A stretch of 64,000 bases of DNA from Eucommia ulmoides (Eukaryota > Streptophyta > Magnoliopsida > Garryales > Eucommiaceae): positions 61,001-125,000 of the forward strand of contig JAENRU010000468.1 of NCBI GenBank assembly GCA_016647705.1. The letters are read 5' to 3'. The position numbers and the translations under genes were made by a program. Within the stretch, counting starts at the first letter, position 1. Each line of letters opens with the position of its first letter. Under the pieces are notes generated by a model. That model was not told the origin of the DNA. It was given only the letters and a program-made list of their open reading frames with translations, and made no database searches. Below, piece by piece: positions 1 to 64,000 of the stretch.

Positions 1-201
1 CCGAACTTGATCAGATTGAAGGTTGTTGAGGGAGGACCAACTTGGTTTCTTCGATTGAATTAGGAACTCGCATGCATATTCTTCTTCTTTGTTAAAGTTT
101 TTCATTTTTAGATTAGTTGTAAGTTAATTAGGGTAGTTAGTTTAATTTAGTGTTAGGGTGTTTTTCTCGAGGACTAGCAAAATTCCAAGTTTGGGGGTAT
201 T
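1..201 (+). mobile_element. 3' end of the interior of an Athila-like LTR retrotransposon
   Basis: The stretch has no usable reading frame. It ends with a cgaggactagcaaa stretch and then a purine-rich tract, aagtttgggggtat, immediately before a TGATAGGTG start. That is the usual order of 3' untranslated region, polypurine tract and 3' LTR in plant Athila/Tat-type Ty3/gypsy elements. The coding part would lie left of the window. Confidence 0.6.
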
Positions 202-1605
202 TGATAGGTGTAAAATACCTATCTACTTCTAAACCGGATTTGGTAGTTTTCGAATGTTTTAGTTATATTTAATTGCATGTTAGTTTGTTTTTAGGTAAAT
301 CAGGTGTAGGGACGCAAACAAGCGAAAAACAAGCGAAAATAGTGGGAAAACGATGAAGAAATTATGAAGAAACAAAGTTTCAGGAACACAAGAGTCACCG
401 CTGCGGCGAAAAATCCACCACCGGGGCGGTGAGAGTGCAGAGAGAGCTGAAATTGAACATGTCTCACCGCCTAGGTGGTGAATTGATAGAAAGATCCTGA
501 AGTTCATCGTCTCCTCCACCACCGCAGCGAAGGACAAACCGACTTACCCATTGCTGCAGTGGTAAATCCCACCGCCGCGAGGGTCACTCTACAAACAGAA
601 AGAAGATATTTTCAGATATTTTGAAGTCTTGCACCTATAAATACTGATTTTCCCACTTCCATTAAAGCCTCTTGGAGGGCTGGACACTATTGGAGGCCCC
701 TAACCTTAGGAGGTGATCCTTGGCCATTCTTGAAGAATAGATTCATCATCCGGAGAAAATAAAACATTGGCAGATCGATCTTTGGCGACAGTGAATCACT
801 CCACTTTAAGATTTAATTTTTTCTCTCTTTATTTATCTCTTTGTAATTTAATGTTTTATTGTAAATGATGATGAATATCTCTTGGTTTAATGTTTCAATG
901 ACCAAGATCATGATATATTAGATAAATATTGGCTAGGGATAGATGTAGTTATGTAAATATTAGTTTGATAAAATATATGTTTCTTTAACGATTGTTTGTT
1001 TTTAATTTCGATTGTGTTTATCATTTTATGACAACTTTAATATGTTTGTTAAGGTATTAGGGTTGGATTTGAGAATACGGGGTTTGACACTCAGAAGAGG
1101 TAACCCCGGATTCGGACAAGGGTAAACACATCGTTACGATCTAACGACCTGGGAGGGCGTTAGTAAGTGTGCAATCGATGACGTTGGGGAAAGACTCACA
1201 TGACCTAGCGTCATTAAGACGTTGAGGGGGACCTCTTCATTGATGCAAAGTCACATATTCACTCGTCTTACACTCGAGAGAAGTGGCGAGTGAGTTTACG
1301 AACCGAGATTGTCGGATACCTAAACTCCGTTATTGTTAGCTAAATGAAATCAAACATGTATTAAGTGAAAGAAATCAATCCCTAGGTAATCAACTTAGTT
1401 AGGATTAACCCACTAATTGTAGTTTAGCTTAGATTTAATTAGTTTAATTTTAAATAATTCTTAAACCGTCTGGATAATATGAGACTATGCAAATTGCGGT
1501 ATTCAACTTATTCAACCCGTCCCTGTGGGAACGATATCCGATCTTAAAAGATCCGCTATATTAAAACTGGACCTCGTGCACTTGCGAGTAATCAATACGC
1601 GAGCA
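202..1605 (+). mobile_element. 3' LTR of an Athila-like element (copy Z1)
   Basis: It starts with TGATAGGTGTAAAATACC after a polypurine tract and can be followed to about GAGCA at 1605. Two diverged relatives lie on the opposite strand at 9059-10446 and 10585-12295; all three share the start and the final 'ccctgtgg...acgata...cttgcg' block. A TATA-like cctataaatac sits near 632-642. The part before it is rich in caccgc/gcggtg motifs that can pair, as in the other copies. The right boundary is estimated from the alignment, within about 20 bases. Confidence 0.6.
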
Positions 1606-1772
1606 CGTAACAAACGCTACGACGTACATATGCTCTAATAGCCTGGGAAGTCCATCAATAATTTTCTGTCTCATATGAATGTTGTGTGGTAATAGTTGTC
1701 TCTCTCTAAGACAGCCTGAAAATATCCCAATGATATTGTTCTCTACATAGGCTACTAAAATAAAATACATCT
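1606..1772. other. Unassigned sequence between two LTR fragments
   Basis: About 170 bases between the Athila-like LTR and the W-type LTR fragment. A short minus-strand reading frame runs through it but has no recognisable motif. It may be the old target of either element. Confidence 0.3.
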
Positions 1773-3404
1773 TATTGTCCCACAAATCTACCTAAGAGAT
1801 AGTGAATTAGGTAGTTATAAAAATTTAAACAATGAAATCTTTAAACAAACATGTTATCAATTTTCTTAATTGATCATTATATTGTAATACAAGGGAAACT
1901 TATTTAACTAAGTACGCAACCAATAAACAGAAAAATAGAAAAGTATCACACAACGATTTATTCTAGCTCGGCAAGCTACTCTTACTAACGTCAAGTCCCT
2001 CGAGCTCCACAGGGCTTTCACAATCCACTAATCCCTTGATTCCTTTCCTAGGTAGGAACCAAATTCCTATAATATTTTTCACAAGTTCATTTCTAATCAA
2101 ATTCTTTTCGTAAATGCAAAATCAAACCTTTATACTTTTACACTTTTTCCTTTTCACAGGATCAAGAAAAACTTATATTTTTACCAGGTTAAAGACTAAC
2201 TTAATTCTATTACAAGAATAATCAAAACCTAATCCTTTTAAATAGGCTAAAGATCAAACCTAATCCTTTTCACAATCTAAAAATGAAACATATCTACCCT
2301 AATTAGACATCGTCCCAAATAGGTTTAATTCATTTATACTCTCAAATACAAAAAAATCACTAGTTTCTTCCACAGGAGTTTCTACCACCTAAAACCAATT
2401 ATGCTCATGTCCCAAATACTATGTGATAGAACGACGTAAGAAAATAACTCTAATTTAACTCAATTTAAAGCACAGATAATATGTAATCAGATTTTGCAGG
2501 CAAAACTTATTTTTTAAGATATGCAAATAATTCAAACTAGAAAACAATATTTCTAACAAAACTATTCCGAGTTATCAATTAGATAATATAAGAAAAATAC
2601 TTAAATTAACTTGGAAATATGTCATCGGGATTTTTGAAAACAAATAAGATAACCCAGTGAAGAATAAAACTGGTGATAAAACCTTTTGCGTGCTTCGATC
2701 AAGAACTCTTTCAGAATCATTCTCTTCAAAATATTTCAGCAAAAATCACACTCTCTTTAAAGGAAATGCTGATTGTTCTTGATTATCTTTAATAAAATTC
2801 GTAGGTCTCATTATATAGCGGCTAGTTTCCAAAAGATAAGACCAAAAATGACACTCTAGGACCCCATATATAATATACTATCAAAATAGATATATTTCAT
2901 TTAAAAATACCCTTAGAAAAGCTTAATTTGGTCCCCAAAACTTTTTTGACTCAAAATCTTAAATATAGGAAGTAGTTTTACTAATTTAATTCATAGAATT
3001 AATTAATCTAAGGACCAACAAAATAAGATCTTACTAATATATGATATATGATGGCAATATACTCAAATCCCCCCCAAAAAATGTCATTTTTCAACGTTTA
3101 AAACCATAGGATTTGGGTAAAAGATCACGAAAACTGAAATAGTCAAGTTGACTGAATTAGCGCCCGTCGGTTGACCGCCCGTCTGCTAGTTGATTGCCCA
3201 TCTACAATGGTCCAAAAGCTAACTATTGCTCACTCTTCCATCGGTCGACCTCCTACCTATTCAGTTGACCAATTCTTCTAGTGGCGTCATTTCTCAATTT
3301 CCTTCAAGCCGCTATTTATGTTAGTAAACCGACCCGTTTTGTCGGTTGACTGAATTGATTAGTAGCTTATTCACACATTTTCTTTCAAGCTACTGCTTTG
3401 GTTA
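1773..3404 (-). mobile_element. Fragment of a W-family LTR (copy W1)
   Basis: Read on the minus strand, this matches first 22860-23904 and then 41531-42134 of the plus strand, the two halves of a second copy that is split by a large insertion. Shared landmarks are the ggtggtagaa(a/g)ctcct block, the gggacgatgtctaattaggg block and the cttgccga...aataaatcgttgtgtgat block. The terminal motif seen as GGGCCAACA in the other copy is GGGACAATA here. The 5' part of the LTR is missing: at 3404 it is fused to the RT of the neighbouring gypsy element. No coding sequence is present. Confidence 0.6.
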
Positions 3405-4277
3405 GTTGACTGCAATCCCTTCCAAACTAACAACATAGCCAAGAAACACAACTTTGTCAAAGCAAAAGGAACATTTCTCTAAATTTGCATATAATTTTTC
3501 TTTTCTCAAAACATCAAACACACAATGCAAATGATCAATATGCTCATCTAAGCTCTTACTATACACCAAAATATCTTCAAAATAGACCACAACAAACTTG
3601 CCTATAAACGCATGCAATGCATGATTCATTAACCTCATGAATGTACTTGGTGCATTAGTTAGCCCAAAAGGCATTACCAACCACTCATACAATCCATATT
3701 TAGTTTTAAAGGCAGTTTCCCATTTATCGCCTTCTTTCATCCTAATTTGGTGATACCCACTTTTCAAATCAATTTTAGTGAAAATACATGACCCATGCAA
3801 CTCATCTAACATGTCATCTAGCCTAGGAATGGGATGTCGATACTTTACCGTAATGTTGTTAATAGCTCGGCAATCAACACACATACGCCAAGTTCCATCC
3901 TTCTTAGGCACAAGTAGTACCCGTACTGCGCACGGACTCATGCTCTCTCTTACGTGTCCCTTGGCTAACAACTCTTCCACTTGCCTTTGAAGTTCTTTTG
4001 TCTCCTCTGGATTACTCCTATAGGCTGGTCGGTTAGGAAATGTTGCACCCGGCACAAAGTCAATTTGATGCTTAATGCCTCGAATAGGTGGCAATCTACT
4101 AGGTACATCGTTAGGGAACACGTCCTCAAATTCCTGCAACAAAGAAACAACAACACTAGGCAAAGATCGGTCAAATTCGTTAGCACTAAAACATGCCTCT
4201 TTGTACAATAGTACAAATATAGGCCGGTTTGCATACAAAGCACCCTTGATATCACTCGCCTTAGCATAAAATCTCAC
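3402..4277 (-). pseudogene. Ty3/gypsy reverse transcriptase, truncated and catalytically altered
   Basis: The 291-residue open frame is a plant gypsy RT N-terminal two thirds. In order it shows RLPPIRGIKHQIDFVPGA near the start, NRPAYRSNPEETKELQ, LLVPKKDGTWRMCVDCRAIN, HPIPRLDDMLDELHG, FTKIDLKSGYHQIRM and MPFGLTNAPSTFMRLM. The catalytic box reads YFEDILVYS instead of the usual Y-x-D-D, so one metal-binding aspartate is replaced by glutamate. The frame then runs through FLGYVVS and ends at a junction with foreign sequence. RT would copy the element RNA into DNA in a cytoplasmic particle; this copy should be inactive. The stretch 4278-4367 between this frame and the upstream one is lysine-rich when translated and is interrupted by a stop. 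Confidence 0.85.
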
Positions 4278-4367
4278 TTGTTTCTCTATTTTTCTCTCAT
4301 TTTTTCCACTTCTTTTTTGCTTTTCACTCTCTTTTATGTTTCTACTCTCTTTTTTCTCATCTTTTTT

Positions 4368-4940
4368 TTAACTCACGGTCTCACAAGTTTTTTTCAACTC
4401 GTTCTCTCTTTTCAATTTCATTTGATCCTCATACACTTGTTTTAGAGTCAACGGCACAAGAGTAATGATTTTATTGTCTTTGCCGAATGAGTGCCTATTC
4501 TTGAACCCGTCATGAATAACCTTCCTATCAAATTGCCATAGCCTACCCAACAATATGTGACCCGCATGCATTGGAACAACATCACAAAGTACTTCATCCT
4601 TGTACTTCCCAATCGAAAAGGAAACTAACACTTGTATATTTACTCGAACCTCCTCACAATCATTCAACCACTGCAATTTATAAGGTCTAGGGTGTTTCAA
4701 GGTATGTAAATTCAGTTTCTCTACTAAAGTAGTGTTAGCCACACTAGTGCAACTTCCCCCATCAATGATCATACTACATACCTTGTTGTTGACGTGGCAT
4801 CTAGTATGAAATATATTCTCCCTTTGCTGTTCCATGTCATCCTCTGCAACTTGGGCACTTAGAGCACGCCTTGCCACAAGTGACTCTCCCTCCACCGGGT
4901 ACTCCACATCATCATCACAAGCATCTTCAAGTTGTGGCAT
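4368..4940 (-). pseudogene. Ty3/gypsy gag C-terminus and retropepsin-like protease region
   Basis: This frame continues the gag frame directly, after one in-frame TAG. It begins with the acidic linker MPQLEDACDDDVEYPVEGE and carries a retropepsin-like segment: CSMIIDGGSCTSVANTTLV replaces the usual D-S/T-G active site with D-G-G-S. The hydrophobic ILLGRLW follows about 85 residues later, the place of the second protease motif. A basic stretch (QMKLKRENELKKTCE) ends the frame. In the relative at 28623-28910 the codon at the stop position is CAG (Gln), so one C-to-T change explains the break here. The whole protease segment is missing in that relative. Confidence 0.75.
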
Positions 4941-6125
4941 CTAGTCATCATCACTCTCACTTTCGGTTTCCACCTCTCCATCAACACGTGCAATCATGGT
5001 CCTCTTATTTGGGCATTGTGAGGCTATGTGACCTACTCCTAAACAACGAAAACATTTAATATCACGGTTACGAGTTTGGGTTTTGGTTTTACCTTTGTTG
5101 GCAATGGGAACATCATCTCTCCTTTTGGGGGGTTCGGTTTCGGACTTTGAAACAGCCCCTTCGTCCTTCCTCCTATTCAGCCTCCATGAATTAGAGGAGC
5201 TTGAATTTTGAAATGACCGAGTTTCTTTCCTTTTAAGCTGTCGTTCTACTTTTATGGCCATGTGAACCATGTCTTCCAACTCCACATAATGTTGCAACTC
5301 CACCACGTTAGCAATGTCCCGATTCAACCCATTCAAGAACCTTGTCATGGTAGCTTCTCTATCCTCCTCGACATTAGCTCGGATCATAGCGACCTCCATC
5401 TCCTTGTAGTAATCATCCACGCTCCGATAGCCTTGCGTAAGGCTTTGTAATTTCTGATACAAGTCCCTATAGTAGTGACTAGGGACAAACCGCCTCCTCA
5501 TGATGGCCTTTATTTCCGCCCACGTCACGATAGGCCTCTCATGGTTCTTTCTCCTGTTTATCACAAGTTGATCCCACCATATTATAGCATAGTCAATAAA
5601 CTCAATCACAGAGGGTTTTACCTTTTTCTCCTCGGAGTAGTTATGGCACTCAAAGATCAACTCCACCTTCTTCTCCCACTCCAAGTATGCTTCAGGATCG
5701 TTTTTCCCTTGGAATGAGGGTATCTTCACCTTGATACTTCCCAAGTTATTATCAATCTGCTCTCCATGTCTATCTCCTCTATTCCCATGTCCACTCACAA
5801 ATCTGCCCAAGCTTGCATTAGAGGCCCGATCATCTTCATCTAGGTCATCCCCATAATCATCTTCATACACGAACCAAAGCTGATTCCTCTCTCTTCGTTG
5901 CACATTAGAAGCTCTCGGTGGCTGCCCCTTTTGTGCGCTAGACTCAACTTTGTCAAGCCGCTCATGCACTTCATCAAACCGCAAGTTCAACTGTTGAAAC
6001 TTTTGCTCCAAGGCCTTGTATAAAACTTTTGTGTCCATTATGTCCATCCTTTCATGTGCTTCATTGGAAGAGCCTTTATTTGTTTCTCGAGACATGTTTA
6101 GTAACCTACAAAACAAAGTTAGCAA
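4941..6125 (-). pseudogene. Ty3/gypsy Gag with CCHC zinc knuckle
   Basis: The 394-residue frame is a plant gypsy Gag. A coiled-coil-prone N-terminus (EQKFQQLNLRFDEVHERLDK) is followed by an acidic segment and then the conserved core IPSFQGKNDPEAYLEWEKKV with ECHNYSEEKKVK and WWDQLVINRRK. The C-terminal part has the single zinc knuckle CFRCLGVGHIASQCPNKR (C-x2-C-x4-H-x4-C). The frame ends at the TAG that separates it from the protease region. Gag would form the particle that packages element RNA. The start may be an internal methionine a few codons later (MSRETNKGSSNEA, near 6094), which matches the start in the copy at 29109-29984. Confidence 0.85.
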
Positions 6126-6804
6126 ACCTCACAAACACTCCCTCATGTGTTTGCACTCAAACTATGTCACTCCACTCGTGTATCACTCAAATTTGGCTTT
6201 TACCTTCTTATAAACTCACACTCTCTTGCCTTTTTCCACTCTTTAGTTCCCTCTTTTAGTTCTTTATTGAACTTAACCAATCTCAATCAGAAATTTCCTT
6301 GTAGCAATCCAAACTCAACAATTTGATTCACTAAGAATGAGATTTTAGGAACGAAACAAAGGGAACAAAAAGAGCACAAAGAAAAGTTTATAGAGTAGAA
6401 CAAGAAGAAATTATTCTCAATTTTTGTTGGGGGGGGCTACTGAATTTTCTCAAAAAAAAAAAAATTTTTCTGTTTCTGCTTCTGTTTTTTTTTTTTTTTT
6501 TTTCTGTTTCTGTTTTTTTTTTTTTTTTTTGTTTCTGTTTTTTTTTCTTTTCTGTTTTTTTTTTTTGTTTTTGTTTTTTTGAAAACCAGCAACTTTAAAT
6601 TGAGATTTAAAGAAGCACAATATTTAAACAAAAAATATGATCCGAACAAAGATGCACCGCGTTTTTTTTTTCAAGATTGGACCAGATTTGAATTAGAACG
6701 AAAAGAAAAAAAAACACAATAAATCTGATGATATAATTTGGTCAAGAAAAAAAAATTATGAAGGAATAGATATGAAAGAACGAAAAAGAAAAAGGATAGA
6801 TGAA
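6126..6804. other. Untranslated leader of element A with long T tracts
   Basis: Between gag and the primer binding site the minus strand has no gene. It holds a run of A/T homopolymers interrupted by single G or C (6450-6580, T on the plus strand), which creates a spurious lysine-rich reading frame on the minus strand. The copy at 27196-31373 has a plain T tract at the equivalent place (30306-30332). Confidence 0.5.
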
Positions 6805-6835
6805 ACCTGATTTAGACCTTGCTCTGATTACCAAA
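6805..6835 (-). promoter_or_regulatory. Primer binding site of element A
   Basis: On the minus strand the LTR is followed by TTTGGTAATCAGAGCAAGG. This differs at one or two positions from the TGGTATCAGAGC(C/A)AGG sequence that pairs with initiator tRNA-Met and primes reverse transcription in many plant LTR elements. Confidence 0.75.
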
Positions 6836-7642
6836 TGATGCAAATCTCACCAAGAATTAGTGAGACCCGAAATCAACTTAGGGTTTCTTCGCGAAGATCG
6901 AAACTAAATCAGATTTTAAACAAGCTAAAAATACAGAAATTGAAAGATAGATTACCTTGACCCAACGTTTATGAACGAAACGCAAACCAATGGTATAATG
7001 ATCTTGACCCAATGATTATAATGAATCACGAATCAAAGATATAAGTTTGAACGCCACAAGAAACTCTTGATAAGTTCAAGAAAAGTTCTCTAAAGAACTA
7101 AAGAGAAAACTCTCACAATTTTTATTAATCAAAGTAATATGAAATTCGTAGGTCTACAAAGCCCCTTAAATAGGTGGCCAAGAGAATAAAAAAAGAAACC
7201 CTAATACACTTTGAAATTCGTGGGTCTACATGGAGGAAAAAGAAAACCCTAAAATCTAATTGCTAAATAAAGAATAAAGAAGCTTCCTAATTTGCCTTAC
7301 ATTCCTAGTTGGAAAATGAAATGATTTACTTGGCAATCAAGCTTACAAATCAGCCTAAAATAATTAAAAGACTTAAAATAATAAAATAAATATGATAAGA
7401 ATTTCGTGGTCCACAAGCCTTGGTCCATTTGAGTTCATGTCTAAACTGCACTTGCTTTGATGAGATGGATTAGGCCTTGATCGTCATTTGGGCCTAATTT
7501 GGGTTTTATTGTTTTCGATTCAACCGAAAGCTCTTGAATTAGCCCATTAAGCGCTTCTTAGATCTTCTTGGATCTTTTCCTAGTAATGGGCCCAACCGGG
7601 ACATGCAATGTGTCCTTTGATGTTGCTTATTGGTTCTCATCA
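6836..7642 (-). mobile_element. 5' LTR of element A
   Basis: The 807-base LTR reads tgatgcaaatctcacc at its left end and ttctcatca at its right end. Over its length it matches both LTRs of the element at 27196-31373. On the minus strand a TATTTAAGG TATA-like box lies near 7165-7175. Confidence 0.8.
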
Positions 7643-9058
7643 TCGAAGTCAAAACTCTGCACAAAACAATAACTACCCTAAACAAACATGCACACGATAA
7701 AAACAGTAAAACATAAACTACAACTAAAACATATAATAAAACATACTACACATCACCACCAACTTAACACAAGCAATGCCCAAAATGACCCGTCAGCGAT
7801 CCCAATGACAGTATATAGCATGATAATGAAAACGGGGGTTTAAAACACGTACCTAGGAGGCGAGAGAATCTCGCCTCCGAATCAAGTTGACGGAGATGGA
7901 TCTAACTTTTTGTTTCCTTGGGTTACCTCCCAAGAAGCACTTGGTTTATGGTCGTTAGCCTGACACGCCAAAGTGCTCGTCAAAGAGTGACTTCCGCCCA
8001 TAGTACATGTCAAATAACACCACGTACGGATCTTGGTTTAATACGCCCTCAAGACTAGCGATATATGGCTCTAATCGACTCAAACTTTCAACAAAACTCT
8101 CCACTAGCTCATGTACTTGGTGGGCATGAAAGGACGTTGCTAACGGCGGCGAAGGACAAGTGAGCTACATTGGATCCTCGAAGATGTAATCGTCTCAGAT
8201 TGATTGTGGCGTCACGAGTTGGAATTCAAACGGTGAAAATTCACAACGATTAATATATAAATTTTCATCGCCGCTCCATACTTGGGTTCTCTCTTTTTTA
8301 GCTTCATCAATGAATTCTCCCAAGCTCCTCCCTCTCATTTATGGTTCCTCACGATGGATTTTATTGCATATGGCATTTGTATCTCCCAAGGCGGTACGTC
8401 TGACTCAGCCTCAATCTAGCAGATGAGTTGACCGATTTGTGTCTACAAAGATGTTATGGTCGCATTGAAGTCGGTGCAAACCGTCTCAATATAATTAAGA
8501 TGATCCTCGTGCTCGTTGATCCGGTCACGCGTCTCCCTCAATAATCTTTGAGTTTTTCCCATAACTGTAACGAACACGTATTCTAAGGCGAGGGAAGACT
8601 CTTTATCTTGATCCAAAATGTCAATCTATGGCACCGTAGTATTGAAACTCTGATAATCAAAGGCCTCCATGTCTTCCAGCAACCAATAGGCTTCATCCGC
8701 GGTTAGTTGGTCGAAAGAGGTAGTATTATTTCCTCTTTCAACCCACATTCTGGTTTTGGCTAGTAACCCATCGAGGAAGTTTAGTAGTTGACACTTCCTG
8801 AGGAAACGATGGTTCAGAAACTAGAGCAGTAAATCCTTGTATCGATCCCAAGCACAGTAAAATCACTAGGAATCTTGTTGAAAGAATTGCATCAATACTT
8901 GTCGATCTAACATCTCCAAGTATCCTGCAAGAGAAATAAAAACAAAACTACAAAACAAAAATTATAAACGTAAGAAATGCCTAAAATAAAATCAGGTCAT
9001 TTACTCACAATATCTATAATAATCTAAAAAATAATCCCCGGCAACGGCACCAAAAACA
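7643..9058 (-). mobile_element. Interior of an Athila-like element with Gag remnant (element B)
   Basis: This is the leader and gag end of the minus-strand element whose 5' LTR is at 9059-10446. Reading the minus strand from about 8860 to 8640 gives WDRYKDLLL, a stop, then QLLNFLDGLLAKTRMWVERG and ADEAYWLLEDMEAFDY. That resembles the Athila Gag block with a W-x-R-F/Y-K-D/E-L-L motif and a later E-A-Y-x-L-(I/L)-E-(E/D)-M motif. Several stops make it a pseudogene. Further on (8560-8420) it reads MGKTQRLLRETRDRINEHED, a helix-forming segment. The block at 7915-7975 (gggttacctcccaagaagca) resembles sequence common in Athila/Tat elements. The rest of the interior and the 3' LTR are not in the window. 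Confidence 0.55.
9034..9056 (-). promoter_or_regulatory. Primer binding site of element B
   Basis: The minus strand reads TTTTTGGTGCCGTTGCCGGGGA just inside the LTR. The TTGGCGCCGTTGCCGGGGA type is standard for Athila elements; here one base differs (GGTGCC for GGCGCC). Confidence 0.75.
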
Positions 9059-10446
9059 TGGTGGCGGAATATTACGTTGCCATTTTCACTGCAAGTGTAC
9101 GGGTTAAGTTTTAGTATAGATGGGGAGAGTAAGGGTATCGTGTCCATAGGGATTGGTTGAGATTATTATCGAGTACCGTAATTGTCATAACCTAATTTTA
9201 TCTAGGCGGTAAAAATGTGTTTATAATTAATTAATACTAATACTAAGTTAATTAATCTAATTATACTAATATTACTATATTAAGATGTTTAGGGAAAATA
9301 TTTCTTAGGGATTAACTTTGTTTACAAAAACATGTTTGGTCTCGTTTACTTTACGTTAACGGCGTTTGTCCTATCCGATAATCTCTATATTGTAAACTTA
9401 CTCTCCACCTTTCCCAAGTGTAAGACGAGTGAATATGCGACTTCGCATTAACGAATAAATCCCCCTTAATGTCTTAACGATGCTAGGTTACATAAGTCTC
9501 ACCCCAATGTCATTGATTGCACACTTTCCAACTCTCTCGGGTTATTGGATCGTCGCGTTGTGTTTACCCTAGTCCAAATCCAGGGTTACCTCTCCCAAGT
9601 GTCAAACCCCAATTTCTCACTAAATCTAAACAAGCATATAATCATAACAAACCAATGAACACAATCAAAATAGCGAAGAGCAACCATTAACGAAACACAA
9701 ACGCAAACAAACAACATTTTCATAAATTATATTAATCCCTAGACAAAATTCGTTTAGCTCATGCCCATAACCGTTTATAGAAGGAAAAACAAGTTAACAT
9801 ACTCAACAACCTACTGAAGTTAAAAAAAAAATAAGAAATAAAAGAAACTTAGCCGTAGTTCGAAGATTTGCCGCTAAAAATGCTTCGGGATCGCTTCTCC
9901 TTTTTCGCAACGTGTTCTTCTCCTTCAGAATTGGTTGAACACTCCAAAAACTCTCTCTAAAATATACTAAGCCCTAAGGGGTCTCTCATGGTCGGAGGAG
10001 AGGAGAGGAGAAGAAATAGGGAACAAAAAATATCTAATTCTGTGTGTAGAGTGACAGCCGCGGCGGTGGGCTCACCGCCTCGACGATGGGTATGTCGGTT
10101 TGATCTTCATCGCAGCGTTGGAAGCAGCGGTGGGAGCATGGACCTTTCTGCAGTTTCATGGCCTCGATGGTGGATGTCCAACAATTTTAGGCGCCTCTCT
10201 GCATATTCACCGCCGCAGCGGTGGTCTGGATGCCACGGCAATGAGCTACTTTTCAAAATATTACCTCCATGCTTGTTTTTTCACCGTTCTTCCACTGTTC
10301 TTGATCCAATTTAATCGTTTATGATCCGTTTTCATCCCATTTTATCTCACACACCTAATTTATACAAAAATGTATTAAAACGTAACAAACATACTCAAAA
10401 ATTGACAATTTCGGTTTAGAAATATATAGGTAGATCACACCTGTCA
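9059..10446 (-). mobile_element. 5' LTR of Athila-like element B (copy Z2)
   Basis: On the minus strand it starts TGACAGGTGTGATCTACC and ends CCGCCACCA before the primer binding site, 1388 bases in all. It shares with Z1 the terminal blocks and a central GC-rich zone (about 10050-10240) with repeated caccgc/gcggtg motifs able to form hairpins. It lies in the leader of a related element (C). Confidence 0.7.
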
Positions 10447-10584
10447 ATGAGTACCTTGCCAAATAAACAAAACTAAAAACAAAAATTAAAAATTAAAAAA
10501 AATTCCTAATTTAAAATCAAGTTACTTATTCACAATATTAACAACAATTTAAAATGTCAATCCCTAGCAACGGCGCCAAAAACT
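10447..10584 (-). mobile_element. Leader and primer binding site of Athila-like element C
   Basis: On the minus strand the LTR end CGCTATCA is followed by AGTTTTTGGCGCCGTTGCTA, a near-perfect Athila-type primer binding site (10561-10583). About 110 more bases of leader follow before element B interrupts it. Confidence 0.7.
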
Positions 10585-12295
10585 TGATAGCGATTTTATT
10601 CGTCGTTACAATACCGTAAGTGCACAGGTCAAGTTTTAATAGTATGGGAAGAATAAGGTTTTTCGTATCCATAGGGATTGGTTTAAATTGTCATTAAGTA
10701 CCGCAATTATCGTAACTTAACTTTATTTAGGCGATCAAATTTTTTGGTTTTTATAAAAATAAACTAAAATAAATATAAATGCAAAAATAAAATAAAATAT
10801 GGATTATCTATGCAAGAATGTTTTAGGGGCTTGATTTCGTCTCGTTATTCTCATGTTTTCCTATTAAATAATTATTAGTGAATTCTGTTTATTCAATAAT
10901 CAAGGCCCTCATGCTATTGCTCTCTCACTACCTCTCCCGAGAATATGTAAACACTTCAATACTAATATCCCTATCAAGTATTTAGGTGAAAATATTTGTT
11001 AAACCTGACCTTATAGATTACGCAAGCTCTAAATATCTCCCAATCTATTTAAGCTTACATTATGTTTAACCTAAGTCTGAACCCGATATTACCTCTCTCG
11101 AGTGTCAAATCCCAAGTTCTCAATTCAACCAAAATACCGTATGTGAGCATAAATTAGAAGAATTAAGAAGGCAAAATCAATTGAATAGAAAACCTAGTTG
11201 GTAAATCTAGAACTTGATCACCTCCCGATTTTGCAAAATCCTAAATTCCCAACTAGATTACTTAGGTATTAATTTCTTCTTGGATTTACAACAACTTAAA
11301 TTATGCACTCCCAATTCCAGTTATGAATTCAATCTCTCCCGAGTATAAAATTCACAACCTAAAATCATCTAATTCATTGACCACATAAATCATACACATT
11401 AAGCCTAGGAGATTCATAAAATGGAATTAAAACTAATAATTAACAAAATAGTGTAAACGTGATTCAAACGAGACTACATCAATCCCTAGATTAAATTACG
11501 AACACAACATAGATAGATCTATAACCAATATTTTCAATAAAATCATAAATATAAACATGTTTGATACAATATTACAAATATGAAATTAAATCAAGATTAA
11601 AGGGAGAAGGGAAGAGAAAATGCTTATTGTGGGGTTGAGCTCCAAATCTTCAACTCCAAGTGCCAACAATGGTATTTTTCTCTTCAATTTTGCATCAAAT
11701 CGCTACCATCCGGGGTTTTCTCGCTCAAAATCGCCTCAAAATTGTGTTTTCCTCTCCCTAAAATCGCATCTTTCTCTCTCAATATAGTCTCCCCTTTGGT
11801 TTGAGCCAAAAATACGTATTTATAGGGTTGAAAGGTAGGGTTTTCAGGTTAAAGATGATGTATACGGTGCTACAGCATGCATTTTAACATGCTGCAACAT
11901 GCTATGGGTAGAAACCAGCCCATCAACACTTATGGGAAGGCACTGCAGCGCCTTTTTTTGCGTTGCAGCACACTTTGGACAACGTCGACATCTGATTCAT
12001 AATTTATCCGTAACTTTCTCGTCTAAACTCCGATTAAGATGATTTAAAAATATATGGAAATCTAAGATATAGATCTACAACTTCCATGTTTTGAGGTTTT
12101 ACAAAACCAGATTGAATCATGGTCAAACATGGTCTTGAAGTTACTGCACTTGTATACATTTTGCACCGTTTCTCCCATTTATTTGTAATCCAACAAAACA
12201 CAACAAAAACACACTAAACTAATAAAAATAATTGAAAACACACAAATATTTGAATCTAGAAGTACTTGATTCATTGGTAAATAAATCACTCATCA
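10585..12295 (-). mobile_element. 5' LTR of Athila-like element C (copy Z3)
   Basis: On the minus strand the 1711-base LTR starts TGATGAGTGATTTATTTACC at 12295 and ends CTATCA at 10585. Its start matches Z1 (TGAT-GGTG, then TACTTCTA). A TATA-like tataaatacg lies near 11813-11823 (minus). In place of the caccgc motifs of Z1 and Z2 it has repeated 'tgctgcaacatgct' motifs near 11870-11960. Confidence 0.7.
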
Positions 12296-13162
12296 GTTTT
12301 CAATTCCTATCTTTGATAACAGATGCGTTAAATTCCCATCTATGATAACGGATACATCAATTTCCCGTCTCTCATAATAGATGTGTCAAATTTCTATCTC
12401 TAATGATAGATGCATTAAATTCCTGTCTATAATGATGGATGCATTAAATTCCCATCTCTGATGGTGGATACGTTAAATTCCTGCCTCTGATATTGGACAC
12501 GTTAATTTTTCGTCTCTGATAACAGATGCGTTAAATTCCTATATCTAATGATGGATGCATCAAATTCCTATCTCTGATGATGGAAGCATCAAATTCTCAC
12601 CTCTAATAACAGATGCATTAGATTCATGTACCTGATGACGGATGCGTTAAATTTCCGCCTCTAATGACAGATGTGTTAAACTCATGTCTTTGGTGGCGCA
12701 CGCATTACCTTTTACTCTCATTTCCTACCTCTAATGGAGGACGCGTTGCTATTTACTTTTCCTTTCCCACCTCTGATGGCGGACGCGTTCGTTTAATACT
12801 TTTAAACCAAAGAGAGTCACCTAGACGTTTTCTTATCAATTTACTGCTTTCAGTGTTCCTCAGCTACCCTTGGTTCACTATTTACATTTCCTATTTGCGG
12901 TGTTCCTTAGTTGTCCTAGGCTCACTATTTAGATATACTTCTCCCGGTCAAACCCCGGGTTTCCATTTGTGTACTTATTGTCGTTGTTTTCCAAAGATAC
13001 TTTAGAAAATACCATTTTCATTTCCTTACCTATCAAAATCTAATATGGACTACTCTAGGTTAGGTTCCTTTAAATTTTGTATCTCGTGGAGCAAAATATT
13101 TGTGTCTTATGTCTTTGTCATTTTGTCATTATAAGTAAACTCGCATGACAAACTAGGGCACC
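12296..13162 (+). mobile_element. 3' untranslated interior of an Ogre/Tat-like element
   Basis: No coding sequence is visible. The stretch starts with a 29-base tandem repeat and ends in a purine tract (aactagggcacc) directly before a tatagacaccacattttgtc sequence, which resembles the TGTAGACACCCCATTTTG start of Tat-group LTRs. The rest of the interior was displaced by the insertion of element C at 12295. Confidence 0.45.
12304..12796 (+). repeat. 29-base minisatellite, about 16-17 degenerate copies
   Basis: The unit is close to atgatggatgcattaaatt followed by cccatctctg, 29 bases. It repeats from about 12304 to 12680 with substitutions but almost constant length, then in more diverged form with cacgcgtt-like cores to about 12796. 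Direct repeats without unique spacers exclude a CRISPR-like arrangement. Confidence 0.85.
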
Positions 13163-14263
13163 TATAGACACCACATTTTGTCTCACTCATTTAATTTTCA
13201 AAAGTATAAGGTCAAAAGTGCAAATTCGGACAAACTTTAAACCAAGATTTAGAGGGAATGAGTTTTTGCCTTAGATTATGTTTCATACTAAGAAGATAAA
13301 ACACATAAAAAACTCATAAAATCGTCAATTCGATCGAACTTCGGTATAAACAAAAGTTTCAGGTCAATTTTAAAATTTCTAAAAGTTAATGAGGACTAAA
13401 ATGACAAGATTAAAAGGGTTTCTCTTTATATCACTTTTAATATGCTTAATTCAGTTTCTACCCTTTAATTTGAGAAAAATTCACCAATCACAATTACTTC
13501 ACGTTTTGACCCCTGAAACTTTTGTTTTCACCAATTTTGTCAAATTGACAGCCAAAAATATTAGTTTAATTAAATATTTAAAGTTTTAATTTCCTAAGTC
13601 AAGTAATAAAGCCTTGATTAGGCAAAAGGGTGCCCAAGACACCAAGCTTACTAAGAGCGCACCTTTTAAAACCTAAGAAGAAGTATAAGATTCCTCTACA
13701 GGAGTACTCTTAGCCAAATCAGGAGCTTCCCAAGAAATATATTCATTTAATATCAAGCATTAAATGATGATCTTATGGAATATTTTCTCTATATATTATC
13801 ATCATTACTATGGAATATCATCATGTCTAATCTAGCTTAGTAGGCCCCTATCAATCAAGACCATTAAATAGCATTTAATGTGGCCATTAATGACAAGCAT
13901 TAATTAAGAAATATTATGGAAAGATTTTGCTCCATAGTTACTCATCATTAGAGAATATCATCATTAGCTATAGGGTATCATTGCCTAAAACTAGTTTAAG
14001 TAGCCCCCATCAATCAAAAACATTCAAAAACAATAAATGGCATTTAATGAGATCATTAATATCATGCATTAATTAGGAAATCTTATAGAAATATTTTGCT
14101 CAAAAATATATTCATTGAGAAAATATCATCGTTACCTAGCATAGCTTAGTAGCCTCTCATCATTCTATAGCATTAAATAGCATTCAATGGCATTGAATAG
14201 TCATTAAATGACCATTTAATGCAGGCTAAGTAAGCTTGCTTATTGGGGAATACGCAGGCATGC

Positions 14264-14300
14264 CTTTGCCTATAAAGGCAGCCTATTTTCATAAGGAACA
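14264..14300 (+). promoter_or_regulatory. Probable core promoter of the element H LTR
   Basis: A TATA-like ctataaaggc starts at 14268 and is followed about 30 bases later by the start expected for LTR transcripts, in front of a CT-rich stretch (14315-14330). This is the usual place for the U3/R border in Tat-group LTRs. The transcript start itself cannot be seen. Confidence 0.4.
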
Positions 14301-15633
14301 TACACTGATCACCTATTCTCTCTCTCTAATATCGAAAACCTCTCGCGGGTTTCCTTGATTTCCTAAGCTTTCCATTTCTCAAACACCTAAAACATCTTCC
14401 ATAAACCTCTCAAAATGTGATCTTGACACTCTTCTACAAAGAGTTCAAGAAACTTCTTAAGAATAACTAATTAAAGAAGGGGAATAAGTTAAAGAAGGAA
14501 AAGAAAGAAACATTATTGAGGGAAAGACTACTCCTTTAAGTTAGGTAAGTTTCCTTAAACCTCTATTAACTTTGTTTGTTTGTTTTCTTTTGGTTCTTTG
14601 TACATATTCTCTTTTGTTTACCTTTTATTGTGTTTTGTTTTGTACATATTGTACATAATGTCTTTGTTTTGTGTCAATAACAACAAGAAGTCTTGGTATA
14701 CATAGCATCTTTGGCATGGCCCTACGTCTCAGGCTGTGGACTGGTACCCCTATATATGTAAGCTTAGATCATGGATTAACCCTACATCTCAGATCATGGA
14801 CTGGAACCCTGTATATATTACTATGTCTAAGCCCTTATGACTAAAAGGTAGAATAAAGGAAAACCCTCTATTTCTGTAACGACCCGGTTTCCTAAGGCCG
14901 CCACTCGATTTCTCCCTTTTCGTTTTTACGGAAAAGTACAAGTAAAAGAGAAACCACTCCACTACCATGCTTCTGCTGCGCTACTATGATAAAATTAATA
15001 ATTAGAATGACCTCCACAGCTATTGCTCAACTAATAATAAATATTCACTAAATATCAATTGACATAAATATTAATATTTACTAATTTAAAATTCAACTAT
15101 ATCTATCCAACTTTTCTATAACACTACAAAAGTTTGAACCTCTGATTACCAACGACTGCTCTAACAGCCTACTCCATCACTCTATTTAATGCCAGTAGTG
15201 GACCCGCTTCTATTTGGAGTACCTGAAATAAAATATTTTATCAGTGTATTTTCTTCATAATATAAAAATAATTTACGAATCAAGCATAGTTATCAAACAC
15301 CACTTTTCAAAATATAAATATAACCGTAGTAATACTTTCCAAAACAAAATATAACTACACTGAAAAGTATCAAAATCACATTTATCATCAAGATATAGAA
15401 ATTGAATATAAATCAACCAATCAAATCACTTTGATATAATAAAATACCAGAAACATACTTCCCTACTAGTCATAGGATCATTTCACCTCATGTTCGGGAG
15501 TTATAACAGTACCGTAATCCGTACAACTATGCAATCTAAGGTTGCCATCAATATTAGGGCCATTCAATATCTCTGATGGTAGGAGTCAACACGTGGTATA
15601 AACCACCATATCATGATGATGATAATCATCGTC

Positions 15634-15636
15634 AAT

Positions 15637-15677
<41 letters not shown>

Positions 15678-15678
15678 C
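15634..15678 (+). repeat. (AAC)n microsatellite
   Basis: Fifteen near-perfect AAC/ACA units inside the solo LTR. The same place in related LTR copies carries shorter versions (for example 24578-24592 and 32795-32825), so the expansion is specific to this copy. Confidence 0.9.
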
Positions 15679-16114
15679 CTGCACGATTTACCCTCCTATT
15701 AGGTCACAATACAACGTCCTACAGGACATGCCCTCCTGCTAGGACCAACAACATCCTGCAGGACATACCCTCATGTCGGGACCACACTGTGGCATAGTCG
15801 GATAATAATAAAAATCATTTTTCATAATCAACTTCTTACTTGATTAATCTAAAGTTATAATAACGTCTATTTTAATAAATCTTTTTTTTTTCACAATTTA
15901 GTACGAAAATATAATTTGACAATTTACATAGAAGATAGTACACTCACCTCAATATTTGTACAGCTATTATACTATTGCCGTAATACTGACATAGTTGGCA
16001 TCGCTTGTGAACCTAACATTGACAGGGTCTAAACTAAGAATTTAACTAAATAAATCTAATATTATATGAAATGCATGACACTAAATGCAATCTTTCTCAT
16101 TCCAATTTTTTCAA

Positions 16115-16115
16115 T

Positions 16116-16206
<91 letters not shown>

Positions 16207-16233
16207 GTGTGTTAAGCACGCGCGCGCGCGCGC
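16115..16233 (+). repeat. (AT)n-(GT)n-(CG)n compound microsatellite
   Basis: An AT run passes into about 40 GT units with few interruptions and ends in eight CG units (16218-16233). The alternating purine-pyrimidine order favours left-handed DNA. It creates a spurious valine/cysteine reading frame. Confidence 0.95.
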
Positions 16234-16690
16234 ACCTTTATATAGATATATATACTAACACTTACATGAGAAAGTGAACTAGAGAGAGAGAAAAAAAAAG
16301 GACAAAATGAAGGCTTGGTGAAAACACACACATATTGTAAGACCTAATTTTTGCACATGCATAATTTTTATTTGCATTTTAGAACATTTTGAAAAATAAT
16401 GGGGTTCATTGTGGTATTTAAATTTTACCTTAAAATTTTTAGGGGTTAATATGCTAATTTTAATTTTGACTTTTAAAAGTTTTGGGATTATTATGATATT
16501 TAAAGTATAATTTTTAAATAATTTGAGAATAGTTTGTATAAATAAATTTTTGATATATCAAACTTATAAATGCATGTGTGTGTTGTGTCAAGATATCAAG
16601 AAGCCAATACTTAAAACATGAATTGTGTCTAAAACTTTAATAAGTCACGTGTATTTTCCTCTTTTTCCATTTCTATATATATATTTGCTC

Positions 16691-16821
16691 TCTTTTACAC
16701 TCTCTCTCTCTCTCTCTCTCTCTCTCGTTCTCTTAATTCTTTTGTTGGTCATCTTTCAAATAGTTTTTTTTTTTTTGTCATCTCTCAACTTGGAAGGTAC
16801 AATTACTTAACTTCTTTTCAT

Positions 16822-16868
<47 letters not shown>
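16691..16868 (+). repeat. (CT)n and (AT)n microsatellites
   Basis: A CT run at about 16691-16726 and an AT run at 16824-16868 inside the LTR. Confidence 0.9.
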
Positions 16869-16871
<3 letters not shown>

Positions 16872-18166
16872 TAAAGTAAATTATAAATTTAAGGAAAATT
16901 TGCCCAAAAGTCTCATCCCACAAAAACACCACTTTATAGAGTCCTGTAACAATAATTTTTTTACACATGAGATGGTCCTTAGAAAGTTATTTTTAGAATC
17001 TTGGGACCTCTCAAAAAGTTTTCCTAAATTTAATTAGAATGATATTTTTGGTATTTTATTACCTAGTAAAATATTGTTAATAGTTAGTTAGTATTTTTCT
17101 TTGTAGTTATATTATTAGTTGATAAATGTAACTATAATATTTTAGTTGTACAATTAAAATTGGTTTAAGAATCTGAGACGTAAAATTTTAGTAAATTTTA
17201 TAAAATTAAGGAAATTTGGAAATGGAAAAGAATTATATTTTAGTATCACGCATTACATTGCATATTAAATTTATTTAGATAAATTCTTAATTTAGACCTT
17301 GTCGTGATTAGGTTTACAAGCAAGGCCGACTTCATTAGTGTTACGACGGTAGTGTGAAAAACAGTGTAACTATCAAGGTGAATGTATTGTCTTCTATGTA
17401 AATTGTTTGATTATATTTTAGTATTAAATAGTGAAAAATAAAATATTTATTAAAATTGATTTTTTATAACGTTAGATGGATCAAGTAAAAAGTTGAATGT
17501 GGGAACTGGTTTTTATTATTATACCTATATGTCATAGTGTGATCCCGACAGGAGGACATGTTCTACAGGATGTTTTTGTGTTGTGACATGATAGGAGGGC
17601 AAGTCCTACAGGTAGTGGTTGTTGTTTTTGCTGTTGTGGCTATTGTTGTTGTTGTTGACGATAATGATTATCATCATGATATGGTGGTTTATACCATGTG
17701 TTGACTCGTACTATTGGAGATATTGAATGGCCCTAGCATTGATAACAACCTTAGATTGCACAATTGTACATGTTATGGGACCGTTATAACTCCCGATCGT
17801 GAGGTGAAACGATCCTATGGCTAGTAAGAAAGTATATTTTTGATTTTATAGAAGTGATTTAATTGGCTGATTTATATTCGGTTACTATTTGTTGATGATA
17901 TTTGTGAAATTTGATACAATTTGTGCAGTTATATTTTGATTTGAAAAATATCACAGTGGGTATAATTTGTTTGGAAAGTGAATTCTGCTAAATGCTTTTG
18001 ATCCATAAATTATTTTTATATTATGAAGACAATACACCGATAAAATATTCTGTCTCAGGTACCTCTGCTAGAGATGAGTCCACTACTGGTGCTAGGTGGA
18101 GTTAGAAGAGGTAGCGGATTTTATTTTGAAAGATGTCAATACTAGCTGTTGGGAGTGAGCAGTTAA

Positions 18167-18640
18167 GGTGGCGTTTGGTTAGTGTTCCCACTTTTCTGAA
18201 CCCAACTGGAATGGGTTGAGTTGAGTTGAATTGGGTTGGGTTGAGAATTTTGGGAACAGAATTACGTTTGGTAACGACAATTTTTGTTTTGTGCTGAGAA
18301 CAAAATGTGTTTGGTAACGATTTTATCCTAAAACTAATTTTTTTTTTTTGAATTTTTTTTTGTTTGGTGGTGGCTGGACGGCGGCGGCAGACGGCGGCGG
18401 GTGGTGGTCGGCCGGCAGATGAAGTCGGAAGTTGAGAACTTTGGGTTGAGTTTTTTGGGCACAAAAAGAAACAACTTTTTTTTGTTTCTGGTTTCTTTAG
18501 GATTTTGAGAATCAATTCCTAGTTTTTGGGTTGAGTTGGGTTGAGTTTTGTGTTTGCCAAATGCATTCCCAAAAATCAAACTCAAAATTTTTGGGTTGGG
18601 TTGGGTTGAGTTTGGTTGGGAACACTAACCAAACGGGGCC
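18167..18640. mobile_element. Harbinger/Tourist-like MITE (V1)
   Basis: The 474-base element has inverted ends ggtggcgtttggttagtgtt and (complement of the right end) ggccccgtttggttagtgtt, and is flanked by TAA on both sides (18164-18166, 18641-18643). Ends of the G-G-x-x-x-CGTTTGG type with a three-base T-A-A duplication fit PIF/Harbinger. Its centre (18370-18420) is a GC-rich, cggcggcgg-like insert. Related copies are 48499-49050 and 63084 onward. Confidence 0.8.
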
Positions 18641-19960
18641 TAAATTCTTTTTGTAATTTTGTTATGAAATAGTTGTTTTAGGATAACTGCTGAATATTTT
18701 GAGGTGGTAAAATATCTATATCTTTTTTCTTTTTGAAAATTCATATCAGCAAATAGTTGATGATGAATGTGGTTGGTCGGGTGACATCAAGTCGATGTCA
18801 CGCCCGACCTCAGACGTTAGGGCCCGGGGTGGGGTGTGATACATATATAGATGGAAAACAAGATTCATCTCAACCCATTTTTTTATACATTTTTTTTTCT
18901 TGGCTTCCACGTTCCCTCCCCATCATTTCTTCATGTTAAGATAGCTTCATCAAAAAAAATGCACTCATAATTTCATTTTTTTTTATCTCAATTCCAATGG
19001 ATAAGAATGGAAGGATATTTTTATTTTAATTACATATGTAACCCCAAGACACTGTTATAAATATTTATTCAACCCTCAAATTCTTAAAAGTAAATTTCTA
19101 AATTTCATATTAACACCTAAAACTTTTGAAAATCAAATTAAAACAAAATTAATATAATTAATCATTTTTTTATATTAAGTTTTTAAATATCATAATGACC
19201 CCCTAAAAACTTTTAAAGTGAAATTTAAGACACAAATAGTTTCTAAAGATTATAAAATACAATGAAAATATGCACACGCAAAATGAGATCTTACAATTTC
19301 TTCAGGGATAAGTGTGTGTTTTCTTCATAAACATTTCATCCTTCTTAGTTACGAGTACGACTGGCACTTATATCTATATTTTTTTTTCCTTTTAACTACC
19401 AAAATTTAACAATAATATTAAACTTCTCTAAGCAAGTAAGTTTCGTTGGAGTGTTCTTAACAAGAATCAAATTTGCAGATTATTACCATTTGTGTCATGT
19501 TGTGTTCTTACTTTTTCTTAAATAAACAAAAAGAACTAAAAAATAAAAAAGAGAAAAATAGTTTTCACACAATAAGTTCTCTACATGAGTAGTACTTTGT
19601 GTTTTACTCTTAAAATAAATATTAGTCTTTTCTAAATAATCTTTACAAATAAATATTTTTATATAATTTGTTTTACAATAAAACTTTTGCTTGTTTTTGT
19701 TATGTTTTTATTACTTAAACATGGTTTTCCACACTCTAATAAAAATGTTTTCTTAAACTTATTTATATCTTTTTCTTTTGTTTTAGAATACAAATTAGTT
19801 TTGTCAAGTCAAGCTTTAAACAAATAAAATTCCCCCTGAGGCTAAATTTGTCAATTCTTCCATAATTGATAGGCGATCTAAAAGGAGGACATTTGTCCTT
19901 TATTTTTAATCTGTTTTATCTGTTGTTGCTTTTCTTAAAGGTTTTTTTTTTCTTATTTTC

Positions 19961-20401
19961 TTGCATAAAATAAAGGAAAAATTATTGTTTACTCCCAAAA
20001 TAAATTATTGTTCACAGTTTATTCCCACCAACTTTTTCTTACACCATTTACTCCCATCACTGACAATTCTTGCACCGATTAGTCCCCTTTCCAAACATGA
20101 CCGCACAATGAGATTACCGAAATTCCCTCCCGTGATTTGCGCTTTGTCAACCTTGAAGAACAACATCGACGGGCTCTACTTTCCTATGGTAGAGGAACAA
20201 CGTCGAAGGGCTCTCGATTTTTTGGCGCGCTCTGCTGGGGACGCCATTGCCAAAGCTTCGGCCAGTAGAGACCTTGGCATTGACGTCTTCTTGGTGATTC
20301 CATCTCTTTGTGAATACCTGATTCAAACCACTCTTTGTCGCAGGGTTCTTCGTCAGATTCGATTCGTTCATACTGTCGGAATTGCTTCGGAGCTTCGTTG
20401 A
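19961..20401 (+). CDS. Short open frame in the transposon-like block, unknown product
   Basis: The frame could encode 146 residues; only the part after about residue 50 (from the methionine at 20109) lies in higher-GC sequence unlike its surroundings. That part reads CALSTLKNNIDGLYFPMVEE and RRALDFLARSAGDAIAKASA, with no domain I recognise. The ATG at 19961 lies outside the element border, so it is unlikely to be the true start. It could be a captured host exon, a small transposon-encoded protein or chance. A minus-strand frame of similar length overlaps it. Confidence 0.2.
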   Translation: MHKIKEKLLFTPKINYCSQFIPTNFFLHHLLPSLTILAPISPLSKHDRTMRLPKFPPVICALSTLKNNIDGLYFPMVEEQRRRALDFLARSAGDAIAKASASRDLGIDVFLVIPSLCEYLIQTTLCRRVLRQIRFVHTVGIASELR

Positions 20402-21215
20402 TCTGCTCCTTCGATTGTGGTCTGCTCTTTTGATTCATCTTTGATTCCTTCGTTAGAGATTCATGGAATAATTACACGAGTTTTTGATAATATTTCAAAA
20501 GGAGTTTTGAAGATTTGGAGACCATACCGAAGACGATTACAAGAGCTTTGGAGACCATACCGAATTGGTATGCTATTTTGAATTAAAGGAGCTTTTGATA
20601 ATAGAATACGTGCCAGCTTGATATTTTCATCGATTATTGCAACAGTGTATGCCAGCTTGCATGAACAATTATACTTTTCACCCCATAGTTTGTAGTTTAT
20701 TGATTGTAGCCTGCAAAAGATCTAAAAATTGCTTGTGTGTTACAAGTGATATTACATTCAACATTCTCAGGTGTTGAATATAACATTTTATGGTTTTTAA
20801 CCATGGATACATAAAGCAAGAGAACAATTGATGTTACATTCAACATTCACAAGTGTTGAATATAATATTCACGCATAATACGATCTATAAAAATATGAGA
20901 ACAATTAATATTACATTCAATATCCACAAGTGTTGAATCTAACATCGTTAAAAAAAATTGATGTTATATTCAACATCCACATGAGAGATATTTTGGTCAG
21001 AAAAAGTTATCATCAAATAAAAAATAAAAAATATATATATAAAAAAAGAACAATTGATGTTACATTCAATATCCACAAATGTTGAATGTTACATTAATAT
21101 CCACATGAGGGGTATTTTGGTCAAAAGAAGAAAAAATGAGTTATTGATGCAAAAAAAAAAAAAAGTGATAGGCTTGATCGATAATTTCTTCTGCATTTTG
21201 GGAGTTAATGGTGCA
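19981..21215. mobile_element. Probable non-autonomous DNA transposon with inverted ends
   Basis: The left end reads attattgtttactcccaaaa and the right end, complemented, reads accattaactcccaaaatgc, sharing ACTCCCAAAAT in inverted order. The block between has a short open frame and a series of palindromic repeats. A further internal pair is 'ccgaaattccctcc' at 20117 and 'ggggtattttggtc' at 21106. It interrupts the Ogre-like LTR. The target duplication was not found, so superfamily (MULE-like is one option) is open. Confidence 0.45.
20736..21112. repeat. Series of five palindromic repeats
   Basis: Units of about 40 bases, built around ttacattcaaca(n)tgttgaatataa, occur at about 20750, 20830, 20910, 20965 and 21055. 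Each is an imperfect hairpin with the arms attcaaca/tgttgaat. Spacing ranges from 55 to 95 bases. The fourth copy has lost its second arm. Confidence 0.75.
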
Positions 21216-21511
21216 TGCCCCTAAAATAAACATAAAAGACAAAAAATATTTTAAAACGGAAATTAGTGTGTTAACCGAAACCGAAGGAAATTACTTGCAC
21301 TAGTTTGATCTTAAAGATTCATTTAAACTTAGGTACATCTTTGGACAGGTGTCTTGGGGTGTCTAACACCTTCCCTGAGTATAACTGAACCCCAAACTTG
21401 AAAGAAATCTCTAGATAAGATGAATCATTTTTTCGAGTCAAAATTTGGGTCATTCTTAAATAAATGATTTTAAAAATCCCTGTGACCTAGCACACCATTT
21501 AACTCAATGCA

Positions 21512-21620
21512 AAGTGGAGACTCCATTTTTAAACAAATCCCAGCCCAAAGAAGTTTTCAAAATTGGTGCCTAGAAAAGTCCCTGAAACTGTTTTTTCCAA
21601 AATGAACAGATTTTAAGGAT
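21512..21620 (+). mobile_element. Primer binding site and start of the element H interior
   Basis: The LTR end aatgca is followed by aagtggagactccatttttaa. Ogre/Tat elements usually have a TGGCGACTCC primer binding site here; one base differs. Only about 100 bases of leader can be assigned before unrelated sequence begins. Confidence 0.6.
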
Positions 21621-22209
21621 TTTGAGAGGGAGAAAACCAAATCATGTTTTCCTCTTCTCTTGTTTTTTCTCTTTTCCAAAATCCAGGGTGTGTCAATAGG
21701 GACCGTCGTCATTGTTTGTCAGCTTGCCATCACCATCCATCTATATCTGAAACTGTCATCTTCTCGTGCTCATGGAAAATTTACAACCGTAATCTAGATC
21801 TGAAATTTGCAACCACCGTCCAGATCTGAAACCATCATCTAGATCTGCAACCGCCATTGTCGTTCGTTATTTTTATGGTATTCTATCTTTCTCTCTCTCC
21901 CTCTTCCATAGATCTAGATTTTCATATCTGATTTGAAATTTTTAGATCTAGAAATTCTAGATCTAAATTGGATTTCGTCGTGGCGAACCAATTCATTCTC
22001 ACTTTTGTTTTTTAGGTTTTTTTAGATTTAGTCTTCCAGGTTTCCATATCGAGATTGTTGTTATGGTGGTCGTGGTGGTGGTTGTCTTTCTCGATACTGT
22101 CATGATATTTGTCGTTGTTAATGAGGTTGGTGGTTGGCCTCTAGATCTAAAATTTTAAGATCTAGATTTCCAGATCTGAACTCGCCATTCCAAAATCTGA
22201 AATATTTGA
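21621..22209. other. Unassigned AT-rich stretch with repeated agatct motifs
   Basis: No gene, LTR or inverted end was recognised. The words agatctg and agatcta recur about fourteen times between 21795 and 22195, with ccgt/ccgcc stretches between, as in the 5' untranslated part of some plant LINEs or in a gene leader. It may belong to the interior of element H. Confidence 0.3.
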
Positions 22210-22404
22210 GTTAACATTCACACAGAAGTGTGAAATTTTGCTAAGTGAACTGAATTTTTGTTCTGAAATATTGAGTGAACGTGTGAAGTATTTGTTGAGT
22301 GCAATATTGAGTGAACTGAAATATTGAGTAAATATTCACACAAAATGTATGAACTCTTTGTTGAGTGAATTGAAATATTGGGTAAACATTCAAACAGACG
22401 TGTG
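22210..22404 (+). repeat. Minisatellite, left part (continues at 42135-42275)
   Basis: Degenerate units built on 'gttgagtgaactgaaatatt' and 'gagtaaatattcacaca' repeat about every 55-65 bases. The same repeats resume at 42135, after the W-family LTR. The two halves were one array before that LTR inserted. Confidence 0.75.
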
Positions 22405-23904
22405 TGTTGAACCTAATGTTTTAATGGACAATTAAATGTTGATGTTTTATGAAACTAATGGGTTTATTAAGTGATTTCAGATTAGAAGTTCCATGTGTAT
22501 TAAATGAGAAAAATAATGAATGAAAAAGTTAATCGTTGAAGATTTACAAGATGAAGATTTTATGAAGAGATTCAAGATGAGTACAAAATAAAGACATTGA
22601 AGATTCTTTGGAGTATTGAAGATTTTTTGTATTCCTAGGTAAAACAATTCATTACTCTCATACTCTTAATGCAACCCAAATTAAGATCATGCATGACACT
22701 TTAAAATGAATAATCTTGTGTGTGACATGGTAAAAAGTGATAAATTTAAGATCCTAAATGATTTTTTATAAAGTGTTAAAATCATAAAAATGTTTCTGAT
22801 AAAGTCTTGACTGAGAAAATATTTTTAACACATAAAATAGGAAGTTTCTAATCAATTCGGTCAACCAACGAAAAGGGTCGATCAACTAATCAAAACAATA
22901 GCTTGAAAGAAAATGTGTGAGGAAGCTATTGGTCAATTTAGTGAATTGACAAAATGGGTTGGTCGGCTAATGAAAACAGTGGCTTAAAGGAAATTAAAAG
23001 AGAAGTCCATTGACCAAATCTGTTAACCAACCAAGAGGGCGGTCGACTGATGGGAAATGGGCAACGATCAACTTTTAAACCATTACATAGGGCGTGACAC
23101 CAACAATAAGGGTGATTGACTGACGGGGTCTGATTCGGTCAACTTGACTGTTTCGTTTCTCGTGATCTTTTACCCAAATCCGATGATTTTAAATGTTGGA
23201 AAAAAGATTTTTGGGGGGATTTGAATATACTGCTATTATATATTATATATTATTAAGATCTTATTAATTTGGTCCATATATTAATTGATTTTTTGAATTG
23301 AATTAGTAAAACTGCTTCCTATATTTAAGAGTTTTGAATCTAAAAAGTTTTGTGGATGAAATCAAAATTTTTAAGAGAATTTTTAAATAAAATATAACTA
23401 TTTCAATAGTATATTATATATGAGATCTTAGAGTGTCATTATTAAACTTATCTTCTGGAAACTAGCTATTATAGACTTAATTTCAAATCTATATAAGGAG
23501 ACCTGTGTTTTTAACTTTAATCAACCAAGAACAAAGAGTTTAAATCAGTATTTGCTTTAAAAAGATTGAGATTTTGCTAAAGTATTTATAGTAGAGTTAT
23601 TTTGAAAGAGTTCTTCACTAAGCAATCTTATCTGTTTTCAAGAAATCCCGATGAGATCTTTCCAAGTTGAATTAAAGTGTTTTTTTAGATTATCTAATTG
23701 ATTACTTGGAATATTTATCTTAGAAAAATTATTTTCTTGTTTGAAAATCTTGCATATCTTAAGAAATTATTTTTGCCTGTGAAATCTAATTAAATATTAT
23801 TTGTGCTTTAATTAAGTAAATCAAATTCATTTCTCACATAATTTTATCATATAATATTTGGTACATTGATTTAGCATAATTGTTTTGAGGTGGTAGAAGC
23901 TCCT

Positions 23905-25518
23905 TGTCTCACCCCATCCCGGGCCCCAATGCTCGAGGCCAGGCATGGTCTTGACTTGATGTTACTCAACTAACCACAAAAATATACTACTATCAATTGA
24001 TATAGATTTTCAAAATATTTACCAACTCAAAATTCAGATATACACATGTCCCAAAAATATCTCATAACAAAATTACAAAAACTAAACCTTCCGCGATTCA
24101 CATATGTCCTGCCAACCTCAAAGTACAACACCACATTTTGACTCTACCTAGCGCCAGTAGTGGACCCGTATCTAGTTGTGGTACCTAAGGTAAAATATTT
24201 TACCGATGTATTGTCTTCATAATATAAAAATAATTTATGAATCAAACATAATTATCAAATGCCACTTTTCAAAACAGAATATAAATATAACCGCACACTG
24301 AGCCGAAATAAAATTCCACTACTATCATCATAATAAAAAAAATGCATTTAAATCAACTAATCAAATTAATTTAATATATAATAAAATACCACACACATAC
24401 TTTCCTACTAGCCATAGGATCGTTACACCCCATGACCGGGAATTATAACGGTACCATAACTTATACAACTATGCAATCTAAGGTTACCATCAATGTTAGA
24501 GTCATTCAATATCTCCAATGGTAGAAGCCAACACGTGGTATAAACCACCATATCATGACGATAATTATCGTTGTCAACACAACAACAACCACCACCTGCA
24601 GGACTTGCTCTCTGCCAGGTCACAACACAATGTCCTACAGGACATACCCTCCTATTAGGACCAACGCAGGACATGTTCTCATGTCAGAACCATACGACAT
24701 AGTTTGAATAATAATAAAAATTATTTTTCACAATCAACTTTTTACTTGATCCATCTAAGGTTATAAAATCGTCCATTTTAATAAATTTTTTATTTTTCAC
24801 AAAATATAGTACGAAAATATAATTTGACAATTTACATAGCAGAAAGTACACTCACCTCGATATTTGCACATCTATTATACTATTGTCGTAATACTAACAT
24901 AGTTTCCCTTGCTTGTGAACCTAATTTTAACATGGCCTACACTAAGAATTTAACTAAATAAAACTAATATTACATGAAATGCATGACACTAAATGAAATT
25001 TTTCTCATTCCCAAATTTTTCTAATTATATAAATTTATTAAAATTAAAAGTTTTATTTTCTCAACCCAACTAATATATTATAGTTACATTTATAAAATTT
25101 ATCAATTTACAATTTAATTGTAGAAAAAATATTAACTAACTATTAACAATATTACTAGGTGATGAAATACCAAAAAATATCATTTCATTATTTTATTTTA
25201 TTTCTGTTTATCTCAATTCCACTGGATCTCATAGAAGTATATTTTTATTTTAATTACATATGTATCCCCAAGAAAATATTATATAAATATTTTTTCAACC
25301 CTAAAATTCTTAAAAGTAAATTTCTAAATTTCATATTAACCCCTAAAACTTTTGAAAATCAAATTAAAATTAAATTAACAAAATAATTTTTTTTTAAAAT
25401 TAAGTTTTTAAATATCATAATGATCCCCAAGAATTTTAAAGTGAAATTTAAGACCCAAATAGTTTCTAAAGATTATAAAATACAATAAAAATATGCACAT
25501 GCGAAATCAGATCTTACA
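23905..25518 (-). mobile_element. Family X LTR (L3), 3' LTR of a minus-strand element
   Basis: It runs from tgtctcaccccatcccgg to cagatcttaca. The left flank ctcct (23900-23904) is matched by ctctt at 41529-41533 in the W-family LTR, on the far side of the whole stack. The matching 5' LTR, expected at the right end, is missing. Interior pieces are 25519-25600 and 41442-41528. Confidence 0.75.
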
Positions 25519-25600
25519 ATTACCGAAAGTTAATTACCTCGAACACAACTTACTAGTGGCATAAAATGATTCTAAACTCAAGTTCGAAACCGATCTCATA
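25519..25600 (-). mobile_element. Interior of the family X element, left piece
   Basis: Placed next to 41442-41528 it forms one continuous match to the interior sequence at 40340-40455. It is therefore the part of the X interior lying left of the Y-element insertion. No coding capacity. Confidence 0.65.
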
Positions 25601-26590
25601 TGTAACGATCTGGTTTCCCAAGGCTACCACGAGATTTCTCCCTTTGAAGAATTAATATTAAAACTAAATAAACAAAAAAAAATTATAAAAATCTATGAAA
25701 TTTTCCAAACTACGGCAATTATTATAATTATCGATATATCAAGTCAATTTTACAGCATTAAATAATAAATATAATTATTACAAAATTAAATAAAAATTCA
25801 AATAAAATTTCATGCACAATACCATTTTCATCGCCTCTGTAATAAAAACTATGGAGTTGTGAGTAAGAGCTCAATAAAAATTTTAACCTCTTTACTACGT
25901 GCGTTTAATCAATCCACAAATAAACACATAGACATATTTTCAACATAATTTTCACATAATAATCCTAAATATTTCATGAAAACTAACAATTAAAAATTAA
26001 CAACAATTTTAGTATGAATCACATAATAAAGAGACAGAGATTAAATACAAATATTAAAAAAGTTAGAAATTCTATCTGAAATCCAAACCGAAGCCGAAAT
26101 ATAGATTTTGTTTTTCTCTTCATATATTTTCTTTTCTCTCGCTCAAAACAATCACAATTAAAACACATATATCTATAACATATATAAGTAATATATATGT
26201 GGGGGGGCAACGATCAATTCAAATTATAATTATTATAATAAAAATAATAATACATATATACGTGTCAAACATATATCAACATGCATATATAACATTTTTA
26301 TGCTATTGACAACACAATTCATTTATTTTATTTTATCTTATCTTATTTACACTAAATATCCCTCGTAAAATAAAGAACATATTAATTATATCTCAATACT
26401 CTTAAAATTATATTTAAAATAACACAATAGTCCCAAAACTTAAAAAGTCAATTTAAAATTAACATTTAAACCCCCAAAAATTATCAAATATTTATTTATA
26501 TCATAAATTTTCATAATATACAAACAACCCCAAAAATATTAAACTATATAAAATAATATTTTCAAAATATAAATTTATCGGGGTATTACA
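25601..26590 (-). mobile_element. 3' LTR of family Y element (L4)
   Basis: It runs from tgtaacgatctggtttccc to cggggtattaca, 990 bases, and pairs with the LTR at 40456-41441 (986 bases). The outer flanks are tcata (25596-25600) and tcaca (41442-41446), a target duplication with one difference. The first 45 bases are close to family X LTRs, the remainder is different. Confidence 0.8.
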
Positions 26591-27190
26591 ATCTACCTCC
26601 CTTAAATAAATTTTGTCCTTGAAATTTCATGTGAAAACGAATAATTCAGAATCGCACAGTCGTATTAGTTATTCTCGAAACTAGAACAATTGTTCTCTAT
26701 GTAGAGTCTTGTAACCTAAAGTCACCACCAATCCATATCTCACCAAAATTCATACTACGTATCACCACTTTTGCATTTGTGGTGGCCCATACTTTATTCA
26801 ATACAACTCAACATAGTGCACTTTGGTCTGTAACATCTAATACAGAAAACCAATTGCCAAAGAATCTTATATTTCTAAATACTTTCGCTGCGCTACTCAG
26901 ATAAAAACAACAATAAATATATCTCTATATTTATAACCAACAAATATATTTTTAAAATATCATGGCAGTCTCACTCGGATTGAGTCTATCTCAATGTCAA
27001 CAAGTCCATGACCTCAATAATTTTCTCACTTGGCATAACTTTTTGAGTTCACTGTCATATCTAATAACCAACATTGATCAATTCCATCCAATATTCAAAC
27101 CAACATGTTCACAACCAATATCATAATTAGTAGATAGCCTAATTCCTTGTAGACTATCCCATGAGACAAAAAATAATCATCTCTAATATC
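26591..27190 (-). mobile_element. 3' interior of the family Y element with polypurine tract
   Basis: On the minus strand the end reads aggacaaaatttatttaagg followed by gaggtagat and the LTR start TGTAATACCCC. A gacgaaatt...purine tract before the LTR is usual in plant gypsy elements. No reading frame of note; no recognisable protein segment. Confidence 0.6.
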
Positions 27191-27195
27191 CACAA

Positions 27196-28072
27196 TAATG
27201 CGAACCTCACCAAGGATTAGTGAGACCCAAAACCAACTTAGGGATTTTTCGCAAAAGACCGAACTAAATTTAGATTTGTAATGAAATAAGAAATACAGAA
27301 ATTGAAAGATAGATTACCTCGACCCAACATTTATAAATGAAACGCGAACCAAAGGTATAGAGTAACCACCTTGACCCAATGATTATAAGTGAATCACGAA
27401 CCGAAGGTATAAAGTTTGAACGCCACAAGAAATTCTTGATAAGTTCGAAAAAAGTTCTCTCAAGAACTTAAGAGAAAACTCTCACAATTATATTAATCAA
27501 AAGTGTGTATGTTTTTTCCCATGGGATACAAGCCTCTTAAATACGTGGCCAACAATAAAAGAAAACCCTTGGCTAATGAATAGTACACATGAACAGTGTC
27601 GGTGAACAGGTACATGAACTGTAGCGGCCACACTTGAAAAAAAAAAAAACTAAAGAAATAAGGAATCCTTGAGAAGTAAGGAAACCCTACTCCTAATCTG
27701 AAAAGGAAAAGACTGATTCCTAATCTAAAAAGGAAAAGGCTAATTTGACAATCATGCCTTACAAATTATCAAATAAATTTCCTAAATTAAAATTAAAAGA
27801 CTAATAAATAAAATAAATATGTTGAATTCCATGGTCCTCATGCCTTGGCCTATTTAAGTTAATGTTTAAGCCCATTCACTTGTCTTGATGAGATGAATTA
27901 GGTTTTGATTGTCCGATAGGCCTAATTTGGGCTTAACTATTGTAGATATGGGTCAAGTCTCTTGAATTAGCCCATTAAGTGCTGCGTTGATTTTTCTTTG
28001 ATCTTGCCCTAATAATAGGCCCAACTTGAACGTGTAACGGATCCTCTGATGGTGCTCATTGATTCTCATCAT
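27196..28072 (-). mobile_element. 3' LTR of element D
   Basis: The 877-base LTR runs from taatgcgaacctcacc (a changed TG at the end) to gattctcatca. It has a TATTTAAG box on the minus strand near 27534-27545. It differs from its partner at 30511-31373 by scattered substitutions and small indels, so the insertion is not recent. Confidence 0.9.
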
Positions 28073-28106
28073 TCCCTCTCTCTTCAAAAGCATTCGTCCT
28101 CGAATC
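28073..28106 (-). promoter_or_regulatory. Polypurine tract of element D
   Basis: On the minus strand it reads cgaggacgaatgcttttgaa followed by gagagaggga, directly before the LTR. The GAGGACGAAT words followed by a purine run are the classic end of a plant gypsy interior and prime plus-strand synthesis. Confidence 0.8.
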
Positions 28107-28510
28107 TTTACCATAGTGTTGTTAATAGTTCGGCAATCATCAAACATTCACCAAGTCCCATCCTTCCTAGGCACAAGTAGCACTCGTACCGCACACGAAT
28201 TCATGCTTTCTCATATGTGTCCTTTGGCCATCAGCTCCTCAACTTGCTTTTGAAGTTCCTTTGTCTCCTCCGAATTATGCCCATAGGTTGGTTGGTTAGG
28301 AATCATTGCACCGACCACAAAATTGATTTGATGATCGATCCCTCTGACATCCGCTATACACATCATTATGAAACATGTCCTTATATTCCTGCAACAAATA
28401 AACAACAACACTAGGCAAACATTTGTCAATTTAGTTAATAGTAAAACAAGCTTCTTTGTACAAGAGTACAAATATAGGCTGATTTGTATAAAAAACCCTC
28501 TTGACATCAC
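28107..28510 (-). pseudogene. Remnant of the RT N-terminus, element D
   Basis: Reading the minus strand in shifting frames gives RGIDHQINFVVGAMIPNQPT, then SEETKELQKQVEELMAKGHI and finally DCRTINNTMVK. These match the first third of the RT at 3402-4277. After the last motif the sequence jumps to the polypurine tract, so the catalytic region is gone. Frameshifts are present. Confidence 0.75.
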
Positions 28511-28622
28511 TCGCCTTGGAATAAAACCTCACTTGTTTTTATGTTTTTCTCTCATTTTTTTCACTCTCTTTCTCTTTTTCACTCTTTTTTCTCTTTTCAC
28601 ACTCCTCTTTCTCATTTTTATT

Positions 28623-28910
28623 TTAACTCATCTCACAAGTTTCTTTAAACTCATTCTCTCTTTTCAATTTCATTTGATTCTTATTCTCTTTTTGTTGTTC
28701 CATGTCATCTTCTGCAACTTGAGCACTTAGAGCATGCCAAGCCACAAGTATCTCTCCCTCCACCGAGTACTCCACTTCATCATCACAAGCATCTTGAAGT
28801 TGTGGCATCTGGTCATCATTACTCTCGCTTTTGATTTCCACTTCTCCATCAACATGTACTATCATGGTCTTTTTATTTGGGCATTGTGAAGCTATGTGAC
28901 CTACTCCCAA
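28623..28910 (-). pseudogene. Zinc knuckle and linker of Gag, fused over a protease deletion
   Basis: The frame carries MGVGHIASQCPNKKTM, the second half of a zinc knuckle; the first cysteines are spoiled by a stop at about 28915-28925. The acidic linker DDQMPQLQDACDDEVEYSVE follows. After QQKEN it passes straight to NQMKLKRENEFKETCE, which in the longer relative lies about 140 residues later. The protease is thus removed by an in-frame deletion at about 28688. Confidence 0.75.
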
Positions 28911-29108
28911 ATAGTGAAAATATTAAATATCATGATTATGAGTTTGAGTTTCGGTTTTACCTTTGTTGGTATTGGGCACATCATCTCTCATGTTCGGCGG
29001 TTCGGTTTGAGACGCAAAAATAGCCCCTTCATCTCTCCTCATATTAGGCCTCCATGAAGTGGAGGAGCTTGGATTTTGAAATGACTGAGTTCTATTCCTT
29101 TTAAGTTG

Positions 29109-29984
29109 TTATTCCACTTTTATTGCCATGTGCACCATGTCCTTCAACTCCACATAATGTTGCAACTCCACCATGTTGGCAATCTCCCAATTTAGCCCAT
29201 TCAAGAACATTGTCATTGTAGCTTCTCTATCTTCCTCGACATTAACCTGGATCATAGCGATCTCCATCTCCTTGTCGTAATCATCTACGCTCCGATATCC
29301 TTGAGGAAAACTTTGTAACTTCTGGTACAAATTCCTATAGTAGTGACAAAGGATAAACCTCCTCCTCATTATGGCCTTCATTTCCGCCCACGTCTCGATA
29401 GGCCTCTCATGGTTTCTCCTTCTATTTATTACAAGTTGATCCCACCATATTATAGCATAATCAACAAATTCAATTACAGCGAGTTTTACCTTTTTATGCT
29501 CGGAATAGTTGTGGCACTCAAAGATCAATTCCACCTTCTTCTCCCATTCTAAGTACGCTTTAAGGTCGTTCTTCCCTTGGAACGATGGAATCTTCATCTT
29601 GATGTTTCCCAAGTTTTTATCGATCCACTCCCTATACCTATCTCCTCTATTCCTATATTCATGCCTGAATCTGCTCAAACTCACATTAAAGGCGCGATCT
29701 TCTTCCTCTACATCATCCCAATCATCAAATTCATATTCATACCGAGGCAGTTTTCTCTCTCGTCGTTGTACATTAAGAACTTTAGGTGGTTGCCCCATTT
29801 GTAAATTAGACTCGACTTTGTCTAGTCGCTCATGCATTTCATCAAATTGCGAGTTCAATCGTTCAAACTCTTGCTCCAAGGCTTTGTAGAAAACTTTGAT
29901 GTCCATCCTTTGCGATGCTTCATTAGACGAGCCTTTGTTTGTTTCTTGAGACATGCTTAATAACCTGCAAAACAAAGTTAGCAA
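29109..29984 (-). pseudogene. Gag of element D, N-terminal part
   Basis: The 291-residue frame matches the Gag at 4941-6125: MSQETNKGSSNEASQRMD near the start, a coiled coil, IPSFQGKNDLKAYLEWEKKV, and ECHNYSEHKKVKLAVIEF. It ends at a stop in the region QLKRK/N-RTQ that in the relative continues to the zinc knuckle (29108-28911 here holds that continuation in broken frames). A functional particle protein is unlikely. Confidence 0.85.
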
Positions 29985-30305
29985 ACCTCACAAACACTCC
30001 CTCACGTGTTTCCCTCAAGATTGATGGCACTCACGCTCGTGTTTCACTCAATTTGGCTTTTATCCTCTTATGAGTTCACACTCTCTGGCCTTTTTTCACT
30101 CTTTAGTTCACTCTTTTAGTTTTTTATTGAACTTAACCAAACTCAATCAGAAATTTCTCGTGATAATTCAAACTCAACAAATAAATTTCACTAAGAATGA
30201 GATTTAGGACAAAAGTAAAGTGAACAAGAAAAGCACGGAGGATATGTTTGCGGAATAGAATAAGAAGAAATAAATTTCGAAGCTACTGGATTTATTTATT
30301 TTATT

Positions 30306-30332
30306 CTTTTTTTTTTTTTTTTTTTTTTTTTT
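30306..30332 (+). repeat. Poly-T tract
   Basis: Twenty-seven thymines in the untranslated leader of element D, at the same place as the longer homopolymer zone of element A. Confidence 0.9.
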
Positions 30333-30483
30333 GCCGCAACTTTAAATATAGATGAAGATGAACAATACCAAGGAAAAATAAACGAAAATTTAACCAGATT
30401 TGATTATATATTTCAGCCAAGAAAAGTTAAAGTTGGAATGAATAGATAACGAAAAATGAAAAAAAAAATGATAGATGAAACCT

Positions 30484-30510
30484 AATTTAAGCCTTACTCT
30501 AATTACCAAA
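30484..30510 (-). promoter_or_regulatory. Primer binding site of element D
   Basis: On the minus strand it reads tttggtaattagagtaaggc directly after the LTR, a decayed TGGTATCAGAGCAAGG initiator-tRNA-Met site. Confidence 0.7.
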
Positions 30511-31373
30511 TGATACGAACCTCACCAAGGATTAGTGAGTCCCAAAACCAACTTAGGGATTCTTCGCAAATGATCGAATTAAATTCAGATTTGTAACGAA
30601 ATAAAAAATATAGAAATTGAAAGATAGATTACCTCGACCCAACATTTATGAATGAAACGCAAACCAAAGGTATAGAGTAACCACCTTGACCCAATGATTA
30701 TAACTGAATCACAAACCGAAGGTATAGAGTTTGAACGCCACAAGAAATTCTTGATAAGTTCAGGAAAAGTTCTCTCAAGAACTTAAGAGAAAACTCTCAC
30801 AATTATATTAATCAAAAGTGAGTGGTTTTTTCTCCATGGGATACAAGTCTCTTAAATACGTGGCCAACAATAAAAGAAAACTCTCGGCTAATGAATAGTG
30901 CACGTGAACAGTGTCGATGAATAGTACATGAACAGTAGCGGTCACACTTGAAAAAAAAAAAAAAAAACCCTAGAGGAACAAGGAAACCCTACTCCTAATA
31001 TGAAAAGGAAAAGACTAATTCCTAATCTAAAAAGAAAAAGGCTAATTTGGCAATCATGCCTTACAAATTATCAAATAAATATCTTAAATTAAAATTAAAA
31101 GACTAATAAATAAAATAAATATGCTGAATTTCATGGTCCTCATACATTGGCCCATTTAAGTTCATGTTTAAGCCCTTTCACTTACCTTGATGAGATGAAT
31201 TAGGTTTTGATTGTCCGATAGGCCTAATTTGGGTTTAACTATTGTAGATATGGGTCAAGTCTCTTGACTTAGCCCATTAAGTGCTGCATTGATTTTTCTT
31301 TGATCTTGCCCTAATAATAGGCCCAACTTGAACATGTAACAGATCCTTTGATGGTGCTCATTGATTCTCATCA
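30511..31373 (-). mobile_element. 5' LTR of element D
   Basis: The 863-base LTR runs from tgatacgaacctcacc to gattctcatca. On the minus strand a TATTTAAG box lies near 30848-30858. Confidence 0.9.
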
Positions 31374-31378
31374 CACAA

Positions 31379-32118
31379 TATCAACTCTTTTTAAATCCTA
31401 ATATAATTCTATAATCTCGTAAATTTTTTCTCAAAATATCAACACAACCCAAATTTCAAATAATGAATTTTCTGAAATACGTCTAAAAACACATAAATAC
31501 CTCTCAACTACATAAATACGTCACAAAACACATAAGTACGTCTTAATTATATAAATATATCCCAAAATACATAAATACGTCTTGAAACACATAAATACGT
31601 GTTAACTACATAAATACGTCTCGAAATACATAAATACTTGTCAACTATATAAATACGTATCGAAACACATAAATATGTCTTAACTACATAAATACGTCTT
31701 AAACAGGTAAATACGTCTCGAAAGTTTAATACTCACGTAATGTAACGTGTTCAATACTCACGTAATATGTATATAAAAATATTACATAAAACCCCCACTT
31801 GAATTTCTAAAATATCGTTTAGGATCAAAAGAAATATATAACTTGAGGTGTTATATGTTCAAATTGAAACTGTAGGGACCAAAGTGAGATTTTAGTCAAA
31901 CTTCAAGGATACAAAGTGTTTAAACCCCTTTTTATTTTGTTTCATAAAAATAATTTTTGAATGCACAGTGTGTCATTAATTTCGTATTTATTTATTATTT
32001 TAAATAAATTAATGAATTATATGAAATTTTTTATTTTTAAGTATTACTTCACTTATTATGAGTAATGGATACCATAATCCAGGTCTAGAGTGGTTGTAAC
32101 CTATACTCTGATACCACT
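31379..32118 (-). mobile_element. Interior sequence between element D and LTR L5, with a primer-binding-site-like end
   Basis: No coding sequence. It contains a short-period tandem array (31478-31725). At the right end ctctgatacca (32106-32116) is the complement of TGGTATCAGAG, so the LTR to its right looks like the 5' LTR of a minus-strand element whose interior lies here. Confidence 0.55.
31478..31725 (+). repeat. Tandem array of acataaatacgtc units with two-unit order
   Basis: About twelve units of 19-22 bases carry the core acataaatacgtc. Tails alternate between 'tcgaaac' or 'ttgaaac' and 'ttaact', giving a dimer of about 39-40 bases. Units have diverged but spacing is regular. Confidence 0.8.
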
Positions 32119-33558
32119 TGTAATGACCCAGTTTTCAGGATTACAACTCTTTTTCTCCCTTTTATTTTTATAGAGAAATATTGAAAAAATACAAATCACT
32201 CTACCGCCACGCTTCCGCTGCTCCACTATGATAAATAAAATAATAATAGATAAAAATATAAACTAATTGTCAATTGACATTAATTTTAAAATTTACTTAA
32301 CACTGCAAAAGTTTGAACCACTTATTACCACAACTACCTCCAAAGCAACACCACCCTCTAACCTTATCTAACGCTAGTAGTGGACCTGCCTCAACTTGGA
32401 GTACCTAAGACAAAATATTTTATCGATGTATTGTCTTCATAATATAAAAATAATTTATGGATCAAGTATAATTATCAAACACCACTTTTCAAAACATAAT
32501 ATAAATATAACCACACGTTGAGCCAAAATGAAATTCTACAACTATCATCACAATAAAACAAATGCATTTAAATTAACTAATCAAATTATTTTGATATATA
32601 ATAAAATACCGCACACATCTTTTTCTACTAGCTATAGGATCGTTTCATCTCACGATAAGAAGTTATAACAGTACCGTAACCTGTACAATTTAAGGTTGCC
32701 ATCATTGTTAGGGTCATTCAATATCTCCAATGGTAGGAGCCAACACGTGGTATAAACTACCATATCATGATGATAATCATCATCGTCAACAAGAAGAAGA
32801 AGAACAACAACAACAATAACAACAACCACCTATAGGACTTGCCCTCTTGTCAAGTCACAACACAACGTCCTACAGGACATGCCCTATTGTTAAGACCAAC
32901 AATATTCCGCTAGACATGGCCTCCTGCCGGGATCACATTATGGCATAGAAGTATAATAAATAAAAATTACTTTCCATATTTAAAAAATTTCTCGATCCAT
33001 TTAACGTTATAAAATACTCAATTTTAATAAATATTTTCTTTTCACATTTTAGTACGGAATTATAATTTGGCAATTTATATAGAAGACAGTACATTCACCT
33101 CGATAATTACGTTATTTTTCACACTGTCGTCGTAACATTGACAGGGTCGGCCTCGTATGTGAACCTAACATCAAATAAACTAACTTCAAATAAATAATTA
33201 AAATAAATTATTCATTAAAAATCAATTTAAATAAATAATCTAATTCACTAAGTTATTTAATTATCAAATAGAAATTCAACCCCATAATTTTTAGTAATTT
33301 TTAACATGAAAATTAAACCCATTGAATTCTTATAGCAAACTAACTCAAAAAAAAGTATCAAATAATCTAATAACTATAATTTAATATTAATAATAATCAA
33401 AATTACATTCACTTGCTAATTAGCTATCTACATAAAATATCAACAATTTAATAATTTAATTTAAACTTAATTAGCAAGTTTTTATTTAACAAAAACATCT
33501 ATTGATAATCTAGCTTATGAATAAAATATTAAATTAATACCAATAAAATTATTAATAT

Positions 33559-34360
33559 TGATGAGGGTATTTTTGGGCTTCTCCGAGTCAACACTTGGGA
33601 CCCAACCACGTGTCCGTCGTTGTAGTGACAGGGACGCATTCCAAAATTCACAAACGCCACACTGGAGCATACGCCGACCACGAATCCTCCCTGGAACCTT
33701 ATTTGCATCCAAGGAGGAGCGAGGAGCCCTGCTTAGACGTGTCGCTCTGAGCTCTGCGTCGTGCCCTAGGTAGGTAGTCAGTTTCAGGGACTCAGTCGTT
33801 TACCTCGACCAGCTCCTCTTTTTACCTTGTTTCTTCTCCAAGACTCCACGGATCTCCGCTCTCCTCCACCATCTTACCGCCGCAGTCCTGACAAAGGACC
33901 GCGGGCTTCGCCAAATGGGCCCAAAAGCCCAAGCCCAACAATTATCTCCCAAACGCCCTGGATTATCGGCTAAATACAGGGTTTCGACTAGTTAATCGTA
34001 TTTAGGCCCGACTAATCATCTCCAACGCCTATATATATCAGGGGCTATGTAAGCCCGAGGGAGGCGGGAATGACTTACATTACGCGCGAGTTCATTTGTT
34101 TACTTACTATATTCTGTACATTTTCTCTCTGAGTACTGATTACCAAGTCGGAGGGGCTTTACCGGGACAAACCCCGGTTTGAGCCTTCTGCAGGTACACT
34201 TTTTGTGGAGCAGGACTCTAGACATAGCAGGTCAGTCCTCCTAGGACCCAACATAGCTCACGCGAGGACTTTTCAACTGACGACTCCACCTCAGCAAGAG
34301 GACCCACCTGTCATCAGATTGGACCATACTCGAGGTGTGTACCAATTTTATACACCAACA
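33559..34360 (+). mobile_element. 5' LTR of the gag-only element
   Basis: The 802-base LTR runs from tgatgagggtatttttggg to tacaccaaca. A TATA-like ctatatatatcagggg lies at 34030-34045, about 30 bases before the likely transcript start at the aagcccgagg stretch. An E-box/G-box-like cacgtg word (33608-33613) lies in the U3 part. Confidence 0.9.
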
Positions 34361-34381
34361 GTTTGGCACCGTCTGTGGGAA
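34361..34381 (+). promoter_or_regulatory. Primer binding site of the gag-only element
   Basis: The LTR end caccaaca is followed by gtttggcaccgtctgtggga. TTTGGCGCCGTCTGTGGGAA-type sites are common in Tat-group elements. Confidence 0.7.
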
Positions 34382-34482
34382 CCGAGCAAAAAGCCTTCCC
34401 CCGATCACTGCTCTCTGCTCAGCTGAGCTTGAGTGATCACAAGGTCCAATTAGATAGATACAAAATTGAAGAACGAGAAGAC

Positions 34483-36100
34483 ATGTCAAAAAATCCAAGC
34501 GCATACCCACAAGCTCCCACCAACGAGGATAACTGCCCCCTCAATGGTCAGGCAGGACCATCCACTCTGCCACCTGGAACTGCGGGACAAACCTCAGGAG
34601 CTGTGGACGCATCTCGGTTTGATCTCCTTGAATGCCAAATGCAAGAGTTCAAGTCAAGTATACAATTCCTCCTCGCGCGCTTGCCACCTCCCCTTGTTCA
34701 GGGTGGACCAGCCCTCCAACCCGCAACGCTTGAGAAGCCGCCCCAAAATCGCAATGTTTTTATGGACACTCTGAATGGGCAGCAGCCCCGAGGGCCACCC
34801 TCTACCTCGCAACCCTGAGTTTGTGGGACAAGAGAGGGCCCTCCCTGTAATGCCAAGATCTCCACCTCCTTTGCCACATGAATTTGTGCCAAGGGATATG
34901 TCGGTGTCCCCTAATGGTCATGCGATTTATCGACCTACTAGGTCCGATCATAGAGGTCAGCGTGATCGTGAGGTTGACTTTTACTCACCTCCCTCCCATC
35001 ACCCCAATGCCCGGGCTGCGGACAGTCCTATCCAGGGAGAGCCCCAAGCAGGGGAGGTTGTGGAACATCATCTGGCCAACGTAGAAGCCCTTCTCCAAGA
35101 GGTACAAGAAGGCCGGGTTGGATCGGGTGTTATTTCGGAGGTGAATTCTCCTTTTGTGGATGAGGTTCTGGAGGAAGTAGCACCGAGACACTTCACCCAA
35201 CCCCAAATGAGTCCATATGATGGGACTTCAGATCCTGTTGACCACCTTTCTATGTTCAAGTCTCATATGGACATGCAGGTGGCCTTTGTAGCTTTGAGGT
35301 GCAGAGCTTTTCCCATCACTCTTATAGGTGCTGCAAGATCGTGGTTCCAAGGTTTGCGGCCAGCATCCATCTCTACCTTCAGAGAACTCGAGCAATTATT
35401 CCTGGCTCGTTTCAGTCGTTCCCGGCGTAGGCCAAAGACTGTGGCTCATATCCTCACTCTTCGACAAGAGCCCACTGAATCTTTGGGTGATTACGTTGAG
35501 CGTTTCAACCGAGAAGCAAATTTATGCAATGACCTCCCTGACACCGTTGCGCTAAATGCCTTTGTTGATGGGCTCCGGCATCAAAGATTATCCTACGATC
35601 TCTACTCTAACCCTACTCTCACACTCGATCAAGCACTAGACCGTGGGACTAGATTCCATGGTGCTGACCTCCGTGATGCAACCAGGAGAGAGCAGGCAGG
35701 AGAAAACAAGCCAAGGGAATCAGTAAATGAAGGTTCGAATCAAACCCAATTCTCGAGAAGATTACGAGATGAAGGGAAGTTTAGACCCCTTCCCGGAAAC
35801 AAGAGGCCACTTTCTTCTCCAGAGCGTCACCAACCAGAGTTTACCCCATTCATGGCCTCAGTGGCCACCGTCTTCACAAAAAACTCAGGGCAAGACTTCT
35901 TCTCTCCTCCGCCGCCCTTAAGGGGAAAGCCAGTAGGGAGATCGATGACCCAATACTGTGAATTCCACCAAGACCGAGGTCACTCCACAGAGAACTGTTT
36001 CCAACTCCGACAAGAGATTGAAACTCTTGTCCAAAGAGGCTATCTTTGGAACTATATCCAGAGAGGAAATCAGGGGCAGCCTGATGGGGATGAACTATAG
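34483..36100 (+). pseudogene. Gag protein of the gag-only element, one frameshift
   Basis: The region starts at an ATG at 34483 (MSKNPSAYPQAP) and runs open to 34818 in one frame. It continues in the next frame from about 34775 to 36100, so a single small indel lies in 34775-34818. The second part has a clear retrotransposon Gag core: AARSWFQGLRPASISTFREL, then LARFSRSRRRPKTVAHILTL and ESLGDYVERFNREA. Close to the C-terminus it has YCEFHQDRGHSTENCFQLRQ with EIETLVQRGYL, the knuckle-like block typical of Tat/Ogre Gag before the protease. Between the two is a proline-rich, charged linker. Whether the shift is decay or programmed cannot be told from one copy; decay is likelier. Confidence 0.85.
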
Positions 36101-36445
36101 GGAGAGCCCTGGGCCTAGAGAAGAAGAGGGAACCGCAATTGTCCACCACCTCGGGGCACTGAGACCAGAGAGAATCACCAACACGTGGATGGTGAAATCA
36201 ACCATATCCACAGCGAATTCAACTCTGGAGATATATAGAGTCACTAGGGTCACACGTCCGAGTACATACGATTTTGAAATAGAAAAGAATGTGTTGCTCA
36301 GGCGCCCGCAGAATGCTGACTAGTTGAAGTACAACTTCTGTAGGGATGATCCACTTTTGTGAACAACTTCCAGTTTGTACAAAGTATGGTAGTTTTGCTT
36401 ATCTAAATAAAGGATGTGTTTTGTGCAATATGCCTTGTGTTCTCT
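36101..36445 (+). other. Post-gag spacer of the gag-only element
   Basis: In place of protease there is a short open stretch in another frame (to 36323) without D-T/S-G or other catalytic motif. The last 100 bases look untranslated. Confidence 0.5.
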
Positions 36446-36985
36446 CCAGTCAATGGTATTCCGACCCCCTAAGACGCGTCTCGGCTCTAGGCGTCACGAG
36501 TGATTCTCCACAGCTGTATTCCAACCCCCTGAGTTGCATCCCGGCTCTCGGCGTCGCGAGTGATTCTCCACGGCTGTATTTCGACCCCCTGAGTCGCATC
36601 CCGGCTCTCGGCATCGCGAGTGATTCTCCACGGCTGCATTCTGACCCCCTGAGTCACATCCCGGCTCTTGGCATCGTGAGTGATTCTCCACGGCTGCATT
36701 CTGACCCCCTGAGTCGCATCCCGACTCTTAGCGTCGCGAGTGATTTTCCACGGTTACATTCCGACCCCCTGAGTCACATCTTGGCTCCGGCGTCGCGAGT
36801 GATTTTTCATAGCTATATTCTGACCCCTTGAGTTGTGTCCCAACTCTCGGTGTCGCGAATGATTCTCCTCAGTGGTACTCTGACCTCCTGAGTCGCGGAT
36901 AATTCTCCAAATCAATATCCCGACTCTCGGCGTCACGAGTAACTCTCCACAAGTCTCATCCCGGCACTCAGCGTCGAGGGTGACA
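36446..36985 (+). repeat. 60-base minisatellite, about eight to nine copies
   Basis: The unit is built from gaccccctgagtcgcatccc, ggctctcggcgtcgcgagtg and attctccacggctgcattct. The first five or six units keep exactly 60 bases; the last ones are shorter and diverged. Because 60 is a multiple of three, open frames run through on both strands with a 20-residue repeat. I take these as a by-product. Confidence 0.9.
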
Positions 36986-38184
36986 ACCAGACTCTCTCCG
37001 GAAGTCAATAGTCTGTACCCGGGGACAGACTTAGGTCATCCACCAAGGGTGGGGCATTGATTGGGTTTGAGGGCCTGCAGCTAAGTACCTCTCCCTACCA
37101 GTCGACTATGAGTCCGGCATTCTAAAAGGGAAAGTGCTCATGCATGGACTAAATGGAGATAACCTGAAAGGGTTCTTGAATGAGCCTGACTACGGAGAAC
37201 TCCCCGATGACCGGTCATAGGGGTCCAACCACCGTGTTGCGCTCCTGTGGACCGAGAGGATTAGCTACCCTGGGAAACCCTACTCCTAAGTTCACGACAC
37301 GATTTCCTCGCAATCAGTTCATGTCCCGAACTGGGGGGGCTAGTGGACTATGGTCCTGGACAGAGACGAGAAGTTCTTGAAGTTTTTGTAAACTTTTCAA
37401 AATTTTACAACTCTAAAAACTATGCTAGGCAAAGAATGACTTGGCGAAAACGTTGAGAGAAATGAGTAGACTCTGAAGTACCCTGGTAATGCCGCTTAAA
37501 AGCTTACACGCTCGCGCGCAAAAAAACAGGAATAAGCGAAAAGGAGTCTACAAAATCCTAAGTCCTGAAAAGGCGATGGTCCGAGCTTAGTCTTCTCTAC
37601 CCTCGTTGTGAGGGGCGTTCGTGCGAGGGGAAGTGGATTTAATCTCACCCTTCTCGGGGAGCCCTCGTCAGCACTGTCCGCCTCGGCGTCCTTGTGCGTG
37701 GCACCATCTTGAGGTTCAGCCTCAATGCTTCGTAACCAGAACTACCAGGTGCGACGGACACTGCCTTGCCGTGTCACTCCTAGCCGACAAGGTCCAGTAA
37801 CGACCTTCTCCAAGAACGTCATCCAGGAGTGTCGTCTAGAAATTTCACCACATCTCCTCGGCCCGGCGTCGTCTAATTTGGCTCCCCCTGTCCTACCGTG
37901 CTGCCTCAGGCCGACTGGGCGCGGATGAGAGTCTATCCCAAGTGGGGCGCTGGTCCCTTGGGGCCAGCGTGTGGCGCTGGCCTTGGGCCAGTGTGAGGGG
38001 GGAAGGGGGCTGCCCCCTCCCCCCTCCTTTTGTTTCATTTTAATTAAATTGCCCCCTTAAATTTCAAGTGGGGGCACAACCCCTCGCCTTCCTGCCCGTT
38101 CACAGCACGCACTCTCTTGGGGCTTGCATTAATTTTTTCCACAGTAAAGGCCAGTCCGTGCTCAGGGCCTGTTCACGGTGAATG
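36986..38184 (+). other. Untranslated 3' interior of the gag-only element
   Basis: About 1.2 kb, GC-rich, no convincing reading frame. At 37946-38000 the words gggcgctgg and gccagcg alternate directly and inverted (ccttggggccagcg / cgctggccttgggcc), giving a strong hairpin. A run of ggggg and cccct blocks follows at 37994-38030. Confidence 0.6.
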
Positions 38185-38555
38185 TGTGTCACCCTGAAAA
38201 TCGAAAAAATTTGAGGCCACCCTGCCGTGCTACTTGACCCCGGACCCCGGCGGTATGGGAGCGTATTTCAATTTAGCTCCTCTAAAAAAGTTCAACTCTT
38301 GAAAAATCGTCGCTGTGAAACCGAAAAAATTCGGGGTCGCCCTACCGTGCTACCTGACCCCGGACCTCGGCCGTAGGGGAGCATATTTCAAATTAGCTCC
38401 TCTAAAAAACTCCAACTCCTAAAAAATTGTCGTCCTAAAAATCGGAGAAATTCGGGACCGCCCTGCCGTGCTACCTGACCCCGGACCCCGACCGTATGGA
38501 GGCCTATTTCGAATAAGCTCCTTAAGAAAAAACTAACTCCTGAAAAAATATCGAT
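38185..38555 (+). repeat. Three tandem copies of a ~120-base unit
   Basis: Each copy has a gaaaaaatt(c/t)g(a/g)gg block, then ccctgccgtgctacctgacc, ccggaccccgg, an agcgtatttca-like block and agctcctctaaaaaa. Copies begin near 38195, 38315 and 38437. The third is the most diverged. Confidence 0.85.
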
Positions 38556-38643
38556 CAGAGGTGTTTCATGCACTACGAAGTCTCTAGGATGCCCGTTTAA
38601 ACCAAGAATTAATATCCCTGACCGTCTCACTTCTCTCGTCGCA

Positions 38644-38660
38644 CAGGGCTAGGGGGCTAC
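38644..38660 (+). promoter_or_regulatory. Polypurine tract of the gag-only element
   Basis: The stretch agggctagggggctac directly precedes the TGATAAAGG start of the 3' LTR. Confidence 0.8.
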
Positions 38661-39460
38661 TGATAAAGGTATATGTTTCGGCTTCTCCGAGTCAGCACTT
38701 GGGACCCAGCCACGTGTCCGTCGTTGTAGTGACAGGGACGCATTCCAAAATTCACAAACGCCACACTGGAGCATACGCCGACCACGGCTCCTCCCTAGAA
38801 CCTCATTTGCATCCAAGGAGGAGCGAGGAGCCCTGCTTGGACGTGTCGCTCTGAGCTCTGCATCGTGCCCTGGGTAGTCAGTTTCAGGGACTCAGCCGTT
38901 CACCTCGACCAACTCCCCTTTTTATCTTGTTTCTTCTCTAGGACTCCACGGATCTCCGCTCTCCTCCACCATCTTACTGCCGCAGGCCTGACAAAGGCCC
39001 GCGGGCTTCGCCAAATGGGCCCAAAAGCCCAAGCCCAACGATTATCTCCTAAACGCCATGGATTATCGGCTAAACACAGGGTTTCAACTAGTTAATCGTG
39101 TTTAGGCCCAACTAATCATCTCCAACGCCTATATATATCAGGGGCTATGTAAGCCCGAGGGAGACGGGAATGACTTACATTACGTGCGAGTTCATTTGTT
39201 TACTTACTATATTCTGTACATTTTCTCTCTGAGCACTGATTACCACGCCGAAGGGGCTTTACCAGGACAAACCCCGGTCTGAGCCTTCTGCAGGTACACT
39301 CTTTGAGGAGTAGGACTCTGGACATAGCAGGTCAGTCCTCCCAGGACCCAACATAGCTCACGCGAGGACTTTTCAACCGACGACTCTACCTCAGCAAGAG
39401 AACCCACCTGTCATCCGACTGGACCATACTCGAGGTGTGTACCAATTTTATGCACCAACA
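38661..39460 (+). mobile_element. 3' LTR of the gag-only element
   Basis: The 800-base LTR runs from tgataaaggtatatgtttc to tgcaccaaca. It differs from the 5' LTR by a few percent, mostly C/T and G/A changes. A four-base indel (taggtaggtagt versus gggtagt) lies near 33770/38875. Confidence 0.9.
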
Positions 39461-39524
39461 AATAATTAGATTCCAAAAATAATATTTGTCATTATTTTAT
39501 TAATTTATTTAACTAGAATTTTAA

Positions 39525-39572
<48 letters not shown>

Positions 39573-40131
39573 TAATATACTCTTCCATATAATACATACA
39601 AATATATATACACAAGTATATTTGCATGCATATTAATATCTTGACACCAAAGTACATAATTAAGTAAATAATCAAAACTAATAATTAAAATTAATTATCT
39701 TGAAGAAAACTCTTGAAAGATATTGATGAAACTCTTGAAAGTAAGCTATGAATGCCATCGCCTTAACTCAATCTTTCCCATTTTTATTTATTTTATTTAT
39801 TTATTTTTAAACCTTATCAAATCACCTTGATAATGATGAATAGATATTGATTTTAATTACACATATATCTCCTAAGAGTTTGTAAATATTTTCTCAAACC
39901 CAAAAGCATTTTAAAAGTAAATTTCAAAATTGCATATTAACCCCTAAAATTTCTAAAGTCAAGTCAAATTAACATATTAATTCCCAAGGTTCATAAAACA
40001 AAATTTTTGAATATCATAACAACCCTTATAATTTTTAATGTGAAATTTAAATTACACATTAGACCCAAATATTTTCTAAATGTTATAAAATACGATTAAA
40101 AATATATACATACAGAAAATCGGGTCTTACA

Positions 40132-40455
40132 ATCCTTCCCCCCTAGAAGGAATTTCGTCCCGAAATTCAAGTAACTTCAGTAAACAAATGCGGTTATTTA
40201 CTCCTATGAACATTGATACCTATATTGTCAACAATATGACATTGAGCATATGTATTACCCACTAATTGAGTAATATTAACATACAATGAATATAATGTAC
40301 TGCATGATGCATATGTACTACTCTATAATAAGTAATATGATTCCAAACTCACCTCTAAACAGCCATTTCTACTCAACGACCCATCATATGATCCACTACT
40401 GACACGCCACTAACACCGAGTCTACAAAATTTATAACCTAAACTTTGATATCACT
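40132..40455 (-). mobile_element. Short interior between LTRs L5 and L6
   Basis: The minus strand reads from a primer-binding-site-like tgatatcaaagtt (next to L6) to ggacgaaattccttctaggg and gggaaggat (next to L5). All of 324 bases lie between, too short to code for anything. The right half is the same sequence as the interior pieces 25519-25600 plus 41442-41528. Confidence 0.7.
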
Positions 40456-41021
40456 TATAACGACCCGGTTTCCCATGGCTACCACGTTGTTTCTTCCTTT
40501 GGAGAATTAATACTAAAACTAAATAACCAATATTTTATTTTATAAAAATCTGAGAAATTTTACAAATTACGACAATCATTATAATTATTGATTTATTGAG
40601 TCAATTTTACAACAGTAAATAATAAATACAATTATTATAAAATTAAATAAAAATTCAAATAAAATTTCATGCGCAACACTATTTTCATAGCCCCTGGAAT
40701 AAAAATTGTGGGGTTGTGAGCTAAAGCTTAGTAGAATTTTTAACTTTTTTACTACATGCATTTAATCAATTCATAAATAAATACATAGACATATTTTCCA
40801 CGTAATTTTTCACATAATAATCCTAAATATTTCATGAAAACTAAGAATTAAAAATTAACAACAATTTTAGCATAAATCACATGATAAAGAGAGAGAGGGA
40901 GATTAAATACAAATATTAAAAAAGTTAGAAATTCTACCTAACATTTTAACCGAAACCGACGTATAGATTTTGTTGTTCTCTTCATATATTTTCTTTTTTC
41001 TCGCTCAAAACAATCAGAGTT

Positions 41022-41066
<45 letters not shown>

Positions 41067-41441
41067 ACATATATATATGTCAAACATATATCAACAAAAT
41101 CATACATGTCAAACATATATCAACATGCATATATAACATTTTTGTGCTATTGACAACACAATTCATTTTTTTATTTTATTTTATCTTATATTATTTATAC
41201 TAAATATCCCGCTTAAAATAAATAACGTATCAATTATATCCCAAAACTCTTAAAATTATAATTTAAAATAACAAAATAGTCCCAAAACTTGAAAAGTCAA
41301 TTTAAAATTAACATTTAACCCCCCCAAAAATTATCAAATATTTATTTGTACTATAAATTTTCATAATATATAAACAATCCCAAAAATATTAAATTTAAAT
41401 AAAATAATATTTTCAAAATATAAATTTCTCGGGGTATTACA
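40456..41441 (-). mobile_element. 5' LTR of family Y element (L6)
   Basis: It runs from tataacgacccggtttccc to cggggtattaca, 986 bases, and pairs with 25601-26590. A CA microsatellite lies at 41024-41060, where the partner has none. Confidence 0.8.
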
Positions 41442-41528
41442 TCACAACTCAACAACCTATCCAATGGTCTAATACTGACATGACACTAACACTGAGTTTA
41501 CAGAATCTATAACCTAAGCTCTGATACT
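41442..41528 (-). mobile_element. Interior of the family X element, right piece, with primer binding site
   Basis: It continues 25519-25600 across the Y insertion and ends ctaagctctgata, the complement of TATCAGAGCTTAG. The 5' LTR that should follow is absent and W-family sequence begins at once. Confidence 0.65.
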
Positions 41529-42134
41529 CTTGTGGGAAGAAACTTGTGAATTTTTTGTATTTGTGAGTATGATTAAATTAGACATATATGGGACGATGTC
41601 TAATTAGGGTAATTAGGATTTGATCTTTAACTTATGAAAATGATTAGGTTTGATCTTTAGCATGTTAAAAGTTTTAGGTTTTGATTTTTCCTGTAATATA
41701 ATTAGGTTAGTCTTTAGTTTCGTAAAAAAATAAGGTTCTTCCTGAGCCTGTGAAAAAAGGAAAAATGCAAAAGTGTAATGGTTTGATTCTAAGCTTGTGA
41801 AAAGAATTAGGCTAGTCTTGAACCTATAAAAATTATTGTAAGGGCTTGATTCTTACAAGGGAAAGGAATTAGAGGAATAATGAATTGCAAAAGCCCTGTG
41901 GAGCTTAGGGTACTAGATACAAGTAAGAGTAGCTTGCCGAATTAGGATAAATCGTTGTGTGATGCTTTTCTATTTTTGTTGTTTGATTGTGTATTTAGTT
42001 AAATACGTTTCTGCAGTTATGCAAGATAATAATCAATTAAGAAAATTAATAACTTGTATATTTGAAGATTTAATTGTTTAAATTTTCATAACTACCCAAT
42101 TTACCCCTCACTTGGGTAGATATATGGGCCAACA

Positions 42135-42275
42135 ATGTGGACTATTGTTAAGTGAAATAATAAGTGAACTGAAATTTTGAATGTTGAGTGAACATTCACA
42201 CAAAACGCGTTAACTATTTATTTAGTGAAATATTGAGTGGACTGAAATTTAGTAAATATTCACATATAATTTCCA
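42135..42275 (+). repeat. Minisatellite, right part
   Basis: It resumes the array of 22210-22404: 'aagtgaactgaaattttga', 'gttgagtgaacattcacaca', 'agtgaaatattgagtggactg'. Confidence 0.75.
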
Positions 42276-42639
42276 ATGGCACGGTTCATAAATAAGAATA
42301 AACGGGGAAGGTTTATTGGGGGCTTTATTTCATAGTGTTTTTTTTTGTTTTTTTTTTTTTTTTTTTTTTTTTTGTTTTTTTTTTTTTTTTAATTACAAAC
42401 TTAATTATTTGAGTTAGAATTTTTTAAATAATTTTATCATATTTGAAGGACTAAATAATAAAATTTTCAATAATTATTAGTATATAAAAATAATTATTTT
42501 TTATTTCATATTTATATTGTACTTTTAATCCGTGCATCTAAGATATGAATACTAATTATAATTACTAATATAGAAAATGATACAAGTATACTTACAATAA
42601 AATACATTTTTTTTTTACTCTAAAAAATTATATAGAGGT
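42276..42639. other. AT-rich spacer with T tracts
   Basis: A near-continuous T tract (42340-42391) and AT-rich sequence. No gene or element end seen. Confidence 0.5.
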
Positions 42640-43765
42640 TTTTATTATTTAGTCGTTATTTAAGAGACCATGTATAAAAAAAACCTTTTGAAAAGTTCAC
42701 TTAGCATTCAGACCTTACAGTACACCCAATTAAGTTTTTAGTCATTTGACAGACAAAAAGACTCGTTAGAAGACAATTATACCCCTGAAACTCTCTCATT
42801 TATGTTAACGTTTTCTCCATTTTTATTCCTCTCACTCCACAATCCACGTTCACTCTCTTTATCATCTATCCTCTCTCACTCTAACATTTCTATCTCTAGA
42901 TATCAGGACTCCTTTGAGCCATTGCGAAGATGACGACCTTTGTCGCCGATCTTGACATAGATCTCACCGCTTACCTCGCTCTCTCTTCGATCTGGTGACG
43001 ACCCTTCCGATTCAACATTATCGCTCGTCGTCATTCATCGTTCCAAATCTAAGAACGATAATCCTAGTTTGTTCTCAGATTCTTCTAATTCGAATTATTT
43101 CGATTTATTCTCATATTCTTAAGATTTCGAACGACTTTTGTTTGATTTGTTCTCATATGTTTCGATTTTGAAAATCTTTTGTTCGATGTCCAGGTTATCA
43201 TTCTCAAATTTGCTCTCTACATTCGATTTCGTGCTTTTGATTTCGATTTCAATTTCGAAATCCTTGACCAGAATCAAAGGTTTTGACTTCAAGATCTATG
43301 GTTTGCTCATCGAATCCGGCTTTTCATTTGGGTTTCAGGCTTTCGAGCCATTGTCAAATCTCCATTGGCGCCTGCTTGGGCGACCTTTGATTTTCTAATC
43401 CTCTTCCAGTTCGTCCCCTAAAATCAGAAGAGTCATTGCCTGCTCAATAATGGTGGTGTCTATCTATTTTCTCCTCAATGATGGTGGTGTCTGTTAGATA
43501 TATGGGTTCACGATGGTGGTGTCTGTATAGAAAATCTCCGATTATGAATGACGATAGTGATATCTGGGTCACGTTAACGTAATTAATCACATTAACGTCA
43601 TTCACGATGGTGGTATGCTTTATCTCTCTCTACCTCTCTCTCTTTTTTTTTTTTCTTTTTTTTTTTCGATTGATGAAATGGGTTTTCTCTGATGTGTTTT
43701 TAGGTGGGTTCAACACTACTCACGTCGTCACACGATGAGTTCTTGCAACCCATCTCTCTCTATGA

Positions 43766-43960
43766 ATGGCGGGGTACAAAATCAGGCGCCTTTGGACTGT
43801 TAAATCCGTCGTAGATCCTGACGAAAACCCAGTTGTGTTCTTCAGAGACGATAACATAAACTCGATCCTCTTCGACGAGTATAAGGCGTCGTCGGCATCG
43901 CCTCCGGAACCATTGTCCTTCGTCGTCGGTTGGTATGCTTGGCTTACATTTTTGTTATGA
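43766..43960 (+). CDS. Short open frame inside the MULE-like element, possible captured exon
   Basis: The 64-residue frame starts [20 protein letters not shown] and includes [20 protein letters not shown], which looks like ordinary protein sequence and not like low-complexity translation. It ends in hydrophobic residues, probably beyond a former exon end (gtcggttggtatg around 43925-43938 offers a donor). I do not recognise the family. A captured fragment of a host gene (Pack-MULE) is one explanation; no second exon was found. Confidence 0.25.
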
Positions 43961-44093
43961 TCGGAGATGGTACCAGCGGCGATGATGGTAGGGTGGTGGA
44001 GGTCTAGGTTTTGTTTAATGTTTTTTTGATTATATTGAAATATAGATTGATTATGCTCAATGGTAGTGGAGGTGCATGGGGTGTTCATTTTTA

Positions 44094-44768
44094 CGTTAAC
44101 GTTAGTGTTTATGTGATTTTTGCACATATATTTTTCTGAACAACATGACTCTGTTAACGTTAACATAGACGAGACCCCAAAAAATGTGCATTTAACGTTA
44201 ATGTCAGTGTTTTGCTTTTTGATTTCTCACATATGGGTTTCCAGACAACATGAATGCGTTAACGTTAACACAAGGAAACCCTAGAAAAATGTGTATTAAC
44301 GTTAACGCAAACCCAAATGCTTTGACATTTAACACAGAGAAGCCCAAAAAATATTCATTAACGTTAATGCACACCCAGTCAATAGTATGGAGCAGAACAT
44401 TAACATAAATATTCAAGCAAAATACGTTAAATATTCAAGCAAACAAAAAACAAAATACCTTAACGATAAAACCATAGTTCGATGGTAAAAAATGTGTTAA
44501 CGTTAATGCACAAAACAGATGAAGAAAGATGCGGCAACGTAAAATGCACACACAAAAAAAATAAATGAAAATGCGTTAACGTTAACGTGAAATTCAAATC
44601 GTAGTTTTGTAACATAGATAAGGTTTGAGAAAAAAAAAAAGCGTAGGCATTGTGTATTGTTAAAAATGATTTAACGTTAACGCACACAAAAACAGACGAG
44701 ACGCTGAGTTAACGTGACACACAAAAAATAACATGAAATATAATAACATTTTTAAGTTAACGTTAATG
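44094..44768. repeat. Cluster of TTAACGTTAA palindromes
   Basis: The palindromic core ttaacgttaa, or one base off it, appears at about 44095, 44154, 44192, 44259, 44295, 44358, 44496, 44575, 44671 and 44757. It is often preceded by atgc/atgt and followed by cgcaca/tgcaca. Half-type copies lie at 43573, 43591, 44708 and 44828, and one (gttaacgtt, 42804) in the left inverted end. Confidence 0.9.
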
Positions 44769-45170
44769 TCATGTGAGCATATTTTTATCTTTTGCATAGG
44801 ATAAAAATGGCGGGATCGTAAATAAACATTAACAGAGGGGATCAGAATGGAGGATTTTTTTGTAAAGAGTTGGTAGGGTCTAAAAACTTAATAGATATTG
44901 TCAGGAAATCTGAATCCTCAACATGCTCTCTTTAGAGAACTAAATAATAAAAGAGTTTATACCATTTATCTCCCCTGTTATTTTGTTCTAAACCAGATAC
45001 ATCTCCTGTCATTTTATAAATACCAGTAATTCATTTGACCATATTTTTTGTGTAAAAAGACATAATTGCCCTTTATTTTTAATTCTATTATATATATATA
45101 TTTAAAAATTCACTAAAATTTCTATTTTTAAAAATATACTTTTGACCCTCTATTTTTTTAAAGTAATTTT

Positions 45171-45749
45171 TAGGGCTGGCAAAACAGGTATTTACACGAT
45201 GACATGACACGAGCCCGATACGAAATTATCAGGTATCGGGTCATTATCGTGTCAGACCCGATAATCTGATAAGAAATAATGCAGGTTATTAGGTTGACCT
45301 GATAACCCAATAGGTTACACGATAAGACACGATAAGAATTTCGTGTATTCAGGTTACACAATAACCTGAGGTCTAATAGGTTACCCGTTAATTTAATAAA
45401 TTATTTTTACACCCCCAAATTATCAAATATTATAATTTAGTACCTAATATATATATTCACATTTTCCTAACCCTACTCATTTAGTCAACTTAACAGGTTA
45501 ATAGGTCATTAACGTGTAATGGGTTAACGTGTAATAGATAAGTTAATGTGTAATGGAAACCTATCAGGTCTTATCGTGTCGTATTTACCTGATAGGTTTC
45601 ATATCATCGTGTGACACAAAAAATTATCGTATCGTGTCGTGTTTGTATTTGGGTAGTCTGACACGATATATTTATCATATCGTATTCGTATTTAGGTCTT
45701 ATCGTATAATGACCTGTTATACGACCTGTTACCTGGTTTGCCAGCGCTA
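45171..45749. mobile_element. hAT-type MITE
   Basis: The 579-base element begins tagggctggcaaaacaggta and its right end, complemented, reads tagcgctggcaaaccaggta. Flanks are gtaatttt and ctaatttt (45163-45170, 45750-45757), an 8-base duplication with one difference. Both features are diagnostic of hAT. The body is full of cgtgt(a/c), gataa and cacgata words in both orientations. It ends about 250 bases before the ALADIN start codon. Confidence 0.9.
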
Positions 45750-45757
45750 CTAATTTT

Positions 45758-46001
45758 CATTATTTCACTTTCTAATCCAACAAGCCAAAACTTGCAGTGT
45801 TCTTCCTTGCCTCTTGAGTCTTGAGGGCGTAGACAACGTCCATAGCGTTGACCGCTGATTCTCTCGCCATCGTCCTAATCACCGGCTTGGTAAACCTCTT
45901 TGCTCTGCCCTGGCCGAGCCCCTTGCTTCCCTTGCCACGGCCCAACCTCCTCTCATCCTCTCTCTCTCTCTCTCATCTTCATATTCATAAATTGTCGGAA
46001 A
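45758..46001 (+). promoter_or_regulatory. Promoter and 5' untranslated region of the ALADIN gene
   Basis: The stretch is CT-rich (tctctctctctctctc at 45959-45974), typical of plant leaders, and GC-richer than the surroundings. No clear TATA box lies at a fitting distance. Upstream regulatory sequence would include the hAT MITE. Confidence 0.5.
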
Positions 46002-46059
46002 ATGCCATCGTTTCCAAGACCAGGCTTAGTCACAATTTGTGAAATCAATCGAGAACTTT
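46002..46059 (+). CDS. ALADIN: ALADIN exon 1
   Basis: Encodes MPSFPRPGLVTICEINREL plus one base. The ATG is the first in a good context (gaaaatgcc) after the CT-rich leader. Donor gtatgt at 46060. Confidence 0.9.
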
Positions 46060-49000
46060 GTATGTTACCTATTCTCTCTCCCACTTATAGCAATATCTTC
46101 TTTATCCTAGCATTCAATTCTCTGTTTAATTGCCCGCAGTCACTGCCGAGAACATATCCGACGATCGAGCAAAAGAAGCTTACGGAGAAATACTTGTAAT
46201 TTGTTTTTTCATCAATTTATGTGTATGTTTATATATGTCTCGAGATATTTTTTAATATTTTCCTGCAATTCTACTGGGTAATTTAAGGGCACTGTATTCA
46301 GTCCGGTTCCGTTTAAGCAACTGACTCCGAGTTCTGAGCAAGGCACGGAAGAGCAAGAAACAATATTAGACTCTGTTGGAAAGAAGGGTTTATCGGCACT
46401 GCAGGCAATCTTTACTGGTTCTCTCCTATCGTTTTTTCGTCCAAATGATGTATGGTTTTCTAATTTTCCATGTTCCCCTTCATCTTCACTTGTAATTTGT
46501 CCAAATTCACCATATTGCTGGGATAGAGTCCTGCTTATTTACTTTAAACTAGTTATTATGTATTGTCAGCATTTGTTATGTGAGCAATCTTCTGAATGAG
46601 ACTGTGGTGATAATTTGTCTAAGCTTTCCAACTATGAGTCTAGGACACTGTTCGAATCTACCTAATTGAATAGTGGAATCTTGTGATGATTTTTTCTCTC
46701 ATGTAACAGTTCAGTATTTAGGTTCTTAGAAACATTACTTTGTACCTTAATTTTGGTTGACTTGGAAAATTTCCCACATATCAATGATCCTCCTCATCTT
46801 TCTTCAAGATCGGTGGGCGGTTATCACATATCACAAGAAGAAAACAAGCTAGACTTGGTGTGATTGATTTTCTATGCCAACATATAACATAAATGGTTAA
46901 GAATAGTGATACTGTTATCTCAAAATTACTGTGCACTTTAGAAGACAAGATTAACAATAATAAGAAAGACTTGCAAGAGTATATTTTCTATTAGCGCACA
47001 AGAAAAATAACGAGTTAGTATTGTCGGATAGAACTTGAAACTAAGTATTGGAATCTAAATGTTGTATTTTAAATGTTGAAAGTGTTAAAGTCACCGAAAA
47101 CCAATTTAAAACTATTTGGTTATGCACACAAAGTTAAGCAATGAATCTAATCATGTTATTTAAATTTGATAAATAGAATTACTAAGTACAAATCACAATA
47201 TTACAATAAGAAAGCAAGTTAGACTTGGAGTGATTAATTATTTTATGCGCAAACATATCAGACTAATGATTAAGCATATTGATAATATTATCGCAAAATT
47301 ACTCTAGAAAACACGATTAATAAATAACAAGCAATACAACAAGGTTATATAGTTTAGCAATGCAAAAGAAGAATAACATGAGTAAGGTGTTTTTGGATAA
47401 AACTTGAAACTAAATATTGGAATTTGAATGTTGAATTTTAAATGCTGAAAGTGTTAAGTCATCGGAAACAAATTGAAAACTATTTGGTTATGCACGGAAA
47501 TTTGTGCATTGAATCTAATCATGTTATTTGAATTTGACAAATAGAAATATTAAGGACAAAACATTTTCAATTTGCCAATTAGATGCTTTAATACTTGCAT
47601 TTGAAATACCATCTTCAAGGTCGGTGGGGATATCGCATATCACAATAAGAAAACAAATTCGACTTGGTTTGATTAATCTTTTGCACAAACATATGATTAA
47701 TCATATTGATAATATTATCGCAAAATTACCATAGAAAACACGATTAATAAATAACAAACAATACGGCAAGGTTATATAGTTTGCAATGCAGGAGAAGAAT
47801 AACGTGTTAGATGTTGTTGTATGAACTAAATGGGCTTTCAATTTCAAAGCTTATCTTTACTAATCACTCAAATTGAAAATGGTAACCTTCTTTGGAGAGT
47901 TGCACCAAAATTTACATCAGCATCTTTAGTTGAATCAGTCATACCATCTAATGGCACTGGTCCAAGCAAATGTTCTTTAAATTGAACATAAACAAGAATA
48001 TATTGTATACTTGACTGAGCAACTTAGTTCTTTTTTTTTTTTTTTTTTTGTAGATGCAAACAACTATTAATGAGAAGAAAGTGGGGACAGTGAATAAAAT
48101 AAAATAAATTAAATTAAAAGAAGAAAAGCACAAATGACATATTGGGTGCGAGATAACCTAATCGGCCTTATTCTGCATTAAATTCTAATCGACCTTATCT
48201 TGCCTTAAGTTCTCAATTTCAACTATTTTAGCAAATTCTACCCAATGTTTGAAGGTACTCAAATCGAATTACCTTTTCCATCCTTCATGTTAATTGCTAC
48301 TCAATTGTGTGTTTCCTCCATTTGTTATATGCAACCCAACTTCTTTGTGTAAGCCTATAGAGGCTTGAACTTCCAACCTAAATTCATGTGACTAAATTAA
48401 AATAAGAGAAACTAAATCAAAAATGGAAATCATGATTGAAATAATGGGCACTATGAGGGGATAACCTGATCGGCCTTACCCTACCTTTAAAGTTCTTTGG
48501 GTGGCGTTTGGTAACCATTTCTATTCCCATCCCATACAGTGGGATGAGAATAGGATAGGATGAGAATTTTGTTTCCTTCTTGGGAGTAGAATCGCGTTTG
48601 GTAATGATAATTTTTTTTTGTTTTGGGAATAGAATCGCGTTTGGTAACGATTTTATCCTAAAATCAATTTTTTTTTTTTTTGTTTTGAGAACATTTTTTT
48701 TTTGTTTTGGCTGGACGGTGGCGGCGGCAGTTGGGCGGTGACCGATGGGTGGCTGACGGTGGCATCCGGCGCCAGAAGTTGCCGGATAGTGGCATTCGGC
48801 GCCAGAAGTTGCCGGACGGCGGATGAACAGTGGCGGTGGCCCTCTTTAATTTTTGGGAATGGGATGGGAATAATGAAAAACAATTTTTTTTTGTTTCTCA
48901 TTTCTTAAGAAAAAAGTTGGCACAATTATCAAATAGGAATGGAATGGGAACGGGAAAAAAAATTACCAAACACTATTCCCAAACAGAAATCCCAAAAATC

Positions 49001-52000
49001 TGGGAATGGGATGGAAATTTCTGGGATGGAAACGGTTACCAAACGGGGCCTTAGGAGTCTAAGCGCAAGGCGCAAGGTGAGACGCATGCCTGAGTGAAGT
49101 GTGGAGCACACTATATGGGACAAGTAATATATTTCTTGATATTATTTATTATTAATAAAGATATTTCTATCCTTAATTTAATTATATAGTATTTAGAGTT
49201 ATAAATTATAATACAATCAATTATATCTCTAAGGAACCACACAATATTACAAATATTAGAATCATTTAATATCTTCAATAATCAAAAGATCCAAGAGGTT
49301 AAATCCATCCAAAGATTTCAAAAGACACGCTTCAAGTGCTAAAGAGAAATCAAAAAGATCAAAAAATCTATATAAACATGTTAATGTGTTTGATTTTGTA
49401 ATTAAAAAGGCATGCTTCAATATTTTGTAATTAAAAAATGTATTTGAACTTGGGACCTTATTTTTGGTAACTTGGTATGCGTTAGGTATTATCCAACTCA
49501 TTTGTGTCAAAAAGTGGTATAATGAAAATAAATGCAATATATAGAACAACTTCAATCATGCACACCTTTCTTGAGCCTTGTGCCAAGGCTTCTATGGTGC
49601 GCGCCTTGTGGGACGAGCCTCGCCTAAGACTAGTAAGGTCAAGGGGTGAGCCTTTGTGCTCTTGGAGCCTAGGCACACCTTTGACAACTATGTCTCAATC
49701 TCACAATTTTTTCCCAATGTACGTATGTACTCAAAGCGAGCTACCTTTTACATCCTTTATGTTAATTGCTACTCAATAATGCATGTCATTGGTGTGCTAA
49801 AAGGGGTACCATCCGCAACTTCTTTGCGTAAGCTTATTGGTGCATGAACTTCCAAACTAAATTCATATAGCTACTACCTTTCGCTAGTAAATTTGGGAAG
49901 TCCTATTAAACTGAATGGGACTTAAAATTCAACCTCACTTGCAATCCGGGCTAGTATGTGAAGCGACTAAACAAAGATTAGAGGGCCTAAGATGGCCAGA
50001 TTATTCGGGGAGAAATGGAGGTTTTCCAAAATCTAGCTATTATATTGTCTTAGTAATCATCCTAATGAGAATAAGTGAAGTAGCCCCTTGAACTTCTATG
50101 TTAGTTTTGGAGACTCCATAAACTGACATAGGAATTAAGACCCAACCTCTGTTGCAACTCTAGTTCGCACGTGGAGTAATTGAAGAAAGATAAAAAGAAA
50201 GGATAGAATAGATGTCAAAGATGGTCATACTACTTGGAAAGAGACAAGTGAGGCTTCCCAATGCCATATCTGATATAACTTATAAGCTAAGGAGAAGCCA
50301 ACCTTTACCTTTGGGAGTCAAATGAAAACAATTAGGGGCCCCATAAGTTTAGGAGTTGGTCACTAAGATACAATAATATGTCATGAACATCTTATCTGTT
50401 TAGATGTGCTAAAATACACCCCTGGAGCATTTGTCGAGGAAAGTGAAGTGTTTTTTCTTATTTTTATTCTTGGCAACACACTAACAAGATTTAACTCGTC
50501 TCCTTGATATTAATATTTTGTAGGTAAAACTATTACCTGAGGTTGATCTTCATCGCTTGAGTTGGCACCAACATAAGCCTATTTTAGCATTTATTTTTGG
50601 TTCAGATCATGTTATGGTTCGTGATTATGCAGATTCAGGTCTCTCATTTTTTTTCCCATTTGGTAGAACAGTCCATCTTTTCTCTTTTGCACTTGCTTCT
50701 ATAACTTGATATCACTAATCATTTAATGGAAGTCTTTTTAAGTGACACATTTTATCTTTGAAGCGAGCCCTTATATTTTTCTTGTATTAGAAGGAGAAGA
50801 TCAATGCATTTTGACACATGAGTCCCAAAGAGACGTTACACTTCTGGAATGGAGGCCAAATGGCGGGAAGACACTTTCCGTGGCGTGCAAGTTTGTATCA
50901 TGATATTTTGTTAAACCCTTGGTGTAGGCTTAGTATCAGTTATGGTACTACAACTACCTACCTAATTTTGATGGCGAATATTTATCATTTCATGGATTAA
51001 ACAGGGGTGGAATTTGTATATGGGCTGCTTCTTTTCCTGGAAATACGGTATTAATCAGATGTGGGGTTACTTCAAGCACCCTAGCAAGGGGTTCAACAAG
51101 TCGATGGACTCTTGTTGATTTTCTTCGAAGTCATGATGATGAACAAATTACTGCACTTTCTTGGAGTCCTGATGGAAGATATCCTACATAGCTTTCCTAT
51201 ATTTTTTGTGATAATTATTAATTTAGGATATGGTGAAGGCAAGCCTTAGCGCAACGGTAAATGTTGTCGCCATGTGACTTGGAGGTCACGGGTTCAAGTC
51301 GTGGAAACAACCTCTTGTAAAAAGTAAGGTAACGTTGCTTACAATAGACCTAAGTGGTCCGACCCTTTCCAGGACCCCGTGCATAGCGGGACCTTTGTAG
51401 CACTGGGCTGCTCTTTTTTTATTTATTCATTTAGGATATGGTCATTTGTATTGGTCTCTCACTCTTTCACACCTATGATCCACTCTAACATTTGTTTTCT
51501 TTCTTTCTTGTGCATTTAGTGGTCTTTCCTTATATGCCTTGTATGGTACTACTCTTTTTATATGAACTGTGGGAGATGACCATGTAACTTCCTTGCTCTG
51601 TGTATGAAATATGAATATGTTCTGTTGTTTCGGCAAATTTAAGTAGTTGTAGATATTCTCTATGTTTCAGTATAATGCTTCAATTTATTTTTCGGTTGGA
51701 AGAAATCAGCCGCTCTTGATACTGTAGTTATTTGAGCAATTTCGGCCACTGGTTTCTGAAGTTTTGGGTGATTCCATTTTTGTCTCTAAATTTCTACTTG
51801 TCTATATTTATCCCTAAAATTTTTGTATTTTTCTATCTGCGTCTATCTAACAATATCCATCCATAAATCAATTGAAGAATGGGAAAGCAAAAGGAATGTA
51901 ACACGCTTAATACTTCCAATGGTTAATACTTCCAATGCCTTTTTTTCTCTACCCTCCCTCCCCCGCTTGTCCTATTTGCAAACACGTAAGAAATTGGACT

Positions 52001-54453
52001 TGTTATGACAATATTCAAATCAAATTAAGAGATATAGTTCAATGAAGGCACAAATGAAATCACCATTACACTTCACTTACCAGTTGTGTATTTTATAGTG
52101 TAGCATTTCTGACAGATAAACTGGAAATAGTTTTACTTAGCAAAGAAAGAAAATATTCTTAACTCTTCCTCACATATCTGGCATCCGCTTCGTACGAGAG
52201 CTCGTCATTCACCGTTTGGGATGTTTCTCAAGGTAAATCACTTTCCTATTTTACTCTTCTAATGTTATGAGCAATGCATATTTGTTTCTTATTCTCTGTA
52301 GAAGCTGATAAGGGACAAGGTTTGTTTTGCTAACTTGTTGGACGATTTTAATTAGTACTAGGATTAGTGTTTAGTGTTCATTATTTGGGCTTCCTCTTTG
52401 CCATCTGTTTTTCCTATTTGTAATTGTATATAGTGATTCGAATTAATATTTAATGTAAGGAATCTGTTTAAAAAGTAATAATAGTGATCCAAGTGCTTAA
52501 CATGATGGAAAAAGTTTCAGTTGTTTCTCCTTTCAAGATTAGGCATAAATTTTACATAATCTCTTAAAGTTTTAATCCTCTATATTCCTCAAATTTTATA
52601 CAGTTAAAATGCTTCAAAAGTTTATAAATAAAATAGATTTTTGGTGATTAGGTTGTAACTGCTACTTAATAATTCAATTCGGATAAAAAAAATATTATAA
52701 CTGCTACTTAATAATTCATTTTGGATAAAAAAAATAAATAGTAGTTGAATAAGGATGAAAAAATTGTCAGACTAAAACACCATTCTAATTAAAAAAATCA
52801 CCCATAACGCATTCACAGATTTTTGGCGATTGTATCCAAGTAAAGAGAATTTCCGAAAATTAAAAAATTTAACATCTCGGGATTCAGTAATTGATTTTTG
52901 AAAAGAGTGTATTTTTGAAGTCTAATTTTTAGTATCTTTAAAACAAAAGTAAACCAATTTCTTGTTATATTTTGACTTTTGAGTATCACCACAAGATTTT
53001 TCAGTATTTAAAAAAACGTCTATTTATAGACGTTGGGCCGTAGAAATTTTTGAGTGATATTAGGTCCTAAGAATTTCTCACTTGGAAAAGGTTTTTGGGA
53101 GAAAATGAAGAATTAAAAATAAAATAGAAGATAGATGATATTTACCAATAACAATTCTGAGAAGAATGAGTTAAAAAAAAAATCTTAAGAAATTCTCAAT
53201 AACATTGATTGAGATATTTCTCTGTGGTGCTGGACCTTGAGAATTTTACTATGATTTAAGGACCTTAAATTTTTCACCAAGATAAATAAAGAAGAACAAG
53301 TTATCTAATAGAAATATTATTCCACCTTGTGTCAAAAATATTGTGTTCAGGCATAGTAGTCAGTCACAAAAAATCACTTGCATTGTTTATGGCTGTCTTG
53401 ATTCTATATTTTTCAGATGAAAATGACACCGGATGTAGTGACTTGCATTCTTGGCAAGGTCTCGTTTCCTCCTGTACATTATGGAAATGATACAAGATGA
53501 ATGGGTTTGAACATAATCACAAAAGCCGTCAAACCCATAAGTCAATCATATGCGTATTGGTCTATTGGAATAGCTCGATTATTGATGATTCTAGAAAGTC
53601 TTTCTAATTCTCAAACGTCCTTGGCCAATGAACTTCTTAAGCTAAGCCATGTTGATATTTCTGTTTTCTGAGGATGGTGGATCCCATCTTGCGCACTCGT
53701 ATGTCTCAGTATGTAATCCACATACCCACTGAATACTGCTCAAAATCTGTGGTTTGGACATTTGGGGTCCTTTGATAGAACTGAAAATTAAGTATTGTAA
53801 ACTTACAAATATTGAATTTATGGTACTGAATTTTAAATCTTGAATTTCTTAGGTTCTGAATGTATTAAATACCTTTTTTAATTACTTCTAACCTCACAAA
53901 CTTTATCTTTGTACTATTTGGTCTCTAAAATAATCTTTACAACTTTCTCTTTTAAGATATTCTCTCCATTGTTTTTCTTAATTTTGCACTCTATCTCTAC
54001 AATTATTTGTGTAATTTGTTTTCCAAGATTTTGTAGTAATGGTGTTTAATGGTGGTTGTGATAGATGATGTTTGATGGTTTTAAATGATAAGTGCTAAAA
54101 AATGAATGATACATTACTTTAAATTTTGAAATAATGTTATCAAATGGGCCCTTAGTATATCAAAGTATAACAACGTATAATATCTATATCTATACAGTCA
54201 AACAAGAATGTTTTTTTTAAAGGCATTTTGAAGTGACTTTTTAAACCATTGGATCGATTTTAATTGGTTGAGGTTAAAATATTAATATTAGAATATTCTA
54301 AATAGATATTTTCAATTCATTATACGTGGCATGTATTTAGACCCTTAAAATTTTTCCATTCCCACTTTTTCGAGTTCTCCTTCCTCAGTCAAAGCAATAA
54401 TGAAATCCCCCAACAAAACTTACCATCCTCTCTTCCCTAAATCAGTAAAACAT

Positions 54454-54498
<45 letters not shown>

Positions 54499-54741
54499 AA
54501 TTTTCATATTTATTTCTGGAAGCGAAATTAACGAGGCTAACACCAAATAGGATGTTTATATATTTTCTAGGTTGTGTTGATTCCCTTTATGTATAGGGTG
54601 AGAAGGTGGGGTATTTGTTTTTTTTTTTTTTTTTTTTATCTTATTTCTAGCATGTTTTACTCTATTTTTTTTTTTTATATATATATATATATAGCGACAC
54701 GTGGAGAATTAAGATTAGTGCCTTTAGGTACAGGGTATTCT

Positions 54742-54802
<61 letters not shown>

Positions 54803-57800
54803 AGGCCTTCTATAGTCGGGTCAAGGATCACCTGCACTTCCACAATTTTGCATTTTGTTTGATAGGTGGTGAGCCTTAGGTACAATGGTAAGGTTGCTCC
54901 ATTGTGACCTGAAAGTCTTAGGTCCAAAACTTGGAAACGACTTGCCTCTCCGTATGCAGGGGTAAGACTACGTAAGTATGACCCTTGCAGACCCGCAATG
55001 GCGGGAGTCTTCGTGCATTGGGCTGCCTTTTAGATGGTAAAGGCCAATATAATTATCCGAGGTGGTCACATTCACTCCCTCGCTCTCTAACAATTATCCA
55101 CATAGAGGTTCTAGTGTCTCCACATGAATGGTATGAGATTTACCACGTCACTCGTGCTACATATCATACCGTGGTATCTATGGACTAGTACTGCATACTA
55201 CATATGCACAACAATGAAATTTCATAAATGATCTATCAGTTATTAAATATTTGAGATTGATTTACATAAGTATACATGAATACACTAGGTTTGTTTGAAA
55301 TGAGAATGAAAGAGATGAGAGAAATACAGAATTACTGGCAGTTTGGACAGGAGAGTGATTTTTAAAGATTGCCTCATGATGCCTGAACAAGAGAGTGATT
55401 TTTAAACATCGCCTCATGATGTTGAAATGGCATAAAGGGCCTTTTGAACAAATATTTTCTTCTCTCTTGATGCACTGTTAGGCTTCGAATGTGGTCTAAT
55501 TGAAGATCTACCCTGAATAGAACTAATATCAAACAGTGGCATATATGTACTATATATGCTTTCTTTAGATGTTGTTGGTGCATACACAGAACTTTAAGTC
55601 AAAGAAAATGTTCATTTCGTATCCTAAATTCCTAACATTTTTTTCCCAGTAAGCATGATTTGCTTTGTACGGAAAAAACAAAATACATTACAACTAACCT
55701 GTGAGTCATTGTTTGCCATAGGTAATATGATTGTACTTTTTTGTTGGGAAACATGAAGGTATGTTGATGTGTTTTATATAGTTGTTCATATGTATCAAAT
55801 GTCAACGGATAGGATACATATATCATGATGTTGATGCGTAGCACCCCCTCCACCCCCCATCCATCCACTGCGCGCACACAACAAAAAGAAAAAAAAAAGA
55901 ATCAAGAAAATTGAATCTCTACCTATCTTCTTGCGAACTGAGCCTGATATGTGTTATATTAAACTGTGTTTCTGGAAGAGGGTTTTTCATCTCTCTTTCT
56001 CAGGCTCATATATGTAGTTCTTATTTTCTAATCTCTGTTTGGTGCTTTATTGTATGTGATCTGCAGGCGTGGGAACACCTATTCGGCGGGGCTTTAGGGG
56101 CGTATCAATACTTAAATGGTCTCCTACTGGGGACTACTTTTTTGCTGCGAAGTTGTACTGTCATTTACTAGCCCTATTTAAAATGCCTTGCATGTATGAA
56201 CACATCTTAACCTGAATAATGCGTTCGATTTCTTTTACAGTGATGGATCATTTTATCTTTGGGAGACAAACACATGGACATCAGAACCATGGTCCTCGAC
56301 TAGTGGCTTTGTCACGGTTAGTCTAATGACAAATCATTCCATTGCTGATCTCTAGAGTGATGTTTTCTGGGTGTTGGGGTTATTTCTTGCTGTGGTAGCT
56401 GGGGAAACCATTTTGTTCATTTTATGCATAGCAGTGATAGTGTTTACCTCACCTAGTTTGACATCTGTAGGGATTGTTGATAGGGAATACTGATTAGGCT
56501 GTTGATGATGCACTAAATGGTGTCATGTGCATGATTTTGGAGGTTTGTGATTGTGAAAGAAGGTTCTGCTGGAATCTTTCCTGTTCAGAGTGGGTCGATA
56601 ATCTAAGAAGCACAAGATTGAATATTACATTTAACTCAAACATGGGTAGCTGGTCAGTAAATTATTTCAATGACAATGTTCAATCAACAATGCACAATCC
56701 TAATGGCTTTATAATCATCCGTATGGAAGTCTTCTAATGCCATTAAGAAAAAACCCGAGATTATAAAGATTAAGATTATAACTTGATTAATCAAATGGAT
56801 GATCTCCTAGATTTGGTTTTCCATTTTTTGGTACCATGGCATTATTGTTTGGTGGGGAACCAAAAGTCATGGATGAAAGGTTTGGATTTATGGATTAGGT
56901 AGTTTTATAATTAGGTTTAAATTTATAAATTCAGATTTATTAGTTTAATGTTCGACTTTGGAGTTAATTTGATTTCTAAGTTCAACAATTTTATGTCACC
57001 TTATTTGGAATATTTTAGGTTTAGGGTTTAAATATGTGCAGTTCTTACTTCTAACTTTAGGCTCATTGTGCTGCCTACTTTGGCGTTTCCCATTGCCCAA
57101 AACTTTCTGTTAGTTACCACTATTATCTCCCCAAATTTCTCAGGCAATTGCAAAGATTTTCTATTAACAGCTTTTTCAACACCCCCCTCCCAAAAAAAAC
57201 AAAAAAAACAAAATAAAAAAATGCATTGGTGACAAAAACTAGATAGGAAGTCAATAATCAAATTAACAATATTGGATGTTGCTCACAGAATTTGATTGGT
57301 CAGGGGTCTTGATTTTCTTGTTCTTCCACCTTATTTGGGCTGTCCTACTTCATTAGGCTTTTCGCTCTCGTTATTCTCTCGCTTTATGTAGGGATATTCC
57401 ATTTATTGATGTGATTGTAGTGAGGCAACTAAGCAGTGCATCATTTCATATCGAAAAAGAAAATGGAAGTTATAATAAACAACTGAAAATCAGAGCTAAA
57501 CTATATGGAATAGGAATAACAAAGCCATTAAATGAAAACAAGAAGAAGAACAACAAATCCTTTGTCCCACTTTAGTGGGGCCTGCTACATGAATCTACTT
57601 GTGCCATGAAGATTATTCTTGGGCTACTTTCTTGTTTAGGTTCAAAGTCATTGAATCATTTTCCAAGTTTTCTTAGATTTACCTCTCCCTCTTATAGCAC
57701 CTTCTACTCTACTTGAATTGAATCACTTTTCCTACCAGTAGCTTCTGCAGGATGCACGTCCAAACCATCATAAATTTTTAAAAAAAGTATTTCAATTGAC

Positions 57801-60647
57801 CTGGCTCTTCCATCGACAATCTACTACTCCCTCTTAGTAGCAGATGCCCATGCTTTGATTCAAAAGCCCTAGACAAGGATGAATCCCCAGGAAGATCGGA
57901 GTATAGCATTCCTCCTCCCTTCATTCAAGTTTGAACATAACATTAATGTCTTCATTCATCAATCATCAATCATTAATTCATTATGGCAACAATCTGTGCT
58001 AACTCAATTGGTGCCTTCACTGTATATGGTACATCATGCATCATTTACATCTTATCTTTTTGCTCTAACTTTTGAGGGTAGTGTTTTAGCTTTATGCAAC
58101 TTTCTGGGAAAACCCTACTTTTGAATTCTTTAGTGGTGGCAACTAGGGGCGAGGCCATGGTGGCCGCCAGTGATGGCCAGACTAGTCCCCCATCCCTTCT
58201 TCCTTTTGTCATCAAACCCTAATGCTGCAGCCCATGTTTCTTTTGAGGAAAAATCATTTGCGAATCCAGTTATTACTTCCTCATCTGTTTGCGATCTGCC
58301 CAAAACTTTTCAATCCTTTTAAGGAGAACCGTCCATTTTTCCCATGATAAGGACATTGGTGATCTTGCTTTTCTGATGAGGAGACTGGTGATCTTGCTGC
58401 CCCATTCAAATACGCCCTAGTTGGTTAGTTCTCACATGTCCGCCCTAGATTGTATGTGATTAGAAAATATTTCCACTTTCTTGGACTTATGGGTGTGTTT
58501 GAGATTGGTTTTCTGGACACTCTAAGCACCACTTGATTTAGTTGTTCCTCGAGTAGTATTTTCAGCGGTTGTGGATTAAGAATTTGTTGTATACCAAAGG
58601 ATTTCCTATGCTTACTTTTAAATGGACCACAGAGTTCAAGGCAAATGCGGAATCCTCACTTGCTCCAGGTTTGATTGAACTTGAATTCCTCTTGTTTCAC
58701 TTTGACAAGAAGAATACCCTGTTTTCTATTGCTCAAACTTTTGGCAATCCAATGGAGCTGGATGCTGCAACATTGATTTTGTGTAGGCCTAAATCAACTC
58801 AAATCTGCGTCGAGGTTGATTTATTGAAGGAATTTTGTCTCAAAGAATCTGGATTGGCTGCGTCCAAAATGGTTTTTGGTGACAGATAAAGTTTGAGGCT
58901 CTCGCAAAATATTGCATGTATGGCTACAAACAGGGGCACGACGCTATGGAAAAAATTCTTCTCTAGTTTTGGATAAAAATGGGACTGATCCAAAGCCTGA
59001 CACTATGCGTAAGGTAGATCAAGTTGCTGAGGAGGTGGTGTCTAAGAGCAAAGCGAAGGTAGATGCAGGTTTCACAGCAGTATCTAGAAGAAGGAAGCCT
59101 ACTGCGAATGCTGAAACAAAAGTTGATGGTGCTAAGCATGATGATATGAATGGAGTAGCAAGAATGATATGGTCAATGAGATGTTGCAAGAGGTAGATAA
59201 TAAAGTTCCAGAAGAAATTTGTTGTGATGATTATGTTTCCAAAGATAAATTGAAACCTTGTGGTAGTGGGGAGCCAGTTTCTGATGATAAAGACTTCGAG
59301 GGGGAAATATCAAGTGAAGAGGAAGGAGAGAGTTCTGACGGTGAGTCCAACAAAGGCACAATTGTGCAAGAAACAGATGTAGCAGAGTATTCAGGCAATT
59401 ATGGGAAGTCCAACCAGAGTAGGACGATGATGAAGTTCAAGCTAAATCTAATAAAGAGGGACTTCTTTCAAAGAAATCAAACAAGTGGAAACTCTTTCAG
59501 TTTCAGTGAAAGCTCTCCAGCTCTCACCTAGAAGAATTTCTTAATAGTCCTGAGATCTCTCTCCAGGGGTCAAGAAAGAAAAGGTAAAAAGAAACGTCAA
59601 GTTGCGGCCAAAGGGATCACTACAAGGACAAGGGGTGTTGATACTAGACTCCATGATTAACACCCTTATCTGGAATATCCGTGAGATTTCAAATTCCTCT
59701 ACTTTAAGAAGGCTTAGGAAAGTTTTGAGAATGTATGGAGTTAGGTTTTGGCAATTTAGACTCCGTTTGGTTACTGTTTCCGTTCCCTGATTTCTATTCC
59801 CGCTCCTAAATTTTTGAGATTAATGTACAAAAACACGTTTGGTAAACACCTTTCTGTTTCCAAAATTTTGGGAGTATTTCCGAATTCCTTAAGAATTTGA
59901 GAAACAAAAAAATGTTGATTCCTATTCACTCCCACATGGTGGGAAAGGAAAAGGAAAAGGAAAAGGAAACAAGAATGGTTGATTTTGAATAAGAAATGAG
60001 AGGGTAAATTTGGAATTTTTTACTTAAAAACTTGATTTGTACCAAGTTTTATGTTCGAGGGATTAATTGGTGGAGTACGACATTGAGGATCATTTTGAAA
60101 TTCACCCCTAACCAGAGGGACCTACCATGTAGTTTTCCATTTTGTTTATTGCACTCCCCCAATAAACGAAAGAAACGGGAAATGGGGGGAAGGAAAAGGA
60201 AACAAGAATCAAATATGTCAGTGGTTGATTCGGCACTGAGATAAGAGGGTAAATCTGGAATTTTAGACTTAAAAAACTTGATTTGTACCATGTTTTATGT
60301 TGGTGGCATTAATTGGGGGTGTCATTGAGGATTATTTTGAAACTCACCCCTAACTTGAGGGAACAACCGCGTAATTTTCTATTTTGTTTAATTTAGAATT
60401 AGAGAATGCATGTCTTTGTTGCCATTTCATGGTTTTTATGGGGTTCCTAATCTTGGCTTGCACCCAAAGGATGTACGTATATGTGTATTTCGCTGCAGAT
60501 TGAATCTTGATGTGGTCCTGATTACTCATAGTTTTGCTCATTATTAGGGAGCAACATGGGATCCTGATGGGCGAATGATACTCATTGCTTTCTCAGAATC
60601 ACCCGCCTTAGCTTCTATTCATTTCACATCAAGGCCACCATCTCTAG
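46002..60647 (+). CDS. ALADIN: ALADIN (AAAS-type WD40 nucleoporin), exons 1-10; 3' end outside window
   Basis: Exons: 46002-46059, 46140-46195, 46288-46449, 50524-50638, 50791-50890, 51005-51178, 52174-52232, 56067-56154, 56241-56316, 60548-60647. They join into one frame of 988 bases (329 codons) without a stop. The protein starts MPSFPRPGLVTICEINREL and contains the WD40-type segments EWRPNGGKTLSVACKGGICI, ASASYESSSFTVWDV, LKWSPTGDYFFAAKFDGSFY and TWDPDGRMILIAFSES. These match plant ALADIN, a beta-propeller scaffold protein of the nuclear pore complex. Plant homologues have roughly 450 residues, so about a quarter is missing at the C-terminus. No such exon was found up to 64000, so the gene probably continues to the right. 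Intron 6 is of AT-AC type; the others are GT-AG. No broken frame was found, so the gene is probably functional. Confidence 0.93.
46140..46195 (+). CDS. ALADIN: ALADIN exon 2
   Basis: Acceptor tgcccgcag, donor gtaatt. Encodes TAENISDDRAKEAYGEIL, the conserved segment after the N-terminal strand. The 80-base intron before it is close to the plant minimum. Confidence 0.9.
46288..46449 (+). CDS. ALADIN: ALADIN exon 3
   Basis: Acceptor gtaatttaag, donor gtatgg. Encodes 54 whole codons from GTVFSPVPFKQL to GSLLSFFRPND. The middle (EQGTEEQETILDSVGKK) is a poorly conserved acidic loop. Confidence 0.88.
46804..47805 (+). repeat. About 380-base direct repeat, two and a half copies in intron 3
   Basis: Copies lie at about 46804-47184, 47190-47562 and 47611-47805 (partial). 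Shared landmarks: tcacaa(t/g)aagaaaacaa, gacttggtgtgatt, gataatattatcgcaaaatt, aactatttggttatgcac and gaatctaatcatgttattt. The copies have diverged by perhaps 15-20 percent. They have no recognisable transposon ends and no coding frame. Confidence 0.8.
48499..49050. mobile_element. Harbinger/Tourist-like MITE (V2) in ALADIN intron 3
   Basis: The ends are gggtggcgtttggtaaccat and, complemented, ggccccgtttggtaaccgtt; the right flank is TTA and the left TTT/TTG. The GC-rich centre (48715-48845) holds two direct copies of ggcatccggcgccagaagtt with gccgga. It is the same family as 18167-18640. Confidence 0.75.
49055..49690. mobile_element. Degenerate non-autonomous DNA element in intron 3
   Basis: The left part has gcgcaaggcgcaaggtgag and the right part has ccttgtgccaaggc, gcgccttgtgggacgagcct and gcctaggcacacctttgaca. 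This pattern of inverted aaggcgcaagg/ccttgcgcctt words resembles a common plant hAT- or MULE-like repeat. Exact ends were not found. Confidence 0.35.
49691..50523. other. Remaining intron 3 sequence
   Basis: No gene or element end recognised. Ordinary AT-rich intron sequence with a T-rich stretch before the acceptor at 50523. Confidence 0.5.
50524..50638 (+). CDS. ALADIN: ALADIN exon 4
   Basis: Acceptor atattttgtag, donor gtctct. Encodes VKLLPEVDLHRLSWHQHKPI and then LAFIFGSDHVMVRDYADS, the first propeller blade. Confidence 0.92.
50791..50890 (+). CDS. ALADIN: ALADIN exon 5
   Basis: Acceptor cttgtattag, donor gtttgt. Encodes EGEDQCILTHESQRDVTLLE and WRPNGGKTLSVAC. Confidence 0.92.
51005..51178 (+). 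CDS. ALADIN: ALADIN exon 6
   Basis: Acceptor attaaacag. Encodes GGICIWAASFPGNTVLIRCG through TLVDFLRSHDDEQITALSWS to PDG-R. It ends ...gatggaag, directly before atatcct, with no GT in reach. Confidence 0.92.
51179..52173 (+). promoter_or_regulatory. U12-type AT-AC intron (ALADIN intron 6)
   Basis: The intron starts ATATCCTACA at 51179, close to the minor-spliceosome 5' site ATATCCTTT. It ends TTCCTCAC at 52173. Just before that is ttcttaact (52156-52164), close to the U12 branch site TCCTTAACT, with the branch A about 12 bases from the end. No conventional polypyrimidine tract plus AG gives an in-frame join. The AT...AC join restores the conserved G-R-Y-L-A-S-A-S-Y-E. The intron is about 1 kb and carries a SINE. 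Confidence 0.88.
51234..51428 (+). mobile_element. Au-like SINE in the U12-type intron
   Basis: It contains the tRNA-derived A box (tagcgcaacggtaaatgttg) and B box (gggttcaagtcgtgg), then the ggaccccgtgcatagcggga region and a T-rich end, as in plant Au-type SINEs. It is flanked by the perfect 13-base duplication atttaggatatgg (51221-51233 and 51429-51441). Confidence 0.92.
52174..52232 (+). CDS. ALADIN: ALADIN exon 7
   Basis: It begins atatctggcatcc after ...ttcctcac; the joined codons read G-R-Y-L-A-S-A-S-Y-E-S-S-S-F-T-V-W-D-V-S-Q. Donor gtaaat. Confidence 0.92.
52233..54456. other. Intron 7, left part
   Basis: AT-rich. A short direct duplication (aactgctacttaataattca) occurs at about 52658 and 52697. 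No gene or transposon end recognised. Confidence 0.5.
54457..54499 (+). repeat. (CT)n(CA)n microsatellite in intron 7
   Basis: A CT run of about 17 bases passes into a CA run of about 26 bases. Confidence 0.9.
54677..54797 (+). repeat. (AT)n microsatellites in intron 7
   Basis: Two AT runs (54677-54694 and 54746-54797). Confidence 0.9.
54866..55032 (+). mobile_element. Second, diverged SINE, intron 7
   Basis: It shows ggtgagccttaggtacaatg (A-box region), a decayed B box ggtccaaaacttggaaac, then gacccgcaatggcgggag and cattgggctgcctttt. It is related to the SINE at 51234 by order of blocks. A target duplication was not found. Confidence 0.7.
55033..56066. other. Intron 7, right part
   Basis: Includes a short direct repeat of 'gagagtgatttttaaa(g/c)at' with 'gcctcatgat' (55351 and 55390). 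No gene recognised. Confidence 0.5.
56067..56154 (+). CDS. ALADIN: ALADIN exon 8
   Basis: Acceptor gatctgcag. Encodes GVGTPIRRGFRGVSILKWSP and TGDYFFAAKF. Two GT sites are near; the donor gtactg at 56155 keeps the conserved A-A-K-F-D-G, while the one at 56152 would not. Confidence 0.9.
56241..56316 (+). CDS. ALADIN: ALADIN exon 9
   Basis: Acceptor tcttttacag, donor gttagt. Encodes DGSFYLWETNTWTSEPWSST and SGFVT. Confidence 0.93.
56317..57849. other. Intron 9, left part
   Basis: AT-rich intron sequence. At about 57540-57620 the words aagaagaagaacaacaaatc, tcccactttagtgggg and gctacatgaatc resemble the tail found at the 3' end of some plant retroposons. No full element was made out. Confidence 0.4.
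57850..59757 (+). pseudogene. LINE remnant: ORF1 and start of the endonuclease
   Basis: Between 58569 and 58889 a frame reads IAQTFGNPMELDAATLILCR and ICVEVDLLKEF, the pattern of the DUF4283-type N-terminal domain of plant LINE ORF1 proteins. A serine/acid-rich part follows in shifted frames (58912-59531). At 59653 a frame begins MINTLIWNIREISNSSTLRR, like the first strand of a LINE endonuclease (N-x-x-x-W-N-x-R-G). The copy is cut off there by a MITE-like sequence at 59759. It lies in ALADIN intron 9, same strand as the gene. Confidence 0.7.
59759..60010. mobile_element. Harbinger-like MITE fragment in intron 9
   Basis: It starts gactccgtttggttactgtt after TTA and has the same layout as V1 to V3 (a second 'acacgtttggtaaac' block at 59838). 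The mirrored right end was not found, so its border is estimated. Confidence 0.45.
60011..60547. other. Intron 9, right end
   Basis: A block of about 150 bases is duplicated: 'cttgatttgtaccaagttttatg' with 'attaattgg' and 'cattttgaaa' at 60031-60110, and again at 60280-60370. No gene. Confidence 0.5.
60548..60647 (+). CDS. ALADIN: ALADIN exon 10
   Basis: Acceptor gctcattattag, donor gtatgg. Encodes GATWDPDGRMILIAFSESPA and LASIHFTSRPPSL plus one base of the next codon. Confidence 0.92.
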
Positions 60648-61033
60648 GTATGGGAAAAAAAATTCCTGATTTCCTCTCATGTTTTGGCTTGCTGTTCTGC
60701 TTGACTTTGTGGTTGGCATTAGAAGTTTTTTTGCATAACTGTGTGCTTCAAGTTCGAAGCTTGGGATGTGCATGCTTGTGTGCACTTTACTGCTCTGAGA
60801 GTGTGCTGCTGTGCATGACTAATGGTGTATTTCACCTACGAATGGAATGTACAACACTGTCAACACCTCTTTCCTTAAACAATAATTTCTATTATTTTAA
60901 TATAAATCAGAAATTGCATTTATGAATCTTTTTGTAGATTTGACTGTCTAAGGGTATAGTGGTATACAAGTTAAAATGATTCTAGTTTTGAAGTATTTAA
61001 ATGTTTAATGAAAGACAAAATAAGCTTTGGTTT
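60648..61033. other. Start of intron 10
   Basis: Follows the donor gtatgg. A chance frame runs from exon 10 into this region. No element recognised. Confidence 0.5.
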
Positions 61034-63080
61034 TGTTAAAGGGTATTTTTTTCATGCCTAGTATTTATGTTTTCTGTCTTGTTTTCTTATTTCTATTATA
61101 AATAGAGGGAATAGAGGGAGGGGTTGACACATTAATCAAGCCTGTCACATTCTTTTACTCATTGTTCTTCAACATGGTATCAAGAGCAGGTTCGAATGGG
61201 TAACTAATCCCAATAAATCTGTTCTATATACGTAATCTTTTCTTTTCTTTTCTTTCTCTTCAATTTTCTTTCCCACCCTTTAAACCCCCTGCCGCTGCTC
61301 TCTACAGTACAAGCCAAATTCTAGGCCAAACCACCATCAATCGCAGCTGTTGAAGCATAGATCTTGCACCCGGCCACTAGATCTTGTACAGCGGACCCTC
61401 GTAGCCACCAAATCTCCTACTGTCGACCTCCCTAGACACCGGCACCGACTCAAACCCAGATCCGCCTTCGCCATCGCAAATCAGACCTCTGCCGCCACTA
61501 TTCTGACCAAATCTTGCTTCGCCGCCTCCATCTAAGACCTTCATTGCCACTGTTTAGCTCTTTGTTGGCGTCTTTCGGACTTGCCCAGATCTGATGGATG
61601 GTGCCTCCGGAAACACACGCTAAGTTCCCCCTGTTTTGGTTTTCTCCTTTGCCTTTTGTTATTATTATTATTATTATTGTCTCCTCCTTTTCTTTTTGAT
61701 TATTTTGTTATTTTTTAAAAAAAAAAAGAGACACACACATAGAGTGAAAAAAAAAAAAAAACACTAAAAAAATGTTAAATGCCCACCTAAGCTATATCAT
61801 TTCATTGTGCTTGTTTGTTTCCCTTGTCAATAAAAGTTTTGTCAAAGTTTTAGTTATTTTGGGTGTGGAGTTCTCCGTGTATTGTCTCATACATTTCGCA
61901 GGACACTAATGTTGACGGTTTCACCACAACGACCCAAAGTTAACTAGGACCAACTATATGGTCCAAGGTTGTGAACGTAGCCCTTACAGGACAAGGGAAA
62001 CACCAACATCTCACGAAATTTGTCGCGACACAAGATGAGAAGTAGTATGAGGAGTGGATTCAAGTTGATGCGCAAATTGTATCAACGTTGTGAAATTCGA
62101 TGAAGCCTCAAGTTGCTTATATGTGTACTTATTTGGATACGTGCAAAGCAATATGTAAATATTTTCATGTGTTGTATTGCAATAATCTTATCTGGATGTA
62201 TGACTTATCGGTCAAGTATTTTCAGCTCTAGCTAGCCACACAATCTGTTATGGATTATTTTGCCACGTTCAATAAGCTTCATGAGGAGTTAAATATTGTT
62301 TTACCTATTACTACCGATATGAAAGAAATGCACAAGTAATGTGAGCAAATGGCCATCATGAAATTCTTAGCCGGATTACCCCCAGAATCTAAGCCAATGC
62401 GATCTCAAATCCTCGCCAATGCAAATTTTCCCTTTATCACTGAAATCTATTCACGAGTTTGCGTAGCACTAACAGGGCAAGTATTTCTAGAAATCGTTCA
62501 TCTGCATCGTCTAAGTGGTCGTCCCTCCCATTGTGGCCGTGGTGGTGGCTCTCGGGGTGGAGCAGTGGTCATGGTCGTAGTTGACATTGTCAATGCTCTT
62601 TCTGCAGTTAAGAAAATCATACCAAAGAAACTTCTTGGACTCAGTTGGTTGTCTACCTAAATTCGCCAATGCAGTGACTTCTAATCCAAATGATCTTGCT
62701 TCAATTCGAAAGTCTCAGGTGACCAAAGGCATCGCTAATGAGGAATATGCCCAATTCATTCAATATAAGGCATCTCAACAGGCATCTCTCCCCATTGCTT
62801 CTTTAGCTTAACAAGGTACTTTTACCGCTTATATTTCTATTCGCCCTTCCCCTCTTATAACCTGGGTCATAGATTCTGCTGCCATTGATCACATGTCAAG
62901 TACATCTTCCCTATAAACACATTTAGTCCTCTCTTTCGTTGTCTCTTGATACTGTTCTTGATGGTTCCATAGTCCCTGTTTGTGGCATCGACACCGTGGA
63001 ACCCTCACCACCCTCCTCTCTGTGTTCTGTCTTTTATATTCGTTTATTTTCTTTTAATTTTATGTCTTCAGTAAGCTTAC
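61034..63080 (+). mobile_element. Copia element remnant with a short 5' LTR, in intron 10
   Basis: A 141-base LTR (61034-61174) runs from TGTTAAAGGG to TTCAACA and has a TATA box (tattataaatag, 61095). Tggtatcaagagcagg follows as primer binding site (61175-61190, initiator Met type). Gag and the protease start lie at 61940-63080. The element is cut at 63081 by a MITE; no 3' LTR is in view. Confidence 0.8.
61940..63080 (+). pseudogene. Copia Gag and start of protease, many stops
   Basis: Segments in more than one frame read KFVATQDE, QLATQSVMDYFATFNKLHEE, LNIVLPITTDMKEMHK, a stop, then CEQMAIMKFLAGLPPESKPM and RSQILANANFPFITEIYSRV. This is the UBN2-type Gag of Ty1/copia elements. A glycine-rich segment follows where the zinc knuckle should be. 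Then comes TWVIDSAAIDHMSS, the copia protease site with D-S-A in place of D-S-G. At least one stop (62338) and several frameshifts make it non-functional. Confidence 0.75.
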
Positions 63081-63083
63081 TAA

Positions 63084-64000
63084 GGTGGCGTTTGTTTAGT
63101 GTTCCCACTTTTCTCAACCCAACTGGGATGGGTTGGGTTGAGAATTCTGTTTCCTACTGGAAATAGAATTGTATTTGGTAACGACAATTTTTTTTTTTGT
63201 GCTAGGAATAAAATCACGTTTGGTAACGATATCATCGTAGAATTATTTCCTCACAATATTTTTTTTTTTTTTAATTTCTTTTTTTTTTTTCTTTTTCTTA
63301 TTTTCTCTTCCTTCGTTGAACAACCTAGTTTGGTTACCGATTACCAATTACCGATTTCGATTTCATGGTTTCGATTTCGATTTCATGGTTTGGTTACCGA
63401 TTTCGTTCATGAAATGGAAATCGTTGTTCGTTCACGAATCGAACAATCGAAATTTCATGGTTTGGTTACCGATTTCATGGTTTGGTTTGGTTTGGTTCAT
63501 GAACGAACAATTTCGATTTGGTTTCGATTTCGTGAACGAACAATCGATTTCATGAACGAAATCGAAATCGGTAACCAAACCAAAATCAAGAACCAAAATC
63601 AATAACCAAATCAAAACCCTAATCAGTAACCAAATTGAAACCCTGATCAGTAACCAAATCAAACCAAAATCAAGAAACAAAATTAGAAAGAGGAAATCGA
63701 CATTGATTTCGAAATCGAAAGCAACGAAGACAACGTCGACCACAGGACGATGACGATCGAAACCTTAAATGGCAAGAACGATGACGATGGCGAGGACGAC
63801 AACAGCAACGAGTTTGGTGAAGACGATGGCGAGGAGTAGGAGGACGACGACGATTGTGAGGAGGAACGAGCGGTGAAGACGATTGCGAAGAGGAGGAACG
63901 AGCGGTGAATGAAAGAATTCAGCGATTTCGAGGAAGACGATGGCGATGTCGACGGAGATGAGGAGGTGGACGGCGAAGACGTTGGAGATTATAGCGAGAA
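63084..64000. mobile_element. Harbinger/Tourist-like element (V3), left part, with atypical centre
   Basis: It starts ggtggcgtttgtttagtgtt after TAA and follows V1 closely for about 170 bases. From 63330 the centre differs completely: repeats of ggttaccgatttc and atttcatggtttgg, also inverted (gaaatcggtaaccaaacc), then from 63690 a GA-rich part. The GA-rich part would translate as acidic protein (aspartate/glutamate runs) with a stop. The right end lies beyond the window. Confidence 0.55.

Follow-up and report, generated by a model that had tools for sequence, protein, structure and literature searches.

Intron 6 of the ALADIN gene of Eucommia ulmoides is probably a U12-type AT-AC intron that is removed by the minor spliceosome, a reading to which we give a probability of roughly 0.92 on the strength of its sequence. 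The gene lies on the forward strand of contig JAENRU010000468.1 (assembly GCA_016647705.1), in the 64,000-nucleotide stretch analysed here, which covers bases 61001-125000 of that contig. This stretch is called the window, and its numbering is used throughout. An initial annotation of the window had proposed such an intron in ALADIN, and the identity of the gene, the exon join, the 5′ splice site, the core of the branch site and the U6atac and U12 genes of the same genome agree with that proposal. The intron and its signals are located as follows.

51179..52173, + strand: putative U12-type AT-AC intron (intron 6), 995 bases, phase 2, 64% A+T
51179..51187, + strand: 5′ splice site ATATCCTAC, 7 of 9 positions identical to ATATCCTTT, with mismatches at +8 and +9
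52155..52163, + strand: branch-site-like sequence ATTCTTAAC, 7 of 9 positions identical to TTCCTTRAY, its second A (52162) lying 11 bases before the intron end
52172..52173, + strand: AC 3′ splice site, placed by the sequence and the coding join

The ALADIN gene at the end of the contig

The gene model and protein matches place ten exons in the window.

46002..46059, + strand: exon 1, with the start codon
46140..46195, + strand: exon 2
46288..46449, + strand: exon 3
50524..50638, + strand: exon 4
50791..50890, + strand: exon 5
51005..51178, + strand: exon 6, upstream of intron 6
52174..52232, + strand: exon 7, downstream of intron 6 and followed by a GT donor
56067..56154, + strand: exon 8
56241..56316, + strand: exon 9
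60548..60647, + strand: exon 10, the last found before the contig end

All ten exons (46002-60647) are open and in phase, and they encode 329 residues. The whole of this query aligns with residues 1-334 of the 447-residue Aladin in chain 4 of PDB entry 9sob (E = 6.6e-141); further structure matches include the 'Aaas-prov protein' of 7wkk (5.7e-23) and the 'Aladin' of 7r5j (2e-21), among many WD-repeat proteins. The best Pfam model, PF25460 (Beta-prop_Aladin), was matched over profile positions 20-226 of 340 with a score of 144.7 bits, which is below the gathering cut-off of 171.1 because the contig end cuts the gene off. The gene is partial after exon 10 (60648-64000) because the contig stops at the window end. 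The two ends coincide at base 125000 of the contig, a round number that hints at an assembly break.

A protein search of the assembly (947 Mb in 391 contigs) detected one ALADIN gene: seven of its 11 rows are exons in the window, and the other four are weak matches of 28-33% identity elsewhere. Searches for ALADIN homologues gave 37 pattern matches in other genome contigs and four in viral contigs, none of which was confirmed in either set, and exon 6, the one exon compared with plasmids, had no match there. The Arabidopsis ALADIN gene is given as At3g56900 in the methods of PMC4734701, while a figure legend of that paper prints another number. Among open-licence papers, we found none that ties ALADIN to U12-type introns, and a literature search joining AAAS, triple A syndrome, splice site and intron 8 returned no paper.

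Outside the gene, three minus-strand open frames at 3402-6125 resemble, by eye, the pol/gag sequence of gypsy-type retrotransposons, and a gag-like frame at 29109-29984 is related to that in 3402-6125.

The coding join and the ends of intron 6

The intron opens with ATATCCTACA from 51179 and closes with TATTCTTAACTCTTCCTCAC up to 52173, its terminal bases being CTCTTCCTCAC. Joining 51178 to 52174 keeps the frame in phase 2 and gives ...SWSPDGR/YLASASYESSSFTVWDV..., the intron falling within the AGA codon for residue 222. Across this exon 6/7 join the protein aligns with 9sob without a gap (SWSPDGRYLASASYESSSFTVWDV versus SWSPCGRYLASASYDSSSFTIWDV). Thus, the AT start, the branch-like site and the CAC end described in the initial annotation are present, with the branch A 11 bases before the end, and the in-frame join that had been said to restore a conserved segment is borne out by the ungapped alignment with ALADIN of 9sob.

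Because ATATC opens both intron 6 and exon 7, the same mRNA can be obtained from six registers of the intron. Enumerating every join between donors at 51100-51259 and acceptors at 52100-52239, we obtained AT-AC, TA-CA, AT-AT, TC-TA, CC-AT and CT-TC as the terminal dinucleotides of these equivalent registers. None of the six is GT-AG or GC-AG, and one is AT-AC, namely that proposed initially. Therefore, the protein alone cannot fix the ends of intron 6, and it is the U12 signals that do so; given the equivalence of the six registers, the terminal dinucleotides are set by the logic of the intron class.

A different kind of explanation is that the gene model is wrong and the AT-AC join only apparent, being produced by a GT-AG intron, by a cryptic exon or by the decay of a gene copy. 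In its favour, the gene stands at the contig end and is cut after exon 10, and 11 GT/GC-AG joins between donors at 51060-51319 and acceptors at 52050-52232 hold the frame without a stop. Each of the 11, however, leaves the coding sequence 15 to 177 bases shorter and thus drops at least five residues from a stretch that is conserved in 9sob; moreover, an open frame runs in phase through all ten exons, and the assembly search revealed no second ALADIN. We therefore rejected a GT/GC-AG join at intron 6, as none in the enumerated range restores the peptide. Within that range the earlier statement that no GT-AG alternative restores the conserved segment stands, all 11 joins losing at least 15 bases. 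An error in the gene model is, in our estimation, the least probable of the explanations for the join.

U12-type signals and the minor spliceosome RNAs

The U12 consensus sequences used here are those of PMC2426677, PMC5932401 and PMC2846911, as printed in these papers. The first seven bases of intron 6 match the consensus ATATCCTT(T) exactly, and positions +8 and +9 deviate from it. This ATATCCT occurs at seven of the 12574 AT dinucleotides on both strands of the window. The branch consensus TTCCTTRAY (TCCTTAAC) is placed 10-15 bases upstream of the junction in PMC2426677 and PMC5932401. A CTTRAC core, which was picked after the sequence had been seen, precedes 61 of the 6563 AC ends on both strands of the window with its A at a distance of 8-24 bases; at least seven matches to the nine positions of TTCCTTRAY are found at 626 of the same 6563 ends and are thus not rare. 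By our own arithmetic, the frequencies of ATATCCT and CTTRAC, if treated as independent, combine to about 5 in a million per AT/AC pair. Between the branch site and the end of intron 6 lies a run of nine pyrimidines (CTCTTCCTC), and one criterion for U12-type introns is that a polypyrimidine tract is lacking.

The other eight of the nine ALADIN introns are GT-AG introns, and none of these eight has ATCC at +3 to +6. Two of them also match TTCCTTRAY at seven or more of nine positions, namely intron 3 (8) and intron 5 (7). Intron 3 (46450-50523, 4074 bases, GT-AG) carries a U12-like branch sequence, CTCCTTGAT, matching 8 of 9 positions and lying 16 bases before its end. We rejected it as a U12-type intron, since its donor, GTATGGTTT, lacks CC; its branch-like sequence is possibly a chance match or a mark of a converted intron.

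The genome of E. ulmoides encodes RNA components of the minor spliceosome. U6atac was found with 86.8 bits (Rfam cut-off 33), together with three weaker copies that are also above the cut-off, and U12 snRNA with 91.6 bits (cut-off 53); neither search matched any of 14 control genomes. The search for U4atac matched nowhere, neither in this genome nor in the controls, and an Rfam scan of the window gave no matches at gathering scores.

In the pairing of these RNAs with intron 6, the AGGA of the genome's U6atac meets UCCU of the intron start in four pairs (-4.5 kcal/mol), compared with six pairs (-6.3) for the consensus; there are only four because +8 and +9 of intron 6 differ from the consensus. 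The genome's U12, with GAGUAAGGAA, can pair with UUCUU-A-ACUC with one A bulged, and the energy of this branch pairing is -8.2 versus -12.8 for the consensus. Pairing at least as good as that of intron 6 is available at 432 of 6563 AC ends for U12 and at 1334 of 12574 AT starts for U6atac. Among the GT-AG introns of ALADIN, U12 pairs more strongly than with intron 6 in introns 2 (-8.4) and 9 (-11.5), and U6atac does so in intron 4 (-10.3). We therefore discarded the energy of pairing with U6atac and U12 of this genome as a test of intron class, as it does not discriminate intron 6 from background. The class call relies on two points: ATATCCT stands without a mismatch at the join that the protein requires, and no GT-AG or GC-AG join in the enumerated range can take its place.

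U12-type 5′ splice sites are read by U11 and then by U6atac, and in the proposed removal of intron 6 the two would read its ATATCCT start in this order. Base pairing of U12 with TTCTTAAC would leave the branch A bulged, after which the AC end 11 bases downstream of this A would be joined to give SPDGR/YLAS. We infer that the minor spliceosome uses the intron 6 site in the living organism.

Intron 6 could instead be an AT-AC intron of the U2 type, the ends of which are the same. Such introns do occur, and one has been described in an Arabidopsis GFP reporter (PMC6283158); in addition, the +8 and +9 bases and the branch pairing of intron 6 are below the U12 consensus. However, the reporter intron, as that paper describes it, was called most likely U2-spliced because it is without U12-type 5′ and branch signals, whereas intron 6 has both ATATCCT and CTTAAC. 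We regard a U2-type intron as very improbable, if somewhat less so than an error in the gene model.

The U12-type reading adds intron 6 to a class that is well documented in plants. Intron 4 of CBP20, for example, is an AT-AC U12 intron that is reported to range from 76 to 2733 bases across ten plant species (PMC5932401). Intron 6 resembles this intron, as described there, in its AT-AC ends, its U12-type branch site and its length of 995 bases, which is within the CBP20 range. It differs in belonging to another gene, in departing from the consensus at +8, +9 and two branch positions, and in containing a short interspersed element (SINE). According to the figures of one classifier given in PMC7367187, Arabidopsis has 26% AT-AC introns among its U12 introns, soybean 23%, rice 22% and maize 13%, and another account cited in PMC5932401 puts the share at 4.8%. 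Since AT-AC introns of the U12 type are well established as a class in plants, the occurrence of a further member in ALADIN is not surprising.

A SINE in intron 6 and the outcome of retention

Three further features lie inside intron 6.

51189..51191, + strand: in-frame TAG met when intron 6 is retained; the protein would end ...PDGRYPT
51221..51234, + strand: left copy of the putative SINE target-site duplication, an exact 14-base repeat whose second copy is at 51429-51442
about 51235..51428, + strand: tRNA-derived SINE, recognised from genome repeat matches and flanking repeats

We read the exact 14-base flanking repeats, which form part of a longer repeat (23 bases, 91% identity), as a target-site duplication. 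A genome search, in which 40 of 1146 candidates were scored, gave at least 40 further matches to the SINE at 83-90% identity, all of them within 51214-51429 and one just 53 bases long, so that the copy count is a lower bound. The element is presumably Au-like. Without the SINE and one copy of the repeat, intron 6 would have 787 bases. Two other repeat-like stretches were seen by eye in neighbouring introns of the gene: one at 54865-55035 in intron 7, with a similar tRNA-like start and a 'gggctgcc' end, which looks like a second SINE, and one at 58620-59640 in intron 9, which resembles the coding sequence of a LINE-type retroelement and contains an open frame at 59169-59531.

Retention of intron 6 is predicted to add YPT and to meet a stop within four codons of the intron, so that ALADIN would be truncated after 225 residues. 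Au SINEs in wheat introns have been proposed, in the account of PMC5787218, to induce intron retention. Intron 6 might likewise tie the output of ALADIN to the activity of the minor spliceosome, with the SINE and the sub-consensus U12 signals raising retention and making the ALADIN level tunable, although we consider this unlikely.

The finding provides one more well-supported AT-AC U12 intron, in this case in a nuclear-pore gene. Gene finders that require GT-AG ends would mis-join intron 6 and drop residues of a conserved propeller blade. If retention of the intron were appreciable, the composition of the nuclear pore would be linked to minor splicing in a plant.
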